From positions 1 to 50,249 of IMG/VR virus record IMGVR_UViG_3300030906_000025: a stretch of 50,249 bases of DNA. The stretch is one strand, 5' to 3'. Below are positions 1-50,249 of the stretch, piece by piece. The notes under the pieces are model-generated. The model searched no databases. It saw only the letters and a program-made list of their open reading frames with translations, and was not told the DNA's origin. Every line of letters starts with the position of its first letter. Positions within the stretch are counted from its first letter, which is position 1. A program made the position numbers and the translations under genes. Source of the stretch: a virus.

Positions 1-1605
1 GTATAGGAACCGGGGGCCACGCGAGGTGATCTCCTGCGTGAGCGGGTCCGTCAGTGTGACCTGCGACAGGGCGCCCATGATGTCGACGCCGCTCGCCGAC
101 ACCAGGCCGTAGACGCCGCCCATGTCCCACGACGCCGGCCAGTTCTCGGTGCCGCCCGCCCACACGCCGTACCAGACACCCGGACACGCCCACGACGACG
201 GTGTCGCGGCTTCCTCGAGCTGCATGCCGTCGACGTGGATAGTGCACGTCGCCGCCGCCGTGGTCTGCACCGCGACGCCGTACGCCATGCCCGCGGCCGT
301 CGACGGCGGTGTCGCGGTCACGGTGACCTGCGACCATGCTGCGGTGGTGCTGCCCGTCAGGGTCACTGCCGGGCCGTAGGTGTAGCTCGTCGGTGACGTC
401 GTACCGGGCGTGTACCAGCCCAGAAACGCCTGTACGTGCAGCGTTGTGGAGGCGGTGAGGTTGCGGACCTGCGCCTGGAACGCGTACTGCGCCGTGAGGT
501 CGACGCCGACCTGCGGGGAGTACACGATGCGCGTCGGCGCCACGGTGCCCGACGGGACCGCGAACTGGAACACGCTGGAGCCCTGCCACGCCGACGCCGT
601 GGTGACGATACTGCCGCCCGTGGAGTCCGTGGCACTGAAGACGTCGATGCCGCCCTGGCCCTGCGGGATCAGGCCCGCACCGAAGCCGCCGCTGTCGCCG
701 CCCGTCGCCATGACCTGCGACAGCAGGTTCCGGCACGGCGGCCACATCATCCGCCGCCGCCACGGCTGGTACGGCATGATGTGGCCGAAGTACGGGCCCG
801 CCGCGTTCAGCGGGTCAAGGGTGCCGTCGGTGTTGGCGAGCACCGCCGCGGCCTCGCCACTTCTGCATTCGTCGAGCTCGTACTGCTTGCCGCGGGTGAC
901 GGAGCTCTGCCCCTCGATGCGCGACGCCAGGCTGACGTACCTGTCGAGCGGCGCGTCGCCGCCGTTGCTGTTCCAGTACGGTGCCCAGTCATCCGCCAGC
1001 GTCGGCCAGTTGATGTTGATGGGGCCGCCGACCATCGTGTTGACGTGCGAGAGCGCCGCCGTGTTGCCCGCGACCTCCGTCGCCGACGCCGACGCCTGGA
1101 ACGCGACCGTCACCCCGGCCGCCGACCACGAATACGTCGTCGACGCCAGGATCGCCCAGTTGTAGCCGTCCGCCGAGGCATCCGCGTAGAACGTGCCCGC
1201 CGCCTCGCGCAGCCGCCACCAGCCGTGCGCCGACGGGTCGTAGGCCGCCAGCGTTGTCGTCACGCCTGTCCCGGCCGTCGTCAGGACGAGCTGGAAGGCA
1301 CCTGAGGACAGCCGCATCGCAACCGAGTTGCCCGTGTTCAGCGCCAGCACCATCGCGGTCTGGGTGTGGCCGCTGCCGTTCGCGACGGGCGTCACCTCGG
1401 CGTAGATGCTGCTGGACGTGGCGTCGAACAGCGTGTTGCTGCCGAACGTGTTCACGGTGCCGTTGACCGTCGGCTGCGCGAGGACCACCAAGTCGTTGAC
1501 GCCGTCCAAGGTGGCCGCGCCGCCCGTGACATTCGACCAAACGGTGGCGTTGATCGCGCCCTCGTTGAACGCGTCCGACAAGGTGGACAACTTCGGATTG
1601 CTCAC
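1..1605 (-). CDS. Minor tail protein, C-terminus cut by window edge
   Basis: First gene after the tape measure, so it should build the tail tip or baseplate. I translated the reverse strand directly: a GTG codon gives MSNPKLSTLSDAFNEG, and the frame stays open for 535 residues to the window edge. The first ~190 residues resemble a jelly-roll (LamG/carbohydrate-binding) fold. Around residue 235 comes RGKQYELDECRSGEA followed by NTDGTLDPLNAAGPY, a signature that recurs in actinophage minor tail proteins (family knowledge). A second beta-rich domain follows. The GTG lies 69 bases past the tape measure stop and has only a weak GGATCGG-type ribosome site, so the start is probable rather than certain. 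Confidence 0.8.
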   Translation of the reverse strand, partial: MSNPKLSTLSDAFNEGAINATVWSNVTGGAATLDGVNDLVVLAQPTVNGTVNTFGSNTLFDATSSSIYAEVTPVANGSGHTQTAMVLALNTGNSVAMRLSSGAFQLVLTTAGTGVTTTLAAYDPSAHGWWRLREAAGTFYADASADGYNWAILASTTYSWSAAGVTVAFQASASATEVAGNTAALSHVNTMVGGPININWPTLADDWAPYWNSNGGDAPLDRYVSLASRIEGQSSVTRGKQYELDECRSGEAAAVLANTDGTLDPLNAAGPYFGHIMPYQPWRRRMMWPPCRNLLSQVMATGGDSGGFGAGLIPQGQGGIDVFSATDSTGGSIVTTASAWQGSSVFQFAVPSGTVAPTRIVYSPQVGVDLTAQYAFQAQVRNLTASTTLHVQAFLGWYTPGTTSPTSYTYGPAVTLTGSTTAAWSQVTVTATPPSTAAGMAYGVAVQTTAAATCTIHVDGMQLEEAATPSSWACPGVWYGVWAGGTENWPASWDMGGVYGLVSASGVDIMGALSQVTLTDPLTQEITSRGPRFLY

Positions 1606-1673
1606 CGGGCACCACCGATCCAGTGCCCGGCGGCACCCGTTGCGTCTTCAGTTGACGGACAGTCCGGGGCAGG

Positions 1674-4600
1674 TCAGCGCCGGTACGGCTGGTACGTCTG
1701 AGAGTTGCGCATACCCAGCTGCAAGAACTGCCTCTGGATCTGATCCCGCAAGTTTTTCTCCGACGTCACCGTGCCCGCGACGTTGACCGTCACGTTGTAG
1801 ACCGTGCCGCTGCCACCGCCGGCGGTGCTGCCACCGCCGGCCATGGCCAGGGCCCGGGATCCGGCCATGGCCCGCGACCCGGCGGCGATGACGCCCTTCG
1901 CCATCTGTGTGGAGGCGGCTGCCGTGCTCGGGCCGCCCGCGATCAGGCCGTTGACGAGGCCCTCGGTCACGCCGAGGCCGATCTCGTGGAACACCTTCGA
2001 CGGCGAGTTGATCCCCAGGATCTTCAGGACCGGACCCGGGACCACGTCCTTGATCAGCCCCATGATCGCCCCGGCGATCCACGAGCCCATCGACTGGATG
2101 CCGTTCCACAGGCCCTCGATGATCGAAACGCCTGCGTTGTAGAGCCACGACCCGGCGTCGTTGAACCAGCCGAGGATCCGGCCCGGCAGCCCGGCCAGCC
2201 ACGACGCGGCTTTCTCGCCCGCGCTGACGATGTCGGACCAGGCCTGCGACGCCCCGTGGACTAGCGACGTGAACGCGTTTTCGATGCCGTGGACCGCTGG
2301 CATGATCGCGTTGTTCCAGAGCCACTCCGCTGCCTTCGCGATCCCGTTGAAGGCGTCCTGGATCAACTTCCAGGCTTCCTTCGCCGCGTCCTGGATCAGG
2401 CCCCAGGCGGCGATCCAGAAATCACGGAAGCCCTTGAAATGGTCCCAGCAATACAGGAAAGCGATCACCAGCAAACCGATCGCGATGACGATCAGCCCGA
2501 TGGGGTTGGCGTCCATCGCGACGTCGAGTTCGCCCGTCGCAACTGCTTCGCCCTCGGTCGCGCCCTCGGCGAGTTCCTCGGCGTCCTTCAGGCCGGTGAT
2601 GGCGTTCTTCATGTTCAAGATGCCCTGCCACGCGGTCTTCGCGCCGCCCGAAAGCGTCGACCAGCCGGTCTTGAAGGTGCCGCCCAGCTTCGAGAACAGG
2701 CCCTCGACCGCCGGGACCGCGTTGCCTTCCTCGTCCTCCATCGCCTCCGCGCCGAAGATCGCAGCCCACCCCGACTGGGCCCCCTGGACGAGCGAATCCC
2801 AGCCCGTCTGCATCTTGTCGAGGATCTTCGGGAAGAAGCCCTTGACCGCGGGGATGACGTTGCCTTCTTCGTCGGTGGCCTCCTCCGCGCCGAAGACCTT
2901 TCCCCAGCCGGACTTCACAGCGCCGACCAGGGACGTAAAGCCAGACTTGAACAGCTTCCCGATCTTCGGGAAGAAGCCCTGGATCTGGCCGATGACGTTG
3001 CCCTCTTCATCGGTGACGTCCTGGGTGGCGAAGACCTTCATCCACCCGGTCTTCGCGGCGCCGGCGAGCGACGTCCACCCGGACTTGAACTTCTTGAGCA
3101 GCTTGGGGAAGAAGCCCTGCACTACGCCGGTGACGTTGCCTTCGTCGTCCTTGATTTCCTGCGTGCCGAAGAGCTTCGCCCAGCCGGACTTGATGCTCGC
3201 GAAACCGCTCTTGAAGATCCGCTGCAGCTTGGGGAAGAACCCTTCGATCGCGGGGATGGCCTTGCCCTCGGCGTCCTTGGTCGCCTCCGCGCCGAAGAGG
3301 TTCGCCCACATGCTCTTCACGGACGTCACGATCTGCTTGCTCTGGTTGATCGGGAACGTGATGATGCTCTTCGCGAGCCCCGCGATCGCCATGATCGGCT
3401 TGATGACCGCGAGCGCTGCGAGCCGCAGCGCCAGTGGCGCGAGGAACGCGCCGACGATCCAATCCATGATCGTCTTGTGCTTCTCGGCGAAATCCGCCAG
3501 ACCCTTCAACGCCGGAGTCACCGCCGTCGACAGGATCGACCCCAAAATCGACAGCGCACCCAGAACCGCGCCACCCACCAGCGTCGCCAGCGCCGGGCCC
3601 ACCGTCTTCACCAGCACCGCCCCGAGACGGGCCGCGGCCTCCACAAACTTGCCGACATCGTCCGCGACGGTCTTCAACGTCTGCCCGACCTGCTGCCACG
3701 CCGTCAACGGCGGCGGCGCAGGCAGTGCACCGCCCCCCTCCTGCATCCGCGCATTGAGGCCCTGCGCCGGTGCCGGTGCCTTGCCCGCCGCACCCGAGAA
3801 CCCCGACGCGATACCCGACAGGGCCGTTCCCAGAGTGTGGAGCGCCGGGATCCCGTGGGACATGACGTAGCCGATGAACTCCGAGAACACCGGGATGAGC
3901 CCGTCGCCGATGCGGATCAGCAGCGCATCGAAACCGGCCTTCAAGTCCTTGAGCTGCTGGCCCAGGTTTTTCTGCACCAGTGCGAAGCCGCGCACGTTGC
4001 CCTGCGCATCGGCTGACGCCTTGTTGACCGCGATGATGCCGTTGGCGGTGGCCTGGAAGTTTTCGCCCGTCGTCGCCAGCGCCGCGTTCGCGCCGGGCGC
4101 GGTACCCATCAGCTGCTTGAGGATGCTCGCGAACTCGGGCGTGCCCTCCTTCGCGGACTTCGAGGCGATCTGCGACACGTACTCCATGCCGTCCGTCAAC
4201 CCGTTCGGCCCGGCCAGCTTCTCCTTCAGGACGTCACTGGACAGCCCGTACTTCGTGAACGCGCCCTGCATGACCGCCGTCGGAGTCAGCAGCGAACGCA
4301 GCGCCTGGGCCAGGTTCTGGGAGGCCCGGGCGGCAGGGAAGCCGTGGTTGGTCATCTCCGCCAGCGCAGCCGCCACGTCCGCGAAGGAGATCCCCGCCGC
4401 CGACGCCGCAGGCACGATGCTCGCGAACGCCCCCGAGAAGTCCTGCAGGTTCGTCTTGCCGCCCGCAACAGCCGCGATCATCTCCGACGTCACGGTCGCG
4501 GCGTCCTGCGCGGGCTTGTGGTAGTCGACGAGGACGTCCGTCAGCGCCTGCGCAACGGTCGTGGTGTCCGCGCCCTCCGCCGCCGCGCCCTGCGCAGCCG

Positions 4601-5453
4601 CTTTGAGGACCGTCAGGCCGTCCGCGGCGTGGAAACCGGCGGCCTCGACGTAGTACATGGCCTGCGACAGGTCGTCCGCAGACACGCCGACCTGCCCGGC
4701 CATGCTCAGCATCCCCGAGCGGACCACCCCCAGGTTCGAGGAGATCTCCCCGGCGGAGGTGACCAGCCGCGTCGTGCTCGACTGGAACGTCGTCGCGGCC
4801 TTGACCGACTCGTAGCCGATCGCCGCGATCGACAGCGGCACCGCAGCCTTGAGCAGGCCCGACATCTCACCCAGGCCCAGGAACTTGGACCCGAGCCCTT
4901 CGGTCGCCTCACCCGCCTCCGCGGACGAAGCCTCGACGGACTCGCCCATCTCCACCGCAGCGGCCTTGATCTCACCGGCGGCCTCGGCGATCGCAGCAGC
5001 GGCCTCGCGCATCGACGCGACGATGTCCTCGCCCATGGCGCCCATGGACAGGCCTGCAGCCTTGGCTTCCTCACCCATCGCGGACAGGCCCTCGGACGCC
5101 TCGACGGAGGCAGCCTTGACGGCCTCCGCCATCGACGCCGACGCCTCGGCCATCGCAGCGAAACCCGTGTCGATCGCCTCAGCGGCATCATCGGCGGCAG
5201 CGGAGACAGAGGCCGTGGACTTGGCCATCGACCGCATGGAGGTGCTTGCGGACTTCGCCGCAGTCTTGATGGCCGTGAAGCTTTCGACGCCCGCGTCGAG
5301 GGACGCGAAGACCTCGTCGACGGCATCGCCCATCGCCGCAGCGGCCTCGGTGAGGTCCTCGAACGCTGCGACGGTGCTGGCGATGGCCTTGATGGCGTCG
5401 GCCGCCGTGCCGCCCAGCTCGATCATGATCGGGGGGATCAGGGAATCGCCCAC
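1674..5453 (-). CDS. Tape measure protein
   Basis: Sets tail length and is packed in the tail tube until DNA ejection. At 1259 residues it is the longest gene here. The first ~190 residues are Ala/Ser/Glu-rich helix (coiled coil). Residues ~205-500 match the TP901-type tape-measure core (TTRLVTSAGEISSNLG, then QAMYYVEAAGFHAADG). Residues ~715-935 hold five imperfect tandem repeats of 42-46 residues. A hydrophobic segment, NPIGLIVIAIGLLVIAFLY, lies near residue 980 and may cross the membrane during ejection. The last 40 residues contain VTVNVAGTVTSEKNLRDQI, shared with another gene of this window. It follows the HK97-gp10-like gene by 42 bases. Confidence 0.95.
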   Translation of the reverse strand: MGDSLIPPIMIELGGTAADAIKAIASTVAAFEDLTEAAAAMGDAVDEVFASLDAGVESFTAIKTAAKSASTSMRSMAKSTASVSAAADDAAEAIDTGFAAMAEASASMAEAVKAASVEASEGLSAMGEEAKAAGLSMGAMGEDIVASMREAAAAIAEAAGEIKAAAVEMGESVEASSAEAGEATEGLGSKFLGLGEMSGLLKAAVPLSIAAIGYESVKAATTFQSSTTRLVTSAGEISSNLGVVRSGMLSMAGQVGVSADDLSQAMYYVEAAGFHAADGLTVLKAAAQGAAAEGADTTTVAQALTDVLVDYHKPAQDAATVTSEMIAAVAGGKTNLQDFSGAFASIVPAASAAGISFADVAAALAEMTNHGFPAARASQNLAQALRSLLTPTAVMQGAFTKYGLSSDVLKEKLAGPNGLTDGMEYVSQIASKSAKEGTPEFASILKQLMGTAPGANAALATTGENFQATANGIIAVNKASADAQGNVRGFALVQKNLGQQLKDLKAGFDALLIRIGDGLIPVFSEFIGYVMSHGIPALHTLGTALSGIASGFSGAAGKAPAPAQGLNARMQEGGGALPAPPPLTAWQQVGQTLKTVADDVGKFVEAAARLGAVLVKTVGPALATLVGGAVLGALSILGSILSTAVTPALKGLADFAEKHKTIMDWIVGAFLAPLALRLAALAVIKPIMAIAGLAKSIITFPINQSKQIVTSVKSMWANLFGAEATKDAEGKAIPAIEGFFPKLQRIFKSGFASIKSGWAKLFGTQEIKDDEGNVTGVVQGFFPKLLKKFKSGWTSLAGAAKTGWMKVFATQDVTDEEGNVIGQIQGFFPKIGKLFKSGFTSLVGAVKSGWGKVFGAEEATDEEGNVIPAVKGFFPKILDKMQTGWDSLVQGAQSGWAAIFGAEAMEDEEGNAVPAVEGLFSKLGGTFKTGWSTLSGGAKTAWQGILNMKNAITGLKDAEELAEGATEGEAVATGELDVAMDANPIGLIVIAIGLLVIAFLYCWDHFKGFRDFWIAAWGLIQDAAKEAWKLIQDAFNGIAKAAEWLWNNAIMPAVHGIENAFTSLVHGASQAWSDIVSAGEKAASWLAGLPGRILGWFNDAGSWLYNAGVSIIEGLWNGIQSMGSWIAGAIMGLIKDVVPGPVLKILGINSPSKVFHEIGLGVTEGLVNGLIAGGPSTAAASTQMAKGVIAAGSRAMAGSRALAMAGGGSTAGGGSGTVYNVTVNVAGTVTSEKNLRDQIQRQFLQLGMRNSQTYQPYRR
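2630..3320 (-). repeat. Five tandem 42-46-residue repeats inside the tape measure gene
   Basis: The + strand word GCCGAAG (once GGCGAAG) recurs at 3291, 3165, 3027, 2889 and 2751, a spacing of 126, 138, 138 and 138 bases. Each unit encodes a pattern close to W-x-x-L-F-G-A-E, an acidic D-E-E-G-N-V turn, P-A-V-x-G-F-F-P-K-L, then F-K-S-G-F-x-S-L. Units are similar but not identical, so the duplications are old. Whole-codon spacing keeps the frame. Confidence 0.9.
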
Positions 5454-5495
5454 CGCGCACCCCCGCCCGGTCGGTTCAAGCAGGAGGCGGGCGGG

Positions 5496-5951
5496 TCAGG
5501 CTGAGATGGCCTCGGCCCAGAAGCGGGCGAACGTGTCCCTCAGGTCACCGGAGGCCACGGTGTCCATGGCGGCCGGTTTGAGGTACGGGCGCGGCGGCAG
5601 GTGCGAGCGGTGGCCGCGCCCCGCCCAGCCGCCCAGCTCCTGGATGCGGGAGTAGACCAGGCCGCTGGACAGGGTGCACACCCAGCCGCCGATGCCGTCG
5701 GGGGTGGGCATGGTGTGCGTCCAGGAGTTCTGCAGCGTGCCGTCGATCTTCGCGGGCGGCTGGCCGCGCGGCGACGGCGTCCTGGTGCCGCGCGTGTGCG
5801 AGTAGCGCTCCAAGCTGGAGCGGGCACGCTTCTCGACCAGGTCCCGGGATGCTTCGGCGGCCTGCGCGGTCGCCGTGTCCAGGCGCGCAGCCATCGCCCG
5901 CAGCGCGGCGACCGCGTCGCTGATCCCGCTGACCGCAACGGTGAGGGGCAT
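5496..5951 (-). CDS. HK97 gp10-like tail completion / neck protein
   Basis: Probable head-tail joining or tail terminator protein of the HK97 gp10 (minor capsid/tail completion) type. The 151 residues start MPLTVAVSGISDAVAALRAM, continue as an alpha helix, then show the family's typical ending with a GG-W-x-G region (ELGGWAGRGHRSHLPPRPYL), where the residues before PRPYLKPA are characteristic of gp10-like proteins. It lies between the tail chaperone and the tape measure, later than usual, since this family normally precedes the major tail protein. The start is ATG, 10 bases after the preceding stop. Confidence 0.7.
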   Translation of the reverse strand: MPLTVAVSGISDAVAALRAMAARLDTATAQAAEASRDLVEKRARSSLERYSHTRGTRTPSPRGQPPAKIDGTLQNSWTHTMPTPDGIGGWVCTLSSGLVYSRIQELGGWAGRGHRSHLPPRPYLKPAAMDTVASGDLRDTFARFWAEAISA

Positions 5952-5961
5952 CGCACACCCC

Positions 5962-6644
5962 CTACTTCCGCGACTTCTTCTCGGTCTTCTTGCGCTCCCT
6001 CTCCTCGGCCTCCGCGATCAGGCCGAGGAAGTCCATGCTGTAGCGGCGCACATAGTAGGGAGTGGCCTCCAACTGCTGCCACGACCAGCGCATGCGCTTC
6101 ATGAGCACGAAGTCGCGCCACTCCGCGGGCGCAGGTTCGGAGTGGCCCCAGGTCCCGCCGAGGATGCTCTCCACCGGGAGCAGCACGTCCTCGAAATAGG
6201 GATCACCGGGGCCTACGTGGGGTTTGCCCCGCCGGCCTTGAACTCCTCCGCCAAGCGGTTCGTGATCGCGAGCGGCAGCTGTGCGACGGTCTCCAGTGAC
6301 GGCTTGCCGAGGGGGGCCTGCTCGCGGGATTCCAGGCGCGCCATGAGTGCTTCGAGGTCGCTGTCGTCGTCGAGGTCGATGTCGGCGAGGTCTTCGGTGG
6401 CGGGGTAGATGTTGCGCCACGCGACGATGACTTCGACCAGCACTTCGGTCATGGCGGCGCGCTGTACCGCGCGGTCGGGGGATTCGCTGGCGGCGACGAC
6501 GGCTTCGATCTTCTCGGGGGGCAGGAGCTTGGGGTTGCGGATCAGGATGGATCCGCCTGCGGAGAGGTGGGAGAAGTCGACGAGCTTGAAGCGCTCGGTG
6601 TAGCCGGTGCCCCGGGGTGTTTCGGGGGTCTTCTTGGCGGTCAT
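5962..6644 (-). CDS. Tail assembly chaperone, frameshifted long form (G-T type)
   Basis: Long product made if ribosomes slip back one base near the end of the short chaperone frame. The extension after the slip begins KPHVGPGDPYFEDVLLPVES and contains QQLEATPYYVRRYSMDF, a motif I recognise from actinophage chaperone T-domains, then ends in a Lys/Glu-rich tail. The T extension normally binds tape measure protein while the G part binds tail tube protein. The extension frame has no suitable start of its own, which supports the frameshift. Slip site: see the separate entry. Confidence 0.75.
6213..6230 (-). promoter_or_regulatory. Putative -1 ribosomal frameshift site
   Basis: The zero frame reads GGC GGG GCA AAC CCC ACG TAG. 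A single-base backward slip on CCCC (P-site CCC re-pairs with CCC), or on the GCAAAC part, gives GGC AAA CCC CAC GTA GGC and enters the downstream chaperone extension. Slippage here matches the conserved G/GT arrangement of tailed-phage chaperones. I cannot tell which heptamer is used. Confidence 0.6.
6213..6644 (-). CDS. Tail assembly chaperone, short form (G type)
   Basis: Cytoplasmic assembly chaperone placed in the standard position between the major tail protein and the tape measure. The chosen ATG gives MTAKKTPETPRGTGYTERFK and is preceded by AGGAG five bases upstream; a longer open frame upstream reads through an untranslated-looking Pro/Arg stretch, so I reject it. 143 residues: an N-terminal beta region with a GGSILIRNPKLLPPEK turn, then acidic helices (ATEDLADIDLDDDSDLEAL). 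The stop comes right after a GGGGCAAACCCCACG run. Confidence 0.85.
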   Translation of the reverse strand: MTAKKTPETPRGTGYTERFKLVDFSHLSAGGSILIRNPKLLPPEKIEAVVAASESPDRAVQRAAMTEVLVEVIVAWRNIYPATEDLADIDLDDDSDLEALMARLESREQAPLGKPSLETVAQLPLAITNRLAEEFKAGGANPT

Positions 6645-6758
6645 GGGGGTCTCCTGGTCGGGGCGTTGCGGGCGTGGGTGTTGGGCCCCGGTTGCGGCGA
6701 CGCCCGACGCGCGCAACCGGGGAGTTGGAGGGGCTGCCACCGGGGCAGCCCTTGATCG

Positions 6759-7919
6759 TCAGTAGGCGGCGGTCGTGAAGTTCTTCAAGATCGCCTGGAC
6801 GCTGCCGCCGTCGGTGGTGTTGTAGATCCCGTTGATCGCGAAGTCGGCCTTCGCGTACGTCCCGGAGATGTCGGGCTTGCCCTTGGACCAGCCGGGCTGG
6901 CTCGTCGTCAGTGTCAGCGAACCGCCCGCCGCGTCGACGCCTGCGCCGACGGGCTGCGCCATGGTCATCGTCGTCGGGTTGTTCTGCAGCGCGCTCAAGT
7001 ACAGGTTGTAGTCGGTGTCGTTCTCGTAGATCGCGGAGTAGGTGACGTCCGCGTCCAGGACGCCCGAGAAGACCTCGCGCGGCTGCTGGGAGCCATTCGA
7101 GGCGTGGATCGCCTCCGTGGGCCGCTTCAGGTCCATGGTGTAGGTCAGGCCGCGCGTCGAGGTCGCCCCCGCGTTGGTCATCGCGAACTGCCAGCCCAGC
7201 AGCGGTGCGGGCTCGCTGAATGTCGCGGTGATGCCGGTCTGCACGGCCGGGATCCAGCCGGTGAACTTGGCGTCGATCGTGCAGATCGCCTTCGGATCGA
7301 CCTTGATCGACACGTCGGAGAGCATGCAGCCCGGGTAGCCCCAGTCCTCGAAGGAGTTGAACTCGGTGAGGCTGTACGTGGGCTTCAGGGTGGATGCGGA
7401 CTGCTTGAACGTGTGCGTCGTCTGTGTCGCCACTGCCACGGAGGAGTTGTGGGCGTACGTCAGCCCGGCGGCCGGGGCGGTGATCGGGATGGTGTAGGGC
7501 CCGGAGCCGGTCGGGACGCCGGTGGTGGCGTACTCGACCTTCAACCCGGTGTCGATCATGATGGTGGAGCCGGTCGGGATCGTGACCGCCGTCGAGATCG
7601 ACGTCGCGCCCGCGATCGTCGAGGACGACAGGGTGGTGGAGACCCCGGCCGTGACCGTGTCCGGACCGATGATCCGCAGCGCGTACCCGATCGAATCCGG
7701 ATAGGCAGGGAACTCCAGGTCGACAGTGCTGCTGCCCGGACCCTGGTACAGGCCCTGCAGGTTCGAGTCGTTGCCCCGGTAGCTGAGGTCCTGGAGCTGG
7801 TCGAACACCGGCTCGAAGTCGATCTTCGTGCAGGGCAGGAAGTACGAGGGCGTCACCCACGTCCCCTGCGTAACTTCCTTCGCCAGGCCCACATAACCGG
7901 ACCGCCCGAGCAGAGTCAT
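6759..7919 (-). CDS. Major tail tube protein
   Basis: Forms the tail tube. 386 residues starting MTLLGRSGYVGLAKEVTQGT; an early GYVGLAKEVTQGTWVTP followed by a 'L-P-x-x-K-x-D-F' strand is typical of siphovirus major tail proteins. The middle (residues ~95-160) is Thr/Ser/Gly-rich and may be an inserted beta-sandwich. The C-terminus ends in beta strands with ADFAINGIYNTTDGGSVQAI. Start overlaps the stop of the upstream 79-residue gene by four bases (ATGA type), so the two are translationally coupled. A rho-independent-like terminator precedes the pair. Length is at the upper end for the family. Confidence 0.85.
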   Translation of the reverse strand: MTLLGRSGYVGLAKEVTQGTWVTPSYFLPCTKIDFEPVFDQLQDLSYRGNDSNLQGLYQGPGSSTVDLEFPAYPDSIGYALRIIGPDTVTAGVSTTLSSSTIAGATSISTAVTIPTGSTIMIDTGLKVEYATTGVPTGSGPYTIPITAPAAGLTYAHNSSVAVATQTTHTFKQSASTLKPTYSLTEFNSFEDWGYPGCMLSDVSIKVDPKAICTIDAKFTGWIPAVQTGITATFSEPAPLLGWQFAMTNAGATSTRGLTYTMDLKRPTEAIHASNGSQQPREVFSGVLDADVTYSAIYENDTDYNLYLSALQNNPTTMTMAQPVGAGVDAAGGSLTLTTSQPGWSKGKPDISGTYAKADFAINGIYNTTDGGSVQAILKNFTTAAY

Positions 7920-8155
7920 CGCGGCCCACCTCCCTCGGGGGTGTCCGCAGCGGCAGGCCGCTTGCTCTTGATGGCGGTCTTCACGACCTCGGAATCAGGT
8001 GCCGATGCCTCGTCCCCGACCGGCGTCCAGCCAGCCAGGAGCACCGGATAGTCGGCCGTCTCACCGGGCAGCACCGCGTACGGCGCATCCCCGGCCCAGG
8101 TCCACGGATAGGCGGTGGTATTGCGCTGCAGCACGGCATCTCCCGGGGCAGTCAC
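7916..8155 (-). CDS. Small structural-operon protein, unknown
   Basis: 79 residues, starting MTAPGDAVLQRNTTAYPWTW, with no domain I recognise. It lies between the tail terminator candidate and the major tail protein and overlaps the latter by four bases, so it is probably made in step with it; a head-tail joining or decoration role would be a guess. The C-terminal third is Lys/Pro/Ala-rich (SKRPAAADTPEGGGPR) and probably unstructured. Confidence 0.75.
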   Translation of the reverse strand: MTAPGDAVLQRNTTAYPWTWAGDAPYAVLPGETADYPVLLAGWTPVGDEASAPDSEVVKTAIKSKRPAAADTPEGGGPR

Positions 8156-8162
8156 GGCATGG

Positions 8163-8191
8163 AAAAAACCCCCGGCGGGACCCGCAGGGGG
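8163..8191 (-). terminator. Intrinsic terminator before the major tail protein
   Basis: On the minus strand CCCCCTGCGGG is followed by CCCGCCGGGGG, a GC-rich stem, and then six T. It lies after the tail terminator gene and before the 79-residue/major-tail pair, so tail tube expression may rely on partial read-through or on an internal promoter that I cannot place. Confidence 0.7.
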
Positions 8192-8217
8192 CTGAAGAGA
8201 AAGGCAGGCGGGAGCAG

Positions 8218-8721
8218 TTAGGAGAGGTAGTCCCGGTCGTCGGCCGTGTAGGTGACCGTCGCCCGGAACTGGCCCTGACCGATGGCCTGCTCGGGATCAC
8301 CGAAGTCGACGCCGATCACGCACGGGTCCTCGGCGACGGACATGAACCGTGCGCCGTGGGTCTTGTTGATCGGCACCACCAGAGGCCCGTTGACGCGCTG
8401 CAGCACCAGCTCGACGGCGTTGTCCATGGCCTGCTGCACGTCCTCGGCCGACCCGGACTGCGACGACAGCGGCCAGATGATCCGCAGGACGAACGGATAG
8501 TGGATGATCTTCCGGCTGAAGCCGAACCGCTCCACCGAGATCGCCCGCCGCGTCACATACAGCTGAATCTGACGCGTCGCCGCAGTGCGCGGCCAGTACG
8601 CCTGCACCACATCGAACGGACCACCCTGCGACGACAACAGCGCAGGCAAACCGTCGGCCGGGCTGTACGACGTCAACCAGTTGGTCTCACGGACAACCGC
8701 ATCAGCAGTACCCACCGCCAC
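8218..8721 (-). CDS. Tail terminator / head-tail joining protein candidate
   Basis: 167 residues, GTG start. By position (after the connectors, just before the major tail protein) it should be the tail terminator (gpU-like) or joining protein. The sequence fits: an N-terminal helix, central strands containing RQIQLYVTRRAISVERFGFS, then a helix NAVELVLQRVNGPLVVPINK and a final strand FRATVTYTADDRDYL, as in many actinophage tail terminators. A second GTG two codons in is an alternative start with better spacing to the AGGGGG ribosome site. Confidence 0.65.
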   Translation of the reverse strand: MAVGTADAVVRETNWLTSYSPADGLPALLSSQGGPFDVVQAYWPRTAATRQIQLYVTRRAISVERFGFSRKIIHYPFVLRIIWPLSSQSGSAEDVQQAMDNAVELVLQRVNGPLVVPINKTHGARFMSVAEDPCVIGVDFGDPEQAIGQGQFRATVTYTADDRDYLS

Positions 8722-8724
8722 CCC

Positions 8725-9150
8725 CTACCTCACGTGGTGATGAATCCGCCGGATCCGGCGAGACCGAGGCGAGGAGTTGCCGACCCGCGAACCCACGCGG
8801 CGCTTCGGCCGGTAGCCCATCTCGGACCGGTTCTGCCGCTGGGCAGCGGTGAGCGGTGAGCGCTGGCCGGCCCGCAGCACACGGTGACGCGACTTCCGGG
8901 CGGTCTTCCGCGCGGCCTTGCGGGCGGCGGTCTTCGCAGCCCTGGCCTTCGCGCGCGCGGCCTTCGCCGCGGCGAGCCGCGCCAGCCGTGCCTTCTTGCG
9001 CTCCGCATAGCGGGCCTTGAGCTTCGCAGCGATCTTCGCGCGAGTTGCTGCGGACTCCCTGTGCCCGTGGTGCTTGTGGTGCTTGCCCTTCAAGGCCTTC
9101 GAAATCTTGGCCTTCGTCGCCGCCGACATCGCCTTGCGCTTCGCCGCCAC
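8725..9150 (-). CDS. Highly basic NUMOD3-like protein
   Basis: 141 residues, extremely rich in Lys, Arg, Ala and His. The opening repeats a motif, KAKISKALKGK then RAKIAAKLKARYAERKK, that looks like the NUMOD3 DNA-binding helix pair of homing endonucleases; the centre is a histone H1-like KxAARKAARK run. I chose the GTG directly after the preceding stop, which has a GAGGGG ribosome site; an ATG eight codons in is possible. It sits between the connector and the tail terminator in the position of a head protein, so it could bind DNA in the capsid. No catalytic nuclease domain is visible. Confidence 0.65.
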   Translation of the reverse strand: MAAKRKAMSAATKAKISKALKGKHHKHHGHRESAATRAKIAAKLKARYAERKKARLARLAAAKAARAKARAAKTAARKAARKTARKSRHRVLRAGQRSPLTAAQRQNRSEMGYRPKRRVGSRVGNSSPRSRRIRRIHHHVR

Positions 9151-9152
9151 GG

Positions 9153-9806
9153 TCAGCCCCTCGCGTACGAGCCGACAATCTGCGTGGCCCGCGACCACAG
9201 GTCATCCGGATCATGCGACTGCACCGCCGGATCGAGCTCAGCGACCGCCAGGCTCGCCGTCGCGAACTTGCACGCCCGCACCAGCGACGACGGGACCGTC
9301 GAGTAGCCGCCCGAGTACGTGGACACGATCGTCGTCCCCGGCGGCACGAACGTCCCCAGCTGGAAACGCACATGCCCGGTGTCCGGCTCGTACTGCAACT
9401 GCGTCACATCCACGTCCTGGACGCCCGAGAACGAACGCAGCAACTGCACGCTCGTCAACGACCCGGCCCAGTACTCGGGGGTGCGCGGCGGGAACTCCCG
9501 CAACCAGAAGTGCCGCACCAGCAGCGTCGAACCCAGCGACTGCGCCCGCGAGAACCCCAACTGCGACGTCGGATCCAACGGCACATACGCGTCGAGGGCA
9601 TCCTCGATGTCCAAGGCGTCCGCGCGCTGCGTCTCAACCATGTCGGTGAACGGCGCCAGCCTGCGGTCGGCGTAGTCCTCCAGCATGCGGGTCGCTTCCA
9701 TCAGCAGGTCCATCAGCGCATCGGTGGAGTAGTCCCGCACCAGGTCCGCCAAGGGCCCTTCCGAGAACTGGGCGGGCGTGGCCAGCGGCGCTACGGTGTC
9801 GGCCAC
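9153..9806 (-). CDS. Head-tail connector protein (gp6/gp15-like)
   Basis: 217 residues, GTG start with an AGGGGG ribosome site. Helical N-terminal half (TDALMDLLMEATRMLEDYAD, a phrase found in phage head-tail connectors of the gp6 type), then a beta region ending TIVSTYSGGYSTVPSSLVRA, followed by a helix. The 'TYSGGY...P..L..AC' block is a hallmark of connectors. It lies between the capsid region and tail genes as expected and closes the portal ring for tail docking. Confidence 0.8.
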   Translation of the reverse strand: MADTVAPLATPAQFSEGPLADLVRDYSTDALMDLLMEATRMLEDYADRRLAPFTDMVETQRADALDIEDALDAYVPLDPTSQLGFSRAQSLGSTLLVRHFWLREFPPRTPEYWAGSLTSVQLLRSFSGVQDVDVTQLQYEPDTGHVRFQLGTFVPPGTTIVSTYSGGYSTVPSSLVRACKFATASLAVAELDPAVQSHDPDDLWSRATQIVGSYARG

Positions 9807-9815
9807 GACCGCCCC

Positions 9816-10088
9816 CTACTCTGCGACGGGCGTCTTGCGCGGACGTCCGACGCGCCTGGCCGGCGCCGGAGTGTCGGACTGCTCGCCGTTGTCGCTGTTG
9901 TCGTCATCGGCCGGGTCTGGCTCGGGCTCCGGAGCGACCTCGGGCGGTGCGATCTCGGAGAAGCCCGCGTCGCGGATACCGAGGAGCTGCAGACCGAGAT
10001 CGTAGGGGACCTCGACCGCATCCTCGGCGGTCGTCCAGCTATAGCCGCCCGGCGCCGACCCGGGCGCACGGCTCTTGCGCAGCCACAT
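9816..10088 (-). CDS. Small capsid-region protein with AT-hook-like tail
   Basis: 90 residues. The first half, YSWTTAEDAVEVPYDLGLQL, resembles short proteins that follow the capsid gene in actinophages (Rho-like or head-fibre N-terminal pieces). Then comes an acidic stretch (PEPEPDPADDDNSDNGEQSD) and a basic end with RRVGRPRK, close to an AT-hook core. Function unknown; a capsid accessory or DNA-contacting role is an inference. Confidence 0.7.
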   Translation of the reverse strand: MWLRKSRAPGSAPGGYSWTTAEDAVEVPYDLGLQLLGIRDAGFSEIAPPEVAPEPEPDPADDDNSDNGEQSDTPAPARRVGRPRKTPVAE

Positions 10089-10168
10089 GGACTGTCGCCT
10101 CCTTCAAGGAGTTGCAGGGGATGAGCTGGCCCCGGCCGAGGACTGGTCGGCCGGGGCCTGGCGCGGGA

Positions 10169-11527
10169 TCAGACAGCACTGACCAGGCGCGAGTACCGCC
10201 CGGCATATTTCGGCGCGCGCAACGCAGCCACGGTGTCGGTGACCACGGCGAACGGGAGGACGTCCGGGCTGGTCGTGGTCGGTGCCAGCGGGATGACCTG
10301 CATGTCGCGGGTGTACGGGCGCAGGAAGAAGTTGGGGTCCTTCGGCACGAGGTAGATGTCCTCGTGGCCCGCGCCGCGCGCCTTCGCCCCACTGTTGCCG
10401 CCCTGGTACAGGGTCGGGCCGGTGTTGCCGGAGCTGTTGGTCTGCAGGTTGGTGCCGGTGTCGATGATGCTGGTCACGGCAGTGCCGGTGGTGTCGAACG
10501 CGTCGACGACGCCGACGAGGGACTCGGTGCCGGTGGTGGTGGACCGGTAGACCTTGTACAGGATCGGGGAGGCGCCGTCCGGCATGTTGGTCGGGGTGGA
10601 GAAGCTCAACGTCACCGTGGACGTGGAGCCAGTGGTGGTCTGGGAGACCTCGGTGGAGCACTGGATCTCGCCGAAGCGGGCGATCACCGCACTGACCTGG
10701 TAGTAGTACGTGGTCGCCGCGAGGGTGCCGCCGGTGGTGGCGGTCGCGGTGGAGACCGCGCCCATCTGGTTGGAGCGGGGCGCGAGGAACGAGGACTCGA
10801 CCAGCGGGACGCCGCGGTAGGTCGGGACGATCAGACCGGCGGCGACCTCGATCTCGCCCATGAACCGCTGCTGCGTGCTGAGCAGCTGCGAGATGGATCC
10901 GAGGATCGCGGGCGACATGATGAACATGTAGCTGCCGCCGTTGACGGGCAGACCCGCGTTGCTGGAGACCTGTGCCATCAGCGAGTCGAGGATCTTGGTG
11001 CTGAAGGTCGCGCCCGCGCCGTCGGTCGCGTTGGTGTAGGCGTTGGAGCCGGTCCCGTTGGTGAAGTTCGAGACCAGGTAGTCCAGGCCGGAGCAGATCG
11101 GGTACAGGCCGTTGGCGGTCGCCGGGTCGTTGCCCCAGATGAAGGAGTTCTCGACGGACCACAGCATCGACTGGACGGTGCCGTCGATTTCCAGCTGCCG
11201 CAGGTCACCAACGAGGTCGCGGGTGACGGTCTGCGCGAAGCCCGTCACAGCGCCGACGGCCTGGAACAGCTTGATGTTGAAGACGGCCTGCTCGTAGGTC
11301 GAGTTGCCGAGCGGGCGGGCGCCGCCGTCGACGACGCCACCGGCGTCCGGGCGCTGGGTGCGCCGGTTGAAGAAGTACTGCGTGGAGCCCCACTGGCGGG
11401 CCGGGATCGCCGCGAGGAGCGGCGCGAACCGGCGCTGGTACTCAAGGAGCAGCGGGTCGATCTGCTTTTGCACGAGGCCCGGGACGGAAGTTGCAGCCGT
11501 CAGGGCTTCCTCAAGTTCGGTCGGCAT
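10169..11527 (-). CDS. Major capsid protein, HK97 fold, with inserted Ig/Fn3-like domain
   Basis: Forms the capsid shell. Residues ~1-255 show a capsid N-arm and core (QIDPLLLEYQRRFAPLLAAI, later QSMLWSVENSFIWGNDP, and GGSYMFIMSPAILGSI). Around residues 255-365 a Thr/Ser-rich beta module interrupts it: TYYYQVSAVIARFGE, then ILYKVYRSTTTG, which reads as an Fn3/Ig-like fold. The shell fold resumes with EDIYLVPKDPNFFLRPY. I prefer the ATG giving MPTELEEALT because GAGG lies just upstream; an ATG eight codons earlier is also open. Preceded by the protease/scaffold gene with an HNH gene between them. Confidence 0.9.
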   Translation of the reverse strand: MPTELEEALTAATSVPGLVQKQIDPLLLEYQRRFAPLLAAIPARQWGSTQYFFNRRTQRPDAGGVVDGGARPLGNSTYEQAVFNIKLFQAVGAVTGFAQTVTRDLVGDLRQLEIDGTVQSMLWSVENSFIWGNDPATANGLYPICSGLDYLVSNFTNGTGSNAYTNATDGAGATFSTKILDSLMAQVSSNAGLPVNGGSYMFIMSPAILGSISQLLSTQQRFMGEIEVAAGLIVPTYRGVPLVESSFLAPRSNQMGAVSTATATTGGTLAATTYYYQVSAVIARFGEIQCSTEVSQTTTGSTSTVTLSFSTPTNMPDGASPILYKVYRSTTTGTESLVGVVDAFDTTGTAVTSIIDTGTNLQTNSSGNTGPTLYQGGNSGAKARGAGHEDIYLVPKDPNFFLRPYTRDMQVIPLAPTTTSPDVLPFAVVTDTVAALRAPKYAGRYSRLVSAV

Positions 11528-11552
11528 GAGTGCCTCGTCTTTCGTGGGCATG

Positions 11553-11585
11553 CGAAAGCCCCGCCGGGGTGTCCGGGCGGGGCTT
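11553..11585. terminator. GC-rich hairpin between capsid gene and HNH gene
   Basis: GCCCCGCC and GGCGGGGC form a stem separated by a short loop, with AAG on one side and TTTC on the other. On the minus strand it lies immediately before the capsid start, so it could also be a 5' mRNA hairpin or processing site that protects capsid mRNA. Confidence 0.45.
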
Positions 11586-11611
11586 CGGAAGTGATGGAGA
11601 GCCGGAAGCGA

Positions 11612-11623
11612 TATGCTTCTGAC
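11612..11623 (+). promoter_or_regulatory. Candidate leaderless -10 element for HNH gene
   Basis: TATGCT followed by TCTGAC and then the ATG. The same arrangement (six-base -10, six-base gap with GAC, ATG) precedes the intein HNH gene. No clear -35 is seen at 17-18 bases. Confidence 0.4.
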
Positions 11624-12190
11624 ATGAGTTCTGATGCGTGCCTGAACGGCTGCTACCGCGCCTTATACGCCCGAGGTCTCTGCAATCCCTGTTATCAGCG
11701 CTGGCGTCGCAGGTATGCGGGTGAGGCCCTCAGTGGGCTGCCCGAAGAGCAGCGGTTCTGGGCGAAGGTAGAGAAGACGGACGACTGCTGGATCTGGGGC
11801 GGGGGCGTCAACGCGCACGGCTATGGCGGATTCGGAAGACCATCGAAGGTCGCGCACCGTGTTGCCTACGAGTTGGCCGTCGGGCTGATTCCTGAAGGTC
11901 TCGAACTCGACCACCTGTGCCACGGCAGAGACCGGTCGTGCCCTGGCGGCGACTTGTGCCCACATCGCAGATGTGTCCGACCAGACCACCTGGAGCCGGT
12001 GACCACGAAGATCAATGCTCACCGGTCTGGCAGTGTGTCTGGGCTGAACGCCGCCAAGGACGTCTGCATCCGCGACCACGAATTCGACGAGGTCAACACC
12101 TACGTCAACAAGGCAGGGCATCGTGTTTGTCGCGCATGCGCACGCGAGAAGACCCGCAAGCGCCGGGCTGCACGAGCTGCGGCGGACTGA
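11624..12190 (+). CDS. Free-standing HNH homing endonuclease
   Basis: 188 residues on the strand opposite to the structural operon. N-terminal Cys pairs (CLNGCYRALYARGLCNPCYQRW) form a zinc-binding module, then a WIWGGG...HGYGGFG domain and an HNH core, LELDHLCHGRDRSCPGGDLC followed by CVRPDHLEPVT. A second Cys pair lies at the end. Such genes are mobile and cut an empty allele. The ATG has no ribosome site, but TATGCT ends six bases upstream, matching the HNH gene in the terminase intein; it may be leaderless. An in-frame ATG lies 30 bases upstream. It ends three bases before the protease stop. Confidence 0.85.
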   Translation: MSSDACLNGCYRALYARGLCNPCYQRWRRRYAGEALSGLPEEQRFWAKVEKTDDCWIWGGGVNAHGYGGFGRPSKVAHRVAYELAVGLIPEGLELDHLCHGRDRSCPGGDLCPHRRCVRPDHLEPVTTKINAHRSGSVSGLNAAKDVCIRDHEFDEVNTYVNKAGHRVCRACAREKTRKRRAARAAAD

Positions 12191-12193
12191 CTG

Positions 12194-14005
12194 TCAGACG
12201 CCGATCTTCCCGAAGTCGCCGAGAAGGTGGTCGGCGCGGTCGTCCCACATCTCGGCGCCGGTCTTGGGCTTGGCGTCGGGGCTGTCGGTCTCGGTGGTGC
12301 GGTGCCCGGCGCGCGGCGGCAGACCGTAGGCCTTGAGGAGCTGCGGAATGGCGTCCTTCATCGCCGCATTGATGGCCTCGTCGACCTGCGCCTTGGTGTA
12401 GGTCTCCTCGGTCGGGGCCGGTGCGGTGACCGGAGCCGCGGCCTCCTGCGCCACGACAGCGGGGGCGACCGGCGCGACAGGGGTGGCCGGCGCTGCGACC
12501 GGTGCAGCCTCGGCGACCGGTGCGGCCGGTGCGACGTGCTGCAGGAGCTGCGCGAACTGCTCCTGAGTGAGGCCGACCATCAGCGGCGCGACGGACTGGG
12601 CGGTGGTGGGTGCCGGGGTGGCGGGAGCCGCCGTCTCGGCGGCCGGGGTGACGACGTCGGTCACGGCGGACTCCTTCACTGTGGGGACGGGTTCGACAAC
12701 CGGGTCCGGCGTCGAAAGCTGGGGGGCGACTGCGGGTGCGGTCTCGTCCGCGGACGCCTGCGTCGAGTTGCAGGTGCCGCAGTCGTTGCACGGGCACGGG
12801 CAGCCGGGGCCGCCTGCCATCTGGTGCGGGACGGAGCAGCCGCAGCCGCACGGGCAGCCGGAGCCGGGCTGGGGTTCGTCAGCCATGTCGGGGTCCTCCT
12901 CGTCTTCGGGTTCGTCGGCGTCGCCGAGGCCCCGGTCGATGTCTTCGGCCGGTGCGCCTTCGACGTCGATGTCGTCGTCGAGGTCCGGGTCCAGGGCGGT
13001 TAGTGCGTCGCAGGCGCCGGCCATGGCGGCGGCGCCGACCGCCTGGAGGTCGTGGGCGTCGATGAGGCGCGAGGTGACGCTGACGGTCGTCGGCCCGTTC
13101 GTCAGCGAGATGTAGATGTCGCCGCCGGACTGGTCCATGGCCCAGCATTCGGCGAGGGATTCGGAGACTGGAGCGACGGTTTCGATGAGCCAGTTCTCGG
13201 CAGACACCATCACGCCGAAGCCCTGGAGGGCCTTTCGAATCTTGGCCTTGATGTTCTTGAGCTGCTTCGACGTGTACAGGCGCGCATTGTCGGCCTGGTG
13301 GATGTAGCTCCACGCCGCCTTGGCCTTGATCTTCGTCGAGAGGTCGTACCGCTTCTGCTTGTCCTTCTGGTAGCCCGGGTCGGCGAACGGCCCGCTGGAC
13401 TGCGGTGCGGCCTCGGGGACCGGCGTGGCCGCCTCTTCGGTGATGACGGTGGCCACGGGGACCTCCCAGGTTTCGGCGATAGGGGTACGCCCGGCGGTGG
13501 CCGGCGCGGATTCGGTCGGCGGCGATCCGCCGGGGGAGTCGATGAGCGCCTGGACGACTCCGGGCGTTGCCGTCATGTCGACGGCGTCGACTTCCAAGTC
13601 GTCGGCGGTGGTGGCCATCTGGCCGTTGACTTCGACGCTCTTGGTCTCGCCGAGGAAGTAGCCGTGGATGCTGACGCTCTTGAGGCCGGGCGGCCCGCCG
13701 TCGGCTGGCTGCACGAGCGCCGCGATGTCCCGGGCTGGCGCGGTGTCGTACCAGCGGGCTTCGAAGCGGGCGGAGCCATCGGGTGCTTGCTGGACTCTGA
13801 CGACCCGACCCACGATGAGCTGGGAATTATCACCGGCGCTGTGATGTGTACGCATCACAATCGGTAGGGCGTCGGGATCTGCGATGCGCTCCTGCATCCG
13901 AGCGACGGCCTTACCGATCAGCTCCTTGGTGTACAGACACCGGTTGAGGCTGACGCCTGGGTACAGGAATGTGCCGGTGAATGGCTTGAGCGCAGCGGCG
14001 GCCAT
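12194..14005 (-). CDS. Capsid maturation protease fused to scaffold
   Basis: 603 residues. The first ~150 form the prohead protease: a conserved His pair in MRTHHSAGDNSQLIVGRV and a serine strand LKSVSIHGYF, consistent with an S78/U35-type His-Ser enzyme. Residues ~215-265 (KRYDLSTKIKAKAAWSYIHQ) match a helical module often annotated DUF6582 in actinophages. A Cys cluster, GCPCGCGCSVPHQ plus CPCPCNDCGTC, near residue 390 is unusual. The C-terminal 190 residues are Ala/Pro/Val-rich and end in a helix EETYTKAQVDEAINAAM, typical of scaffold. The protease normally cleaves the scaffold away during maturation. Confidence 0.8.
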   Translation of the reverse strand: MAAAALKPFTGTFLYPGVSLNRCLYTKELIGKAVARMQERIADPDALPIVMRTHHSAGDNSQLIVGRVVRVQQAPDGSARFEARWYDTAPARDIAALVQPADGGPPGLKSVSIHGYFLGETKSVEVNGQMATTADDLEVDAVDMTATPGVVQALIDSPGGSPPTESAPATAGRTPIAETWEVPVATVITEEAATPVPEAAPQSSGPFADPGYQKDKQKRYDLSTKIKAKAAWSYIHQADNARLYTSKQLKNIKAKIRKALQGFGVMVSAENWLIETVAPVSESLAECWAMDQSGGDIYISLTNGPTTVSVTSRLIDAHDLQAVGAAAMAGACDALTALDPDLDDDIDVEGAPAEDIDRGLGDADEPEDEEDPDMADEPQPGSGCPCGCGCSVPHQMAGGPGCPCPCNDCGTCNSTQASADETAPAVAPQLSTPDPVVEPVPTVKESAVTDVVTPAAETAAPATPAPTTAQSVAPLMVGLTQEQFAQLLQHVAPAAPVAEAAPVAAPATPVAPVAPAVVAQEAAAPVTAPAPTEETYTKAQVDEAINAAMKDAIPQLLKAYGLPPRAGHRTTETDSPDAKPKTGAEMWDDRADHLLGDFGKIGV

Positions 14006-14220
14006 CAGCTACCTCCTCGGCGGGTCCGGGCGGCGCGCGCCGTGGCTGCAGGGGGAGGTGCGGGCTTCTTGCGGGCCCGGTCGGCGGCGAACAGCCGCAG
14101 GATCGCCTCGCGGACACGCGAATCCTCGTCGATGGCGGTGATCAGCCAGTCGCGGAACTCGACCTCAGCGGTGGCTTCGTCGTGGTGCCGTCCCGGCGCC
14201 CTGGCCGGTCGCATGTACAC
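14005..14220 (-). CDS. Short basic protein in head operon, unknown
   Basis: About 71 residues with a helical core, EVEFRDWLITAIDEDSRVRE, and an Arg/Ala/Pro-rich end. Its stop overlaps the start of the protease/scaffold gene. The exact start is unclear: a GTG overlapping the preceding stop, a GTG two bases after it, or an ATG two codons later are all in frame; AGG of the ribosome site is best spaced for the last two. No domain recognised. Confidence 0.6.
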   Translation of the reverse strand: MYMRPARAPGRHHDEATAEVEFRDWLITAIDEDSRVREAILRLFAADRARKKPAPPPAATARAARTRRGGS

Positions 14221-14222
14221 GG

Positions 14223-14594
14223 TCACCTGCCGTACAGGCTGAGCGTCACACCAGTGAACGCGGGGGTGGTGCCGCCGAGCGTCCACGTGACCTGGCACAG
14301 CATCGGCAGGACCAGGTTCGAGGTGTGCAGGCCGCAGGACCCGGACTGATGGCCAGCTGCCGTGAGCGCGGTCAGTGCCAGGGCGGCAGGGTAGACGTTG
14401 GCGTCCTGGTCGAGGAGGTCGACCTGGACGGTGAGTGTCGGGGTCGTGCCGCTGGGGGCGTTCGCGACGAAGGCGGCGAGCCACAGGTCGGTGACGTCGT
14501 GGATGTCCAGAACCACGGAGGAGGTGCTGGACGCCCCAATGAGGGAGGCGCCGTCCAGGGACCAGACCTTGCGGCCGTACGGATAGATCGCCAC
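14223..14594 (-). CDS. Beta-rich structural protein, unknown
   Basis: 123 residues, MAIYPYGRKVWSLDGASLIG..., dominated by alternating hydrophobic and Ser/Thr residues, which suggests a small beta sandwich. It lies between the MuF-type head protein and the protease in the head operon; head decoration is a reasonable inference but no family match is evident. Start lies two bases after the MuF stop. Confidence 0.7.
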   Translation of the reverse strand: MAIYPYGRKVWSLDGASLIGASSTSSVVLDIHDVTDLWLAAFVANAPSGTTPTLTVQVDLLDQDANVYPAALALTALTAAGHQSGSCGLHTSNLVLPMLCQVTWTLGGTTPAFTGVTLSLYGR

Positions 14595-14596
14595 AG

Positions 14597-16060
14597 CTAC
14601 TCCTCGCCTTCGTCGGGGATCGCGGTTGACGGCGGGGGAGCGCCGGGGACATCGGCATCCGCCGGCGAAAGCACACAGCGACAGTTCGGGTGAAGCGGCG
14701 GCACGGGCGCGTCGGCGATGGCGTACGGGCTGCCGCTCTCGGCGTCCTGGCAGGCCGCGCAGACGTTGTTGCCGCCGGCGGTCCAGTAGTTGAGCATGGT
14801 GACGCCGCCGTCAGTGAATGTGCCGACCGCGCCGCTGCTCCATGCCTGGCCCATGGCCATGTCGAGGGGGGCGGTGACCGGGGTGGCGCCGTCGCCGGTG
14901 AGTGCGGCGCGGACGGCGGCGAGGAGCGCTGCGAGGGTCAGCTTCGCGGCGAAGCCCTTGGCGAGGAGTCGCGCGAGTGTCGAAGCCGCGCCGGACATGA
15001 TTTTCGCTGCGACGGGTGGTGCCTGCCCCCAGGTCGTGAGGTCGCTGATGTCGTCGCGGGCTGAGTCGTAGGCGGCGGCCATGTCGTGCTTGCTGCCGCT
15101 GATGGCACGCCCTGCCGCTGCACCTTCAGCCTGGGCATCACCCAGCGCAGTGGTGATGCTGTCGAGGAACTTCTGGTAGGCGGGGTCGGCCATGTTGGCG
15201 CCAATGAATGCTTGGCGTGCGATGGCGAGGGCCTGCATCCTGATGGCCTGCGGCGACTGGTCGGGCAGATTGGGTGCTTGGGCGTGGAAGCTTCCGACGA
15301 GTTCGTCGAGGGAGATGAGTTGCAGGCACTTGGCCCAGGCGGCGAGGACTGCGGCCTGGTGCTGCTTCTCGCGCTTCTCGCGGCGCTGGTAGATCAGCGC
15401 CCAGGTCCCTTCAAGCTGCCCGATCTTGATGGTGGCTTCGAGGACGGCCGGGGCATCGGGATGCCCGCACGCCCATTCGACTGCGGCGATCGAGGCTGCG
15501 CGGACCTCGTCGGTCATCGGGGCGTCGCGGACGCTGGCCCAGCCCGTGGCGAATGCGGTCCGGGCGTCCTCGCGCAGACTGCTGGCGGTCTCACTGGCGA
15601 GGGTGTAGCCGGTGCGGTCGCCTGCGTGGACGGCGTTGACCGTGGTGAACAGGACGGGCGTGCACGGGATGCGGTCGATGGGCGACTCGGCGTCCGGGTC
15701 GATGAATGCGATCGAGATGTGCGCGGTGTGGCCGTGCTCGCGCGGGACGTCTATGCCGTGCGCGGCGAGTACATCAAGGGTGTCGCGGCGCAGGTCCTCG
15801 ATTCCGGGCCCGTCGACGAGGGCAACGATGACATCCAGTTCGCCGCCGGTGAACCGGGCATGGCCGGAGATGCTTGCCTGGATCGGTGGCCGGTCGGCGA
15901 GGCTCGCCGCGACCTTGCGCAGCGTGTCCCGGTCGACGCCGACCGCCGGGCCCGTGTAGGCAATCGTGCAATGCATGGACTCGGGCAAGATGCCGCCAGG
16001 GACGGCAAGCTGCTCGGCGAGGTCAAGCGGCGGATACAGGGCGATCATGCTGCCGTTCAC
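14597..16060 (-). CDS. 2H phosphoesterase domain fused to MuF-type minor head protein
   Basis: 487 residues with two parts. Residues ~5-155 are a 2H phosphoesterase (LigT/CPD-like): the two catalytic motifs are visible as H30-C-T32 in SMHCTIAYTG and H114-I-S116 in HTAHISIAF. Residues ~165-487 are a portal-associated MuF/SPP1 gp7-like head protein, with long helices and the conserved ending CAACQDAESG...PPLHPNCRC. MuF proteins can enter the capsid and be ejected with DNA (family knowledge), so the enzyme may be delivered into the cell. 2H enzymes act on cyclic phosphodiesters: RNA 2',3' ends or cyclic oligonucleotides. Which substrate is used here cannot be seen. Confidence 0.8.
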   Translation of the reverse strand: MNGSMIALYPPLDLAEQLAVPGGILPESMHCTIAYTGPAVGVDRDTLRKVAASLADRPPIQASISGHARFTGGELDVIVALVDGPGIEDLRRDTLDVLAAHGIDVPREHGHTAHISIAFIDPDAESPIDRIPCTPVLFTTVNAVHAGDRTGYTLASETASSLREDARTAFATGWASVRDAPMTDEVRAASIAAVEWACGHPDAPAVLEATIKIGQLEGTWALIYQRREKREKQHQAAVLAAWAKCLQLISLDELVGSFHAQAPNLPDQSPQAIRMQALAIARQAFIGANMADPAYQKFLDSITTALGDAQAEGAAAGRAISGSKHDMAAAYDSARDDISDLTTWGQAPPVAAKIMSGAASTLARLLAKGFAAKLTLAALLAAVRAALTGDGATPVTAPLDMAMGQAWSSGAVGTFTDGGVTMLNYWTAGGNNVCAACQDAESGSPYAIADAPVPPLHPNCRCVLSPADADVPGAPPPSTAIPDEGEE

Positions 16061-16090
16061 CCATCGCCCCCCGCCGTGCGTTGAGCGAGA

Positions 16091-16125
16091 CCTGCGGAGT
16101 TGAAGTCGCCATCTGCCCCGCAGGT
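16091..16125. terminator. Hairpin between fibre-like and MuF genes
   Basis: CCTGCGG and CCGCAGG pair across a 20-base loop. There is no T run, so termination is uncertain; it may be an RNA processing hairpin. Confidence 0.3.
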
Positions 16126-16129
16126 GGCC

Positions 16130-16873
16130 CTAGCTGATCGCTGCCCAGATCGTCGCGGCGAGGTTGCCCGACGCCGAGCCCAGCGTCACCGACTGCGGCA
16201 TCGCCGTCTGCGACGTACCCGAGGACAGGAACCGGCCCGTCGCCGTGGCCAGGCCGGCGTTGCCGATCGAGACGCCGCCGGGCTTGAGCGCCGACCCTGA
16301 GGCCAGGGTGATCGCGGTGCCGCCGTTGCACAGCACCCCAACGTAGTAGGCACCCGGGGCGGCGCTCACTACGGGGCTCGCCCAGGCAGCGGTGATCAGG
16401 CCAGCGCTGGCGAAGGCCGTGCTCTGGTCAGCCGAGATCGCGATCTGCGTGCCGGTCGAGTTGAACAGCGCCAGGTAGTTCTCGGACGCGGTCAGTGTGC
16501 CACCTGCCGTAGATACCTCGACGAGTCCGTTGGTGAGGGTCTGCTGCTGCGTCACGATGACCTTCGAGAGGTACACGACCCCCGCGGTGGTCAGGAACGT
16601 CGATGCCGCTGCGGCCGGGTCGAAGGACCAGGCGATCAGACCGGAGTCCGCGGCCGTCGGGTCCGGGTTCTTCAGCGAGGTGACATTGCCGGAGGTGTCC
16701 ATGAACACGGCGACGCCGTACTGGGAGTAGACGACAGCACCACCGGACGGGGTCGCGGGGGCAGTGGTCTGATTGGTCAGGTTCGCGCCCCGGTTGACGG
16801 TCAGGTGGTCAACGGTGATGTCGGTGTTGACGCGTCCGGTGACGACGGGTTCCTGCTCGCCTGCCTGGGCCAT
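16130..16873 (-). CDS. Virion surface protein sharing a fibre C-terminal domain
   Basis: 247 residues. I chose the ATG giving MAQAGEQEPVVTGRVNTDIT because GGAGC precedes it. After a short N-terminal hinge, residues ~75-247 align by eye with the last ~177 residues of the 830-residue fibre gene: SGLIAWSFDP against QGLIAWNYDP, ENYLALFNSTGT against ENLIGLYNSSGT, and AYYVGVLCNG against KYYVGFLYNG. The two are paralogues of one beta-rich tip domain. It sits in the head operon, so it may decorate the capsid or neck rather than the tail. Confidence 0.75.
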   Translation of the reverse strand: MAQAGEQEPVVTGRVNTDITVDHLTVNRGANLTNQTTAPATPSGGAVVYSQYGVAVFMDTSGNVTSLKNPDPTAADSGLIAWSFDPAAAASTFLTTAGVVYLSKVIVTQQQTLTNGLVEVSTAGGTLTASENYLALFNSTGTQIAISADQSTAFASAGLITAAWASPVVSAAPGAYYVGVLCNGGTAITLASGSALKPGGVSIGNAGLATATGRFLSSGTSQTAMPQSVTLGSASGNLAATIWAAIS

Positions 16874-17035
16874 GATGCTCCGCTCGTGGGATTTGCCGGG
16901 TGGCCGGTCGTGAAGGGCGCCGCCGTCCATCGGCGCGCGCGGATATCGAACCGTGCGTCACCGTTGCGTAACGTGCTGACGGTGGATCATGTGGCGCTGC
17001 GAAGCTGGCCGCCCACCGAACCCCAGGGGGACACC

Positions 17036-17626
17036 ATGGGACTGTTCAAGAGCAGCAAGCCGACGCCGGTCGACGGGGCGCCGGTGCCGATCGCCGAGTA
17101 CAAGGTCAGCTACCGGGGCGGCCTCGCCGCGCTACCGAAGGCGAAGGTCGGCGAGATTATCCTGCGGACCTGGGACGACCGCTTCGGCCTCAGCCCCACC
17201 ATCGGCAGCAAGAAGTTCTGGCCGCCGCTCAGGATCCCCTACGCCGCGATCAGCGACGTGCAGATCGTCCGCCGGCAGGTCACCGGCGCCGAGGCACTCC
17301 TGTCGGCGGGCTCCCGCAACGGGACACGCGGCCTGGAACAGAACAACAACATCCACATCCACTACACCGACGACACCGGTGCCGCGATCGTGCTCCGCCT
17401 GGAGATGCTCACCGGCTTCAACATCACCACCCAGGCCAAGCGTGCCGCCGAGTTCAACGACCTGCTACAAGCCCGCGGCATCCGGGCGCGGTTCCAGCAG
17501 CCAGTTGCTCAGCCTGGTGTCGGCTCTGTCGCGGATGAGCTCGGAAAGCTGCAGCAGCTGGCCGCGTCGGGCGTACTGTCGCCCGAGGAGTTCGCTGCGG
17601 CGAAGGCCCGGCTGCTCGGCCTGTAG
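17036..17626 (+). CDS. SHOCT-domain cargo gene (moron)
   Basis: 196 residues, on the strand opposite to all its neighbours. The ATG has an AGGGGG ribosome site seven bases upstream. The first ~140 residues are beta-rich with RIPYAAISDVQIVRRQVTG, suggestive of a bacterial PH/GRAM-like fold; the last 30, DELGKLQQLAASGVLSPEEF, are a SHOCT motif, usually an oligomerisation tail. It sits alone between portal and fibre-like genes, the classical arrangement of a moron expressed in the lysogen. Function unknown; host membrane or stress related roles are guesses. Confidence 0.75.
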   Translation: MGLFKSSKPTPVDGAPVPIAEYKVSYRGGLAALPKAKVGEIILRTWDDRFGLSPTIGSKKFWPPLRIPYAAISDVQIVRRQVTGAEALLSAGSRNGTRGLEQNNNIHIHYTDDTGAAIVLRLEMLTGFNITTQAKRAAEFNDLLQARGIRARFQQPVAQPGVGSVADELGKLQQLAASGVLSPEEFAAAKARLLGL

Positions 17627-17634
17627 GGGCCCGG

Positions 17635-17700
17635 TCAGCCGATCTCCTTCTGGATCAGGGGAAGCACGTCCTGCGCCCTGGTGGGATGTCCGGTAGGCAT
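17635..17700 (-). CDS. Possible 21-residue peptide after the portal
   Basis: A complete tiny frame reads MPTGHPTRAQDVLPLIQKEI plus G, with a strong GGGAGGTGACC ribosome site that is also the end of the portal gene. It could be a leader or a remnant of a longer gene cut when the SHOCT gene, which ends nine bases away, was inserted. Nothing in the peptide indicates a function. Confidence 0.35.
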   Translation of the reverse strand: MPTGHPTRAQDVLPLIQKEIG

Positions 17701-17702
17701 GG

Positions 17703-19310
17703 TCACCTCCCTGCTCCTACGAGTTCGCGGGCAGGCGGGAGTTCGGCGAGGGCCTGGGTGCGGCGCGCCCGGTAGGTGCGCCGCCATTCCTCGTCGAGGC
17801 TCTCGCGGGGCCCCGTGCCTTGCGGCAGGTCGCCGGCCAGGCCGGGGCCGTCCTCGGGGCCGAGCGGCGACGCGTCGAACGGGACGGGCTGGACAACGGG
17901 CGGCTCAACGGGATCCGGCTTGCTGAGCGTCACCGGGGTGCCGGGTGTCGGGGCGTCGGGCTCCAGGGAGGTGCCCTTGAGCTTCATGGCAATGCCGGCC
18001 TTGGACATGGCGTCCATGTCGGACCACTTGACGAGGTTCTGGCGGTCGACCAGGACCGGGTCGTCGCCGCCGTCGACGGGGGGTTCGCCGATCTCGTCGC
18101 GGACGCGGTTCAGGGTGTAGGAGCCGTTGCGCAGGCGGGTGTCGCGGATGTTCTCAACGGTCGTCGAGTCGCGGTAGTCGATCTCGGGGAATTCGAGGTG
18201 CCAGTCCTCGATGCCGAAGCCCTGCTGCAGCAGATGAAAGTTGATCTTCTCCAGGACGAGGGACTGCACCGGGATGATGGTGTTGATTCGCAGCGTTTTG
18301 TCCTGAGACTCCCCAGTGCCGCCGCCCAGGTTGCCGGACTCGATGATCCCCAGCTTGCCCGGCGGGACACCAAACGTGGCGATGATCTCGTCGCGCAGTT
18401 GCTTGCTGGCGGCCAGGTAGTCGGTGACCTTGCGCGGGTCCAGGACCTCGACCTTGCCGTCGCCGGTCGTGATCGTGGGGTTGCCGACCGCCTTCGGCCC
18501 CAGATTGAAGACCATGTACTGCTCGCGCCACCGCTGCACCTCAGTGTCGGACAGGTGCCCGAGGTCGACGTGGATCCGCGGCGGGTCGCCCCGGCGGAAA
18601 CACTCCTTGATCGTCGCTTCGGTGAACAGCCACGCCGTCACCGGCAGCAGTGCCTTCTGCGTCGGACCCACCCCGTAGGAGCCACCCCGCGGCGCGTCCA
18701 GCGAGATGTGGATGACCTGCTCCGGAGTGAACTCGGCCGTCCGCGTGCCGCCCAGGCCGTCCACAACCTGGATGTACCCGGTGACCTCGCCGTGCGCGTC
18801 CGCGACGACCGTCATCGTCGTCGAGTCCAGGGTGTACAGCGCGACCGGCTCGCCCAGCAGCGTCACGATCTCGATGTACGCGTCCCCGAACAAGTTCAGG
18901 TCGATCACAGCGGACCGCAGGAGCTGCACCATGTCCTGGCGCGGGTTCACATACCGCATCAGGCGGCGCAGCCGTGTCACCTCGGGCGTGTCCGGCGGCA
19001 CTGTCCCGTCGTCCGACAGCGCATCCGACACCACCTGCAGGCCGCCCGCAGTGACCGTGCGTGCGATCAGATCGATCGGCGCGGCCACCCACGGGCACGT
19101 CAGGTACGCCTGGTACAGCTGCGTCATGACCTGCTGGCGTTCCTGGCTGTACGCTGCCGCGGTGCGCGACGTCGTCGGCATGAGCGCCGTGCCGTACTCG
19201 TAGCCGATACGCTGCGCGCCCGCCGCAGCCGAAGCCGACGGACCGGCCGGGGCGGCCTCGGCTACCGGGGTCCGGCGGAAGGCATCGCGGATACGTGCTC
19301 CTAGCCCCAC
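17703..19310 (-). CDS. Portal protein
   Basis: Dodecameric DNA channel at the capsid vertex. 535 residues of the HK97 (SPP1/HK97-type) portal family. The core shows YLTCPWVAAPIDLIARTVTA at the N-terminal wing, LNLFGDAYIEIV and ALYTLDSTTMTVV strands, EQVIHISLDAPRGGSYGVGP, and the stem/channel helix region KQLRDEIIATFGVPPGKLGI. The C-terminal ~90 residues are Pro-rich and disordered, then basic. It overlaps the end of the large terminase gene by ten bases, as expected for a packaging-to-head operon. Confidence 0.95.
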   Translation of the reverse strand: MGLGARIRDAFRRTPVAEAAPAGPSASAAAGAQRIGYEYGTALMPTTSRTAAAYSQERQQVMTQLYQAYLTCPWVAAPIDLIARTVTAGGLQVVSDALSDDGTVPPDTPEVTRLRRLMRYVNPRQDMVQLLRSAVIDLNLFGDAYIEIVTLLGEPVALYTLDSTTMTVVADAHGEVTGYIQVVDGLGGTRTAEFTPEQVIHISLDAPRGGSYGVGPTQKALLPVTAWLFTEATIKECFRRGDPPRIHVDLGHLSDTEVQRWREQYMVFNLGPKAVGNPTITTGDGKVEVLDPRKVTDYLAASKQLRDEIIATFGVPPGKLGIIESGNLGGGTGESQDKTLRINTIIPVQSLVLEKINFHLLQQGFGIEDWHLEFPEIDYRDSTTVENIRDTRLRNGSYTLNRVRDEIGEPPVDGGDDPVLVDRQNLVKWSDMDAMSKAGIAMKLKGTSLEPDAPTPGTPVTLSKPDPVEPPVVQPVPFDASPLGPEDGPGLAGDLPQGTGPRESLDEEWRRTYRARRTQALAELPPARELVGAGR

Positions 19311-21838
19311 GGTCCACCGCCCCCCGTCGCGACGGGGAAACCGCCGAAGCTCGTCGGCAGCTGCGCCGGAGGGAGAGGAACGGTGACCGCGGGTTGGGCC
19401 TGCGGGTCGACGTGGGTTGTCTCAGGCTCTTCGCCAGGGAAGTGCCAGCGGGACTCACCACCGATCGACATGATCAGGTAGCGGCAGTTGTGCACCAGGA
19501 CGCCGTTGGCGAAGTACTCCTCGACGTCTTCGACGGAAAGGTTGTATACGTCAGCCCGTCCGGCGTCGGACAGTCCAAGAACATGCGCGGGAGCAATTTC
19601 GGGTCGAGGCGTAGCGATTGATGCGGAACGTCTCGCCGCAGCCCTCGCACGTGCGGTCCACGTCGTCGATTCCGCTCGCCTTTCGGGCATAGGCGCGGCA
19701 CTTCCCAGAACAAAACCGCGTCGATTCGTTGCGGTCGGTAGTTTCGAACACCTCGCCGCAATGCGCGCACGCCAGCGTGCGCGGCTCGCGCCCGATCCAA
19801 GCTCGCCTTCCGTTCTCGGAGTGCCAGGCACGCCCCTCGTCGCTGCGGTGCCATTCTGCGGCCAGCTGCTGGTTAGCCGCCCATGCCGTGCGCTGAGCAT
19901 CGCTCCGCGGCTGATCCCCGTGATGAGAGCGGTGGACCTCGTTGGGCACACAGACGAGATTGTCGATCGAGTTGTTGTCTGGATCGTGGTCCCGATGATG
20001 GGTATCGAAGCCCTCGGGTATCGGGCCGTGTGCAGCCTTCCAGATTTCCTGATGGAGGCGGCCGACGCCGCGCGCGCGATGACTCCCGCCTGGCGTGAAG
20101 TAGACCTGTTCAGTTCTGCGCTTGGCGTCCGGATAGCGGCGGAAAGTGATGCCGTTGAAGACGACAGATTCAACCCTTGGGCGCTTGCGTGGCATGTCTG
20201 AATTCTATCAAGGTATCTCAGGGAATCGAGCCGAACGAAGCCTTCCCCCTGCACGAAGACGGGATGATTCCCGGTTCCAATCAGCTCGCGTCCGTTGCTC
20301 ATTGAGACCTTGAGTACGGGCTGCGCAATGCCAGTGCGAGCTGAGTCGCGCACCCGTCGCCACCCCTGTCGGGTCATCACTTCGTCGCCGACGCGGACGT
20401 CCTCGATGGGGACGTCGCCGCGGCTCGTGGAGATCAGCGTCCCGGCAACGAAGCAGGCGTCGTACCAATGGTCTGGGCCATCGGTGTCGACGTCCTCCGG
20501 CCGGTGCGGATCGCGCGGCAGCTCGCCCATGGTCTTCGTGAACTGCGGGCAGGCGCCGTCGAGGATATGCAGCAGCGGGCAGGTCGCCCAACCGAGTTCG
20601 CGGTGGTAGGCGCACGCTGGCGCTTCGGCGAGGTAGGTGTGCATGCGGGCCTTGCCGCCGAGCCGGTCGGTGTCGGCCTTCGTCAGGTGCAGGCCCTCGG
20701 TCGCCATCTGATCGGCCGGCGGGAGCGAGGACCCCGTCTTGCCCCACATGGCGGGGTCGGCCGCGATCGCCAGCACATGATGGCCGGCGTTGGCGTCGAG
20801 GATCTGCCGGGCCTGCTCGCGCTCCGGTGTCTGGACCATCGTCAGCTCGCGGTAGAACCACAGCCGCCCGTCGCCGTCCTTCGCCGCGGCCAGGTACACC
20901 GACGGCGCTGCCCAGCCGTAGTCCATGCCGCCGCGCCGCTGCCACGATGCGGGCAGCTCGCACGGCGGGACGACGATCCGGTCGCGCTTCCAGTCCGGGA
21001 ACGCGGCGTCAGGCATCGCGGACCAGTCCCCGTCCTTGATGCGTGCACGCAGGTCCGGGTCAGCGATGCCTTCGAGGCTCTTCTCGTAGTCGCCGACGTA
21101 CGGATTGTCGGACGCCTTCGCGGGGATGAAGATCCGGCGCCGCCCGGCCCTGTCGACGATCTCCTTGGTGCCGTAGTCGGTGGCGTCGACGTAGTCGTCC
21201 TTGACGACGCCGTGCCCGATGTGGCCGGGGTTGCTGGCGGAGCGTGCGCCGAGGCAGGGCACGCCTTCGACGCCGGAGCGGATGCGCGTGTAGAGGAAGT
21301 CCACGACTTCAGGCGGCATCGTGGTGCGCTCATCGATGACGAGCATGTTGATCTCCGCGCTACTGAGCGCGGCGGCCTCTTCCATGTTCTTCGCGTGCGC
21401 GAACGTCAGGATCGAGTTGCCGGGGAACCGCAGCTCGTACTTCGAGCCGTTCCAGATTCCGCCGACCGCCTTGGCGTAGTTGTATCGCGCCAGGTTCCGC
21501 AGCACCGACTGGTTCAGCTGCGGGAACGTCTTGCGGAACCAGAAGATCTGGATGCCGGGGAAGCGGACGCAGGTGCGGATGACCAGGGCCAGCAAGCTCT
21601 GGGACTTGCCGCCGCCGCCAGCCCCGCCGTAGAGCACGTCGAGGTCTTCGTCGGGCAGGGCAAGGAACCGCTCCTGCGGGCAAGTCCCGCACATCGGCGG
21701 CAAGTCGGCCTCGGGGGTCCCGGCCAGTCGGGCGAGGACCCGCGGCTTGCAGACCGGTTCGAAGCCCAGCACCGTCAGCGTGTCGGGCTTCTCGAACTCC
21801 CGGGCCGCGTACTCGGCCCAGTCCATGGTGGCGGTCAT
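19301..21838 (-). CDS. terL: Terminase large subunit interrupted by an intein
   Basis: DNA packaging motor and nuclease. 845 residues as translated; the mature protein after splicing would be 522. Walker A is GGAGGGGKSQS (~71-81), Walker B is INMLVIDERT (~163-171). The nuclease begins with GGMDYGWAAPSVYLAAA and AADPAMWGKTG; its last metal-binding Asp is in DHWYDA, directly followed by the intein (residues 462-784) and then CRYLIMSIGG. The intein therefore sits in the active site motif, so an unspliced protein should be inactive. C-terminal tail Pro/Gly-rich. Confidence 0.93.
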   Translation of the reverse strand: MTATMDWAEYAAREFEKPDTLTVLGFEPVCKPRVLARLAGTPEADLPPMCGTCPQERFLALPDEDLDVLYGGAGGGGKSQSLLALVIRTCVRFPGIQIFWFRKTFPQLNQSVLRNLARYNYAKAVGGIWNGSKYELRFPGNSILTFAHAKNMEEAAALSSAEINMLVIDERTTMPPEVVDFLYTRIRSGVEGVPCLGARSASNPGHIGHGVVKDDYVDATDYGTKEIVDRAGRRRIFIPAKASDNPYVGDYEKSLEGIADPDLRARIKDGDWSAMPDAAFPDWKRDRIVVPPCELPASWQRRGGMDYGWAAPSVYLAAAKDGDGRLWFYRELTMVQTPEREQARQILDANAGHHVLAIAADPAMWGKTGSSLPPADQMATEGLHLTKADTDRLGGKARMHTYLAEAPACAYHRELGWATCPLLHILDGACPQFTKTMGELPRDPHRPEDVDTDGPDHWYDACFVAGTLISTSRGDVPIEDVRVGDEVMTRQGWRRVRDSARTGIAQPVLKVSMSNGRELIGTGNHPVFVQGEGFVRLDSLRYLDRIQTCHASAQGLNLSSSTASLSAAIRTPSAELNRSTSRQAGVIARAASAASIRKSGRLHTARYPRASIPIIGTTIQTTTRSTISSVCPTRSTALITGISRGAMLSARHGRLTSSWPQNGTAATRGVPGTPRTEGELGSGASRARWRARIAARCSKLPTATNRRGFVLGSAAPMPERRAESTTWTARARAAARRSASIATPRPEIAPAHVLGLSDAGRADVYNLSVEDVEEYFANGVLVHNCRYLIMSIGGESRWHFPGEEPETTHVDPQAQPAVTVPLPPAQLPTSFGGFPVATGGGGPWG
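19551..20195 (-). CDS. HNH endonuclease nested out of frame within the TerL intein
   Basis: 214 residues on the same strand as terL but in a different reading frame. It starts MPRKRPRVESVVFNGITFRR; the HNH core is FDTHHRDHDPDNNSIDNLVC followed by NEVHRSHHG. Two Cys modules follow, CAHCGEVFETTD...CSGKC and CEGCGETFRI...CSRAC, probably zinc-binding DNA contacts. It has its own ATG, no ribosome site, and TAGAAT ending six bases upstream, so it may be transcribed separately and leaderless. It would promote homing of the intein without being part of it. Confidence 0.88.
   Translation of the reverse strand: MPRKRPRVESVVFNGITFRRYPDAKRRTEQVYFTPGGSHRARGVGRLHQEIWKAAHGPIPEGFDTHHRDHDPDNNSIDNLVCVPNEVHRSHHGDQPRSDAQRTAWAANQQLAAEWHRSDEGRAWHSENGRRAWIGREPRTLACAHCGEVFETTDRNESTRFCSGKCRAYARKASGIDDVDRTCEGCGETFRINRYASTRNCSRACSWTVRRRTG
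20196..20207 (-). promoter_or_regulatory. Candidate leaderless -10 element for nested HNH gene
   Basis: TAGAAT, then TCAGAC, then the HNH ATG. The local sequence is AT-rich for this genome. The pattern matches the one before the other HNH gene. Confidence 0.45.
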
Positions 21839-21853
21839 TGCCGCCCCCTCGGC

Positions 21854-22621
21854 TCAGCTGATCAGAGCCCGCAGGTGACGCGGCACGATGTCGGGGACTC
21901 GGGCGAGCTGCTCCGGCGTCAGGTTCAGGTCGTTGAGAATTCCCCTGATTGCCTGAGCAACCTGCTCGCCCTGGCTCTCCGCCAACTTGACGCGGCGCTC
22001 CTCGATGCCCGCCTTGATGGCCTCGGCACAGACGCGCACCAGGTGGGTGCGCTCCTGCTGATAGAGGCGCAGCCAGATACTGGCGACGGCCTCATGGGTC
22101 TCACCCCAGTCCTCGCCGCCCTCCTTACGCCTCGTGCGACCCCAGATGAGCGGGTTCTCACCGTCGCCGTCGGGCGCTTCCGCCTCGATTTCCTGGACGC
22201 GACCGCGAAGCCACGCGACATGCCCGGCCGTCCACTGGACTTCGTCGAGGAGCGCCTCGACGGCGGTCGTCTCGATCTTCAGGCCGTAGGTGGCCACGAG
22301 TTTCCTCGCTCTCTCCTCGGCGACCCGAGTCTTCGCGACCTTGAGGGCCTGCGGCGTCTTGCCGCCGTGGAACCCGCAGACCCGCTGCCCAGGAAGCGCC
22401 GGGCACGGACACCGGCCCCCGGGGTCCTTCGGATGGTTCTTCGACAGGTGCGCGGTGCAGCGTTTCTCGTCCGGGATGGGGCGGTGCCGCGAGCAGAACT
22501 CCTCGCCGGGTAGTGCGGGCTGCCGGCAGGGCTGGCCGACCAGATCCGGGCGCCGCTTGTACTTGTCGCTGTACGTCCCGGCGCAAGGATGGTCGCCCGG
22601 CCGCGGCCGGCGCCTCGTCAT
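21854..22621 (-). CDS. terS: Terminase small subunit
   Basis: Recognises phage DNA for packaging. 255 residues; the ATG overlaps the stop of the upstream gene (ATGA). The N-terminal third carries paired Cys/His blocks (CRQPALPGEEFCSRH and CPCPALPGQRVCGFHGG), the zinc-like lead often seen in Streptomyces phage small terminases, followed by KTPQALKVAKTRVAEERARK. The rest is helical (TAGHVAWLRGRVQEIEAE; QQERTHLVRVCAEAIKAGI). It lies directly before terL with 15 bases between. Confidence 0.85.
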   Translation of the reverse strand: MTRRRPRPGDHPCAGTYSDKYKRRPDLVGQPCRQPALPGEEFCSRHRPIPDEKRCTAHLSKNHPKDPGGRCPCPALPGQRVCGFHGGKTPQALKVAKTRVAEERARKLVATYGLKIETTAVEALLDEVQWTAGHVAWLRGRVQEIEAEAPDGDGENPLIWGRTRRKEGGEDWGETHEAVASIWLRLYQQERTHLVRVCAEAIKAGIEERRVKLAESQGEQVAQAIRGILNDLNLTPEQLARVPDIVPRHLRALIS

Positions 22622-23067
22622 CAGCTGCTCCCTACCGGGGCGGCGGTCCAGTGCGCTGGCAGTTCCTGCACGGGCAGCACTGTCGGCACCGCGGGTTCGG
22701 GTGTGCACCCGCAGTCGGGGAGTGTCGCCGAGTTGGGTCCGGCGCAGTCTGCGGCGTGGACGAGCGCGGCGGCGTCCATGGCGATGGCGTGGCCGCCGCA
22801 GGCGTACACGGCGTGCGTGTAGTCGCTGGTGTCGGGCATGGGGCCTTCGACGGGCGGCGGCTTCTGCACGTCGCGGAGCAGGTACCGCTCGGCCCGGCGG
22901 CCGGTCTCCGCGGCCTGCTCGGTGTCGAGTTCGGCCGCGGTGAGGCGGCGTCGCCACTGCACGAGCGGCACCGTGGTGCAGCCGGTGCCGTGGCAGCCCG
23001 GGCGCGGCGCGGGCGGCTTCGCGGTCCGGACCGGGGCAGGTGGCGGGGTGGGCTTGGCGAGGTCCAT
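22621..23067 (-). CDS. Cys-containing small protein before terS, unknown
   Basis: 148 residues; the ATG has AAAGGAG seven bases upstream. Pro-rich start (MDLAKPTPPPAPVRTAKPPA), then PGCHGTGCTTVPLVQWRRRL and a C-terminal HAADCAGPNSATLPDCGC. The Cys/His pairs suggest metal binding. It is coupled to terS by an ATGA overlap, so a packaging or assembly helper role is plausible but unproven. Confidence 0.7.
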   Translation of the reverse strand: MDLAKPTPPPAPVRTAKPPAPRPGCHGTGCTTVPLVQWRRRLTAAELDTEQAAETGRRAERYLLRDVQKPPPVEGPMPDTSDYTHAVYACGGHAIAMDAAALVHAADCAGPNSATLPDCGCTPEPAVPTVLPVQELPAHWTAAPVGSS

Positions 23068-23078
23068 GGCCGCTCCTT

Positions 23079-25571
23079 TCAGCTGAAGCCGAGCCACTGG
23101 CTGTTGAACGGCGACGGTGTGGCCATGCTGGACAGGGTGATGCTGCTCGGCAGGGAGGTGGCGGTTCCGGTGATGACGCCGTAGCGCAGGTTCGCGCCAG
23201 TCTGACCGGCGTTGGCGGTGGTGCCCGCGCCGGACGCCTTGAAATTGAGGGCGGCACCGGTCATGACCCCGTTGTAGAGGAAGCCCACGTAGTACTTGCC
23301 TGCCGCGAGGTTCGTCTGCTGGGTCGTCCAGGGGACGGTGTTGACCTTCTGGTCGGCCGTGGTGGACCAGATGGTGGTCTGGTCGGCGGTCTGCGTCAGC
23401 AGGGTGCCGCTGCTGTTGTAGAGGCCGATCAGGTTCTCGCCGCTGGTCAGGCCGCTCGTCTGGGCCCCGGACAGGCCGTAGACGATGTTCGTCAGCGTGG
23501 CGGACTGCCGCAGGATCATCGCGGTCAGGAACAGGTAGCCGTTGGTCGTCGACGTCGGTACCCACGTGGTCCCGGCACTGGACGGGTCGTAGTTCCAGGC
23601 GATGAGGCCCTGATCGGAGGGCATCCACTCGTAGGCCGGGTGCACGTGCCCGGCATCGGCCGCCTTACCCGTTGAGCCTGCGGCCTGCACGCCGAGGAAG
23701 TTGATGTCCGTGGCGGTGCCATCGAACTGCATGCCGCCGACCGCCGAGGTCGTCGCTGCGGGCAGGTCACCGGCCGCGATGGTGCCCCAGGCGGGCGCGG
23801 CCGAGGCGGACCCGTTGCCGGTCTGCTGCAGGTACTGCTTGGTCGCCGACGTGGATCCCGGGAGGCGGGTGTTGGTGCCCGTCCCGTTGGCGTAGGCGAT
23901 GTCGCCGAGCGTGGTGGTCGGCGCGAGAGCGTTGTAGGCGGCGCTCGTGCTGGCCTGCCCGGTGCCGCCCTGCGCGACGGGCAGCGCGGAGGCGAGGTGG
24001 GTGGAGACGACGGTCGGGGATGTCGCGGTGCCGCCGATGTCGCCCGCGAGCTGGATGGTCCCCTCGGCACCGCTGGTGGCGGCGGCGGGGAGTTGCTGGA
24101 CGAGCGCGAAGTCGGTCCCGGAGACGCCATTGGCACCGCCGGTGATCTTCTGCCCGCCGTTGGACCAGGCCGCTGCTGCGGGGTGTTGGGTGGCGATGAC
24201 GTCGAGCGTCGCGGTCCGGACGGTCGGCGCTCCGCTGGTGCCGCCGACCACGATGGACGTGTCGGCCGCGGTCACGCCCAGCACCAGGCCAGTGGTGGGG
24301 TGGACGTGCTTCGCGTCGGCCGCGAGGCCGGACGACCCAGCGGCCTGCGCACCCAGGGCCTGGATGTCGCTCGCGGTTCCGTCGAGCTGCACGACCCCGG
24401 CGACCGATGTTGACGCGGTGGGGAGCGTCGGCGTGCCGTGGGTGTGGTCGGAATGCGGGACGGTGGAGGCACTCCCCGTCGCGGAGGACGCACCGAAGCT
24501 CGTCTGCGCGGTGGGCGCGCCCCAGCCCTCGCGCGCGTGGACGTGATCGGACGCCGCGAACGTACTGGCCACGCCAGTGGTCTGGGTACTAGTCACCGCC
24601 GAGGCCGCGGGTGCGCCAGCCGCTGCGAGCGGGTGGACGTGGTCCGCGCGGGCCGGCAGTGTCGCCGAGCCGAGCGCGGCCGCCTGGCCGACGCCCTCGG
24701 TAGTGGCCGGTGCGCTGCCGGCCAGTGACAGGGTGCCGTGGCTGTGGTCCTCGCGGGCGTAGGTGAGGTCGGTACCCACGACCGACATCTGGCCATAGCT
24801 GCTCTCGGCAACGACGGTGGTCGCGGCTGCGGCCGTGGCACCGGAGGCCAATCCGAGGTTGGCGCGGGCGGTGCTCTCGGACGGCAGGTCCGAGAGGTTG
24901 TTGGCCAGAGCCGGGTATGCGGCGTTGGCGCGGGACACCTCGGCGGCGATCTCGCTGGTGGTGTAGGCCTCGGCGTTGCTCTGTGCGGTCGCGGCGGTGC
25001 CTGCTGCATCGAAGGCGCTGCTGGCCTGAGTGGCTGCGCTGCCGAGCCCCAGGTTGGTGCGGGCTGCGCTCGCTGAGTCGATATCGGAGAGGTTGTTCGC
25101 CGCGAGCAGGTCACCGCTGCCGCCGCCCGACGGTGTCTGCCAGTCCGCCGTGTTCGGCCCGGTCGCGGTCGGGACCTGGCCCGTGGTCGGGGTACCCGAG
25201 ATCGTGACGCCGACGGGGGTCAGGGGCTGCGTCGGAGTAATCGCGGACAGATCGACCGTCGGCGCGAGGCTGCCGGGCAGCGAAATCGAGTAGGTGCGCG
25301 GTTGCGCGCCGGCCAGCTTCTCCAGGACCCGGTAGGTGAACGGCTCCGGGTACAGGTGCGTGTCGTCCGTCGCCGGGAGCTCGATCGAGAAGTGCCCGTT
25401 GGTGTCGAGGGTCGCGACGGTCGCCGACGGATAGAGGATGACCGAGCCGGTGGCATCGGCGATCACGTAGTCGAGGCTGAACGTCACCGTGCCCGCGCAG
25501 GGCGTGCCGACAGCGGTGACGTACGTGCCGGTGAGCGTGACTCCCGTGAGGTTGCCGGGCAGCGGCATCAT
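23079..25571 (-). CDS. Tail fibre / receptor-binding protein with H-x-H motifs
   Basis: 830 residues. Residues ~1-120 form a beta N-terminal domain (NLTGVTLTGTYVTAVGTPCA). The shaft is Ala/Ser/Gly-rich with repeated NNLSDI/NNLSDL...ARTNLGLGSA units typical of fibre linkers. Six H-x-H motifs follow (DHSHG, DHVHP, DHVHA, DHTHG, KHVHP, GHVHP); in T4 gp37 such pairs hold iron along a trimeric needle (family knowledge). The last ~177 residues are a tip domain with a paralogue in the head region. It lies before the terminase, an unusual place for a fibre. A second ATG one codon in has better ribosome-site spacing. Confidence 0.85.
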   Translation of the reverse strand: MMPLPGNLTGVTLTGTYVTAVGTPCAGTVTFSLDYVIADATGSVILYPSATVATLDTNGHFSIELPATDDTHLYPEPFTYRVLEKLAGAQPRTYSISLPGSLAPTVDLSAITPTQPLTPVGVTISGTPTTGQVPTATGPNTADWQTPSGGGSGDLLAANNLSDIDSASAARTNLGLGSAATQASSAFDAAGTAATAQSNAEAYTTSEIAAEVSRANAAYPALANNLSDLPSESTARANLGLASGATAAAATTVVAESSYGQMSVVGTDLTYAREDHSHGTLSLAGSAPATTEGVGQAAALGSATLPARADHVHPLAAAGAPAASAVTSTQTTGVASTFAASDHVHAREGWGAPTAQTSFGASSATGSASTVPHSDHTHGTPTLPTASTSVAGVVQLDGTASDIQALGAQAAGSSGLAADAKHVHPTTGLVLGVTAADTSIVVGGTSGAPTVRTATLDVIATQHPAAAAWSNGGQKITGGANGVSGTDFALVQQLPAAATSGAEGTIQLAGDIGGTATSPTVVSTHLASALPVAQGGTGQASTSAAYNALAPTTTLGDIAYANGTGTNTRLPGSTSATKQYLQQTGNGSASAAPAWGTIAAGDLPAATTSAVGGMQFDGTATDINFLGVQAAGSTGKAADAGHVHPAYEWMPSDQGLIAWNYDPSSAGTTWVPTSTTNGYLFLTAMILRQSATLTNIVYGLSGAQTSGLTSGENLIGLYNSSGTLLTQTADQTTIWSTTADQKVNTVPWTTQQTNLAAGKYYVGFLYNGVMTGAALNFKASGAGTTANAGQTGANLRYGVITGTATSLPSSITLSSMATPSPFNSQWLGFS

Positions 25572-25580
25572 CGCCCCCCG

Positions 25581-25898
25581 TCAGCAGGTGATCGTCAGCA
25601 GATAGGCGGGAAGGACGGGGATCTCGGGGTTGTCCGTGACCTGCACCCATACCTGGTAGGAGCCGGGTGCGAGTTGCGTGGTGCCGCCCGGCCCGACCAG
25701 GCACTGCGCGAGGTAGCCGCCTGCGCCGGTGCTTTCGCTGCTGACCCACGACCCGGTCCACCACTGCGCCCCGAGCACTGATGTGCCGGGCTCCGTGAAC
25801 GCGAATTGGACGACGTCAGCCGTGGGGTTGTACGGGGCCGTCGGCGTGACGACGGCCCGCACGTACTGCCTGGACGCCTGGGACTGGGAATGCGCCAC
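25581..25898 (-). CDS. Small beta-sandwich virion protein, unknown
   Basis: 105 residues ending in a final Cys. Strand-rich (RQYVRAVVTPTAPYNPTADV; GSYQVWVQVTDNPEIPVLPA), resembling short immunoglobulin-like proteins found beside actinophage fibres. It lies between the fibre and the repeat protein in the same operon, nine bases from each, so it probably belongs to the same surface structure. Confidence 0.75.
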   Translation of the reverse strand: MAHSQSQASRQYVRAVVTPTAPYNPTADVVQFAFTEPGTSVLGAQWWTGSWVSSESTGAGGYLAQCLVGPGGTTQLAPGSYQVWVQVTDNPEIPVLPAYLLTITC

Positions 25899-25906
25899 TG
25901 GTCCCC

Positions 25907-28081
25907 CTATCCGCCTGCGTCGCGTGCACTCCAGCCGGCCGGGATCTCTGCTGCCCGCCAGGCGGGTTCGTCACCCCGGGCCGTCCAGGTCGAGCCGCAG
26001 TCGGCGGCCGACCAGTCGGCGTACTCCGGGTCGGAGGCGCTCCAGCTCGGCCCAGCGGCGGCGACGGCGAACACCGGGTAGAGCGGGGCTGCGACGTCGA
26101 CGCTGCCGGGCGGTGCGGTGACACTCACGCGGGCGACGACACCGGCAACGATCTGCCCGACGACGACGGTTCCGCCGGGTGCACCGACGGTGATCGTGAC
26201 GGCGACGCCGATGAGGTTGCGGCCGATGCGGACCGTACCGGCGACGGCTGTGACGGTGAGCGCGGGAACAGTGCCTTCGGCGGTGACGACGGACTCGCCG
26301 CGCGGCGCGGTGACCGCAACGACTACAGGCGCTCCGGTGGCAGAGACCGACGCCGTGCCAGGCGTAGCCCTAGCGGTGACGGTTGCCGTGCTGCCCGTGA
26401 TGACTGCACCGGCGTGGATGCTGCCCGCGCGGGCCGTAACGGTGGTGGTGGCAGCGGCTCCGGCAATGAGAGCGCCGGCGTGGACCTGGCCGGGCGGCGC
26501 GACCACGGCGATCGTGGCCGGTGCGCCGGTGACGTTGACCGACATGCCAGCTTGGACAGTGCCGGGCGGCGCGCTGACCTGGGCCACTGGTGCGGCACCG
26601 GCAACCGTGCAACCCGCGTGGACTGTTCCAGCCGGGGCCGCGACCGAGACTTGGGCGACCACGCCCGGCACGGTGGCGCCGATACCGACGCTGCCCGGGA
26701 CAGCCGTGACCGCAGCGAGGGCGGACGCGCCTGCCACGGTGCAGCCGGCGCGGATGGAGCCCGCGGGTGCGATGACGGCGACGGTGGCTGCTGCGCCGAT
26801 GACTCCGGCGCCCGTGAGCACGTTGCCAGCCGGGGCGGTCACTGAGATGCGGGCCGCTGTACCGGTGACATCGGTCCCGGCCTGGAAGCTGCCAGTGGGT
26901 GCGGCGACTACGACATGGGCAGATGCGCCCGGCGCGGAGACCTCGACGGCCCCCGGGACTGCGGTGACGCTGATCTGGGTGGCCTGCCCGGCGGCGGTGA
27001 CGCCTGCATGGCCGGCCGAGGCCGCAGTTGCGACGGTCGCCACTGTGCCGGTGACGGTTGCTCCGCCGTGGGCAGTACCTGCGGGCGAGGTGACCTCGAC
27101 GAGAGCGGGGGCGCCCGCGATGACGGTCCCAGCGTGGACGGTACCTGCTGCGGCCGTGACCTTGACGGCGGCGCTGCTGCCGGGGACGCTGACGTGCACG
27201 GTCCCGGCGGGTGCGTGGACCGTGACTGTCCCGGTGGCACCGGTCGTGGCGACGACCGGAACACCGGGGCAGCCGGTGACTGCGAGACTGGGAACGGCTC
27301 CGGTAATCGTGCAGCCAGCGTGGACCGAGCCCGCGGGCGCGAGTACCTGGACCGCGGCAGCCGCCCCGGTGACCGCCGCCGCGAGGTGGACGCTACCGGC
27401 CGGGGCCAAAACCTTGGCGCTGCCCGCTGCTCCGCTGGTCGCGATCCCGACCGTGCCCGCTACGGCAGCGGTGGCGACGTGCCCGGCCTGACCGGCGATC
27501 ACGGCACCGGCGTGAACGGCCCCAGCCGGGGCCGTCGTCTTCACGGTGGCCGTTGCGCCGGTGAGCACGCATCCGGCGTGGACCGTGCCAGCTAGGGCGG
27601 TCACCGTGACGTGCGCGGCGGCACCCGGGACCGTGACCTGAGCGGTACCGCCAGGCGCTGCTGTCTTGATGCTGGCCGCAGCACCCGGACTGCGCACGGC
27701 CGGCGTACCGGTCGGAGCCTTCACCGCGACCGTGGCGACCGCGCCGGCGATCGTGCAACCTGCGTGAACAGTCCCCGGCACTGCAGTGACCTTGACGGCC
27801 GCGACACTTCCCGCAGCTGTGCAACCCGCATGCACGATGCCCGCAGCAGCCTTGACCGCGACCGTCGCGACGGTGCCGCCGACGGTGACCTTGACCGTGC
27901 CTGCAGGCGCAGTGACCTTGATGGTTGCCGCGGCGCCGGGGACCGTGACCGACGTCGAGCCCGCAGCAGCCTTGACGGCAACGGTGGCGGCGACGCCGTT
28001 GACGGTGACCGGGACTGCGGCGGAGGGGAGGTCCCGGCTCAGCCGTACCTGGTCCGGGATTGACCGGCCGAGACGCGCCAT
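25907..28081 (-). CDS. 22-residue-repeat beta-solenoid-like fibre protein
   Basis: 724 residues built from about 29 tandem units of 22 (some 20) residues after a 25-residue lead. A typical unit reads APAGTVHAGCTVAGAAATVA plus two residues; P-A-G, H-A-G-C and the A-G turn recur. The regular small-residue/Val pattern suggests a right-handed beta helix or stacked-hairpin fibre. Free Cys in many units could stack into a ladder. The last 50 residues are Trp-rich (GPSWSASDPEYADWSAADCG), like end caps of other actinophage surface proteins. ATG with GGGGGTCAGTG upstream; a GTG one codon earlier is in frame. Confidence 0.85.
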   Translation of the reverse strand: MARLGRSIPDQVRLSRDLPSAAVPVTVNGVAATVAVKAAAGSTSVTVPGAAATIKVTAPAGTVKVTVGGTVATVAVKAAAGIVHAGCTAAGSVAAVKVTAVPGTVHAGCTIAGAVATVAVKAPTGTPAVRSPGAAASIKTAAPGGTAQVTVPGAAAHVTVTALAGTVHAGCVLTGATATVKTTAPAGAVHAGAVIAGQAGHVATAAVAGTVGIATSGAAGSAKVLAPAGSVHLAAAVTGAAAAVQVLAPAGSVHAGCTITGAVPSLAVTGCPGVPVVATTGATGTVTVHAPAGTVHVSVPGSSAAVKVTAAAGTVHAGTVIAGAPALVEVTSPAGTAHGGATVTGTVATVATAASAGHAGVTAAGQATQISVTAVPGAVEVSAPGASAHVVVAAPTGSFQAGTDVTGTAARISVTAPAGNVLTGAGVIGAAATVAVIAPAGSIRAGCTVAGASALAAVTAVPGSVGIGATVPGVVAQVSVAAPAGTVHAGCTVAGAAPVAQVSAPPGTVQAGMSVNVTGAPATIAVVAPPGQVHAGALIAGAAATTTVTARAGSIHAGAVITGSTATVTARATPGTASVSATGAPVVVAVTAPRGESVVTAEGTVPALTVTAVAGTVRIGRNLIGVAVTITVGAPGGTVVVGQIVAGVVARVSVTAPPGSVDVAAPLYPVFAVAAAGPSWSASDPEYADWSAADCGSTWTARGDEPAWRAAEIPAGWSARDAGG
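26120..28010 (-). repeat. Long tandem 60/66-base coding repeat
   Basis: Degenerate repeat corresponding to the 22- and 20-residue protein units. Copies such as GGCGGTGACC...GTGCCGG.. on the + strand recur about every 66 bases throughout. Such repeats are prone to copy-number change by recombination. Confidence 0.85.
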
Positions 28082-28094
28082 CACTGACCCCCGG

Positions 28095-28613
28095 TCAGAT
28101 CATCTCGATCCAGCGGGCGTAGATCAGGGCGGAGGTGATGGTCGCCTGGGGCTGGATCCGGAACTGGAGGTATTGGGCCGCGCTGGCGTTTCCGACCTGC
28201 GGATAGTCCTCCAGCGGCCAGATCTTGGAGTAGGCGCTGAAGACTTCCTGCCGGTCGACGGGTCGTAGCGTCGTGTTGCTGGTGATCGCGACCGCGCCGT
28301 AGGCCGTCGCACCGGTGCCCAGGGTCAGCCTGGTGGTGGCGCCGTTGAGGACGTTGATCGCCGGGAACACCGTGGTGGTGGTGTGCGCCGTCAATCCGGT
28401 CGTGGCCGTCGCGGTCGTCGCGACCTCCACGATCGCGGCGGTGGCCTGCACCGTATTGAAGGAGACACCCCACTCGACGAGTTGGATCAGGCCGCCGGAC
28501 GGCACGGCGAGCTGCAGAGCCAAGAGGGCGGCGGCGGTGTACTGAGTACCGGCGTTGATTGTGGTTGTGGTGGACAGTGCCGAGTTCCAGCACATGAACT
28601 GGGAGCCAGCCAA
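28095..28613 (-). CDS. Virion surface protein, unknown
   Basis: 172 residues, MAGSQFMCWNSALSTTTTIN..., mainly beta with many Thr/Ala. A short protein of this type (opening A-G-S-x-F, central LIQLVEWGVSFN, end RWIEM) recurs in Streptomyces phage fibre clusters, in my recollection, without a known function. It follows the jelly-roll gene by nine bases and precedes the repeat protein. Confidence 0.75.
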   Translation of the reverse strand: MAGSQFMCWNSALSTTTTINAGTQYTAAALLALQLAVPSGGLIQLVEWGVSFNTVQATAAIVEVATTATATTGLTAHTTTTVFPAINVLNGATTRLTLGTGATAYGAVAITSNTTLRPVDRQEVFSAYSKIWPLEDYPQVGNASAAQYLQFRIQPQATITSALIYARWIEMI

Positions 28614-28622
28614 GGTCGCCTC

Positions 28623-29168
28623 CTACCAGAGATGCGCGCGGGAGAGGGCCTGAGCTGTGTTGTGGATCGGGTTGACGGCGCCGCCGGGAATGTCGGGCAG
28701 CACGCCGAAATAGAACTCGTCCATGTAGAAGACCTGGCCGGACGCGGAGGCGATGGCGAGCGGCAGCGGCAGCGCGGATGCGGCAGTTGCGGGGGCGGCT
28801 GCCTGCGTGCTGATCAATGTCCAGGTGCCCGAGTTGGCGGCCTGCCCGGTCGCCGAGTCCGACAGGTACGTGCCACCGGAGGTGTACCAGTTGATCTCTG
28901 CGGTAGCGGTCCGGCCGACCAGGGCCGTGTAGATCCAAAAGCTGAACGTGTAGACGACACCCACGGTCACCGGCAGGCGCGTCGTGTTCCAGGCAAGTCC
29001 GGCGAAGCTCGTGCCCGCCGAGGTGACTTGGATCGAGTGCGTGCCGTCCAGGGCGAACGCTGTGGACGACGCGATCGTCGGTGTCGTGGTACCTGATGCT
29101 GCCCAGTCGCCGACGCCCGACTCGACCGATTCGTCCGCGTACGAGAATTGGTTGCCCATGATTGGCAC
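28623..29168 (-). CDS. Jelly-roll (CBM-like) virion protein
   Basis: 181 residues. Reads as a carbohydrate-binding-module fold: GTHSIQVTSAGTSFAGLAW, VYTFSFWIYTALVGRTATAE, then GTWTLISTQAAAPATAASAL and FYMDEFYFGV, the order of strands seen in CBM4/9-like phage surface domains. It may bind host wall sugars. Either a GTG or an ATG three codons later starts the protein; AGGGGC lies upstream of both. Confidence 0.7.
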   Translation of the reverse strand: MPIMGNQFSYADESVESGVGDWAASGTTTPTIASSTAFALDGTHSIQVTSAGTSFAGLAWNTTRLPVTVGVVYTFSFWIYTALVGRTATAEINWYTSGGTYLSDSATGQAANSGTWTLISTQAAAPATAASALPLPLAIASASGQVFYMDEFYFGVLPDIPGGAVNPIHNTAQALSRAHLW

Positions 29169-29200
29169 AGGTCAGCGCCCCTTTTGGTCGTGCGGGGAGG

Positions 29201-29686
29201 CTAGTTCTCCTGCCACTGCACAAGCACGTTGGACACAGCGTTCGCGGTAGGCATGGACAACGTGAACGTCGACGCGGTGACGGTCTGCGTTCCCCCGAGG
29301 TCCCAGTACGCGATCACCTGGTTGGTGGTGTCGGAGCCGCCGACGGTGTTGTCGAAGAACAGGGCGTACACCGCGGAGAAGCTCGCGGACGTCCACGACG
29401 GGTTCGCGCCGACGACCAGCGACGTGTAGTTGTGCGGCGAGCTGAACGTGTCCGAGGTGCTGACCGACGTCAGTGTCTGGCGGGAGTACCCGCCACCCGA
29501 CACCTCGGTGAGCGTGCCGTTCGCCGTGAGGAAGTCGTGGACGTGGACAGCGGCGTTGGCCGTCGAGTTCCACGTGTACGTGCCCGACGCCACCAGCAGG
29601 CATTCGAGCGTGTCCGTGGTGACGTTGACAGTTTTCGAGTTCAACGCGTCGATGAACGAAGGGAAGACGTAAGCGGTCACAGCCAT
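29201..29686 (-). CDS. Virion surface protein, unknown
   Basis: 161 residues, MAVTAYVFPSFIDALNSKTV..., a beta protein of a type that recurs in Streptomyces phages next to fibre genes (the phrase DTLECLLVASGTYTWNS is characteristic). It has NPSWTSASFSAVYALFFDNT and ends VQWQEN. Presumed virion component; no function known to me. Confidence 0.75.
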   Translation of the reverse strand: MAVTAYVFPSFIDALNSKTVNVTTDTLECLLVASGTYTWNSTANAAVHVHDFLTANGTLTEVSGGGYSRQTLTSVSTSDTFSSPHNYTSLVVGANPSWTSASFSAVYALFFDNTVGGSDTTNQVIAYWDLGGTQTVTASTFTLSMPTANAVSNVLVQWQEN

Positions 29687-29719
29687 CGACGCGCCTCCTG
29701 TCGGTTGTGGTGGGTCTGA

Positions 29720-30055
29720 CTACTCGGCAGCCGGAGCCGCAGGCTCGGCCGGCGCTGCGGGGGTCTGTCCGAGGAAGGCTTCGATGGCGGTCTTGAGCGC
29801 CTCGAACTCGGTCTTGAGGTCGCCGACCGCCTCGGTCGCGAGCTGCGTGCCGTCGACCTCGGCCTGGGCGAGGAGCTTGGTGATGTCGGCGGTGACGTCG
29901 GCGCGGACCTGCGCGAGGGCGGGGGCGAGTTCGCCGACGAGCCCAGACACGATCTTCTCGGCCTCGCCGAACAGACCGGATGCCTTCGCGGCGAGTTCGT
30001 GGCCTTCGGCTTCGAGCTTGGTGACGATCTCGTGGAACTCGGTGAGGAACGACAT
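29720..30055 (-). CDS. Small helical protein, unknown
   Basis: 111 residues; ATG chosen because AAGGAG lies seven bases upstream. Almost entirely alpha-helical with a heptad-like pattern (SFLTEFHEIVTKLEAEGHEL, then FGEAEKIVSGLVGELAPALA), ending in a Pro/Ala tail. Resembles short coiled-coil proteins that occur near phage fibre and tape measure genes. Possible assembly factor. Confidence 0.7.
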   Translation of the reverse strand: MSFLTEFHEIVTKLEAEGHELAAKASGLFGEAEKIVSGLVGELAPALAQVRADVTADITKLLAQAEVDGTQLATEAVGDLKTEFEALKTAIEAFLGQTPAAPAEPAAPAAE

Positions 30056-30083
30056 GGTGGGACTCCTTGAGGGTGAGGGTGGT

Positions 30084-30770
30084 TCAGCGGCGGAAGTAGA
30101 TCGGGTTGAGCTGGGCGAGGCGCAGCATCTGCTTCTGGATCTCGTCGCGCAGGTCGCGTTGGCTGAGGACACTGCCGGAGACGTTGATCGTCATGGTCAG
30201 CGGGGCGGGCTTCTCGGGCTCGGGCGCGGCGTCCTGGTCGTCGCCGCAGGGCCAGTGCCAGGACCCGACCTCGGTACAGGTCTCGTCATGGGTCTGCGTC
30301 AGCCACTGCACGACGTCGTCGGTCCAGGGCAGCGGGCCGTCCAGGATGAGAACGGTGTCCACGCCCGGCGGGGTGGCCCGGTGTTCGGCTACGCGGAGCG
30401 GCGCGCAGCCGCCGAGCACGTCGTCCGGGCGCCAGATGTGCACCATCTCGCCGACCTCGGGCAGCCGCTCGGCCTTGACCGGGGCCTCGGCGCTGTCGTC
30501 AGCGAACTCGCCCCGCACTCGGCCGAGGAACTCCTCGCGGGTGACGACGCCCTCGCGCAGCCACTCGTCGACGTCGGGGCCGGGAGTCTCCTCCAGCGCG
30601 TAGCTGGCCCAGTGCCCGTGCTGGAACCGGGCCACGGTCTGCACGTCGCCGTGGCGTGTGGCCTGGATGTGGAGGTCGCCGCCCTGGTCGACGTGAACGC
30701 CGTCGCAGGGGATGTGCTCGTGCTGCTCGTTCGGGCAGGCGAGGCGGACGATCGCGGTGTGGCGGCTCAC
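30084..30770 (-). CDS. Unknown protein with a tape-measure-like C-terminal motif
   Basis: 228 residues. The GTG start overlaps the preceding stop (GTGA) and has GGGAG seven bases upstream. Most of the protein is acidic with scattered His/Cys/Trp (SRHTAIVRLACPNEQHEH; HIWRPDDVLGGCAPLRVAEH) and matches nothing I know. The last 40 residues, MTINVSGSVLSQRDLRDEIQ then LNPIYFRR, align with the end of the tape measure protein. The first gene of the structural block proper; it may link regulation, tape measure or tail tip assembly. Confidence 0.7.
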   Translation of the reverse strand: MSRHTAIVRLACPNEQHEHIPCDGVHVDQGGDLHIQATRHGDVQTVARFQHGHWASYALEETPGPDVDEWLREGVVTREEFLGRVRGEFADDSAEAPVKAERLPEVGEMVHIWRPDDVLGGCAPLRVAEHRATPPGVDTVLILDGPLPWTDDVVQWLTQTHDETCTEVGSWHWPCGDDQDAAPEPEKPAPLTMTINVSGSVLSQRDLRDEIQKQMLRLAQLNPIYFRR

Positions 30771-30946
30771 GACGTCACTCCCGTGCACCTCTTGCAGGGC
30801 AGTTGCCGGTGGTGCACGTGGCAGGACGGGTCCCGCGCGGGTTCGTAGCGCGGCGCGGGCCCGTTGTAGTGCGCGAACTTGCGGGCCTGGTCACGGGATA
30901 CGGCACGACGCTGAGCGCGCGGCCACGGGAAAGCGAGGGTGGACAT
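30767..30946 (-). CDS. Small Cys/His protein, unknown
   Basis: 59 residues, MSTLAFPWPRAQRRAVSRDQ..., ending HVHHRQLPCKRCTGVTS, where C-x-x-C with nearby His may hold zinc. GGAG lies seven bases before the ATG. Coupled to the next gene by a GTGA overlap. Confidence 0.65.
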   Translation of the reverse strand: MSTLAFPWPRAQRRAVSRDQARKFAHYNGPAPRYEPARDPSCHVHHRQLPCKRCTGVTS

Positions 30947-30987
30947 GCAGGTGCTCCGAGGGTGTGAGCAGTGGGGGTGAGGGTTGA

Positions 30988-31176
30988 TCAGGTGGTGACG
31001 CGGATCTCCGGCCGCCCGGCGCGCTTCCACGCTTCGAGGCAGGCCGCGTCGTCGTCGCAGCCGTGGCGCGCGATGGTGAAGTCGGCGGTGTCGCCGTCGT
31101 AGGCGCGATAGTCGCGGCAACCGCCCTGGCAGACGGAGATCCCGCAGACGTCGCAGCCGTGGCAGCTGTCAGCCAT
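30988..31176 (-). CDS. Small Cys-rich protein, unknown
   Basis: 62 residues with eight Cys, opening MADSCHGCDVCGISVCQGGC: closely spaced pairs that suggest a zinc or iron-sulfur knot. The second half is acidic (HGCDDDAACLEAWKRAGRPE). Overlaps the Acb2-like gene upstream by eight bases. Function unknown. Confidence 0.65.
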   Translation of the reverse strand: MADSCHGCDVCGISVCQGGCRDYRAYDGDTADFTIARHGCDDDAACLEAWKRAGRPEIRVTT

Positions 31177-31423
31177 CGAGTGCCGCCCTTACCAGGCAGT
31201 CCTTCGCCTCCAGGAGCTTCCGCAGCCCGGCGGTGAGCTCCGGGCCGTCCGGGAGTGCGATCACCATCTGCCCTGCGAGCTGGCAGACCGGCCGCGAGAT
31301 GACCTGAAGGTGCGTCGGCAGGTGGCTGTAGGCGAAGTGCTTCATCAGTTGCTGCGTGGACGGATGCCGCTCGGAGAGCTGGAGTGCCATGGGCGGATTC
31401 GGGGCGTCGTCGTGCTCGGGCAT
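31169..31423 (-). CDS. Three-helix protein resembling Acb2/Tad1 cyclic-nucleotide sponges
   Basis: 84 residues predicted as one short and two long helices: TQQLMKHFAYSHL, PTHLQVISRPVCQLAGQMVI, and PELTAGLRKLLEAKDCLVRA. The order and the closing R-K-L-L-E-A-K-D-x-x-V-R-A-A signature match a family common in actinophages that I associate with the Acb2/Tad1 hairpin fold, whose members bind cyclic oligonucleotides or gcADPR and block CBASS or Thoeris signalling. The assignment is by remembered pattern, not by search; a plain helical-bundle protein is the alternative. It sits in the early-gene zone, as expected for a counter-defence gene. Confidence 0.5.
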   Translation of the reverse strand: MPEHDDAPNPPMALQLSERHPSTQQLMKHFAYSHLPTHLQVISRPVCQLAGQMVIALPDGPELTAGLRKLLEAKDCLVRAALDG

Positions 31424-31451
31424 GCGAGGGTCCTTCGAGGGTGAGGGTTGA

Positions 31452-31634
31452 TCAGTCGGGCAGGAACTCGGCGGTCGGCCCGTTCGCCGGGCATGACTCG
31501 CCGACGTGCTGCCAGCGGGTCTCGCCGAGTAGCGCGGGCTGCTGGCAGCGACTGCAGCGGCCCGGGATGCAGGTCCACAGGTCGGGCGGCGTGAACGGCG
31601 CGTCGAGATGCCGGAGAGGATGATCGTCGGTCAA
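31452..31634 (-). CDS. Small Cys-containing protein, unknown
   Basis: 60 residues with CIPGRCSRCQQPALLGETRW and a later ESCPANGP: two Cys pairs, a probable zinc ribbon. ATG overlaps the preceding stop (ATGA), so it is coupled to its neighbour. Confidence 0.65.
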   Translation of the reverse strand: MTDDHPLRHLDAPFTPPDLWTCIPGRCSRCQQPALLGETRWQHVGESCPANGPTAEFLPD

Positions 31635-31810
31635 GCCGTGGACTCCGTCTGGTGCTCGGCGACGTGGGCGTCAATCGGCTCCCGGTCGATGCCGACGTGA
31701 ACCTCAACGGTGCGCAGCCCGACCCAGTCGCCCGGCGTTGCACTCACCGGGATGACGATGGGGATGTCGCACTCCGGGCAGATCACCGTGATCGGGTCGA
31801 GGCTGGCCAT
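31631..31810 (-). CDS. Small zinc-ribbon-like protein, unknown
   Basis: 59 residues, MASLDPITVICPECDIPIVI..., with one C-x-x-C and a His-rich end (EVHVGIDREPIDAHVAEHQT). Short proteins of this shape (CPxC, central strands, HxxxH end) are frequent in actinophage early regions. TGATG overlap with the upstream gene. A longer frame upstream is Arg-rich noise. Confidence 0.65.
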   Translation of the reverse strand: MASLDPITVICPECDIPIVIPVSATPGDWVGLRTVEVHVGIDREPIDAHVAEHQTESTA

Positions 31811-31956
31811 CACGCCTCGCCTTCGTCGTCGCCGTCGAACTGCTCGCACTCACACGGCCAGCCGTCCAGCGACCGATCCCGGCAGGTACCGCCGTTGAGG
31901 TGCTTGTCGTACACGTGGGCGCAGGAACACCAGCGCAGAGCGTCAGAGGCGGGCAT
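31810..31956 (-). CDS. Tiny Cys/His protein, unknown
   Basis: 48 residues: ALRWCSCAHVYDKHLNGGTC then WPCECEQFDGDDEGEA. The C-x-C...H...H...C order is that of a small zinc finger. ATG with GAGGCGGTGACC upstream. It follows the 44-residue frame by two bases. Confidence 0.6.
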   Translation of the reverse strand: MPASDALRWCSCAHVYDKHLNGGTCRDRSLDGWPCECEQFDGDDEGEA

Positions 31957-31958
31957 GG

Positions 31959-32093
31959 TCACCGCCTCAGCTCGTCCCGGGTCACCCCGAGCGCCAGGTC
32001 GTAGCGGTCGCACACCCAGCCGCCCGGCAGGCGAGGGAATGCCAGAAGGTGTCGAGGAAGGACCAGACGCGGAGCACAGCATCGCCCCCACAT
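31959..32093 (-). CDS. Possible 44-residue protein next to tRNA-Thr
   Basis: An open frame from an ATG just beyond the 3' end of the tRNA gives MWGRCCAPRLVLPRHLLAFP...GGWVCDRYDLALGVTRDELR. The second half looks like real coding sequence; the start is doubtful, since the first residues overlap tRNA-flanking sequence and no good ribosome site is seen. Confidence 0.45.
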   Translation of the reverse strand: MWGRCCAPRLVLPRHLLAFPRLPGGWVCDRYDLALGVTRDELRR

Positions 32094-32097
32094 GTTG

Positions 32098-32171
32098 AGC
32101 CCCGGACAGGAATTGAACCTGTGACCTCCGAATTACGAAGACGGCGCTCTGCCAAACTGAGCTACCGAGGC
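32098..32171 (-). tRNA. tRNA-Thr (CGT), weak anticodon stem
   Basis: Acceptor arms GCCTCGG and CCGGGGC pair fully (one G-U), the D stem is GCTC/GAGC, and the T arm ACAGG-TTCAATT-CCTGT is perfect. The anticodon loop TTCGTAA gives CGT. The anticodon stem CCGTC/TTCGG has two mismatches next to the loop, so it may be degenerate or need modification. CCA is not encoded. Confidence 0.75.
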
Positions 32172-32179
32172 AAGCGACC

Positions 32180-32215
32180 GCCGGTGCGCGGTGCGAAGAT
32201 CCGCGACTCACCGGC
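32180..32215. terminator. Strong hairpin between tRNA-Thr and the tRNA fragment
   Basis: GCCGGTG and CACCGGC pair outside, CGCGG and CCGCG pair inside. No T run. It may separate tRNA precursors or be left over from a lost tRNA. Confidence 0.4.
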
Positions 32216-32263
32216 AGTGCCCGGGAGGTGCTCGCCAAGCTGAGCTTCGCCGCAGCCATCCGG

Positions 32264-32303
32264 CCGCGACGGCGGGATTCGAACCCGCGCCATTCTCCCT
32301 ACG
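32264..32303 (-). pseudogene. tRNA fragment (T arm only)
   Basis: A perfect T arm, GCGGG-TTCGAAT-CCCGC, with a few bases of apparent variable region and 3' acceptor side. The place where its 5' half should be is occupied by the 3' end of tRNA-Asn, one base away. It therefore cannot be a whole tRNA and looks like the remains of one truncated by recombination. Confidence 0.65.
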
Positions 32304-32376
32304 CTGGCCCGGCAGGAATCGAACCTGCGACGCTCCCGTTAACAGCGGGACGCTCTGCCTACTGAGCTACGAGCCA
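32304..32376 (-). tRNA. tRNA-Asn (GTT)
   Basis: Acceptor TGGCTCG/CGGGCCA, D stem GCTC/GAGC, anticodon stem TCCCG/CGGGA around CTGTTAA (anticodon GTT), T arm GCAGG-TTCGATT-CCTGC. All stems are complete. CCA not encoded. Confidence 0.92.
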
Positions 32377-32380
32377 TCAG

Positions 32381-32452
32381 GTGACCGACGGGGTTCGAAC
32401 CCGCAACCACCGCGACCACAACGCGGCGCTCGACCAGTTGAGCTGCGGTCAC
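32381..32452 (-). tRNA. tRNA-His (GTG)
   Basis: Acceptor GTGACCG/CGGTCAC, D stem GCTC/GAGC, anticodon stem CCGCG/CGCGG around TTGTGGT (anticodon GTG), T arm GCGGG-TTCGAAC-CCCGT. The first G pairs with the last C as the histidine identity base. It lies four bases before tRNA-Asn. Confidence 0.92.
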
Positions 32453-32454
32453 AG

Positions 32455-32526
32455 TAGCGGGAGCGGGGATTGAACCCGCGACCTAAGGCTTATGGGGCCC
32501 TCGCGCTACCGCTGCGCCATCCCGCT
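32455..32526 (-). tRNA. tRNA-Met (CAT), with C33
   Basis: Acceptor AGCGGGA/TCCCGCT pairs fully, so it is not an initiator. D stem GCGC/GCGC, anticodon stem AGGGC/GCCTT, loop CCCATAA with anticodon CAT. Position 33 is C instead of the near-universal T. T arm GCGGG-TTCAATC-CCCGC. It could instead be an Ile tRNA whose C34 is modified. First tRNA of the array. Confidence 0.85.
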
Positions 32527-32535
32527 GCGTCGATC

Positions 32536-32682
32536 CTACGAACCGGCCGCCGTCCGGGCGACCGGGTTTTGGGCTCGCGGCCCCGACACCGTGCGGAGGT
32601 AGCGCAGGGCCGCGAGCAGACCCGCGTCAGCGATGACCCTCGGCATCTCGACGAGCCCCAACGGTGCGCGGAGCAGACGCAC
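32536..32682 (-). CDS. Possible 48-residue protein upstream of the tRNAs
   Basis: A GTG-started frame encodes MRLLRAPLGLVEMPRVIADA followed by GLLAALRYLRTVSGP. The codons look normal for this genome, but there is no clear ribosome site and an inner ATG is possible. Otherwise the stretch is untranslated leader of the tRNA operon. Confidence 0.3.
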   Translation of the reverse strand: MRLLRAPLGLVEMPRVIADAGLLAALRYLRTVSGPRAQNPVARTAAGS

Positions 32683-32698
32683 GCCGCTGGTCTGGTGA

Positions 32699-32730
32699 GC
32701 CGCCCGGCCCGGGGACTTGGGCCGGGCGGC
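32699..32730 (-). terminator. Perfect 12-bp hairpin after the HTH gene
   Basis: GCCGCCCGGCCC and GGGCCGGGCGGC pair without mismatch around an eight-base loop. No T run follows, which is common for GC-rich actinobacterial terminators. Confidence 0.6.
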
Positions 32731-32779
32731 AGCCCCGCCGGCCGGGGGATGGGCACGGAACGCGGCGGGGAGTCGATGG

Positions 32780-33013
32780 TCAGGCGGCGGTGGTGATTCG
32801 CTCTCGCCGTATCCGCACGTCGTGCTCGGCCTTCAGTACGTCGAGCGCCCGGTAGAGCGGGGTGCGCACGCCGGGGTTGACCCGCTTGAGGTAGCCGCGG
32901 CTCGCCCACACGGCAATCCGGCCCGGGTCCACCCTGGCGGCCCGCGCGGCTTCCTGAGGATTCCAGAGCGTCGCTTCAAGGCTCCCGGTGATCGACACGG
33001 GCTCGTCGTCCAT
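32780..33013 (-). CDS. HTH (MerR/excisionase-like) regulator
   Basis: 77 residues. ATWNPQEAARAARV...-type lead, then PGRIAVWASRGYLKRVNPGV and RTPLYRALDVLKAEHDVR: a winged helix-turn-helix as in MerR-like or excisionase-type regulators. I use the ATG giving MDDEPVSITGSLEA; an ATG 33 bases upstream (MHGRRWPSVQT...) is in frame and would place the adjacent palindrome inside the coding part. The palindrome suggests autoregulation. Located between a terminator and the tRNA array. Confidence 0.7.
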   Translation of the reverse strand: MDDEPVSITGSLEATLWNPQEAARAARVDPGRIAVWASRGYLKRVNPGVRTPLYRALDVLKAEHDVRIRRERITTAA

Positions 33014-33019
33014 CGTCTG

Positions 33020-33043
33020 CACGGAAGGCCACCGCCTTCCGTG
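33020..33043. promoter_or_regulatory. Perfect 10-bp inverted repeat before the HTH gene
   Basis: CACGGAAGGC, four bases, GCCTTCCGTG. It ends seven bases from the HTH start codon. It may be the regulator's operator or an mRNA hairpin controlling translation. Confidence 0.55.
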
Positions 33044-33048
33044 CATGC

Positions 33049-33085
33049 GAAAAGCCCCGCCGACCGGTGAGGGCTGACGGGGCTT
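33049..33085 (-). terminator. Intrinsic terminator after the 257-residue gene
   Basis: On the minus strand AAGCCCCG and CGGGGCTT pair and are followed by TTC. It separates the 257-residue gene from the HTH gene. Confidence 0.65.
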
Positions 33086-33093
33086 CGGGGCGC

Positions 33094-33867
33094 TTATGCG
33101 GCGGTGGTCTCTTGGACACACTCCGCCGCGGCTGAGATTACGGCAAACCGATCTTCGGCGCTAGCCCGCTCGGCAATCCGGTGCTTCTCGGTGAGTTCCT
33201 TCGACCAGGCCATGTACTCGGCCTCGGTCATGAGGTTCCCGCAGGCGACGTTTCTGCACTCGACGTAGTCTTCGCCGTCGCCGTAGAACAGGGCCCGCCA
33301 GTCGCACTTGGGACACGGCGCAGATCGCTGCTCCAGTCTGGCGTCCCGCCGGGTGAACCGTGTCGCCGCCCGGTGCCAGTACGAGATCTGGGAGGCCGGG
33401 TTCGCGGAGTCCCGGTCGTGGGCTTCGGTCGCGGCGGGGTGGAAGGTCAGCGACCAGTCGAGGTGGGTCAGAAGGAACGTCACTGCGCCGGTCGCGGTCT
33501 GGCCTTCGCGCCCACGGTCCGGGCGGAAGTTGAGGTGCCGCAACTGGCGGATGTCGTCCTCCAGCTCGGTGAGGCCACCGACGATCAGGTCGGTCATGAG
33601 CCGGGCTGCCTGCCCTGGCCAGACGGCTTCGGGTGCGCGGCCGATCGTGCCGACCTTGTCGCCGGCGCGGGTGCCGTTGACGGCTTCGAGCCAGACTGCG
33701 GCGAGGAGTTCGGGGAGTTCGGCGAGCTGGTGGTAGGCGCGACCCATGCAGCTCAAGCAGTGCACGGGCGTTCCCCAGACTGGGCTGAGTTCGTGGGGCA
33801 GGTCGGCGAGTTCGGCTTTCCGCCAGGCGTTGTTGTGGGTTCCAGGGCACGGCGTGAGGGCAGGCAC
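33094..33867 (-). CDS. Conserved actinophage protein with zinc ribbon, unknown
   Basis: 257 residues from a GTG with GGGAG upstream; the open frame continues further 5' but loses coding character. It begins ALTPCPGTHNNAWRKAELAD, a phrase I have seen at the start of many Streptomyces phage proteins of unknown role. CLSC and a C-terminal CPKCDWRALFYGDGEDYVEC...C form zinc-binding pairs; helices lie between. Nearby genes are regulatory, so a role in early control or DNA contact is possible. Confidence 0.75.
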   Translation of the reverse strand: MPALTPCPGTHNNAWRKAELADLPHELSPVWGTPVHCLSCMGRAYHQLAELPELLAAVWLEAVNGTRAGDKVGTIGRAPEAVWPGQAARLMTDLIVGGLTELEDDIRQLRHLNFRPDRGREGQTATGAVTFLLTHLDWSLTFHPAATEAHDRDSANPASQISYWHRAATRFTRRDARLEQRSAPCPKCDWRALFYGDGEDYVECRNVACGNLMTEAEYMAWSKELTEKHRIAERASAEDRFAVISAAAECVQETTAA

Positions 33868-34107
33868 GAGACAGACTCCCGGTGGGTCAGGAGCGGCAGG
33901 AATGAGCCCAGTATGCGCCTGATGCGGCGGATCACGTGCGTGACCTGCGCGGAGCGTACTTCGGCCCCGGTCGCCGGGGGGAGGGCGGCCGGGGCCGGAG
34001 TCTTGCCGACGCGGATCGGCGTACAACCAGCATGCGCCGGACCTGTTCGTCCGCGCAGGCGAATCAGGCTGTTTCGCGTGCGTAGCAGGTGACAGTGCGT
34101 CACTCTG
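33868..34107. other. Intergenic region between divergent genes
   Basis: About 240 bases without a convincing gene. It must hold promoters for the 257-residue gene (leftward) and the 73-residue gene (rightward). I see GTGAC-AGTGC-GTCAC, a short inverted repeat, just before the rightward start and CACGTG near 33933, but no clear -35/-10 pair. Confidence 0.4.
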
Positions 34108-34329
34108 ATGTTCATGGGGACGACGGTGCTGCTGAAAGTCGACACGGAGCCCGAGGCCCAGGCGTGGGTGACGGTGCTGCGGACCCTCGGCCTGGACGTC
34201 GGCCGCCCGTCCAACTCGCCTGCCGTGTCCGGTGACGGGCGGTGGCTGATCCGGGCCCGCGCACCAGAGGCTCAGCGCGCGCAGCGGCACGACGACCGGA
34301 CGTGCACCATCCCGAACGAAGCCTCATAG
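34108..34329 (+). CDS. Small protein on the opposite strand, unknown
   Basis: 73 residues, MFMGTTVLLKVDTEPEAQAW..., with GC-rich third positions consistent with real coding. Pattern: strand, helix (EAQAWVTVLRTLGLDVGRPS), strand (GRWLIRARAP), like a small ferredoxin-type alpha/beta fold. No ribosome site. Its 3' end overlaps the end of the converging minus-strand gene by 58 bases. The second Met (two codons in) is an alternative start. Confidence 0.55.
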   Translation: MFMGTTVLLKVDTEPEAQAWVTVLRTLGLDVGRPSNSPAVSGDGRWLIRARAPEAQRAQRHDDRTCTIPNEAS

Positions 34330-34931
34330 CAGCGCCGCTCCACTACCTGCGGCCGACGCGACACCCACTCCCGGCCGAGCGTCCATTGCAGCCGCCCTGG
34401 CGACCATCCCTGATCAGCGGCGTATCCGCTGATCACCGACGCGACCTGTTCGCGTAGTGCCGGTTCGGGGTTTTCGCCATAGGAGTTGACCACGGTGCGT
34501 TCACCCGGGCGGTCGATGTGCGTGCCGCTGGCGACTTCGTAGTCCCACCTGCTGTCCGCACCGCCGCCGGGGTGCCGTTCGACGGTCCCCTCCGGATAGA
34601 CGGTCACCCACAGGCTCTGATACTGGATGCGCCGGGGGAGCACGCTGAGGACGTCGTACTCTTCGATGCCGTAGCCGCTGTACTGCTGGGGTCCGCCGAG
34701 CTGGACGCGGTGCTGCTCGGCGAGCTCCGGGGTCGCGAGGATCGCACGGACACCGTTGTCCTCGTACTCGGTGGCGTGGACAGCCCACACCGTCTGCGGC
34801 CCTTCGGCGGCGACTTCGGCCCGGATCAGCTCTGCGGCTTCCCGCCAGCCCTCGAACTTGCCGCCACCGAAACCCACGGCGTCGGCTTCCAACTGGTCGG
34901 CGAGCGCGGTCATGCGCGCGGCGAGAGTCAT
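34272..34931 (-). CDS. Unknown protein of early region
   Basis: 219 residues. ATG overlaps the upstream stop (ATGA); an ATG three codons earlier is possible. Helical start (LAARMTALADQLEADAVGFG), then a beta-rich middle (QTVWAVHATEYEDNGVRAIL; YQSLWVTVYPEGTVERHPGG) and a C-terminal RREWVSRRPQVVERR-like basic end. No family recognised. It is coupled to the 111-residue gene. Confidence 0.65.
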   Translation of the reverse strand: MTLAARMTALADQLEADAVGFGGGKFEGWREAAELIRAEVAAEGPQTVWAVHATEYEDNGVRAILATPELAEQHRVQLGGPQQYSGYGIEEYDVLSVLPRRIQYQSLWVTVYPEGTVERHPGGGADSRWDYEVASGTHIDRPGERTVVNSYGENPEPALREQVASVISGYAADQGWSPGRLQWTLGREWVSRRPQVVERRCYEASFGMVHVRSSCRCAR

Positions 34932-35263
34932 GCCGACCATGATGCGCGCTCTTCCCGGATCCGCTGCCTGAGTTCTTCCACGGCCGCGAGCAGTGCAGCG
35001 TGCGTCGCGGCCGGGGTGAGCCCGACCGCGTTGACGCTCCATTGTCGGGGCGGCTGGGGGCTCTCTTCCGGGATGATCGGGTCGAGTTGCCGGATCTCGG
35101 TCCACGGGGTGGCGTAGCGCTGCTCGTCGCCGTCTCGCCGGGCGCGGCCGACGAATCCGATGTCGGGGTTGGGTAGCAGCGGCGTCCTGGGGTTCAGCGG
35201 CAGGCGGGTGTTCTCGTAGGCGGTGGCGGTGTAGTTCCAGAGGGTTCCGGTGGCGTCGGCCAT
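34928..35263 (-). CDS. Unknown protein of early region
   Basis: 111 residues, MADATGTLWNYTATAYENTR..., with a predicted beta half and a C-terminal helix (AALLAAVEELRQRIREERAS). Coupled to the next gene by ATGA. No domain recognised. Confidence 0.65.
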   Translation of the reverse strand: MADATGTLWNYTATAYENTRLPLNPRTPLLPNPDIGFVGRARRDGDEQRYATPWTEIRQLDPIIPEESPQPPRQWSVNAVGLTPAATHAALLAAVEELRQRIREERASWSA

Positions 35264-35298
35264 GCGATCAGGATGCCATTGGAGGCGGACATGCCACA

Positions 35299-35322
35299 GC
35301 CCCGCCGAGGGGACGGCGGGGC
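35299..35322 (-). terminator. Hairpin between small early genes
   Basis: GCCCCGCCG and CGGCGGGGC pair perfectly around six bases; no T run. Confidence 0.5.
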
Positions 35323-35362
35323 CGGGTTGCTGGCGGTCTTCCTCCGCCGGGACCAGTGTGCG

Positions 35363-35539
35363 TCAGTCCGCGTCTGGTTGGTGTTCGTTGCAGCGGGCGG
35401 CGTGGGCTTCGGCGTCGACGCGGGTGTCCCAGCGGCCGAGTACTTCGCTGCGGGTCTGGTTGTCGCGGACGTGGTAGGTCGTCTCCGTGCGGCCGAGACC
35501 GGCGGGCGGCCAGCTGACGACCTCGAAGCGGGCGCTCAC
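35363..35539 (-). CDS. Small protein, unknown
   Basis: 58 residues from a GTG that overlaps the DUF4236 stop (GTGA): SARFEVVSWPPAGLGRTETT then QTRSEVLGRWDTRVDAEAHA. The strand-helix arrangement (YHVRDNQT...W.T..DAEAHAARCNE) is reminiscent of SPOR-like or DUF2188-type mini domains, but I cannot assign it. Confidence 0.6.
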   Translation of the reverse strand: MSARFEVVSWPPAGLGRTETTYHVRDNQTRSEVLGRWDTRVDAEAHAARCNEHQPDAD

Positions 35540-35724
35540 CGGCGCTTGCTGCTTTTGCGCCAAGAGAGCCCGTCGCCGATCCGCACGGAGGTGGTCCGGC
35601 GGCCGGTGCTGCTCAGCGTCTCGTGGACGCGGCCGGAGCCGAGGGTGATCGACCGGGACTTGCCGTTGAGGTTGAGCTTGACGCCAGGGAAGATCTTGAA
35701 AGACCTGCGGAAACGGAACGGCAT
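35536..35724 (-). CDS. DUF4236 protein
   Basis: 62 residues. The opening MPFRFRRSFKIFPGVKLNLN and the later STGRRTTSVRIGDGLSWR match DUF4236, a small beta module normally seen at the N-terminus of bacterial proteins (M-G-F-R-F-R-K-S...G-L-R-x-N-x-S). The module's role is unknown. Here it is the whole protein. GGAG lies upstream of the ATG. Confidence 0.75.
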   Translation of the reverse strand: MPFRFRRSFKIFPGVKLNLNGKSRSITLGSGRVHETLSSTGRRTTSVRIGDGLSWRKSSKRR

Positions 35725-35775
35725 TGCGGGCTCCTTCGAGGGTTACTGGGTGAGACGCCGGACGGTGCCCGGCGG

Positions 35776-36375
35776 TTACTGCTCGGCTGCGACACGGGCG
35801 GCGTTGTCCATGTCCGCATCCGTCTGCGGGGTGCCGCCGCCGTTGACGAGCAGGTAGAACGCGGCTTCGTCGGCCTCGGTGGCGCAGTCCTTCGTCTCGG
35901 CGACGAGGAGCGAGCAGTAGCGCTCCATGAACCGCTGGCCCTTGAGGGTGAGGCCGCTGTGGCGGACGAAGGGCCCGTCGCCGGTGCCCTCGGTGGTTGC
36001 GACGTGATCTGCGGGGAACCAGCTGGCGGGGACTGCGAACTCGCTGTCGAACCAGGCGACGGCGGTGGTGAGGCGCTGCTTGCCGTCGACGCACGCCCAC
36101 AGCGACTCGCCGGTCTCGTAGGGGTCGCGGCCGGGGTTGGCCTTGGCCCAGGCGGTGTTGCAGCGGTCGGCGAGGATGACGACCCCGGCGGGCAGGCCGC
36201 GCATCCAGCTCTCGACGAGGGCGATGCGCTGGTCGCCAGTCCAGACCTTGCCGCGCTGGTAGGGCGGGTCGATGTTGATCTCGCCGTCCCGGACGCGGCG
36301 GGCCAGCCAGTTGGCGCCCTGGAACGACGGGTTGAGGCTCGTATGTTCGAGCGGGGTGATGGTCTGGCGGGTCAC
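35776..36375 (-). CDS. DUF262 (GmrSD N-domain-like) protein
   Basis: 199 residues; GTG with AAGGAG seven bases upstream. The family marks are clear: INIDPPYQRGKVWTGDQRIA, LVESWMRGLPAGVVIL, and WACVDGKQRLTTAVAWFDSE. In GmrSD type IV restriction and related proteins this ParB-like fold hydrolyses NTP or cuts DNA. Here there is no HNH/DUF1524 partner in the same chain, and the length is that of the N-domain alone plus a helix. Could be a superinfection-exclusion factor, a decoy, or a phage regulator. The choice is open. Confidence 0.75.
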   Translation of the reverse strand: MTRQTITPLEHTSLNPSFQGANWLARRVRDGEINIDPPYQRGKVWTGDQRIALVESWMRGLPAGVVILADRCNTAWAKANPGRDPYETGESLWACVDGKQRLTTAVAWFDSEFAVPASWFPADHVATTEGTGDGPFVRHSGLTLKGQRFMERYCSLLVAETKDCATEADEAAFYLLVNGGGTPQTDADMDNAARVAAEQ

Positions 36376-36409
36376 GGCGGGCTCCTTGATCGGGTCGGGT
36401 GGCGGGCTT

Positions 36410-36754
36410 CTACCAGGGGTCGATGTTGAGGTCGTCGCTCCAGTGCTGGCCGTCGTGGCCTGACAGCAGGCCACAGGTCGCGTTGTCGTCCGGCGGTACG
36501 GCACCACAGCGACTGGAGTTCTTCGCCCCCGGCCTGCGGTCGTTGTGCTCGTCGGCTTCCAAGGCGTTGCGCTCCAGGCGGTCCGCGAGGTGGCGAGCCA
36601 TGGTCGGCGTGAGCTCAATCTCGATCTCGCGTCCGGCGCTGCTTCCGGGAGTGGTCACAACCACGGTGACTGTGACGACGGTGCTGCCGCCGATCACCAT
36701 GCGGGTGTCGATCTTGCGCCAGCTGGCGAGCCACGGCTTCATGCGACCGGCCAT
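36410..36754 (-). CDS. Unknown early protein
   Basis: 114 residues, MAGRMKPWLASWRKIDTRMV..., with a strong strand pair (STVVTVTVVVTTPGSSAGRE) and a helix (PTMARHLADRLERNALEADE). The end has a Cys pair (CGAVPPDDNATCGLLSGHDG) typical of phage small zinc-like tails. TGATG overlap with the upstream gene. Confidence 0.65.
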   Translation of the reverse strand: MAGRMKPWLASWRKIDTRMVIGGSTVVTVTVVVTTPGSSAGREIEIELTPTMARHLADRLERNALEADEHNDRRPGAKNSSRCGAVPPDDNATCGLLSGHDGQHWSDDLNIDPW

Positions 36755-37473
36755 CAGTTCTCGTCCTCGTCGGCCTCGGTGTTGCAGTCTGCGCAGGTCC
36801 CGGCTGGCTGGTCCTCGTGCTCGCGGCAGACCGCGACAATCCGGTAGTCCCCGTCCGCGTCTTCGGCGAGGAATTCGGCGGCGTCGTTGGCGGCCTTCAG
36901 GGCGCAGTCGCGGGAGTGGACGAAGCCGCCGTCGTTCTCGTTCCAGATGCCGTAGGTGACACCGGACTCGCACGCGGGGACGGGCAGCGCGTCGGCGTGC
37001 GCGCCGCGCTCGTCGGTCACGTGGTGGCCGATGCAGATGGGCTTGACCGTGAAGGTGATGCCCTCGTTGGCGGGGTCGCTGGTGTAGTTCGCGGCGGTGG
37101 CCCCGGCGGCGATGCGGCCGTAGTCGCCCCGGAAGCCGTCCTCGGTGAGGTCGCCGTCGGCGAAGACGCCGTATGCCTGCTGCGGGGTAGTGGTCTCGGT
37201 CATGGCGGTTGCCTCCTTGGCGGCCTGGTCGGCCTGCTCCTGCTGGATGGTGCGGACGTATTCGACGGCTTCGCGCTTGGTGGTGAACTCACTGTCGGCG
37301 TGGTATTCGCCGGGGCTGGTGAGCATCCAGCGGGGTCCGCGCGGCAGGCCCTTTAGGAAGTCGTCGCTGGTGTCGACGGGGCAGTTCTGGAGCTGGTAGG
37401 TACCAGCCGGGGTGTCGATGTCATAGGAGCCGGCGCAGCGCTTGCGGACTGTGACGGTCACCGCGTTCGACAT
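36754..37473 (-). CDS. Unknown protein, first gene of leftward early operon
   Basis: 239 residues; GGGAG lies before the ATG. N-terminal part reads VTVTVRKRCAGSYDIDTPAG then REAVEYVRTIQQEQADQAAK; the second half has scattered Cys and ends CREHEDQPAGTCADCNTEAD, a zinc-ribbon-like tail. Two fused modules are likely. It is transcribed from the divergent promoter with TTGACA and lies opposite the AlpA-like regulator. Confidence 0.65.
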   Translation of the reverse strand: MSNAVTVTVRKRCAGSYDIDTPAGTYQLQNCPVDTSDDFLKGLPRGPRWMLTSPGEYHADSEFTTKREAVEYVRTIQQEQADQAAKEATAMTETTTPQQAYGVFADGDLTEDGFRGDYGRIAAGATAANYTSDPANEGITFTVKPICIGHHVTDERGAHADALPVPACESGVTYGIWNENDGGFVHSRDCALKAANDAAEFLAEDADGDYRIVAVCREHEDQPAGTCADCNTEADEDEN

Positions 37474-37512
37474 CTTGGTCTCCCTGGCTGCTCGGGCTTT
37501 CCTTCTGCTTCC

Positions 37513-37542
37513 AGCATGGCGGATAGCTAGGTACTCTGTCAA
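37513..37542 (-). promoter_or_regulatory. Leftward promoter with TTGACA
   Basis: Minus-strand TTGACA, an 18-base spacer, then CATGCT. A perfect -35 and a fair -10. Its -35 forms one arm of an inverted repeat shared with the rightward promoter. Confidence 0.55.
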
Positions 37543-37569
37543 CAGGTTTACAGCGCAGAACATGTTGAC
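37538..37569. promoter_or_regulatory. Inverted repeat covering both divergent -35 boxes
   Basis: GTCAACA and TGTTGAC face each other across 18 bases. Each arm contains the -35 of one promoter, so a dimer bound here could switch both. The AlpA-like protein encoded next to it is the obvious candidate. Confidence 0.5.
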
Positions 37570-37593
37570 TAGGGAAATGGGAACCGCAATGAT
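37565..37593 (+). promoter_or_regulatory. Rightward promoter, probably leaderless
   Basis: TTGACT, 17 bases, AATGAT, six bases, then ATG of the HTH gene. No ribosome site, so the transcript would begin at or next to the start codon. Confidence 0.55.
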
Positions 37594-37599
37594 CGGACC

Positions 37600-37815
37600 A
37601 TGACCACGACCGAACTCGTCGGCCTCACCGAAATCGGGCAGATGTTCAACATCTCCCGACAGCGCGCCTACGCCCTCGCCAAGAAGCGCGGATTCCCCGA
37701 ACCCGTCAGCACACTCAGCACCGGCCGCGTCTGGGAGAAGGGCGCAGTCGCGGCATGGGGCGAGACCTGGGACCGGAGCAACACGGGCGGACGGCCACCC
37801 AAGCCCGACGCCTGA
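37600..37815 (+). CDS. AlpA/MerR-like HTH regulator
   Basis: 71 residues. LVGLTEIGQMFNISRQRAYA then LAKKRGFPEPVSTLSTGRVW: an AlpA-family winged helix used by phages and plasmids as small regulators or excisionases. Lys/Pro-rich C-terminal tail. It starts six bases after a -10 element and is divergent from the early operon. It probably binds the inverted repeat upstream (inference). Ends three bases before the Mrr-like gene, which converges on it. Confidence 0.75.
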   Translation: MTTTELVGLTEIGQMFNISRQRAYALAKKRGFPEPVSTLSTGRVWEKGAVAAWGETWDRSNTGGRPPKPDA

Positions 37816-37818
37816 CCC

Positions 37819-38490
37819 TCACCGCCACGGCGGCGCACCGCCCGCAGCCCACGCCCCGAGCTGGTCGCCGTTCACCAGCCGCAGCGGCACCGGCAGCTTG
37901 CCGTTGAGCCTGACCGCGTCGCGCGTGAAATCCGACGTCGTAACCACGGCCGCGAGCTGCGTGCGATGCACATCCCGGTACATGCCGTTGACGGCCTGGA
38001 CCACACCCGACGCGACACGATTACCGAGCTGGTACCGCTTCGCCTGAATCAGGATCCGCCGGTTGCGAGGCAGCCACGCCTGCCACCACCGCCGATCCGG
38101 CAGCGTCGCGAGGACGTCCGCAGCATGGTCGTTGGCGCCACCGACACGCACGACGTTGGTGCAGCCGTCACGGCGGCACAGGTCGGCGAGGGCGTACTCG
38201 AACTGGACGTCGTCCATGCGCAGGAAGTCCGCGAGGGCATGGGTCCGCTGGACACGCTGCTGCTCGCGGCGACGCCGCACCTGCCGGCGCACACCGGCCG
38301 CGAGGCCTGCGGCGGCCAGCAGCAGGACGGCGACGGTGATGCTCACCTCCGCGTGCGCAACGACCAGCCGGTACAGCGCCACCGCGCACCACGCCAGCAC
38401 CGCGACGACCACGACCACCGTCAGCGGATGGCGGCGGCGACGACGCATACGACGGGCCGGACGGCGACGGGCGCGGGCAGGTGCGGTCAT
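37819..38490 (-). CDS. Membrane-anchored Mrr-like restriction endonuclease
   Basis: 223 residues. Basic start, two hydrophobic helices (LTVVVVVAVLAWCAVALYRL and SITVAVLLLAAAGLAAGV), then an Mrr_cat PD-(D/E)xK domain: FEYALADLCRRDGC, an Asp in GGANDHAADV, and QAKR in NRRILIQAKRY, followed by VNGMYRDVHRTQLAAVVTTS. Such proteins often lie next to TraB in Streptomyces conjugative elements. The active site faces the cytoplasm. It may cut incoming or transferred DNA or protect transfer. Overlaps traB by four bases. Confidence 0.8.
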   Translation of the reverse strand: MTAPARARRRPARRMRRRRRHPLTVVVVVAVLAWCAVALYRLVVAHAEVSITVAVLLLAAAGLAAGVRRQVRRRREQQRVQRTHALADFLRMDDVQFEYALADLCRRDGCTNVVRVGGANDHAADVLATLPDRRWWQAWLPRNRRILIQAKRYQLGNRVASGVVQAVNGMYRDVHRTQLAAVVTTSDFTRDAVRLNGKLPVPLRLVNGDQLGAWAAGGAPPWR

Positions 38491-40754
38491 GATTCGCCTC
38501 CGGTGACGGGCAGTCCGTACTCGCCACCGGCACCGGGGTTGCGGGTGACAGCCCCGTCCTTGGCGAGGCGGCTGAGGGTGTTCTCGACAGTCTTACGGGC
38601 CACGCCGGTCATCTCGGTGATCTGGTCCAGATGCAGATAGCCGACGTCCAAGTCGAGGGGGTCGCGGCGCTCGGCGAGGACACGGAGGATCTTCTCCTGC
38701 GCGGTCGGTTCCTTGGCGAGAACGGGGCCCGGCCGGGCGGGTGCCCACTTCGACGTGCCGTCCTCCTCGTCCTCGGCAGCCGGGCCGACGGAGACCAGGG
38801 CGATCTCGTCGCGGTCATCCCAGTCGGGGAAGTCCGCCGGGATCGTGATGCGCTCGGGGTCGAAGTGGCCGGCCGCGGATTCCAGGATCCAGGCGCGCAT
38901 CATCTCGGCGCGCTCGTCGGGGCCGACGACGTAGCCGACGCCGAAGGTACGGCGCGGGTCGTCCTCGGGCATGTCCGGGTCGTAGATCAGGGACTCGTCG
39001 TCACTCGCCCAGAACGCCGGGATCTTGGACGGGTCGACGCCCTCGAAGCTGTCGGGCAGGTCGACGCGGTTCTTCTGCGCGCCGTCGGAGCGCAGCAGGA
39101 TCAGAGCACCGCCGTAGAACACGTTGTCGCGGATCGCCGTGTCCCCGGCCATCTTGTCCAGGTTGATGATCTGCCCGAACAGGACCAGGCACATGCCGAG
39201 CGAGCGGCCCTGCTCGGCGATAGCGGCGACGATGAACCCGGCCTCGGCCCGGTTGATCGCCTTGTCGCCGAGCAGCTGCGCGAACTCGTCCAGGATGACG
39301 GCCACGAACGGGCGCTCCGCAGTGGCCTGGAAGTTCTTCATCCTCAGCCGCTGGGACTGTGCGACGCGGTGCAGAAGGATCGCATAGGCCAGGCGCAGCG
39401 CACCCATCGCGCCGTCGATGCCGCAGCCGGGGTAGGCGGCCATGTCCTCGACGTCGGGGTTGGAGGAGCCCTTCGGGTCGGCGTAGATGATCGCGACGCC
39501 GTTGACGTGGTAGCTCAGGCCGAGGAGTTGCAGGACGCCGCCCTTGCCGGAGCCGGTGACGCCTGCGCCCAGGACGTGGCGGGCGCCGCCCTTGTCGTCG
39601 TAGAGCTGGATGCGAGCGGGGCGGCCGGAGATCCCGGTGCCCAGTTCCACGTAGCCGTTCCTGTTGGCGACCAGGGCGGCCGGGCCGGGCAGGGGCATGC
39701 CCTCTTCGAGTGGCGAGCGGTCCATGAGCCGCAGTTTGGCCCGGCGGGGGTTGCGGGTCGCCTCGACCGATGCCAGCAGGGTGGTGGTGCGCAGTGCCCC
39801 GGCGATGCGCCAGGCGTCGGGCATGGTGATGGCATCGGTGTCCTCGTCGGCGACGATCCACGCTGCGACACCCCCGGTCGCCGGGTCGGGCACGGTGCCT
39901 TCGAGGTGGGTGCCGGGCATGCAGCCGCCCCGGTGACCCACCCGGCGCAGCCACAGTGCGTCCAGGGCGCTGTACTGGGGTTCGTCAACGACGGGGGCAA
40001 CCATGTGGACCAGGATGCGGCGGGCACTGGTGTGCGGGCCCTCGGTGATGAGGACCTGCTCGATGGGAATGCGGTAGACGCCGGACACGGTCTCGGCGGT
40101 CACGGACACCGGGCGGCCCGGCTCGGCCTCGATCGTGCCCTCCCACGCCTCGGGGCTGCGGCCGGTCAGGGTGAGGTGGTTGCCGGGGTGGGCGCCGTCC
40201 TCGCGGGAGATGTGAATGTGCCAGGGCATCAGGACGTCATCGCCAGGCGTCGGGGGCGCGGCTGGCCCGGGGCTGGCGGGTGCCTGGTAGGCGGCGGCGT
40301 GGTGGTGGCCGCGCAGGACGCGGCGCAGCGAGAACGCGACATGCCCGGTCGCGCCCCACCACGCCAGCGAGACCAGCCCGGATACCGACGGCAGTGCCAT
40401 CCATCCGGCGGCCAGGGCGTCGATGCCGGGCCAGCCGTTCAAGGTCGCTGTTGCTGCTGCCGTGGCGGTCGCGATCGCCGAGACGAGGAACGGTTGCCGG
40501 TGGGCGCGCAGCACGTCGCCGCCGGGCATGGCGTCCAGGGCGTCGTCGGGCAGCAGCCGCATGAAGTTCGCGCCGGCGGCGAGCGCGGGGACGGCGAGGA
40601 GGATGCTGACGGTGCTCGCGGCCGAGGTGTCCAGCAGCGGCATGGTGAGGGCCGTTGCCAGTGGTGCGGCGACCTGGGCGATGGCGAAGCGCTTCTCCGC
40701 GCGCGGGTTCGGCATGTGCACGGCGGCAGGCGCGGTCTCGTTGGTGGCCATCAT
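38487..40754 (-). CDS. traB: FtsK/SpoIIIE (TraB-type) DNA translocase
   Basis: 755 residues. Hydrophobic N-terminal third (residues ~25-140, about four membrane helices), a linker domain, then the ATPase: Walker A GAGVTGSGKGG (~396-406), Walker B FVAVILDEFAQLL (~483-495) and GRSLGMCLVLFGQ. The last ~70 residues form a winged helix (LHLDQITEMTGVARKTVENT). In Streptomyces, TraB moves double-stranded plasmid DNA between hyphae. Here it sits beside an Mrr-like gene and helical partner proteins, as in conjugative plasmids, not in a chromosome-segregation setting. ATG overlaps the upstream stop. Confidence 0.88.
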   Translation of the reverse strand: MMATNETAPAAVHMPNPRAEKRFAIAQVAAPLATALTMPLLDTSAASTVSILLAVPALAAGANFMRLLPDDALDAMPGGDVLRAHRQPFLVSAIATATAAATATLNGWPGIDALAAGWMALPSVSGLVSLAWWGATGHVAFSLRRVLRGHHHAAAYQAPASPGPAAPPTPGDDVLMPWHIHISREDGAHPGNHLTLTGRSPEAWEGTIEAEPGRPVSVTAETVSGVYRIPIEQVLITEGPHTSARRILVHMVAPVVDEPQYSALDALWLRRVGHRGGCMPGTHLEGTVPDPATGGVAAWIVADEDTDAITMPDAWRIAGALRTTTLLASVEATRNPRRAKLRLMDRSPLEEGMPLPGPAALVANRNGYVELGTGISGRPARIQLYDDKGGARHVLGAGVTGSGKGGVLQLLGLSYHVNGVAIIYADPKGSSNPDVEDMAAYPGCGIDGAMGALRLAYAILLHRVAQSQRLRMKNFQATAERPFVAVILDEFAQLLGDKAINRAEAGFIVAAIAEQGRSLGMCLVLFGQIINLDKMAGDTAIRDNVFYGGALILLRSDGAQKNRVDLPDSFEGVDPSKIPAFWASDDESLIYDPDMPEDDPRRTFGVGYVVGPDERAEMMRAWILESAAGHFDPERITIPADFPDWDDRDEIALVSVGPAAEDEEDGTSKWAPARPGPVLAKEPTAQEKILRVLAERRDPLDLDVGYLHLDQITEMTGVARKTVENTLSRLAKDGAVTRNPGAGGEYGLPVTGGES

Positions 40755-41122
40755 CAATCCTGCGTGTACCAGCCGCGGGCGGCCATGGGGGCGGGGGACC
40801 GGTCGGCGGCTTCCTTGATGCCGCCGTGCGTGGCGACGGTCTCCCGCTCGGCGGCCGCCGCGACCCGGGATGCCTCGTCGGCGGCGTTGGCGTAGGCGAT
40901 CGCGGCGGTGGACAGGCCCTGCATGATGCGGGCGACCTCGCGGGTCTCGGCAACCGTGGCGGTGTCGACGTGAAGGGTCGAGATCTGTTCGGCGACACGG
41001 CCGGTGTCCTTGGCGTGGTCGTTCATCGCGGTCGCGATCTTCTTGTGGGCGGCGGTGGCGCGGCGCACGTCCGAGGCCAGGGCCCGCGCCTCACGCAGCA
41101 GCTCACGGTAGGTGATTGCCAT
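40754..41122 (-). CDS. Helical transfer-cluster protein, unknown
   Basis: 122 residues, all-helical with Ala-rich heptads (YRELLREARALASDVRRATA; QGLSTAAIAYANAADEASRV). TGATG overlap with traB. Similar helical proteins accompany traB in Streptomyces plasmids and integrative elements. Likely a structural or partner protein of the transfer apparatus, by context only. Confidence 0.7.
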   Translation of the reverse strand: MAITYRELLREARALASDVRRATAAHKKIATAMNDHAKDTGRVAEQISTLHVDTATVAETREVARIMQGLSTAAIAYANAADEASRVAAAAERETVATHGGIKEAADRSPAPMAARGWYTQD

Positions 41123-41124
41123 GG

Positions 41125-42666
41125 TCAGCTCCCCGCCTTGTCCTGGTAGAACTCGCGTTCGGCGGGCGCGGTCAGCGGCGAGTCGACGACCGCGCGGTAG
41201 ATGCCGCCGTGCCGGGTCTCGGCATTGGCTGCCAAGGTGTTCACGGCCTCGCTGCCGCGCTGCGCGTTCTTCTCGATGTCCTCGGCGCGGCCGCGCAGCA
41301 CCTGGGCCCGCTCGGCGAGACGCCCCAACAGGGCGACGATCCTGTCGCCGCCCTTGACTGTCTTCGCGTCCTCGGACAGGCGCTGCGCCCGCGACGCCAG
41401 GTCGACGGCCTGCACACGGGTGTCCTTGCTGCGCTCCGCGATCCGGCCCAGCGCCGCCTTCTTCTCCGCGAGGCGCCGCTCGAATGCCTTGAGGGTGCGG
41501 ACTTCGCCGCGGCTCATGGTGTGCTGCTCGCCACCGGCGGCGGTGAACGCGACGGCCTTGTCGTTGACGGCAGTCACCTGCACGGGCACCGCGGCGGCGG
41601 GCTTCTTCGCGAGGTCGACGGTCGATCCGGCGGCCGGGGCCATCTTCGGTGCGGCTTTCTGCTGGGGCCGGGAGGCGTTGCGTGCCCGCGTGTCGGTCAT
41701 GGTTCGGCCTTCGGCCTTGTCGGTGGCCGTACGGTCGTCCCAGCCGTCGAGGGCGCCATCACGGTAGGCCCTCGCGTGGCCGGTGACGGCAGCAACCCGG
41801 GTGCCGTCGCGGTATCCGGCCTCGCGCGCGGGCTTGGTCCGCAGCGTGGGTCCGGCCGGCGCGGCTGGCGTGGCCGGGCCGGTGCCGCCCGCAGTCTGGG
41901 TGTCCTTCGCCGGTCCGCCGGGCGGCGTGCCGGCAGGTTTGGTGGCCGCGGTCTTGCCGTTCGGGTCGGCCGGGCTCTTCGGGTCGGGCTTCTTCGCCAG
42001 GTCCGGGCCGGAGGGGCGCGCGGCAGCGGCCGGTGTCGAGGGTCCCGGCGTCTTGGCTGCGGCGCTGTCCTTCGCGCCCCCGGGCCGGGTGGCCTTGGCG
42101 GCCGGGCCCTTGGGTGAGGTGTCGCCCTTCGACGCTTTGGTGCGCGTGGACTTCGCGTCGGTCGTGGCAGCCTTCTTGACGTCGCTGCCCGTCCGGCCGT
42201 GGCGCTGCTGCACCTTGTTGTTGAGGTCTGCGACCTTGGCGTCGCGGCTGGTGCGGCTCTGGCCGTCCTGCTTGGCGAGGCGTCCAGCGCTGTTCGTGCT
42301 GCTGGCGGTGTTGGTGCCGCCGGAGGCCCGGGTCTCGGCGATAGTGTGGGTGCGCTTGACGCTGGTGCCGCCGCGGCGGATCCGCTCGGCCAGGGCGTGG
42401 CCGAGCGCGGCCACGACACTGCCACGCCCGCCGGCCTTGACCGAGTCGGCATTGCCCGTAGCGTCCTTGCTGCTTGTAGCGTCGGCGGCCTGCTTCATGG
42501 CCGCCGTCGTTCCGAGCGGCCGGACCGGGCGGGCGGGCTCCACCGGGGTGAGGAGCTTCGCGAGCGGCCCCGGGCCAGCAGTCGGGGCAGCTGCCTCGGG
42601 CCCGCTCGCCGGGCCGTGCTCCTCGCCCGGAGCGGTTGCCTCGGTCGCTTCAGTCGCTGTCGCCAT
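41125..42666 (-). CDS. Long disordered protein with C-terminal coiled coil, transfer cluster
   Basis: 513 residues; ATG with GAGGAG upstream, whereas the longer frame upstream overlaps a repetitive palindrome. Residues ~1-340 are low-complexity Ala/Pro/Lys/Thr/Gly with patches such as AKKPDPKSPADPNGKTAATK, so largely unstructured. Residues ~390-500 form helices (LKAFERRLAEKKAALGRIAE; LGRLAERAQVLRGRAEDIEK). It lies with traB and may be a linker or scaffold. No enzymatic motif. Confidence 0.65.
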   Translation of the reverse strand: MATATEATEATAPGEEHGPASGPEAAAPTAGPGPLAKLLTPVEPARPVRPLGTTAAMKQAADATSSKDATGNADSVKAGGRGSVVAALGHALAERIRRGGTSVKRTHTIAETRASGGTNTASSTNSAGRLAKQDGQSRTSRDAKVADLNNKVQQRHGRTGSDVKKAATTDAKSTRTKASKGDTSPKGPAAKATRPGGAKDSAAAKTPGPSTPAAAARPSGPDLAKKPDPKSPADPNGKTAATKPAGTPPGGPAKDTQTAGGTGPATPAAPAGPTLRTKPAREAGYRDGTRVAAVTGHARAYRDGALDGWDDRTATDKAEGRTMTDTRARNASRPQQKAAPKMAPAAGSTVDLAKKPAAAVPVQVTAVNDKAVAFTAAGGEQHTMSRGEVRTLKAFERRLAEKKAALGRIAERSKDTRVQAVDLASRAQRLSEDAKTVKGGDRIVALLGRLAERAQVLRGRAEDIEKNAQRGSEAVNTLAANAETRHGGIYRAVVDSPLTAPAEREFYQDKAGS

Positions 42667-42693
42667 CACCGCACTCCTCTCGCTCAGATGGGT

Positions 42694-42799
42694 CTCCCAC
42701 CCACCCCCCCACCCGACCCCCAGAACACGGGACCAGGGCTCTGACCTGCACGGGAGGGCCCTTGCGGGTCTTTCCCGGCGGGCGGGGGGTGGGTGGGAG
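42694..42799. repeat. Long inverted repeat with perfect 16-bp arms
   Basis: CTCCCACCCACCCCCC and GGGGGGTGGGTGGGAG face each other across 74 bases in the gap between two transfer genes. The C-rich/G-rich arms could also form a quadruplex. See finding. Confidence 0.8.
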
Positions 42800-42803
42800 G
42801 AGG

Positions 42804-43349
42804 TCACGAACTACGGACAGGGAAGCGCTTCTTCACCGCGCCGAACGTCAGCACACCGCCGACGGAGACCAGCACGACCAGCCCGATGCCCGAGCCCGAC
42901 CCGGACCCGTTGCTCACGCTGGAAGTACTGGAGGTGTCCGTCAGCGCCGGGGAACTCACCACCGGGTAGATCTGCCCGCACTCCGACACCGCGCCGTAGT
43001 TACTCCCGGCCTCCGCGATACAGGCCTCCACGGCGAGACGACGGGCCTTCTCAGCTGGGGTTTCCTGCGCTGCGGCCTGCGCCAGAGCCGCGGCCTGCTG
43101 CTGGCTGGCCAGGTTCACCTTCGCGGTGTCCAGGGCGAGCTGCTCCTGCTGGACGTGCGCGTTGGCCTGCGACGTCTCGTACTGCGACCACGTCCACATC
43201 CCCGCCGCCGCCACGACAGCGAAGCCAAGACCGAGACCGGCCTTGGCGCGCGGCGACAACTTCGCTGGTGGGGGCGACTCCGGCTCCGGGTTCTTCCACG
43301 GCGGGACCGTCGTGATGTTGTAGGGGTTGGTGAAGGGGGACTCGTTCAT
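42804..43349 (-). CDS. Membrane protein of transfer cluster, unknown
   Basis: 181 residues. Pro-rich cytoplasmic start (NPYNITTVPPWKNPEPESPP), a membrane helix at ~37-53 (AGLGLGFAVVAAAGMWTW), a Gln/Ala-rich coiled coil, one Cys pair (EACIAEAGSNYGAVSECGQI), a Ser/Gly linker and a second hydrophobic helix near the end (IGLVVLVSVGGVLTFGAV). The middle part would be outside the membrane. It lies between the DUF2637 gene and the disordered protein. Confidence 0.7.
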   Translation of the reverse strand: MNESPFTNPYNITTVPPWKNPEPESPPPAKLSPRAKAGLGLGFAVVAAAGMWTWSQYETSQANAHVQQEQLALDTAKVNLASQQQAAALAQAAAQETPAEKARRLAVEACIAEAGSNYGAVSECGQIYPVVSSPALTDTSSTSSVSNGSGSGSGIGLVVLVSVGGVLTFGAVKKRFPVRSS

Positions 43350-43369
43350 CGGTCTCTCGGTCTCCGGAT

Positions 43370-44728
43370 TCAGGCGCTCTTGCGGTAGCGGTCACGGGCT
43401 TTGAGTAGCCGGTCGTAGGCGGCGGCGTGCTTCAACCCGAAGTCGGCCTTCACACGCTCCAGGCCGACGGCGTCATAGCCGTCGGTCTGGATGAGCGCGA
43501 GGACGGCTTCGACTTCGGTTTCCACCTGGGTGCGTTTGCCGCCGATGGCCGCGGGCTTCGATTTCGCTTCGGCTCCGGGCGTCGGCTTCGGCTTCGGGCT
43601 TCGGGCCGCTTCGGCTCCCCGTTTCGGTTTCGGCTTCGCCGCTTCGGCTTCGAGGCGACTGCGCTCCTGGGCGACGCGAAGCATCTCCTGTTCGCGCTGC
43701 AACTTCGCTTCGGCTTCCTGGGCCTGCTGCGCCTGGAAGGCACGGTGCCGCTCGGCTTCGACTGCGGCGATGCGGGCTTCGGTTTCGGCGTCGGCGATTC
43801 TCTGCGCGCGGGCGATCCCGGCGAGCTTTGCTTCGGCTTCGGCTTCGGAGATCCGCCGCGCTTCGGCTTCGGCCCGCTGGCGCTCTTCGGCTTCGCGGGC
43901 GGCTTCGGTTTCGGCCTCTGCCTGCCGCAGGGCTTCGGCCCGCCGCTCAACTTCGGCCGCGCGATGCGCTTCGGCTTCCGCTTCGGGTGCCGCGAGGGCA
44001 TCCGAAACCGAAGTCCCGAAGTGAGCCAGCTCGAAGACGAGCAACCTGTCCGCAGGCGCGTCCCGACGCCAACGGCGCCCGTAGTCGCTGCGGAGTCTGG
44101 CGCGGTAGATCTTCAGTTCCTTCTGCTGCTCGATAACTGCGGTGTAGGACGGCAGGTGCCACAGTCGCATTCGTCGCCAGATCCGGAACGTCGGCCACGG
44201 CGCGATGATCCAGCGGATCAGCGGCGGCGACTCCATGTGCTGGTCGGCGGTGATGTCCGCGATCCGACCGACTGCGTGTCGGGCGCCTTCGACGGCGGCG
44301 ATGAAGAGCAGCGGGATGGTGGCGTGCATGCCGACGGCGAGCGGGTCGGGCCAGGCCGAGGACGCGTTGAAGCAGATCGTCGCGGCGGTCAGGCACCAGG
44401 CGATCTGACGCAGCAGCGGGTACGGGATCCGCAGCCACGTGAGGAGCAGGTCCAGGGCGAGGAACCCGCCGATGCCAGAGTCGACGCCGGCGGGGAACGC
44501 CCAGGCGAACCAGCCGAAGCCCTTGGCTGCGGCGAGCTTCGTGACTGCGGTGTACGACCCGGCGAAGCCGATGCCAGCGATGATCGTGACGAATCCGGAG
44601 ACCATGCCGACGAGCCACTTCTGGGCTCGCGTGAGAGGGGGTCGAGCCGGGGCCTTCTCGGGCGCGTCGACAGGCGCAGCGAGGATGCTGCGAAGGTCCT
44701 GCCACGGCTGGTCGAGAGGGTCGGTCAC
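43370..44728 (-). CDS. DUF2637 membrane protein with long Glu/Ala coiled coil
   Basis: 452 residues. The N-terminal ~170 are the DUF2637 membrane domain of actinobacterial plasmids (SYTAVTKLAAAKGFGWFAWA, then FPAGVDSGIGGFLALDLLLT), with about four helices. A basic loop follows, then ~150 residues of A-E-A-E-type coiled coil, a Lys/Pro-rich stretch and a small helical end (YDAVGLERVKADFGLKHAAA) that looks like an HTH. The Streptomyces family is linked with plasmid transfer or spread, but its role is not established. The coiled-coil DNA uses GAA for Glu unusually often. Confidence 0.78.
   Translation of the reverse strand: MTDPLDQPWQDLRSILAAPVDAPEKAPARPPLTRAQKWLVGMVSGFVTIIAGIGFAGSYTAVTKLAAAKGFGWFAWAFPAGVDSGIGGFLALDLLLTWLRIPYPLLRQIAWCLTAATICFNASSAWPDPLAVGMHATIPLLFIAAVEGARHAVGRIADITADQHMESPPLIRWIIAPWPTFRIWRRMRLWHLPSYTAVIEQQKELKIYRARLRSDYGRRWRRDAPADRLLVFELAHFGTSVSDALAAPEAEAEAHRAAEVERRAEALRQAEAETEAAREAEERQRAEAEARRISEAEAEAKLAGIARAQRIADAETEARIAAVEAERHRAFQAQQAQEAEAKLQREQEMLRVAQERSRLEAEAAKPKPKRGAEAARSPKPKPTPGAEAKSKPAAIGGKRTQVETEVEAVLALIQTDGYDAVGLERVKADFGLKHAAAYDRLLKARDRYRKSA
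43550..44000 (-). repeat. GCTTCGG-rich simple-sequence region
   Basis: By my count the + strand word GCTTCGG occurs 17 times in about 430 bases, encoding Ala-Glu repeats. A DNA-level role is considered in the findings. Confidence 0.75.
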
Positions 44729-44739
44729 TGGTCTGCCTT

Positions 44740-44976
44740 TCAGGCGAAGCGGACGAGGCGGTGTCGAATGCTGGGGATGAGGAGCAATGCCGCGAACGCG
44801 ACGATCAGCGCGTGCCGGTGCGTGTCGTGGTGGTGGACGCGGAAGAGCCGGTGCCCGGTGAAGGCTGCGGCCGTGTAGCCGACGGCGAACGCCCCGGCCC
44901 CGTCACCGGTGCGGACGGCGAGCCATGCCCCGAACGTGAGGGCGAGGAGCGCGGTGATCAGCGATGTGGGGTGCAT
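44740..44976 (-). CDS. Small membrane protein
   Basis: 78 residues with three hydrophobic segments (TSLITALLALTFGAWLAV; GAGAFAVGYTAAAFTGH; ALIVAFAALLLIP) and an HHHDTHRH turn. Next to the DUF2637 gene (twelve bases), as in many plasmid transfer clusters. Role unknown. Confidence 0.7.
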   Translation of the reverse strand: MHPTSLITALLALTFGAWLAVRTGDGAGAFAVGYTAAAFTGHRLFRVHHHDTHRHALIVAFAALLLIPSIRHRLVRFA

Positions 44977-45002
44977 GGTGCTCTCCTTCCGTGGGTGGTG
45001 AT

Positions 45003-45026
45003 GCCGGGCGGCTGCTGTCGCCCGGC
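45003..45026 (-). terminator. Hairpin after the 37-residue gene
   Basis: GCCGGGCG and CGCCCGGC pair around eight bases. Confidence 0.5.
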
Positions 45027-45057
45027 GTGGGTTCGGTGATCTGGCCGCGAGTGGGGG

Positions 45058-45171
45058 TTACCAGTCGGCGTGGCAGTTTCCGCAGGTTCCGGCGTCGTCG
45101 GGATTGTTGGTGCCGCACCTGGTGCACGTCCAGGTGAGGTTGGCTAGGTGGTGGATGAGAGTGCTGAGCAT
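45058..45171 (-). CDS. 37-residue zinc finger protein
   Basis: Reads MLSTLIHHLANLTWTCTRCG then TNNPDDAGTCGNCHADW: two C-x-x-C pairs with the W-T-C-x-x-C-G-x-x-N start of a RanBP2/zinc-ribbon finger. GGAGGACACC precedes the ATG, so it is very likely translated. Tiny zinc fingers like this often act as adapters. It lies alone between two hairpins. Confidence 0.75.
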   Translation of the reverse strand: MLSTLIHHLANLTWTCTRCGTNNPDDAGTCGNCHADW

Positions 45172-45202
45172 GGTGTCCTCCGGGTGGATGTTCGGGGTGC
45201 TG

Positions 45203-45240
45203 GCAGCCCGGCCCGTCGCGGGGGCACCGGACCGGGCTGC
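45203..45240 (-). terminator. Hairpin after the small-gene operon
   Basis: GCAGCCCGG and CCGGGCTGC pair across a 20-base loop, at the end of the run of coupled small genes. Confidence 0.45.
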
Positions 45241-45247
45241 GTCTGGG

Positions 45248-45472
45248 TCAGCCCTGTCCGGGCTGGCTGTGCGCGTCGGCGAGCAGCACCCGGGTGAGCC
45301 GTTCGGTGCGGTAGTCGGTGAGCCCGACGCCGTAGGTGCCGGTCTCGGTGGTGGTGCTGATGTCGCCGGTGAGCGGTTCGCTGGTTTCGGTTGCGGCTTC
45401 CCAGGCCATCCAGGCGTGGACGAGGCCGATGTCGCGGGCGCAGACGTAGGGCTCGTCGTCGGGGGTGTTCAC
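45248..45472 (-). CDS. Small protein, unknown
   Basis: 74 residues from a GTG in a GTGA overlap: NTPDDEPYVCARDIGLVHAW, ending LTDYRTERLTRVLLADAHSQ. Last member of a seven-gene overlapping run. No domain recognised. Confidence 0.6.
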   Translation of the reverse strand: MNTPDDEPYVCARDIGLVHAWMAWEAATETSEPLTGDISTTTETGTYGVGLTDYRTERLTRVLLADAHSQPGQG

Positions 45473-45612
45473 TGGTCGCCGTCCTCGTCGTCGTCGTCCT
45501 GGCAGTCCTGCCATGCGGCGTAGAGGTCGCCGGTGAGGACGGCGCGGATCTCGTCGTCGGTCGCCGGGCGGCTGGAGCCGTCGCGGTCGAAGAGCGTGGG
45601 TTCGCCGTTCAT
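45469..45612 (-). CDS. Tiny acidic protein, unknown
   Basis: 47 residues: MNGEPTLFDRDGSSRPATDD then AVLTGDLYAAWQDCQDDDDE. ATGA overlap upstream and GTGA overlap downstream. Strongly acidic end; DNA mimicry is a remote possibility. Confidence 0.6.
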   Translation of the reverse strand: MNGEPTLFDRDGSSRPATDDEIRAVLTGDLYAAWQDCQDDDDEDGDQ

Positions 45613-45923
45613 GCGGTCCCCTCCGGCTTGGGCACGGCCCGGCAGATGCTGGCGTGGTCGTTGGCCCTGGTGCGGATCCGGAAGAGGAAGTCCTTCGCGG
45701 GGCGCTCGGAGTCGAGCAGGCATCCGCGGCAGTGCCACGCGTTGTCCTCGGTGTGGTCGCCGCTGCCAGTGACGTCGACGTGGGATCCGCCGAGGGTGGT
45801 GAACCGCATGAGGACGCCGCCGGGCCACGGGGCGACGTGCTCGCTCGGGCTGGCCTGTGCGGCCCATGCTTCAGGTTTGGCGAGGACACCGTCGGGGCCG
45901 TAGATCCAGTCGGGGCGGGTCAT
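45609..45923 (-). CDS. Small protein of coupled operon, unknown
   Basis: 104 residues: TRPDWIYGPDGVLAKPEAWA, a beta centre (VLMRFTTLGGSHVDVTGSGD) and WHCRGCLLDSER, a zinc-like C-x-x-C. ATGA overlap on both sides. Resembles small proteins of Streptomyces plasmids and prophages. Confidence 0.65.
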   Translation of the reverse strand: MTRPDWIYGPDGVLAKPEAWAAQASPSEHVAPWPGGVLMRFTTLGGSHVDVTGSGDHTEDNAWHCRGCLLDSERPAKDFLFRIRTRANDHASICRAVPKPEGTA

Positions 45924-46174
45924 CGCGCACCGCCGAGGGCGTTCGGTTCCAGGGCGAAGAACAGGACGGTGGGCGGGATGCCGCAGCTGGCGTCGCGCAT
46001 CACGAACGCGCGGAGGATCTCGTAGATGTCGGCGCGGGTCTGGCCGGGCTCCGGGGTGATGGTGGAGCGCCAGGTGCCTCGACGTTCGGATCCGGGTGTC
46101 GTCTGCCAGCTGATCGTCATGACCCAGTGGTGGCTGCCCTGCGGGTTCGGGCCGGGGACGCTGATCGTGGTCAC
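45920..46174 (-). CDS. Small protein of coupled operon, unknown
   Basis: 84 residues, MTTISVPGPNPQGSHHWVMT..., with a beta hairpin (ERRGTWRSTITPEPGQTRAD) and a helix (DIYEILRAFVMRDASCGIPP). ATGA overlap on both sides. Role unknown. Confidence 0.65.
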   Translation of the reverse strand: MTTISVPGPNPQGSHHWVMTISWQTTPGSERRGTWRSTITPEPGQTRADIYEILRAFVMRDASCGIPPTVLFFALEPNALGGAR

Positions 46175-46398
46175 GATGCACCGCCGAGCAGTTCGTCGAC
46201 GTCCTCGGCCTTCACGAGGACGTTGCGCGGCAGGCTGCCCTGGGAGGGTCCGACGATGCCGTACTCCTCCAGCTCGTCGAGGAGGTCGACGGCGTCGCCC
46301 ATGCTGACGTGCAGGCGGCGCTGGAGACGGTCGGGGGCGGCGAAGCGGCTGGTGGTGACGAGGATCGCGGCGTCGTAGAGCAGCTGGTCGGCGGCCAT
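46171..46398 (-). CDS. Stand-alone FtsK-gamma-like winged helix
   Basis: 75 residues; the ATG overlaps the upstream stop. DQLLYDAAILVTTSRFAAPD, then LQRRLHVSMGDAVDLLDELE and EYGIVGPSQGSLPRNVLV follow the FtsK gamma domain line by line (family: D-x-L-x-x-A-x-x-x-V...S-x-L-Q-R-x-L-x-I-x-x...L-x-x-x-G-I-V-G-P-x-x-G). The gamma domain reads short polar DNA sequences (KOPS) to orient the motor. Here it is a separate protein, while the TraB-like motor of this window has a different wing. It may load or orient that motor. Confidence 0.8.
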   Translation of the reverse strand: MAADQLLYDAAILVTTSRFAAPDRLQRRLHVSMGDAVDLLDELEEYGIVGPSQGSLPRNVLVKAEDVDELLGGAS

Positions 46399-46724
46399 CA
46401 GGCGTCGTCCCTGAATGCGCGCCATGCGGCGGGTTCGCCGATCCCGACCGGGCGCAGGCCCTCGGCGACCATCGCCGCGTTCAGGTCGGCGCGGGTGAAC
46501 GAGCGCGGGCCGTACGGGGCGGTCGGCAGGTCGTGGCTCAGCGGGCGGGCGGTGAGGCGCTGCTTCGGCGGGGCTGGGCGCGGGCTCGGATCCGTCACCC
46601 GTGGGGCATCTGTGCAGGTGCGGGCCAGATCGGTAGTCTCCACTTGGACCTTCCTCTGTGGCTTAGCGGCTTGAGGGTGGTCTGACCCCGACCACATGAC
46701 GTTGCGAGCGTCGGTCGGGGTCAT
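46398..46724 (-). CDS. Disordered small protein, first gene of leftward operon
   Basis: 108 residues, MTPTDARNVMWSGSDHPQAA..., Pro/Arg/Thr-rich until a helix near the end (RSFTRADLNAAMVAEGLRPV). The first gene of the coupled run that includes the FtsK-gamma-like protein. Its promoter region carries paired palindromes. The start could be the inner ATG (MWSGSD). Confidence 0.5.
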   Translation of the reverse strand: MTPTDARNVMWSGSDHPQAAKPQRKVQVETTDLARTCTDAPRVTDPSPRPAPPKQRLTARPLSHDLPTAPYGPRSFTRADLNAAMVAEGLRPVGIGEPAAWRAFRDDA

Positions 46725-46760
46725 TTGTTGATCAGTGGCGCGTGGCCACTCATAGCAACT

Positions 46761-46799
46761 TAGACCCCCGGTCTAGCCGAGCGCAAGACCGGGGGTCTA
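46761..46799. promoter_or_regulatory. Two palindromic operators between divergent genes
   Basis: TAGACC-CCC-GGTCTA and AAGACC-GGG-GGTCTA, centred 24 bases apart, which also form one 14-bp inverted repeat. They lie over the probable promoter of the rightward gene (TAGCAT overlaps the end) and close to that of the leftward operon. Repressor sites, by structure. Confidence 0.65.
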
Positions 46800-46843
46800 G
46801 CATCCGTATTGGCCACGCTCTCGCGAGGGAAAGGGAGCGCGGA

Positions 46844-47143
46844 GTGACACAGCAGCCCGAGGAGGTGGTGAGGTTCTTGGACGCCATCAAGGCCCTGGAA
46901 GAGATCGAAGACGATGCCGCCTGTGCCCAGGCCATCACCAAGGTCTTGAAGGACTGGCCGGAGAATCACGCCCGGCTCCGCGAGATCCGCCAGGAACGCG
47001 TCCGCCGGATGAAAGGCGAGGGTAAGACCTGGCAGGAGATCGGAGACTCCATGGGCATCCACTTCACGCGCGCCCAGCAGATCGCCAAGGGCATCCGCGG
47101 CGGGAAGGGGCCAAAGAAGGCCGACGACCCTCCCGCCGAGTAG
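46844..47143 (+). CDS. HTH protein (sigma-70 region 4-like)
   Basis: 99 residues from a GTG with GGGAG upstream. A helical N-terminal half (EEVVRFLDAIKALEEIEDDA; LKDWPENHARLREIRQERVR) and an HTH, MKGEGKTWQEIGDSMGIHFT then RAQQIAKGIRG, which resembles sigma factor region 4. Proteins of this shape are frequent in Streptomyces plasmids, prophages and chromosomes. It may bind the operators just upstream. A bidirectional terminator follows. Confidence 0.75.
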   Translation: MTQQPEEVVRFLDAIKALEEIEDDAACAQAITKVLKDWPENHARLREIRQERVRRMKGEGKTWQEIGDSMGIHFTRAQQIAKGIRGGKGPKKADDPPAE

Positions 47144-47155
47144 CCTCCACATGCA

Positions 47156-47192
47156 GAAGGACCGCGCCTGTCACCTGCGGGCGCGGTCCTTC
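47156..47192. terminator. Bidirectional terminator, 12-bp stem
   Basis: GAAGGACCGCGC and GCGCGGTCCTTC pair perfectly around 13 bases between converging genes. Confidence 0.8.
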
Positions 47193-47205
47193 GCTGCGGT
47201 CAACC

Positions 47206-47724
47206 TCAGGCCGCGAGGTACTCCTCGAGGTCGATGCCCAGCTGCTTGCTCGCCTGGACCGGGTTCGCAGAGCCGGGTGCCATGGTCTCGAGAGCGAGCA
47301 GCTTGTCGTAGAGCGCCACGTTCGAGCCGTACGTCTTCTCGAGCGTCAGGTGCTCGGAGCGCTTCGCCCGCAGCTCCTCCCACGGCGCGACCGTGATCAG
47401 CTCCTGGGCGATCCACTTCTGCCCGTCGCCCCGGATGCGCTTGAAGCCGGCGACCGCGGGCTTGGTGAGCAGCCGTCCGTCGAAGGAGATCAGCGCGGGC
47501 GCGACGCGGGACTTCGCGTAGCTCGAGACCTCGCCCGCGGCTCCCCGGCGGCGAATGTCGGCCTCGAGGTCGAACGCCCACGGACGCTGCGCCTGGACGG
47601 CGTCGTGGAGCTTCGAGAGGAACGCCGCGATCCGCAGCGCGGAGTCGGGCGTGCTCAGCACGACCTCCTCCATCATCTCGCTGTACTCGGCGACCCACTC
47701 GGGAGCCCAGCCGACCTTGCGCAC
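47206..47724 (-). CDS. ParB-operon partner protein, unknown
   Basis: 172 residues from a GTG with GGAGG five bases upstream, two bases after the parB stop. Mostly helical (APEWVAEYSEMMEEVVLSTP; QKWIAQELITVAPWEELRAK; KTYGSNVALYDKLLALETMA). I recognise no domain. Its position suggests a partition or copy-control role. Like parB it is rich in CTCGAG hexamers, unlike the rest of the window. Confidence 0.65.
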   Translation of the reverse strand: MRKVGWAPEWVAEYSEMMEEVVLSTPDSALRIAAFLSKLHDAVQAQRPWAFDLEADIRRRGAAGEVSSYAKSRVAPALISFDGRLLTKPAVAGFKRIRGDGQKWIAQELITVAPWEELRAKRSEHLTLEKTYGSNVALYDKLLALETMAPGSANPVQASKQLGIDLEEYLAA

Positions 47725-47725
47725 A

Positions 47726-48700
47726 TCAACCTCCAACGATCAGTGACAGCCCGGCGGGACGCTCCCGCAGGGAATCGATCTGCTCCACATAGGTCGTCAA
47801 CCTGGCAGCCATGGTTCGGAGTTCGTTCATTCCGTCCTCGTCGGCACTCGAGGCCACCTGCTCGGGGCGGAACATCCCCATCAGGCCGAAGCCCTTCGCC
47901 AGTTCCTTCTGGAAGGCCGCGCGCCACTTGAGGAGTCGGAGCTCGTCGGCACCGCCGGAGGCCTCGAGATACTCGGCCACGGGCGCGGTCAGAACCGCAG
48001 TCTCGGCCTGGACGACCTTCTTGAAGGCGGGGTCGATCTTGCCGGTGCGGTCCATGACGCGTTGCGCCTCGAGCGCCGCTGCGCGGACGGGAGCCGGGGC
48101 CTCGGGATCCCTGGCGGCCTGGACGACATGCCGGGCCTTCTCGAGCGTGCGACCGGAGAGGCCGCTGCCCCTGGCCTCCTGATCCCGCACTCGAGTCTTC
48201 GGAGTGGCGATCGACTCCGAATCGGACGCCGCGGGGGCTTCCTCTGCGGTCTCGGGCTCGAGGAAAAGGGTGGGCAAGTTTCCCACCCTTTCCGTTGCCG
48301 CCGGGCGGTTGGGTGCCGCCTTCCGGCCGGCCGCAGCCATGCGCTCCTTCGCCTGCGACTGCAGGACCGACCGCACGCGGTCCGCATGACGGACCGCCTC
48401 GGTGGGCGTGAAGTTCTTCCGGCAGGTGTTCTCATCGTCCTCGGCATGCAGGGCCTCGAGCTCGTCGGCGAGCGACTCGGCGATGTGCGCCGGGATCTGG
48501 TCGTGGCCGAGGAGGTGGTGCGCTTCGATGCGCCGGCCTCCGGCGACGAGCGTGTAGCCGTCGCCGTCCGGGCGCACGACGATCGGCTGCAGGAGTCCGC
48601 GGTCACGGATCGAGTCGACCAGCATGGTGAGGTCGCCGAGATCTTGGCGGGCTCGTTCGCCGATGCGGATCTGGCGGATGGGCAGGGTGGTGACTTTCAC
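47726..48700 (-). CDS. parB: ParB-family partition protein
   Basis: 324 residues. Starts MKVTTLPIRQIRIGERARQD, then LTMLVDSIRDRGLLQPIVVR and YTLVAGGRRIEAHHLLGHDQ: the ParB/Sulfiredoxin-like CTP-binding N-domain, with G-G-R-R-x-x-A in place of the more usual G-E-R-R. A helical middle (TPTEAVRHADRVRSVLQSQA) could be the DNA-binding part; a disordered Pro/Ala stretch and a helical C-terminal domain follow. It would bind a centromere and keep the element stable. No ParA gene is seen in the window. Confidence 0.8.
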   Translation of the reverse strand: MKVTTLPIRQIRIGERARQDLGDLTMLVDSIRDRGLLQPIVVRPDGDGYTLVAGGRRIEAHHLLGHDQIPAHIAESLADELEALHAEDDENTCRKNFTPTEAVRHADRVRSVLQSQAKERMAAAGRKAAPNRPAATERVGNLPTLFLEPETAEEAPAASDSESIATPKTRVRDQEARGSGLSGRTLEKARHVVQAARDPEAPAPVRAAALEAQRVMDRTGKIDPAFKKVVQAETAVLTAPVAEYLEASGGADELRLLKWRAAFQKELAKGFGLMGMFRPEQVASSADEDGMNELRTMAARLTTYVEQIDSLRERPAGLSLIVGG

Positions 48701-49066
48701 GGGCGCCTCCGGGGCGGTCCGTTCGCCAATGGGGTTGCCGGAACTGCCCCTTGAGGCTGTCCGGCGGAGGCGGAATCCGCCCCCACCCCTTGAACGAATG
48801 ACGTCCCCGAATCTCTCCGGAATCGGCCCAACTACTTCCAGTATGCGCAGGTCAGACGCACCGTCACGTCATCACGTGAGCTTCACGAATGGTGATCGAA
48901 TCCGACCGGATCGCGCCGCATTTCGACCGCTTCGCAGCCCTGTTGATCACGTCCCGCGCGCCCGCAGTAGAGCTGCCCTGTCCAATTCATCATCATCTGC
49001 ACCGTCTTGACATACTTTCAGATCTTGTGTCACCTTCGGCAGCACCCCGACCGAAGGAGTCCCGTC
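48701..49066. promoter_or_regulatory. Intergenic region with possible centromere and promoters
   Basis: About 365 bases between parB and the tandem-HTH gene, with no convincing gene. Contents: GGCGGA-A-TCCGCC palindrome (48769-48781); TCACGTCATCACGTGAGC with the TCACGTGA core of chromosomal parS (48872-48879) among shorter TCACG copies; and TTGACA at 49007 with TGACA/TGTCA arms. It should hold the promoters of both genes and may hold the site ParB binds. Confidence 0.5.
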
Positions 49067-49732
49067 ATGGCCGCTGGCCGTCTCGCCGAGTACGACTCAC
49101 GCCAGGCGATCAACCGCCTGAAGATCACCGAAGCGCACTGGCGCTGGGCCGAGCACCGCCGGCTCATCCCGGCGCCCGACGCCACCGAGGGCCGGTGGCT
49201 GCGCGCGACCGTCGAAGCCATCGACACCGCCAAGATCAGGCGCGAACTGCCCGACGGACCCATCGGCAACTACGAGGCCGCCAGCCGCATCGCAGCCGCG
49301 CTCGGCACCCCGAACCCGCCCGGCGGCCCCGACCACGTCAAAGCGTTCACCGTGCGGCGATTCATCGGCCGCGGCCTGCTCGTCGCCCTGTCCTGGGACC
49401 GGGCGTGCGTGCACCCCGGGCAGCTCGACCGGCTGTGCCGCCGCACCACCCTTCGGCGCCTGGTGGACGAGGAAACCCCGCTCGGCCCCGACCAGTCCGC
49501 AGCCCGGCTCGGCATCCGGCGCTCCGACTGGGACCACATCGTCCGGCTCGGCTGGGCCAAGCCCGTCGACTGGCAGAAAGTCCAGTTCGGCAGCAGCAAA
49601 GCCGGGGCCGTCGACGTGCCGGTCTACCGGAGCGGCGACGTGGACGCGATCCCGCGTCGGCGTAAGGCGGTCGACTGGGAGCAGCTGCGCGGGCTCGGGA
49701 AAGGACAGCGGTCACCGCTGGCCAAGCTGTAG
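49067..49732 (+). CDS. Tandem HTH-like DNA-binding protein
   Basis: 221 residues; GGAG lies eight bases before the ATG. Two similar segments, AINRLKITEAHWRWAEHRRL (~residue 14) and RLGIRRSDWDHIVRLGWAKP (~residue 155), look like paired winged helices; the middle contains AASRIAAALGTPNPPGGPDH and another helix pair. Basic C-terminus. It faces away from parB. It could be a regulator of the maintenance region or a replication-associated protein. I do not recognise a replication initiator motif. Confidence 0.65.
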   Translation: MAAGRLAEYDSRQAINRLKITEAHWRWAEHRRLIPAPDATEGRWLRATVEAIDTAKIRRELPDGPIGNYEAASRIAAALGTPNPPGGPDHVKAFTVRRFIGRGLLVALSWDRACVHPGQLDRLCRRTTLRRLVDEETPLGPDQSAARLGIRRSDWDHIVRLGWAKPVDWQKVQFGSSKAGAVDVPVYRSGDVDAIPRRRKAVDWEQLRGLGKGQRSPLAKL

Positions 49733-49746
49733 GCGGACATGCGACG

Positions 49747-49773
49747 GGCCCCGCCGGTCACCCGGTCGGGGCC
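49747..49773 (+). terminator. Hairpin after the tandem-HTH gene
   Basis: GGCCCCG and CGGGGCC with a 13-base loop, then TTC. Between converging genes. Confidence 0.6.
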
Positions 49774-49792
49774 TTCGCCATGCTGCTCCCGC

Positions 49793-50249
49793 CTAGCGTC
49801 GGCCTTGGCAGTATGAGCATCCGATGCAGCGCGGGTCGTGGACGATCGCGAGTGGATCCCCTGGCTCCCCGACCACATGCGCGTCCCAGCTGCCTCCTTC
49901 GGCACCGTGCGCGGCTTCGGCGATGCGGTTGTACATGCGGTCGCGTTCTTCCTCGGTGGCGCAGGCCGGGATGAACACGCCGATGGTGTAGCCGTCGCGC
50001 TCGGGTGTCGGCTGCGCAGCGGCCCGATGCTCTGCGACCCGCTCCCGCTCCACGTCCCGCTGTTCGACGACTGCCCGCCGTGGCTCCCCGGCCGGAACGA
50101 GGCGCAGGTCCAGCTCGAATCTCAGGGCGTGCAGGTATTCGGCGAGGGCGCCGACGGTGATGTCCCGGTCGCCGTCGAAGGCCCGGCGTACGGTCTTGGC
50201 GCGGACGCTGAGCCTGGCGGCGATCTCGTCGGGCGCGAGCCCGGACGCG
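49793..50249 (-). CDS. XRE-family HTH regulator, N-terminus beyond window edge
   Basis: Translated on the reverse strand to the edge: the first visible residues, ASGLAPDEIAARLSVRAKTV followed by RRAFDGDRDITVGALAEYLH, are a Cro/C1-type HTH. It continues with LRFELDLRLVPAGEP, a basic linker, a compact domain (YTIGVFIPACATEEERDRMY...AEAAHG) and a final zinc-like CIGCSYCQGRR. At least 151 residues; the start is outside the window. A phage-type repressor or antitoxin-like regulator is likely. A GTG inside could start an 86-residue form, but the HTH part in the same frame makes the longer gene preferable. Confidence 0.7.
   Translation of the reverse strand, partial: ASGLAPDEIAARLSVRAKTVRRAFDGDRDITVGALAEYLHALRFELDLRLVPAGEPRRAVVEQRDVERERVAEHRAAAQPTPERDGYTIGVFIPACATEEERDRMYNRIAEAAHGAEGGSWDAHVVGEPGDPLAIVHDPRCIGCSYCQGRR

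Follow-up and report, generated by a model that had tools for sequence, protein, structure and literature searches.

We found that the 2H phosphoesterase domain at the N-terminus of a phage MuF-type head protein is an optional cargo of that protein and, as our computations showed, has been exchanged repeatedly. The fusion is encoded in a viral DNA of 50,249 nucleotides (IMG/VR record IMGVR_UViG_3300030906_000025, positions 1 to 50,249), the whole of which is called the window here. Taken together, the data are best explained, with moderate confidence, by a 2H phosphodiesterase that is borne by the virion, released into the host and carried as optional cargo of a MuF head protein. As to its parts, the fusion product is likely to be a virion-associated, active phosphodiesterase, and it probably travels in the particle and reaches the host on infection.

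Both the architecture and the idea of an injected enzyme are already published. The accessible parts of PMC5512222 (2017) describe fusions of 2H to MuF or portal domains, for which they suggest either an RNase function or the destruction of immune nucleotides, and those of PMC9503650 (2022) make the same proposal for 2H-MuF/portal proteins and add packaging and injection; the window protein shares both the architecture and the proposed role. What is new here is a defined actinophage family with and without the 2H domain, two 2H subtypes at one junction and 2H-protease fusions, none of which is described in those parts of the two papers, together with strict conservation of the catalytic histidines. 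A literature search that covered mostly sources other than subscription journals and bioRxiv turned up no 2H-MuF protein that had been put to an experimental test.

The fusion gene and its two domains

The fusion gene (14597..16060, minus strand) encodes 487 aa from a GTG start, immediately 5' of which lies a G-rich stretch that, judged by eye, resembles a Shine-Dalgarno sequence; a 100% identical protein is encoded on two further contigs, one of 76 kb. The gene belongs to a head module read from the minus strand in the order large terminase (19301..21838; phrog_2, E 1e-29), which carries an intein (Hint_2, E 5e-9), portal protein (17703..19310; PF04860, E 3e-27), a small gene with no assigned function that separates the portal from the fusion (16130..16930; phrog_4013), the fusion itself, a small ORF directly downstream (14223..14594), a DUF6582 gene (12194..14005; PF20223, E 2e-8) and the major capsid protein (10169..11551; PF17236, E 2e-9; phrog_752, E 6e-25), all on the minus strand. 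The DUF6582 gene is conserved in the head module, and its homologues adjoin the 2H-MuF fusion in relatives too; judged by gene position only, its product may be a protease or a scaffold.

The first-pass annotation had described the N-terminal part of the protein as a 2H phosphoesterase with both H-x-T/S motifs intact, a description upheld by the motifs, H30-C31-T32 (15965..15973, minus strand) and H114-I115-S116 (15713..15721, minus strand), both read in the protein, and by a structure search, which confirmed that residues 1-156 (15593..16060, minus strand) are predicted to form a 2H phosphoesterase domain with the 2H fold. Specifically, PF13563 (2'-5' RNA ligase superfamily) matched residues 28-125 with E 3e-5 and 24.6 bits against a curated cut-off of 27, and phrog_2659, named 'RNA ligase', matched residues 3-156 (E 6e-13). 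Relatives including L019, L022, L066, L077 and L105 exceeded the PF13563 cut-off, and, among 2H-type Pfam models, it ranked first in all scanned proteins that matched any, except in Geonosis, for which LigT_PEase was marginally ahead. AlphaFold2, run on the fusion with 26 aligned rows, gave a mean pLDDT of 88.3, with about 95 over residues 1-150, and a pTM of 0.65, so that the placing of the 2H and MuF parts relative to each other is uncertain. With Foldseek, the 2H model matched known 2H enzymes at E 6e-6 and probability 1.00, and the structural alignment to 2H proteins spans model residues from about 1 to 156. A plain sequence search of the PDB with the 2H domain returned no match at E 10; with the 2H family profile, matches were obtained, including the archaeal LigT-like 1vdx (E 1e-4).

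The fusion partner, residues 160-487 (14600..15583, minus strand), comprises a helical region and a C-terminal MuF domain, and is supported by PHROGs, by homologues with and without the 2H domain and by structure matches. Residues 414-471 matched several 'minor head' or 'head morphogenesis' PHROGs (E 2e-7 to 6e-5), and within the motif C434-x2-C437...H457-P-x-C460-R-C462 (14675..14761, minus strand) the residues C434, C437, H457, C460, R461 and C462 were invariant in an alignment of 26 rows. PF04233 (Phage_Mu_F) matched the window protein at E 0.023 with 15.9 bits, below its curated cut-off of 29.6, and reached E <=0.01 in 11 of the 26 family members, with a best value of 2.3e-4. Against the PDB, the MuF core gave no Foldseek match at E <=0.001, the best VIA row having a Z of 6.1; against BFVD it gave 33 matches at E <=0.001, with TM-scores that were modest (0.24-0.49 by query), and those bearing names were mostly minor capsid, capsid morphogenesis or head morphogenesis proteins. 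Fusion to a MuF head protein, also claimed at the outset, is supported by the PHROG profiles, the CxxC...HPxCRC motif and the BFVD structure matches, with portal, terminase and capsid genes nearby. The MuF domain and the position of the gene near the portal gene are shared with the minor head proteins SPP1 gp7 and Mu F; SPP1 gp7, in the accessible descriptions, has no toxin domain.

Presence, exchange and constraint of the 2H domain

Ten loci were reached by a search with the window's portal; two are copies of the phage in the window itself. The 2H domain was present on the MuF protein in six (L001, L017, L019, L022, L023 and L024), the MuF core stood at the very start, without a 2H domain, in two (L018 and L020), and neither L021 nor L025, which stops within the portal gene, yielded a MuF match. 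A second scan, with MuF-core patterns taken outside the 2H domain, yielded 33 loci. The portal and MuF-core scans, neither of them seeded on 2H, together gave 29 distinct MuF homologues, 13 with and 16 without an N-terminal 2H domain, and no separate 2H gene was detected in these loci at E 0.01. Related head modules with the domain (13 of the distinct MuF proteins) and without it (16) could serve as comparison pairs for a direct test. The lack of the domain from over half of the MuF homologues (16/29) is an observation that speaks against the explanation preferred here.

In a tree built from 28 MuF cores (the fragment L056 being omitted, which left 12 rows with 2H and 16 without), the presence of 2H changed state 7 times, with at least 5 of the changes on well-supported branches, and was not clearly clustered, 43 to 60 of 500 shuffles being as low. 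The 2H tree separated two subtypes, that of the window and a second one (L022, L023, L031, L040 and L056) which groups, with support of 99/97, with stand-alone genes of the phages Stormageddon, Colt and CherryTomatoes. Both subtypes occupy an identical junction on one MuF lineage, and at least two acquisitions are therefore the simplest account. In addition, among 45 fusions, from which those with <250 residues of MuF core had been excluded, mean identity was higher in the 2H domain (0.51) than in the MuF core (0.41), and the distances of the two parts were only weakly correlated (rho 0.24; 29 of 2000 permutations gave at least this value). A bolder proposal, which we hold to be rather doubtful, is that this actinophage lineage of MuF proteins has at its N-terminus a cargo port with exchangeable contents, at which 2H has been repeatedly gained, lost and swapped, and through which the virion would deliver a few enzyme molecules, either signal-destroying or RNA-processing, that act within the first minutes, ahead of all phage expression. 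On this proposal the particle would bear a pre-emptive countermeasure, in contrast to Acb1, which is made after infection.

For residue counts, four locus sets were pooled, matches >20 bits were kept and identical proteins were counted once, giving 91 distinct 2H proteins, 52 of them fused to MuF. A check for loss of the His motifs in relatives found H30 and H114 both kept in 52/52 MuF fusions, the window's included; position 32 was T in 51 and P in one (L089), and position 116 was T in 38 and S in 14, thus T/S throughout. Among the 39 2H proteins not fused to MuF, H30 was kept in 38, with R in one (L145), and T32 in all 39; 38 had H114, the remaining one showing a gap where its contig ends, and position 116 was T/S in 37, P in one (L121) and a gap in one. 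Mean column identity was 0.62 over 49 MuF fusions (2H matches <25 bits excluded), compared with the invariant catalytic histidines, and this supports the view that, so far as sequences can tell, the catalytic residues of the fusions are under strong constraint. A catalytically dead 2H domain that serves as a structural module of the head would accord with the altered copies that do exist, namely the rare losses of a catalytic residue in L089, L145 and L121, but the unbroken conservation of both histidines in the MuF fusions and the many MuF homologues that lack the domain make it very improbable.

Association with head genes and hosts

From the hits of 195 and 238 records, we chose by hand, for phage variety, 11 annotated phage 2H loci (DalanDe, Colt, Ottawa, Geonosis, Salgado, Danyall, Cantare, CherryTomatoes, Stormageddon, Skog and ChisanaKitsune); L014 and L015, phage loci reached through MuF matches and without a 2H match, lie outside this set. 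The 2H domain was fused to a head protein, or separated by no more than four genes from a portal, capsid protease or capsid gene, in 11 of 11, and the 2H genes, that of Geonosis excepted, were annotated 'RNA ligase'. For example, Ottawa gp87 and Salgado gp18 are fusions of 2H with an XkdF-type protease (PF14550, above cut-off), and Geonosis has MuF and 2H in one protein of 1187 aa with MuF first. In a scan with the second subtype (46 loci), 8 of the 37 distinct 2H ORFs were MuF fusions, and a portal, protease or capsid homologue was present in the locus for 36 of the 37, in five of these 36 (L135, L145, L151, L160 and L168) only inside the 2H ORF itself. The 2H ORFs of L165 and L168 extend into stretches that match families of head maturation proteases or portals. 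These results support a recurrent association of 2H with head genes in actinophages; because this 2H family itself supplied the seeds for the phage-locus and 2H scans, they show recurrence and not frequency, and the head association may be overestimated.

The same loci bear on whether the enzyme leaves the producing cell at all. Many relatives keep 2H as a separate gene near the head genes, unfused, as would be expected if the enzyme acted late in the producing cell or were cut off before packaging, the fusion to MuF merely setting its timing or dose. Packaging, however, explains more easily the fusions to MuF, to the XkdF protease and to protease/portal-type ORFs, as well as the two 2H subtypes on one MuF lineage, and we consider an undelivered enzyme unlikely.

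Searches of bacterial genomes with the 2H family profile revealed 8 loci, four in Streptomyces and the others in Peterkaempfera, Kitasatospora, a Thermomonosporaceae MAG and Actinomadura. Six of the 8 were 2H-MuF fusions within prophage-like head modules; of the other two, one lacked a MuF match and the other is a fusion of 2H and a HATPase domain. Relatives of the 2H domain were also found in isolated phages of Streptomyces, Gordonia, Arthrobacter, Brevibacterium and Mycobacterium.

Substrate and proposed role of the enzyme

The first-pass annotation had suggested a likeness to Acb1 (T4 gp57B, PF23474), which held only in part. The 2H fold of the model matched Acb1, LigT and CPDase, and Acb1 was not singled out. 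By VIA, the alignment to 5h7e had a Z of 17.9 with an rmsd of 3.0 over 158 residues. The top PDB rows were 2H-fold proteins, with a Z of 17.9 for drCPDase, 17.6 for a Thermus LigT-like protein, 15.5 for E. coli LigT, 15.1 for YjcG, 14.7 for Usb1, 13.9 for the rotavirus VP3 2'-5' phosphodiesterase, 13.7 for AKAP18 and 13.2 for MHV ns2; the phage BCSR5 phosphodiesterase, Acb1 and the penguinpox cGAMP phosphodiesterase scored 12.3, 11.9 and 10.5, respectively. LigT/CPDase enzymes, at Z 14-18, thus scored higher than Acb1, but Acb1 is shorter, which may lower its score, so that the ranking may follow domain length. The PDB chains of the BCSR5 phosphodiesterase, as returned by the 2H profile search, carry the name Acb1; a literature search for this enzyme found no paper.

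Sequence profiles pointed the other way. In hhalign comparisons, each with a single sequence, the 2H family profile gave a probability of 89 (107 columns) to T4 Acb1 versus 7.7 to E. coli ThpR, and the profile of the second subtype gave 66.8 versus 29.2. The Acb1 tetrad H44/T46/H113/T115 aligns to H30/T32/H114/S116, and the domain therefore shares with Acb1 both the 2H fold and the H-x-T/H-x-T tetrad. Base stacking in Acb1 involves Y12, W74, F107 and W147, and E141 contacts adenine; in one alignment of low identity, Y12 fell opposite M in 50 of the 52 fusions, W74 opposite T (43/52) or N (8) and F107 in a mostly E/D column with an aromatic residue at 111, while E141 and W147 were left unaligned. 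The Pfam Acb1 model did not match the window protein at E <=10, and in some relatives it was a secondary match, with a best bit score of 24.9 in the scans that gave bits (L066; cut-off 27) and a best E of 7.1e-6 in a further scan listed by E. With no bit score over the Pfam cut-off in those scans and no evident base-contact residues, assignment to the Acb1 family was set aside. The evidence on the 2H substrate is thus divided, structure favouring a LigT/CPDase-like enzyme and sequence profiles favouring T4 Acb1, and RNA-end, 2'-5' and cyclic-nucleotide substrates cannot be told apart by the fold alone.

With LigT/ThpR and bacterial CPDase (PF13563/PF02834), the domain shares the fold, the two H-x-T/S motifs and its best structural scores, whereas the solved LigT/CPDase proteins are separate enzymes with about 14-18% sequence identity to the window 2H domain; Acb1 in T4 is likewise not fused to a head protein, in contrast to the window 2H. 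A virion-borne RNA-end enzyme of the LigT/ThpR or CPDase kind would open the 2',3'-cyclic phosphates that metal-independent host RNases leave on tRNA or rRNA, or trim the ends, and so enable repair. The top structural scores (17.9, 17.6 and 15.5) belong to RNA 2',3'-cyclic phosphodiesterases and their relatives, PF13563 and LigT_PEase match relatives of the protein, the window has four tRNA genes, and a PF09414 RNA ligase is encoded by 2 of the 10 fusion-bearing records examined. Set against this are the possible effect of domain length on the ranking; the lack of RtcB and KptA (each 0/10), and of RNA_ligase from 8/10, in these records, which may be fragments; and the accessible parts of PMC5512222, in which this type of 2H was never seen associated with RNA ligases. 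The window and its 76-kb relative, which may likewise be fragments, have none of RNA_ligase, RtcB and KptA. The tRNA repair named as an alternative in the first-pass annotation accordingly finds little support and a tRNA repair module was set aside as a candidate, while an RNA-end enzyme as such seems to us improbable, if less so than the undelivered one. It is because RNA-repair partners are rare that we prefer an immune nucleotide signal to RNA repair; that such a nucleotide is the main substrate is nonetheless the weakest of our claims, offered tentatively.

Our preferred reading, a virion-borne enzyme directed at such a signal, would work as follows. By analogy with SPP1 gp7, the MuF part would bind the portal and so bring a single copy or a few into the capsid; the metal-independent 2H enzyme would travel with the virion and enter the host at infection; there it would open a phosphodiester in which a 2' or 3' hydroxyl of ribose takes part; and the substrate that we favour is an alarm signal of the host, either an oligonucleotide or a cyclic nucleotide, which would be cleared ahead of phage gene expression. 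A cargo of few copies would matter only as a catalyst, and an enzyme may therefore fit this role. If the enzyme is in the particle, the phage could act against nucleotide signalling or RNA damage in the host ahead of transcription, and the timing problem posed by defences such as CBASS would be solved. For SPP1 gp7, the accessible accounts state that the portal draws few copies into the procapsid, that the protein is dispensable for assembly and aids infection, and that only about a quarter of virions lacking it are infectious.

Enzymes on MuF proteins are also known as toxins, a likeness that extends to the proteins of PMC5576092, to Bxa and Apk2 (PMC11699363) and to a MuF-VIP2 fusion (PMC7302621), as far as the accessible parts of these papers go. 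There, Bxa is an ADP-ribosyltransferase and Apk2 a (p)ppApp synthetase, both of them MuF toxins studied at the bench; the biological role of MuF toxins is called unknown and capsid targeting a hypothesis (PMC11699363). In the toxins of PMC5576092 and in Bxa and Apk2, the enzyme lies C-terminal to MuF and immunity ORFs are adjacent, whereas the window 2H is N-terminal and no such partner was seen; Geonosis, in which MuF precedes 2H as in the toxin order, is an exception. That the studied enzyme-MuF proteins Bxa and Apk2 are toxins with a C-terminal enzyme is an observation against a counter-defence role. Homologues of the small ORF downstream of the fusion also follow MuF genes without 2H (L047, L048, L049 and L051), so that this ORF is not an immunity gene linked to 2H, and a reading of the fusion as a toxin with an immunity partner was set aside.

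The absence of an immunity-like partner also weighs on a further possibility, that an injected, Usb1-like RNase strikes host RNA during takeover as one of many MuF-fused enzymes. The Z of 14.7 for Usb1, the RNase reading advanced in the accessible parts of PMC5512222 by analogy with PBECR-MuF fusions, and the other enzymes that ride such proteins (NUDIX in Mufasa8, MuF-VIP2 in Percival, Bxa and Apk2) agree with it; we regard it as quite unlikely, a little more so than an enzyme that is not delivered. The VIP2 domain of Percival is missing in its relative Floof, according to the accessible parts of PMC7302621, and this is a published parallel for an optional cargo. In Mufasa8, the NUDIX sits between portal and MuF.

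Enzyme domains and head proteins in related loci

The window's MuF protein, a minor head protein, carries a 2H domain; in Arthrobacter phage Mufasa8, a head protein of this kind bears a different enzyme, NUDIX, the gene product gp3 (L014:2134-5136) being a single polypeptide with portal, NUDIX and MuF parts. Other arrangements were found among the compared loci. At locus L077, a single ORF of at least 1840 aa (4953-10472) comprises a 2H domain, the MuF core and an intein-like segment, the Intein_splicing match of the latter being below the cut-off. At the Actinomadura locus L121 (1852-3699), one gene joins the 2H domain to HATPase_c, an ATPase domain of the histidine-kinase type, and no head gene could be identified on the short contig that holds it. 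At L020, a locus reached through the window portal, the MuF protein lacks 2H and adjoins a portal of 728 aa (9001-11187), for which Pfam gives portal only. By eye, the C-terminal extension of this portal resembles ParB/Srx.

HNH_3 endonuclease matches and the terminase intein

The terminase ORF of the window (19301-21838, minus strand) contains an intein, with matches to Hint_2 and Intein_splicing. An HNH_3 endonuclease ORF (19551-20195, minus strand; E 1e-13) lies in a different frame within this terminase/intein stretch; the homing endonuclease and the intein seem to occupy overlapping sequence in different reading frames. A comparable HNH_3 ORF (7061-7696) was found at L021, also reached through the window portal, nested in an 825-aa ORF (5466-7943) that we take, from its position, for a putative terminase. 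Another HNH_3 match in the window (11849-11926, in ORF 9947-12190, plus strand), located between the capsid and DUF6582 genes on the opposite strand, is probably a free-standing homing endonuclease.

Plasmid-like, restriction-type and apparently repeat-containing genes

Three minus-strand genes, FtsK/SpoIIIE-like (38487-40757; match slightly below the cut-off), DUF2637 (43370-44728) and ParB_N (47726-48700), represent plasmid-like functions, suggesting a phage-plasmid or the arm of an actinomycete mobile element. On the same strand, this phage genome also encodes both an Mrr-type restriction endonuclease domain (37819-38490) and a GmrSD_N domain (35776-36618). A 725-aa protein (25907-28084, minus strand) is, by eye, apparently built of short TVHAGCT-like repeats.

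What the first reader, a model, noticed from the sequence alone, without database searches (positions are those of the whole stretch)
19487..20455. HNH endonuclease gene nested out of frame inside a terminase intein
The terL intein has complete splicing blocks in the terL frame, yet the endonuclease between them lies in another frame with its own start and stop. The host frame stays open across it as a meaningless linker. Usually an intein endonuclease is part of the same polypeptide. Here the nuclease is a separate gene exploiting the intein as a landing site, while splicing is preserved by chance open frame, or a pair of frameshifts has freed it. The insertion sits exactly between YDA and RYL of the nuclease active site. 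I do not know a described example of this arrangement, but I cannot search.
Basis: partly seen in the sequence, partly recalled or inferred. Interest (0 to 1): 0.82.

Follow-up and report, generated by a model that had tools for sequence, protein, structure and literature searches.

The report
Endonuclease gene hidden inside terminase intein
A phage packaging-motor gene carries a self-splicing protein insert, and a separate DNA-cutting gene is written in another reading frame of that same insert; over a hundred related phages share the layout and selection keeps both readings open, which shows how such selfish elements can be assembled from two genes on one stretch of DNA.

Summary
Confirmed. 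The terL ORF (21838-19301, -) is open throughout and holds an intein (20455-19487) with complete splicing blocks. A 214-aa HNH endonuclease (20195-19551) lies inside it in the -1 frame, with its own ATG. It is not an error, chance or a one-off. Scans of phage, IMG/VR and GTDB collections gave 130 TerL inteins with a relative of this HNH nested in the same -1 frame, one in +1 (L135), and none in frame. Across them the intein frame has 0 stops where synonymous coding predicts about 485; free-standing and split homologues have 193 against 194 expected. AlphaFold gives a confident HNH and a confident Hint fold whose linker, the overlapped part, is disordered. The HNH appears to be translated independently: starts carry either a Shine-Dalgarno or a TANNNT box exactly 6 nt upstream (leaderless), almost never both; the window has TGATAGAAT-N6-ATG. 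Nine close relatives have empty sites. HNH decay, HNH-less mini-inteins, split inteins with the HNH between the halves and free-standing HNHs beside terL complete the cycle. Closest precedent: the out-of-frame HNH 'ShiLan' insertion, which lacks an intein. An unread preprint on actinophage inteins may overlap. Best reading: a mobile intein whose homing endonuclease is a separate, dual-coded gene.

The parts
19301..21838 (-). terL ORF (845 aa) with intein; unspliced precursor of the terminase large subunit
   Evidence: open frame; phrog_2 terminase large subunit 1e-29
20456..21838 (-). N-extein of TerL, ending ...DHWYDA at the third catalytic Asp motif of the nuclease domain
   Evidence: alignment to uninvaded relatives L008-L018; catalytic role of the motif is general knowledge of TerL
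19487..20455 (-). intein, 323 aa (Cys1 ... His-Asn)
   Evidence: Hint_2, Intein_splicing, TIGR01443 matches; AlphaFold Hint fold, DnaB mini-intein match E 1.5e-6
20183..20455 (-). Hint N-terminal part (blocks A and B, TGNH)
   Evidence: pLDDT 94-97 over intein residues 1-90
19487..19603 (-). Hint C-terminal part (blocks F and G, ...VLVHN)
   Evidence: pLDDT 93-97; TIGR01443
19484..19486 (-). +1 Cys of the C-extein (Gly or Ala in uninvaded relatives)
19551..20195 (-). HNH endonuclease gene nested in the -1 frame (214 aa plus stop): HNH core and two CxxC...C zinc motifs
   Evidence: HNH_3 1.2e-13, phrog_15471 3.5e-36; AlphaFold mean pLDDT 95
20202..20210 (-). extended -10 box TGATAGAAT ending 6 nt before the HNH ATG: putative leaderless promoter written in intein codons
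   Evidence: P = 5e-5 given the amino acids and the gene's codon usage
19604..20182 (-). intein-frame linker: the overlapped stretch, open but unconserved and predicted disordered
   Evidence: pLDDT below 50; 0 stops across relatives
19304..19486 (-). C-extein of TerL (CRYLIMS...)
17703..19310 (-). portal protein gene directly downstream (context)
   Evidence: Pfam Phage_portal 3e-27

Best explanation
This is a mobile intein in the terminase large subunit whose homing endonuclease is not a domain of the intein but a separate HNH gene written in the -1 frame of the intein's linker. TerL is made as a precursor; the Hint halves fold around a disordered linker and splice out, restoring ...DHWYDA-CRYL... 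The HNH protein is translated independently, in this phage most likely from a leaderless transcript starting at its ATG under an internal extended -10 promoter (relatives often use a Shine-Dalgarno instead). The HNH would then cut uninterrupted terL genes near the nuclease active-site codons during co-infection, so that repair copies intein and HNH together. Selection for spliceable TerL keeps the intein frame free of stops, while homing keeps the HNH until it decays. Shown by sequence: nesting, conserved frame, stop avoidance, intact HNH, Hint fold prediction, empty sites, initiation signals. Inferred: splicing, transcription, cleavage and homing.
For: 130 TerL inteins with the HNH in the -1 frame and 1 in +1; 0 stops in the intein frame across the -1 loci against about 485 expected, free or split homologues 193 against 194.4. 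In 21 independent pairs substitutions by HNH codon position are 1088/836/1861, identity 65% in the HNH frame and 41% in the linker frame. Own starts ATG 112, GTG 10, TTG 1; Shine-Dalgarno 44/123 against 454/5326; TANNNT-N6 31/123 against 52/5326, and 31 against 11.9 +/- 2.4 under a protein-aware null; both signals together in 1. AlphaFold HNH pLDDT 95; Hint parts 93-97, linker below 50; Foldseek DnaB mini-inteins, E about 1e-6. Nine close relatives with empty sites; no HNH found in the 7 uninvaded records searched. Degenerate HNHs and HNH-less mini-inteins with the intein frame intact.
Against: No splicing, transcription, translation or cleavage was measured. The cleavage site is inferred. Nested loci are related, so they are not independent observations. 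The window alone would be open by chance about half the time. The -35 region is not better than a protein-aware null, and 49 of 123 relatives show neither clear initiation signal. Insertion codons differ by up to a few residues among relatives, so how one HNH family serves several sites is unknown.
Confidence: 0.87

Rival explanations
1. Ancestral in-frame intein endonuclease freed by a pair of compensating frameshifts, or a sequencing error.
For: Most described intein endonucleases are in frame; an RNR intein with an in-frame HNH (L152) and an intein with an in-frame DUF559-type nuclease (L239) exist.
Against: No in-frame HNH in about 190 TerL-associated loci; same -1 frame from 29 to 70% GC and in isolate genomes (TJE1, Highwayman, Frankia, Glycomyces); identical second record; conserved own starts and initiation signals.
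Confidence: 0.03
2. The HNH is made as a fusion to the intein N-part by programmed -1 ribosomal frameshifting.
For: The HNH is in the -1 frame, which a -1 slip would reach.
Against: In 99 of 127 loci an in-frame stop lies within 60 nt upstream of the HNH; slippery heptamers in the permitted interval occur in 8/127, as in control (0.058); start codons with Shine-Dalgarno or -10 signals are enriched.
Confidence: 0.04
3. The HNH is a packaging cofactor of the terminase (like the HNH next to HK97 terminase) rather than a homing endonuclease.
For: HNH proteins beside terminase genes can aid cos cleavage (discussed in PMC10448857); free-standing relatives of this HNH lie next to terL.
Against: Uninvaded close relatives show no such HNH in the records held (fragments); HNH decays or vanishes while the intein frame persists; it sits inside a mobile intein.
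Confidence: 0.05
4. A relic: the intein splices, but the HNH is no longer expressed in this phage.
For: Expression untested; no Shine-Dalgarno at the window's HNH start.
Against: All residues invariant in the family are kept; extended -10 box at the leaderless spacing, P = 5e-5.
Confidence: 0.1

Closest known systems
[quoted passage not shown]
   Same: HNH with zinc motifs in the third (-1) frame of an insertion that stays open in the host frame; disjunct distribution; no Shine-Dalgarno, leaderless start proposed
   Different: ShiLan has no intein splicing blocks and the methylase is dispensable; here a complete Hint domain flanks the HNH inside an essential gene, and promoter-like boxes are found
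Canonical mobile inteins with a fused homing endonuclease domain
   Same: Hint splicing blocks, nuclease at the usual loop of the Hint fold, insertion at a catalytic motif
   Different: nuclease is not part of the intein polypeptide
Fractured genes with split inteins and a free endonuclease between the halves (Dassa et al. 2009; cited, not readable here)
   Same: separate endonuclease gene located in the intein; split TerL inteins with this HNH family between the halves exist here
   Different: the window's intein is one contiguous polypeptide and the HNH overlaps its coding sequence
Collaborative homing / free-standing HNH beside an interrupted gene (discussed in PMC10448857)
   Same: endonuclease not fused to the intervening element; targets the same gene region by inference
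   Different: here the HNH is inside the intervening element
Actinobacteriophage Inteins ... Non-Canonical Architecture (bioRxiv 10.1101/2025.01.02.630785; not held)
   Same: title and the way PMC11855218 cites it suggest overlapping-frame inteins
   Different: could not be compared
I-HmuI (PDB 1u3e)
   Same: best though weak structural and sequence match to the HNH
   Different: intron-encoded; match only at E 0.03 to 0.2

Membership tests
intein (Hint protein-splicing element) | Cys/Ser at position 1, block B TxxH, C-terminal His-Asn, +1 Cys/Ser/Thr | tested here: met
   CFVAGT, TGNH, VHN|C; invariant in relatives
intein (Hint protein-splicing element) | Hint fold | tested here: met
   AlphaFold pLDDT 93-97 in both halves; Foldseek mini-inteins E about 1e-6
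intein (Hint protein-splicing element) | precise insertion with empty-site homologues | tested here: met
   L008-L018 uninterrupted
intein (Hint protein-splicing element) | protein splicing occurs | not testable with these tools
   needs mass spectrometry
canonical intein with fused endonuclease domain | endonuclease in the same reading frame | tested here: not met
   HNH in the -1 frame with own start and stop
HNH homing endonuclease | HNH motif with DNA-binding zinc motifs | tested here: met
   HNH_3 1e-13; invariant H66 H67 D69 N74 N75 N79 and Cys pairs
HNH homing endonuclease | cuts the empty allele and promotes its own copying | not testable with these tools
   only disjunct distribution and empty sites seen
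ShiLan-type hidden HNH insertion | out-of-frame HNH with host frame open | tested here: met
ShiLan-type hidden HNH insertion | no intein splicing motifs | tested here: not met
   full Hint domain present
split intein in a fractured gene | intein halves on separate polypeptides | tested here: not met
   single ORF 21838-19301; met in relatives L030, L051, L073, L126
group I or other RNA intron | intron RNA family match | tested here: not met
   no Rfam hit up to E = 1

The most novel reading that the evidence does not exclude
A widespread, previously unrecognised class of mobile inteins in which the endonuclease is an independent overlapping gene (normally -1; also +1, and antisense with a DUF559-type nuclease in other inteins), in part driven by its own leaderless promoter hidden in the codons of the Hint GD motif, and forming the evolutionary link between free-standing endonucleases, mini-inteins and split inteins.
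Probability: 0.45. Interest if true: 0.88.

Novelty: new variant of a known kind. Interest (0 to 1): 0.78.

Why it matters
How mobile inteins are built from splicing elements and endonucleases is an old question; these loci show the two as separate genes sharing one stretch of DNA, with decayed, split and free-standing states nearby. It also gives a testable answer to how hidden HNH genes are translated, which the ShiLan paper left open. The HNH is not annotated in the three deposited phage records with this layout that were examined, so such genes are probably missed widely.

Tried and rejected
Group I intron or other RNA element: no Rfam match. Programmed -1 frameshift: upstream in-frame stops close to the HNH and no slippery-site excess. 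In-frame relatives as ancestors: none in TerL; in-frame cases only in other inteins (L152 in RNR, L239). Promoter -35 element: looks good by eye but does not exceed a protein-aware null, so only the extended -10 is claimed. One genome scan with a too diverse alignment failed and was replaced. Tree of 161 HNHs: nested/free/split states change about 15 to 20 times by parsimony (at least 3-4 forced by strongly supported branches), but deep branches are weak and unrooted, so the direction of change is not claimed. HNH, Hint and TerL distances correlate weakly (0.19-0.26): saturated, not informative on co-inheritance.

Full report
Observation. The window's terL (21838-19301, minus strand) is one open frame of 845 codons. 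A 214-codon ORF, 20195-19551, lies inside it in the -1 frame and encodes an HNH protein (HNH_3 1.2e-13, phrog_15471 3.5e-36) with its own ATG; TGA and TAG stand three codons upstream in that frame. Another IMG/VR record is identical over 8.6 kb. Nine relatives with 77-91% identical TerL have the uninterrupted motif DHWYD(A/G/S)(G/A)RYL; the invaded gene has Cys at +1, as splicing needs.

The arrangement is conserved. tblastn against phage records found the same layout, unannotated, in Tetrasphaera phage TJE1, Acinetobacter phage Highwayman and a Rhodobacteraceae phage. Profile scans of IMG/VR with the HNH and, separately, with the intein N-part alone, and a scan of GTDB genomes, extended this to 131 distinct nested loci: 130 with the HNH in -1, one (L135, a planctomycete contig) in +1, none in frame. 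Of the 80 loci found through the intein alone, 74 carry an HNH signal in -1 inside the ORF, four are mini-inteins without it, one is cut by the contig end and one carries an antisense nuclease. Both scans used peptides conserved in this family, so more distant in-frame TerL inteins could be missed; in-frame cases in other inteins (RNR L152; L239) show that the method can see them. Hosts scanned upstream of the intein match terminase large subunit families. Insertion points cluster at the third catalytic Asp motif of the TerL nuclease, at several neighbouring codons, and a few at the first motif (GADWGFA|C...HNC|DP).

More than chance. Resampling synonymous codons of each HNH at its own codon usage predicts about 489 stops in the tested frame over 131 loci; six were seen, all in L135, where the intein frame is the other one and is open. 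So the -1 loci have none where about 485 were expected. Free-standing and split homologues show 193 against 194.4 expected. The remaining frame carries 2329 stops against 2156 expected, so -1 costs about four times fewer stops, which may explain the frame preference (inference). For the window alone the chance of an open frame is about 0.55; the case rests on the relatives. In 21 independent pairs, substitutions fall 1088/836/1861 on HNH codon positions 1/2/3 and identity is 65% in the HNH frame against 41% in the linker frame: the HNH protein, not the linker, is conserved.

Structure. AlphaFold gives the HNH mean pLDDT 95, with I-HmuI as best but weak structural neighbour. In the intein frame both Hint parts are confident (93-97) and residues 93-283, the overlapped linker, lie almost entirely below 50; the fold matches DnaB mini-inteins.

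How the HNH is made. Of 123 nested HNHs with a start, 112 use ATG. 44 have a Shine-Dalgarno (454 of 5326 control triplets do; p 2e-16). 31 have TANNNT exactly 6 nt before the start (52 of 5326; p 4e-31), 19 of them as TGnTANNNT (1 of 5326); only one has both signals (exclusivity p 3e-6). These p values treat loci as independent, which they are not. Because these boxes overlap the conserved Hint GD codons, I also tested against synonymous recoding of the same amino acids: 31 against 11.9 +/- 2.4 and 19 against 3.3 +/- 1.5. In the window the box is TGATAGAAT-N6-ATG, using GAT, AGA and ATT codons that are rare or absent in the rest of the gene (P = 5e-5; the intein may have a different codon history, its N-part being 62% GC against 69%). 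The -35 is not above the null. This is sequence evidence for leaderless or Shine-Dalgarno initiation, not a measurement. Frameshift fusion is disfavoured.

Evolution. Degenerate HNHs and complete losses occur with the intein frame intact. In Lactobacillus phage CL2, Brochothrix phage BL3 and several contigs TerL is split: TerL-IntN, HNH, IntC-TerL as separate ORFs (BL3's HNH is truncated). In other phages the HNH stands free beside terL. The HNH tree mixes these states.

Comparison. The nearest published case is the ShiLan insertion (PMC11855218): an HNH in the third frame of an open insertion in a methylase, with no intein, and with leaderless translation proposed. The window differs by having a full intein in an essential gene. 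That paper's reference 7, a preprint on actinophage inteins with 'non-canonical architecture', is not held and may already describe related cases; priority is therefore uncertain, and I grade this a new variant of a known kind.

Noticed in passing
L212 (=L232), L237, L238: Inteins in a non-TerL phage protein carry a 325-363 aa Cys-rich DUF559/Vsr-like endonuclease ORF on the opposite strand, wholly inside the intein, with the intein frame open across it.
   Followed up: partly
L030 (Lactobacillus phage CL2), L034 (Brochothrix phage BL3), L051, L053, L073, L090, L126, L130: TerL split by a split intein with the HNH gene between the halves; in BL3 only the HNH tail remains.
   Followed up: partly
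L135:2802-3602: The only nested HNH in the +1 frame; it starts inside the block B codons of the Hint domain, so it looks like an independent overlap.
   Followed up: partly
L017:3171-4594: A relative of the window's TerL has about 1.4 kb inserted between TerL residues 70 and 78; nature unknown.
   Followed up: no
L164, L165, L220, L230: TerL mini-inteins of the same type with a 45-48 nt linker and no HNH.
   Followed up: partly
L193, L172: HNH remnants that lost the catalytic core while the intein frame stayed open.
   Followed up: no
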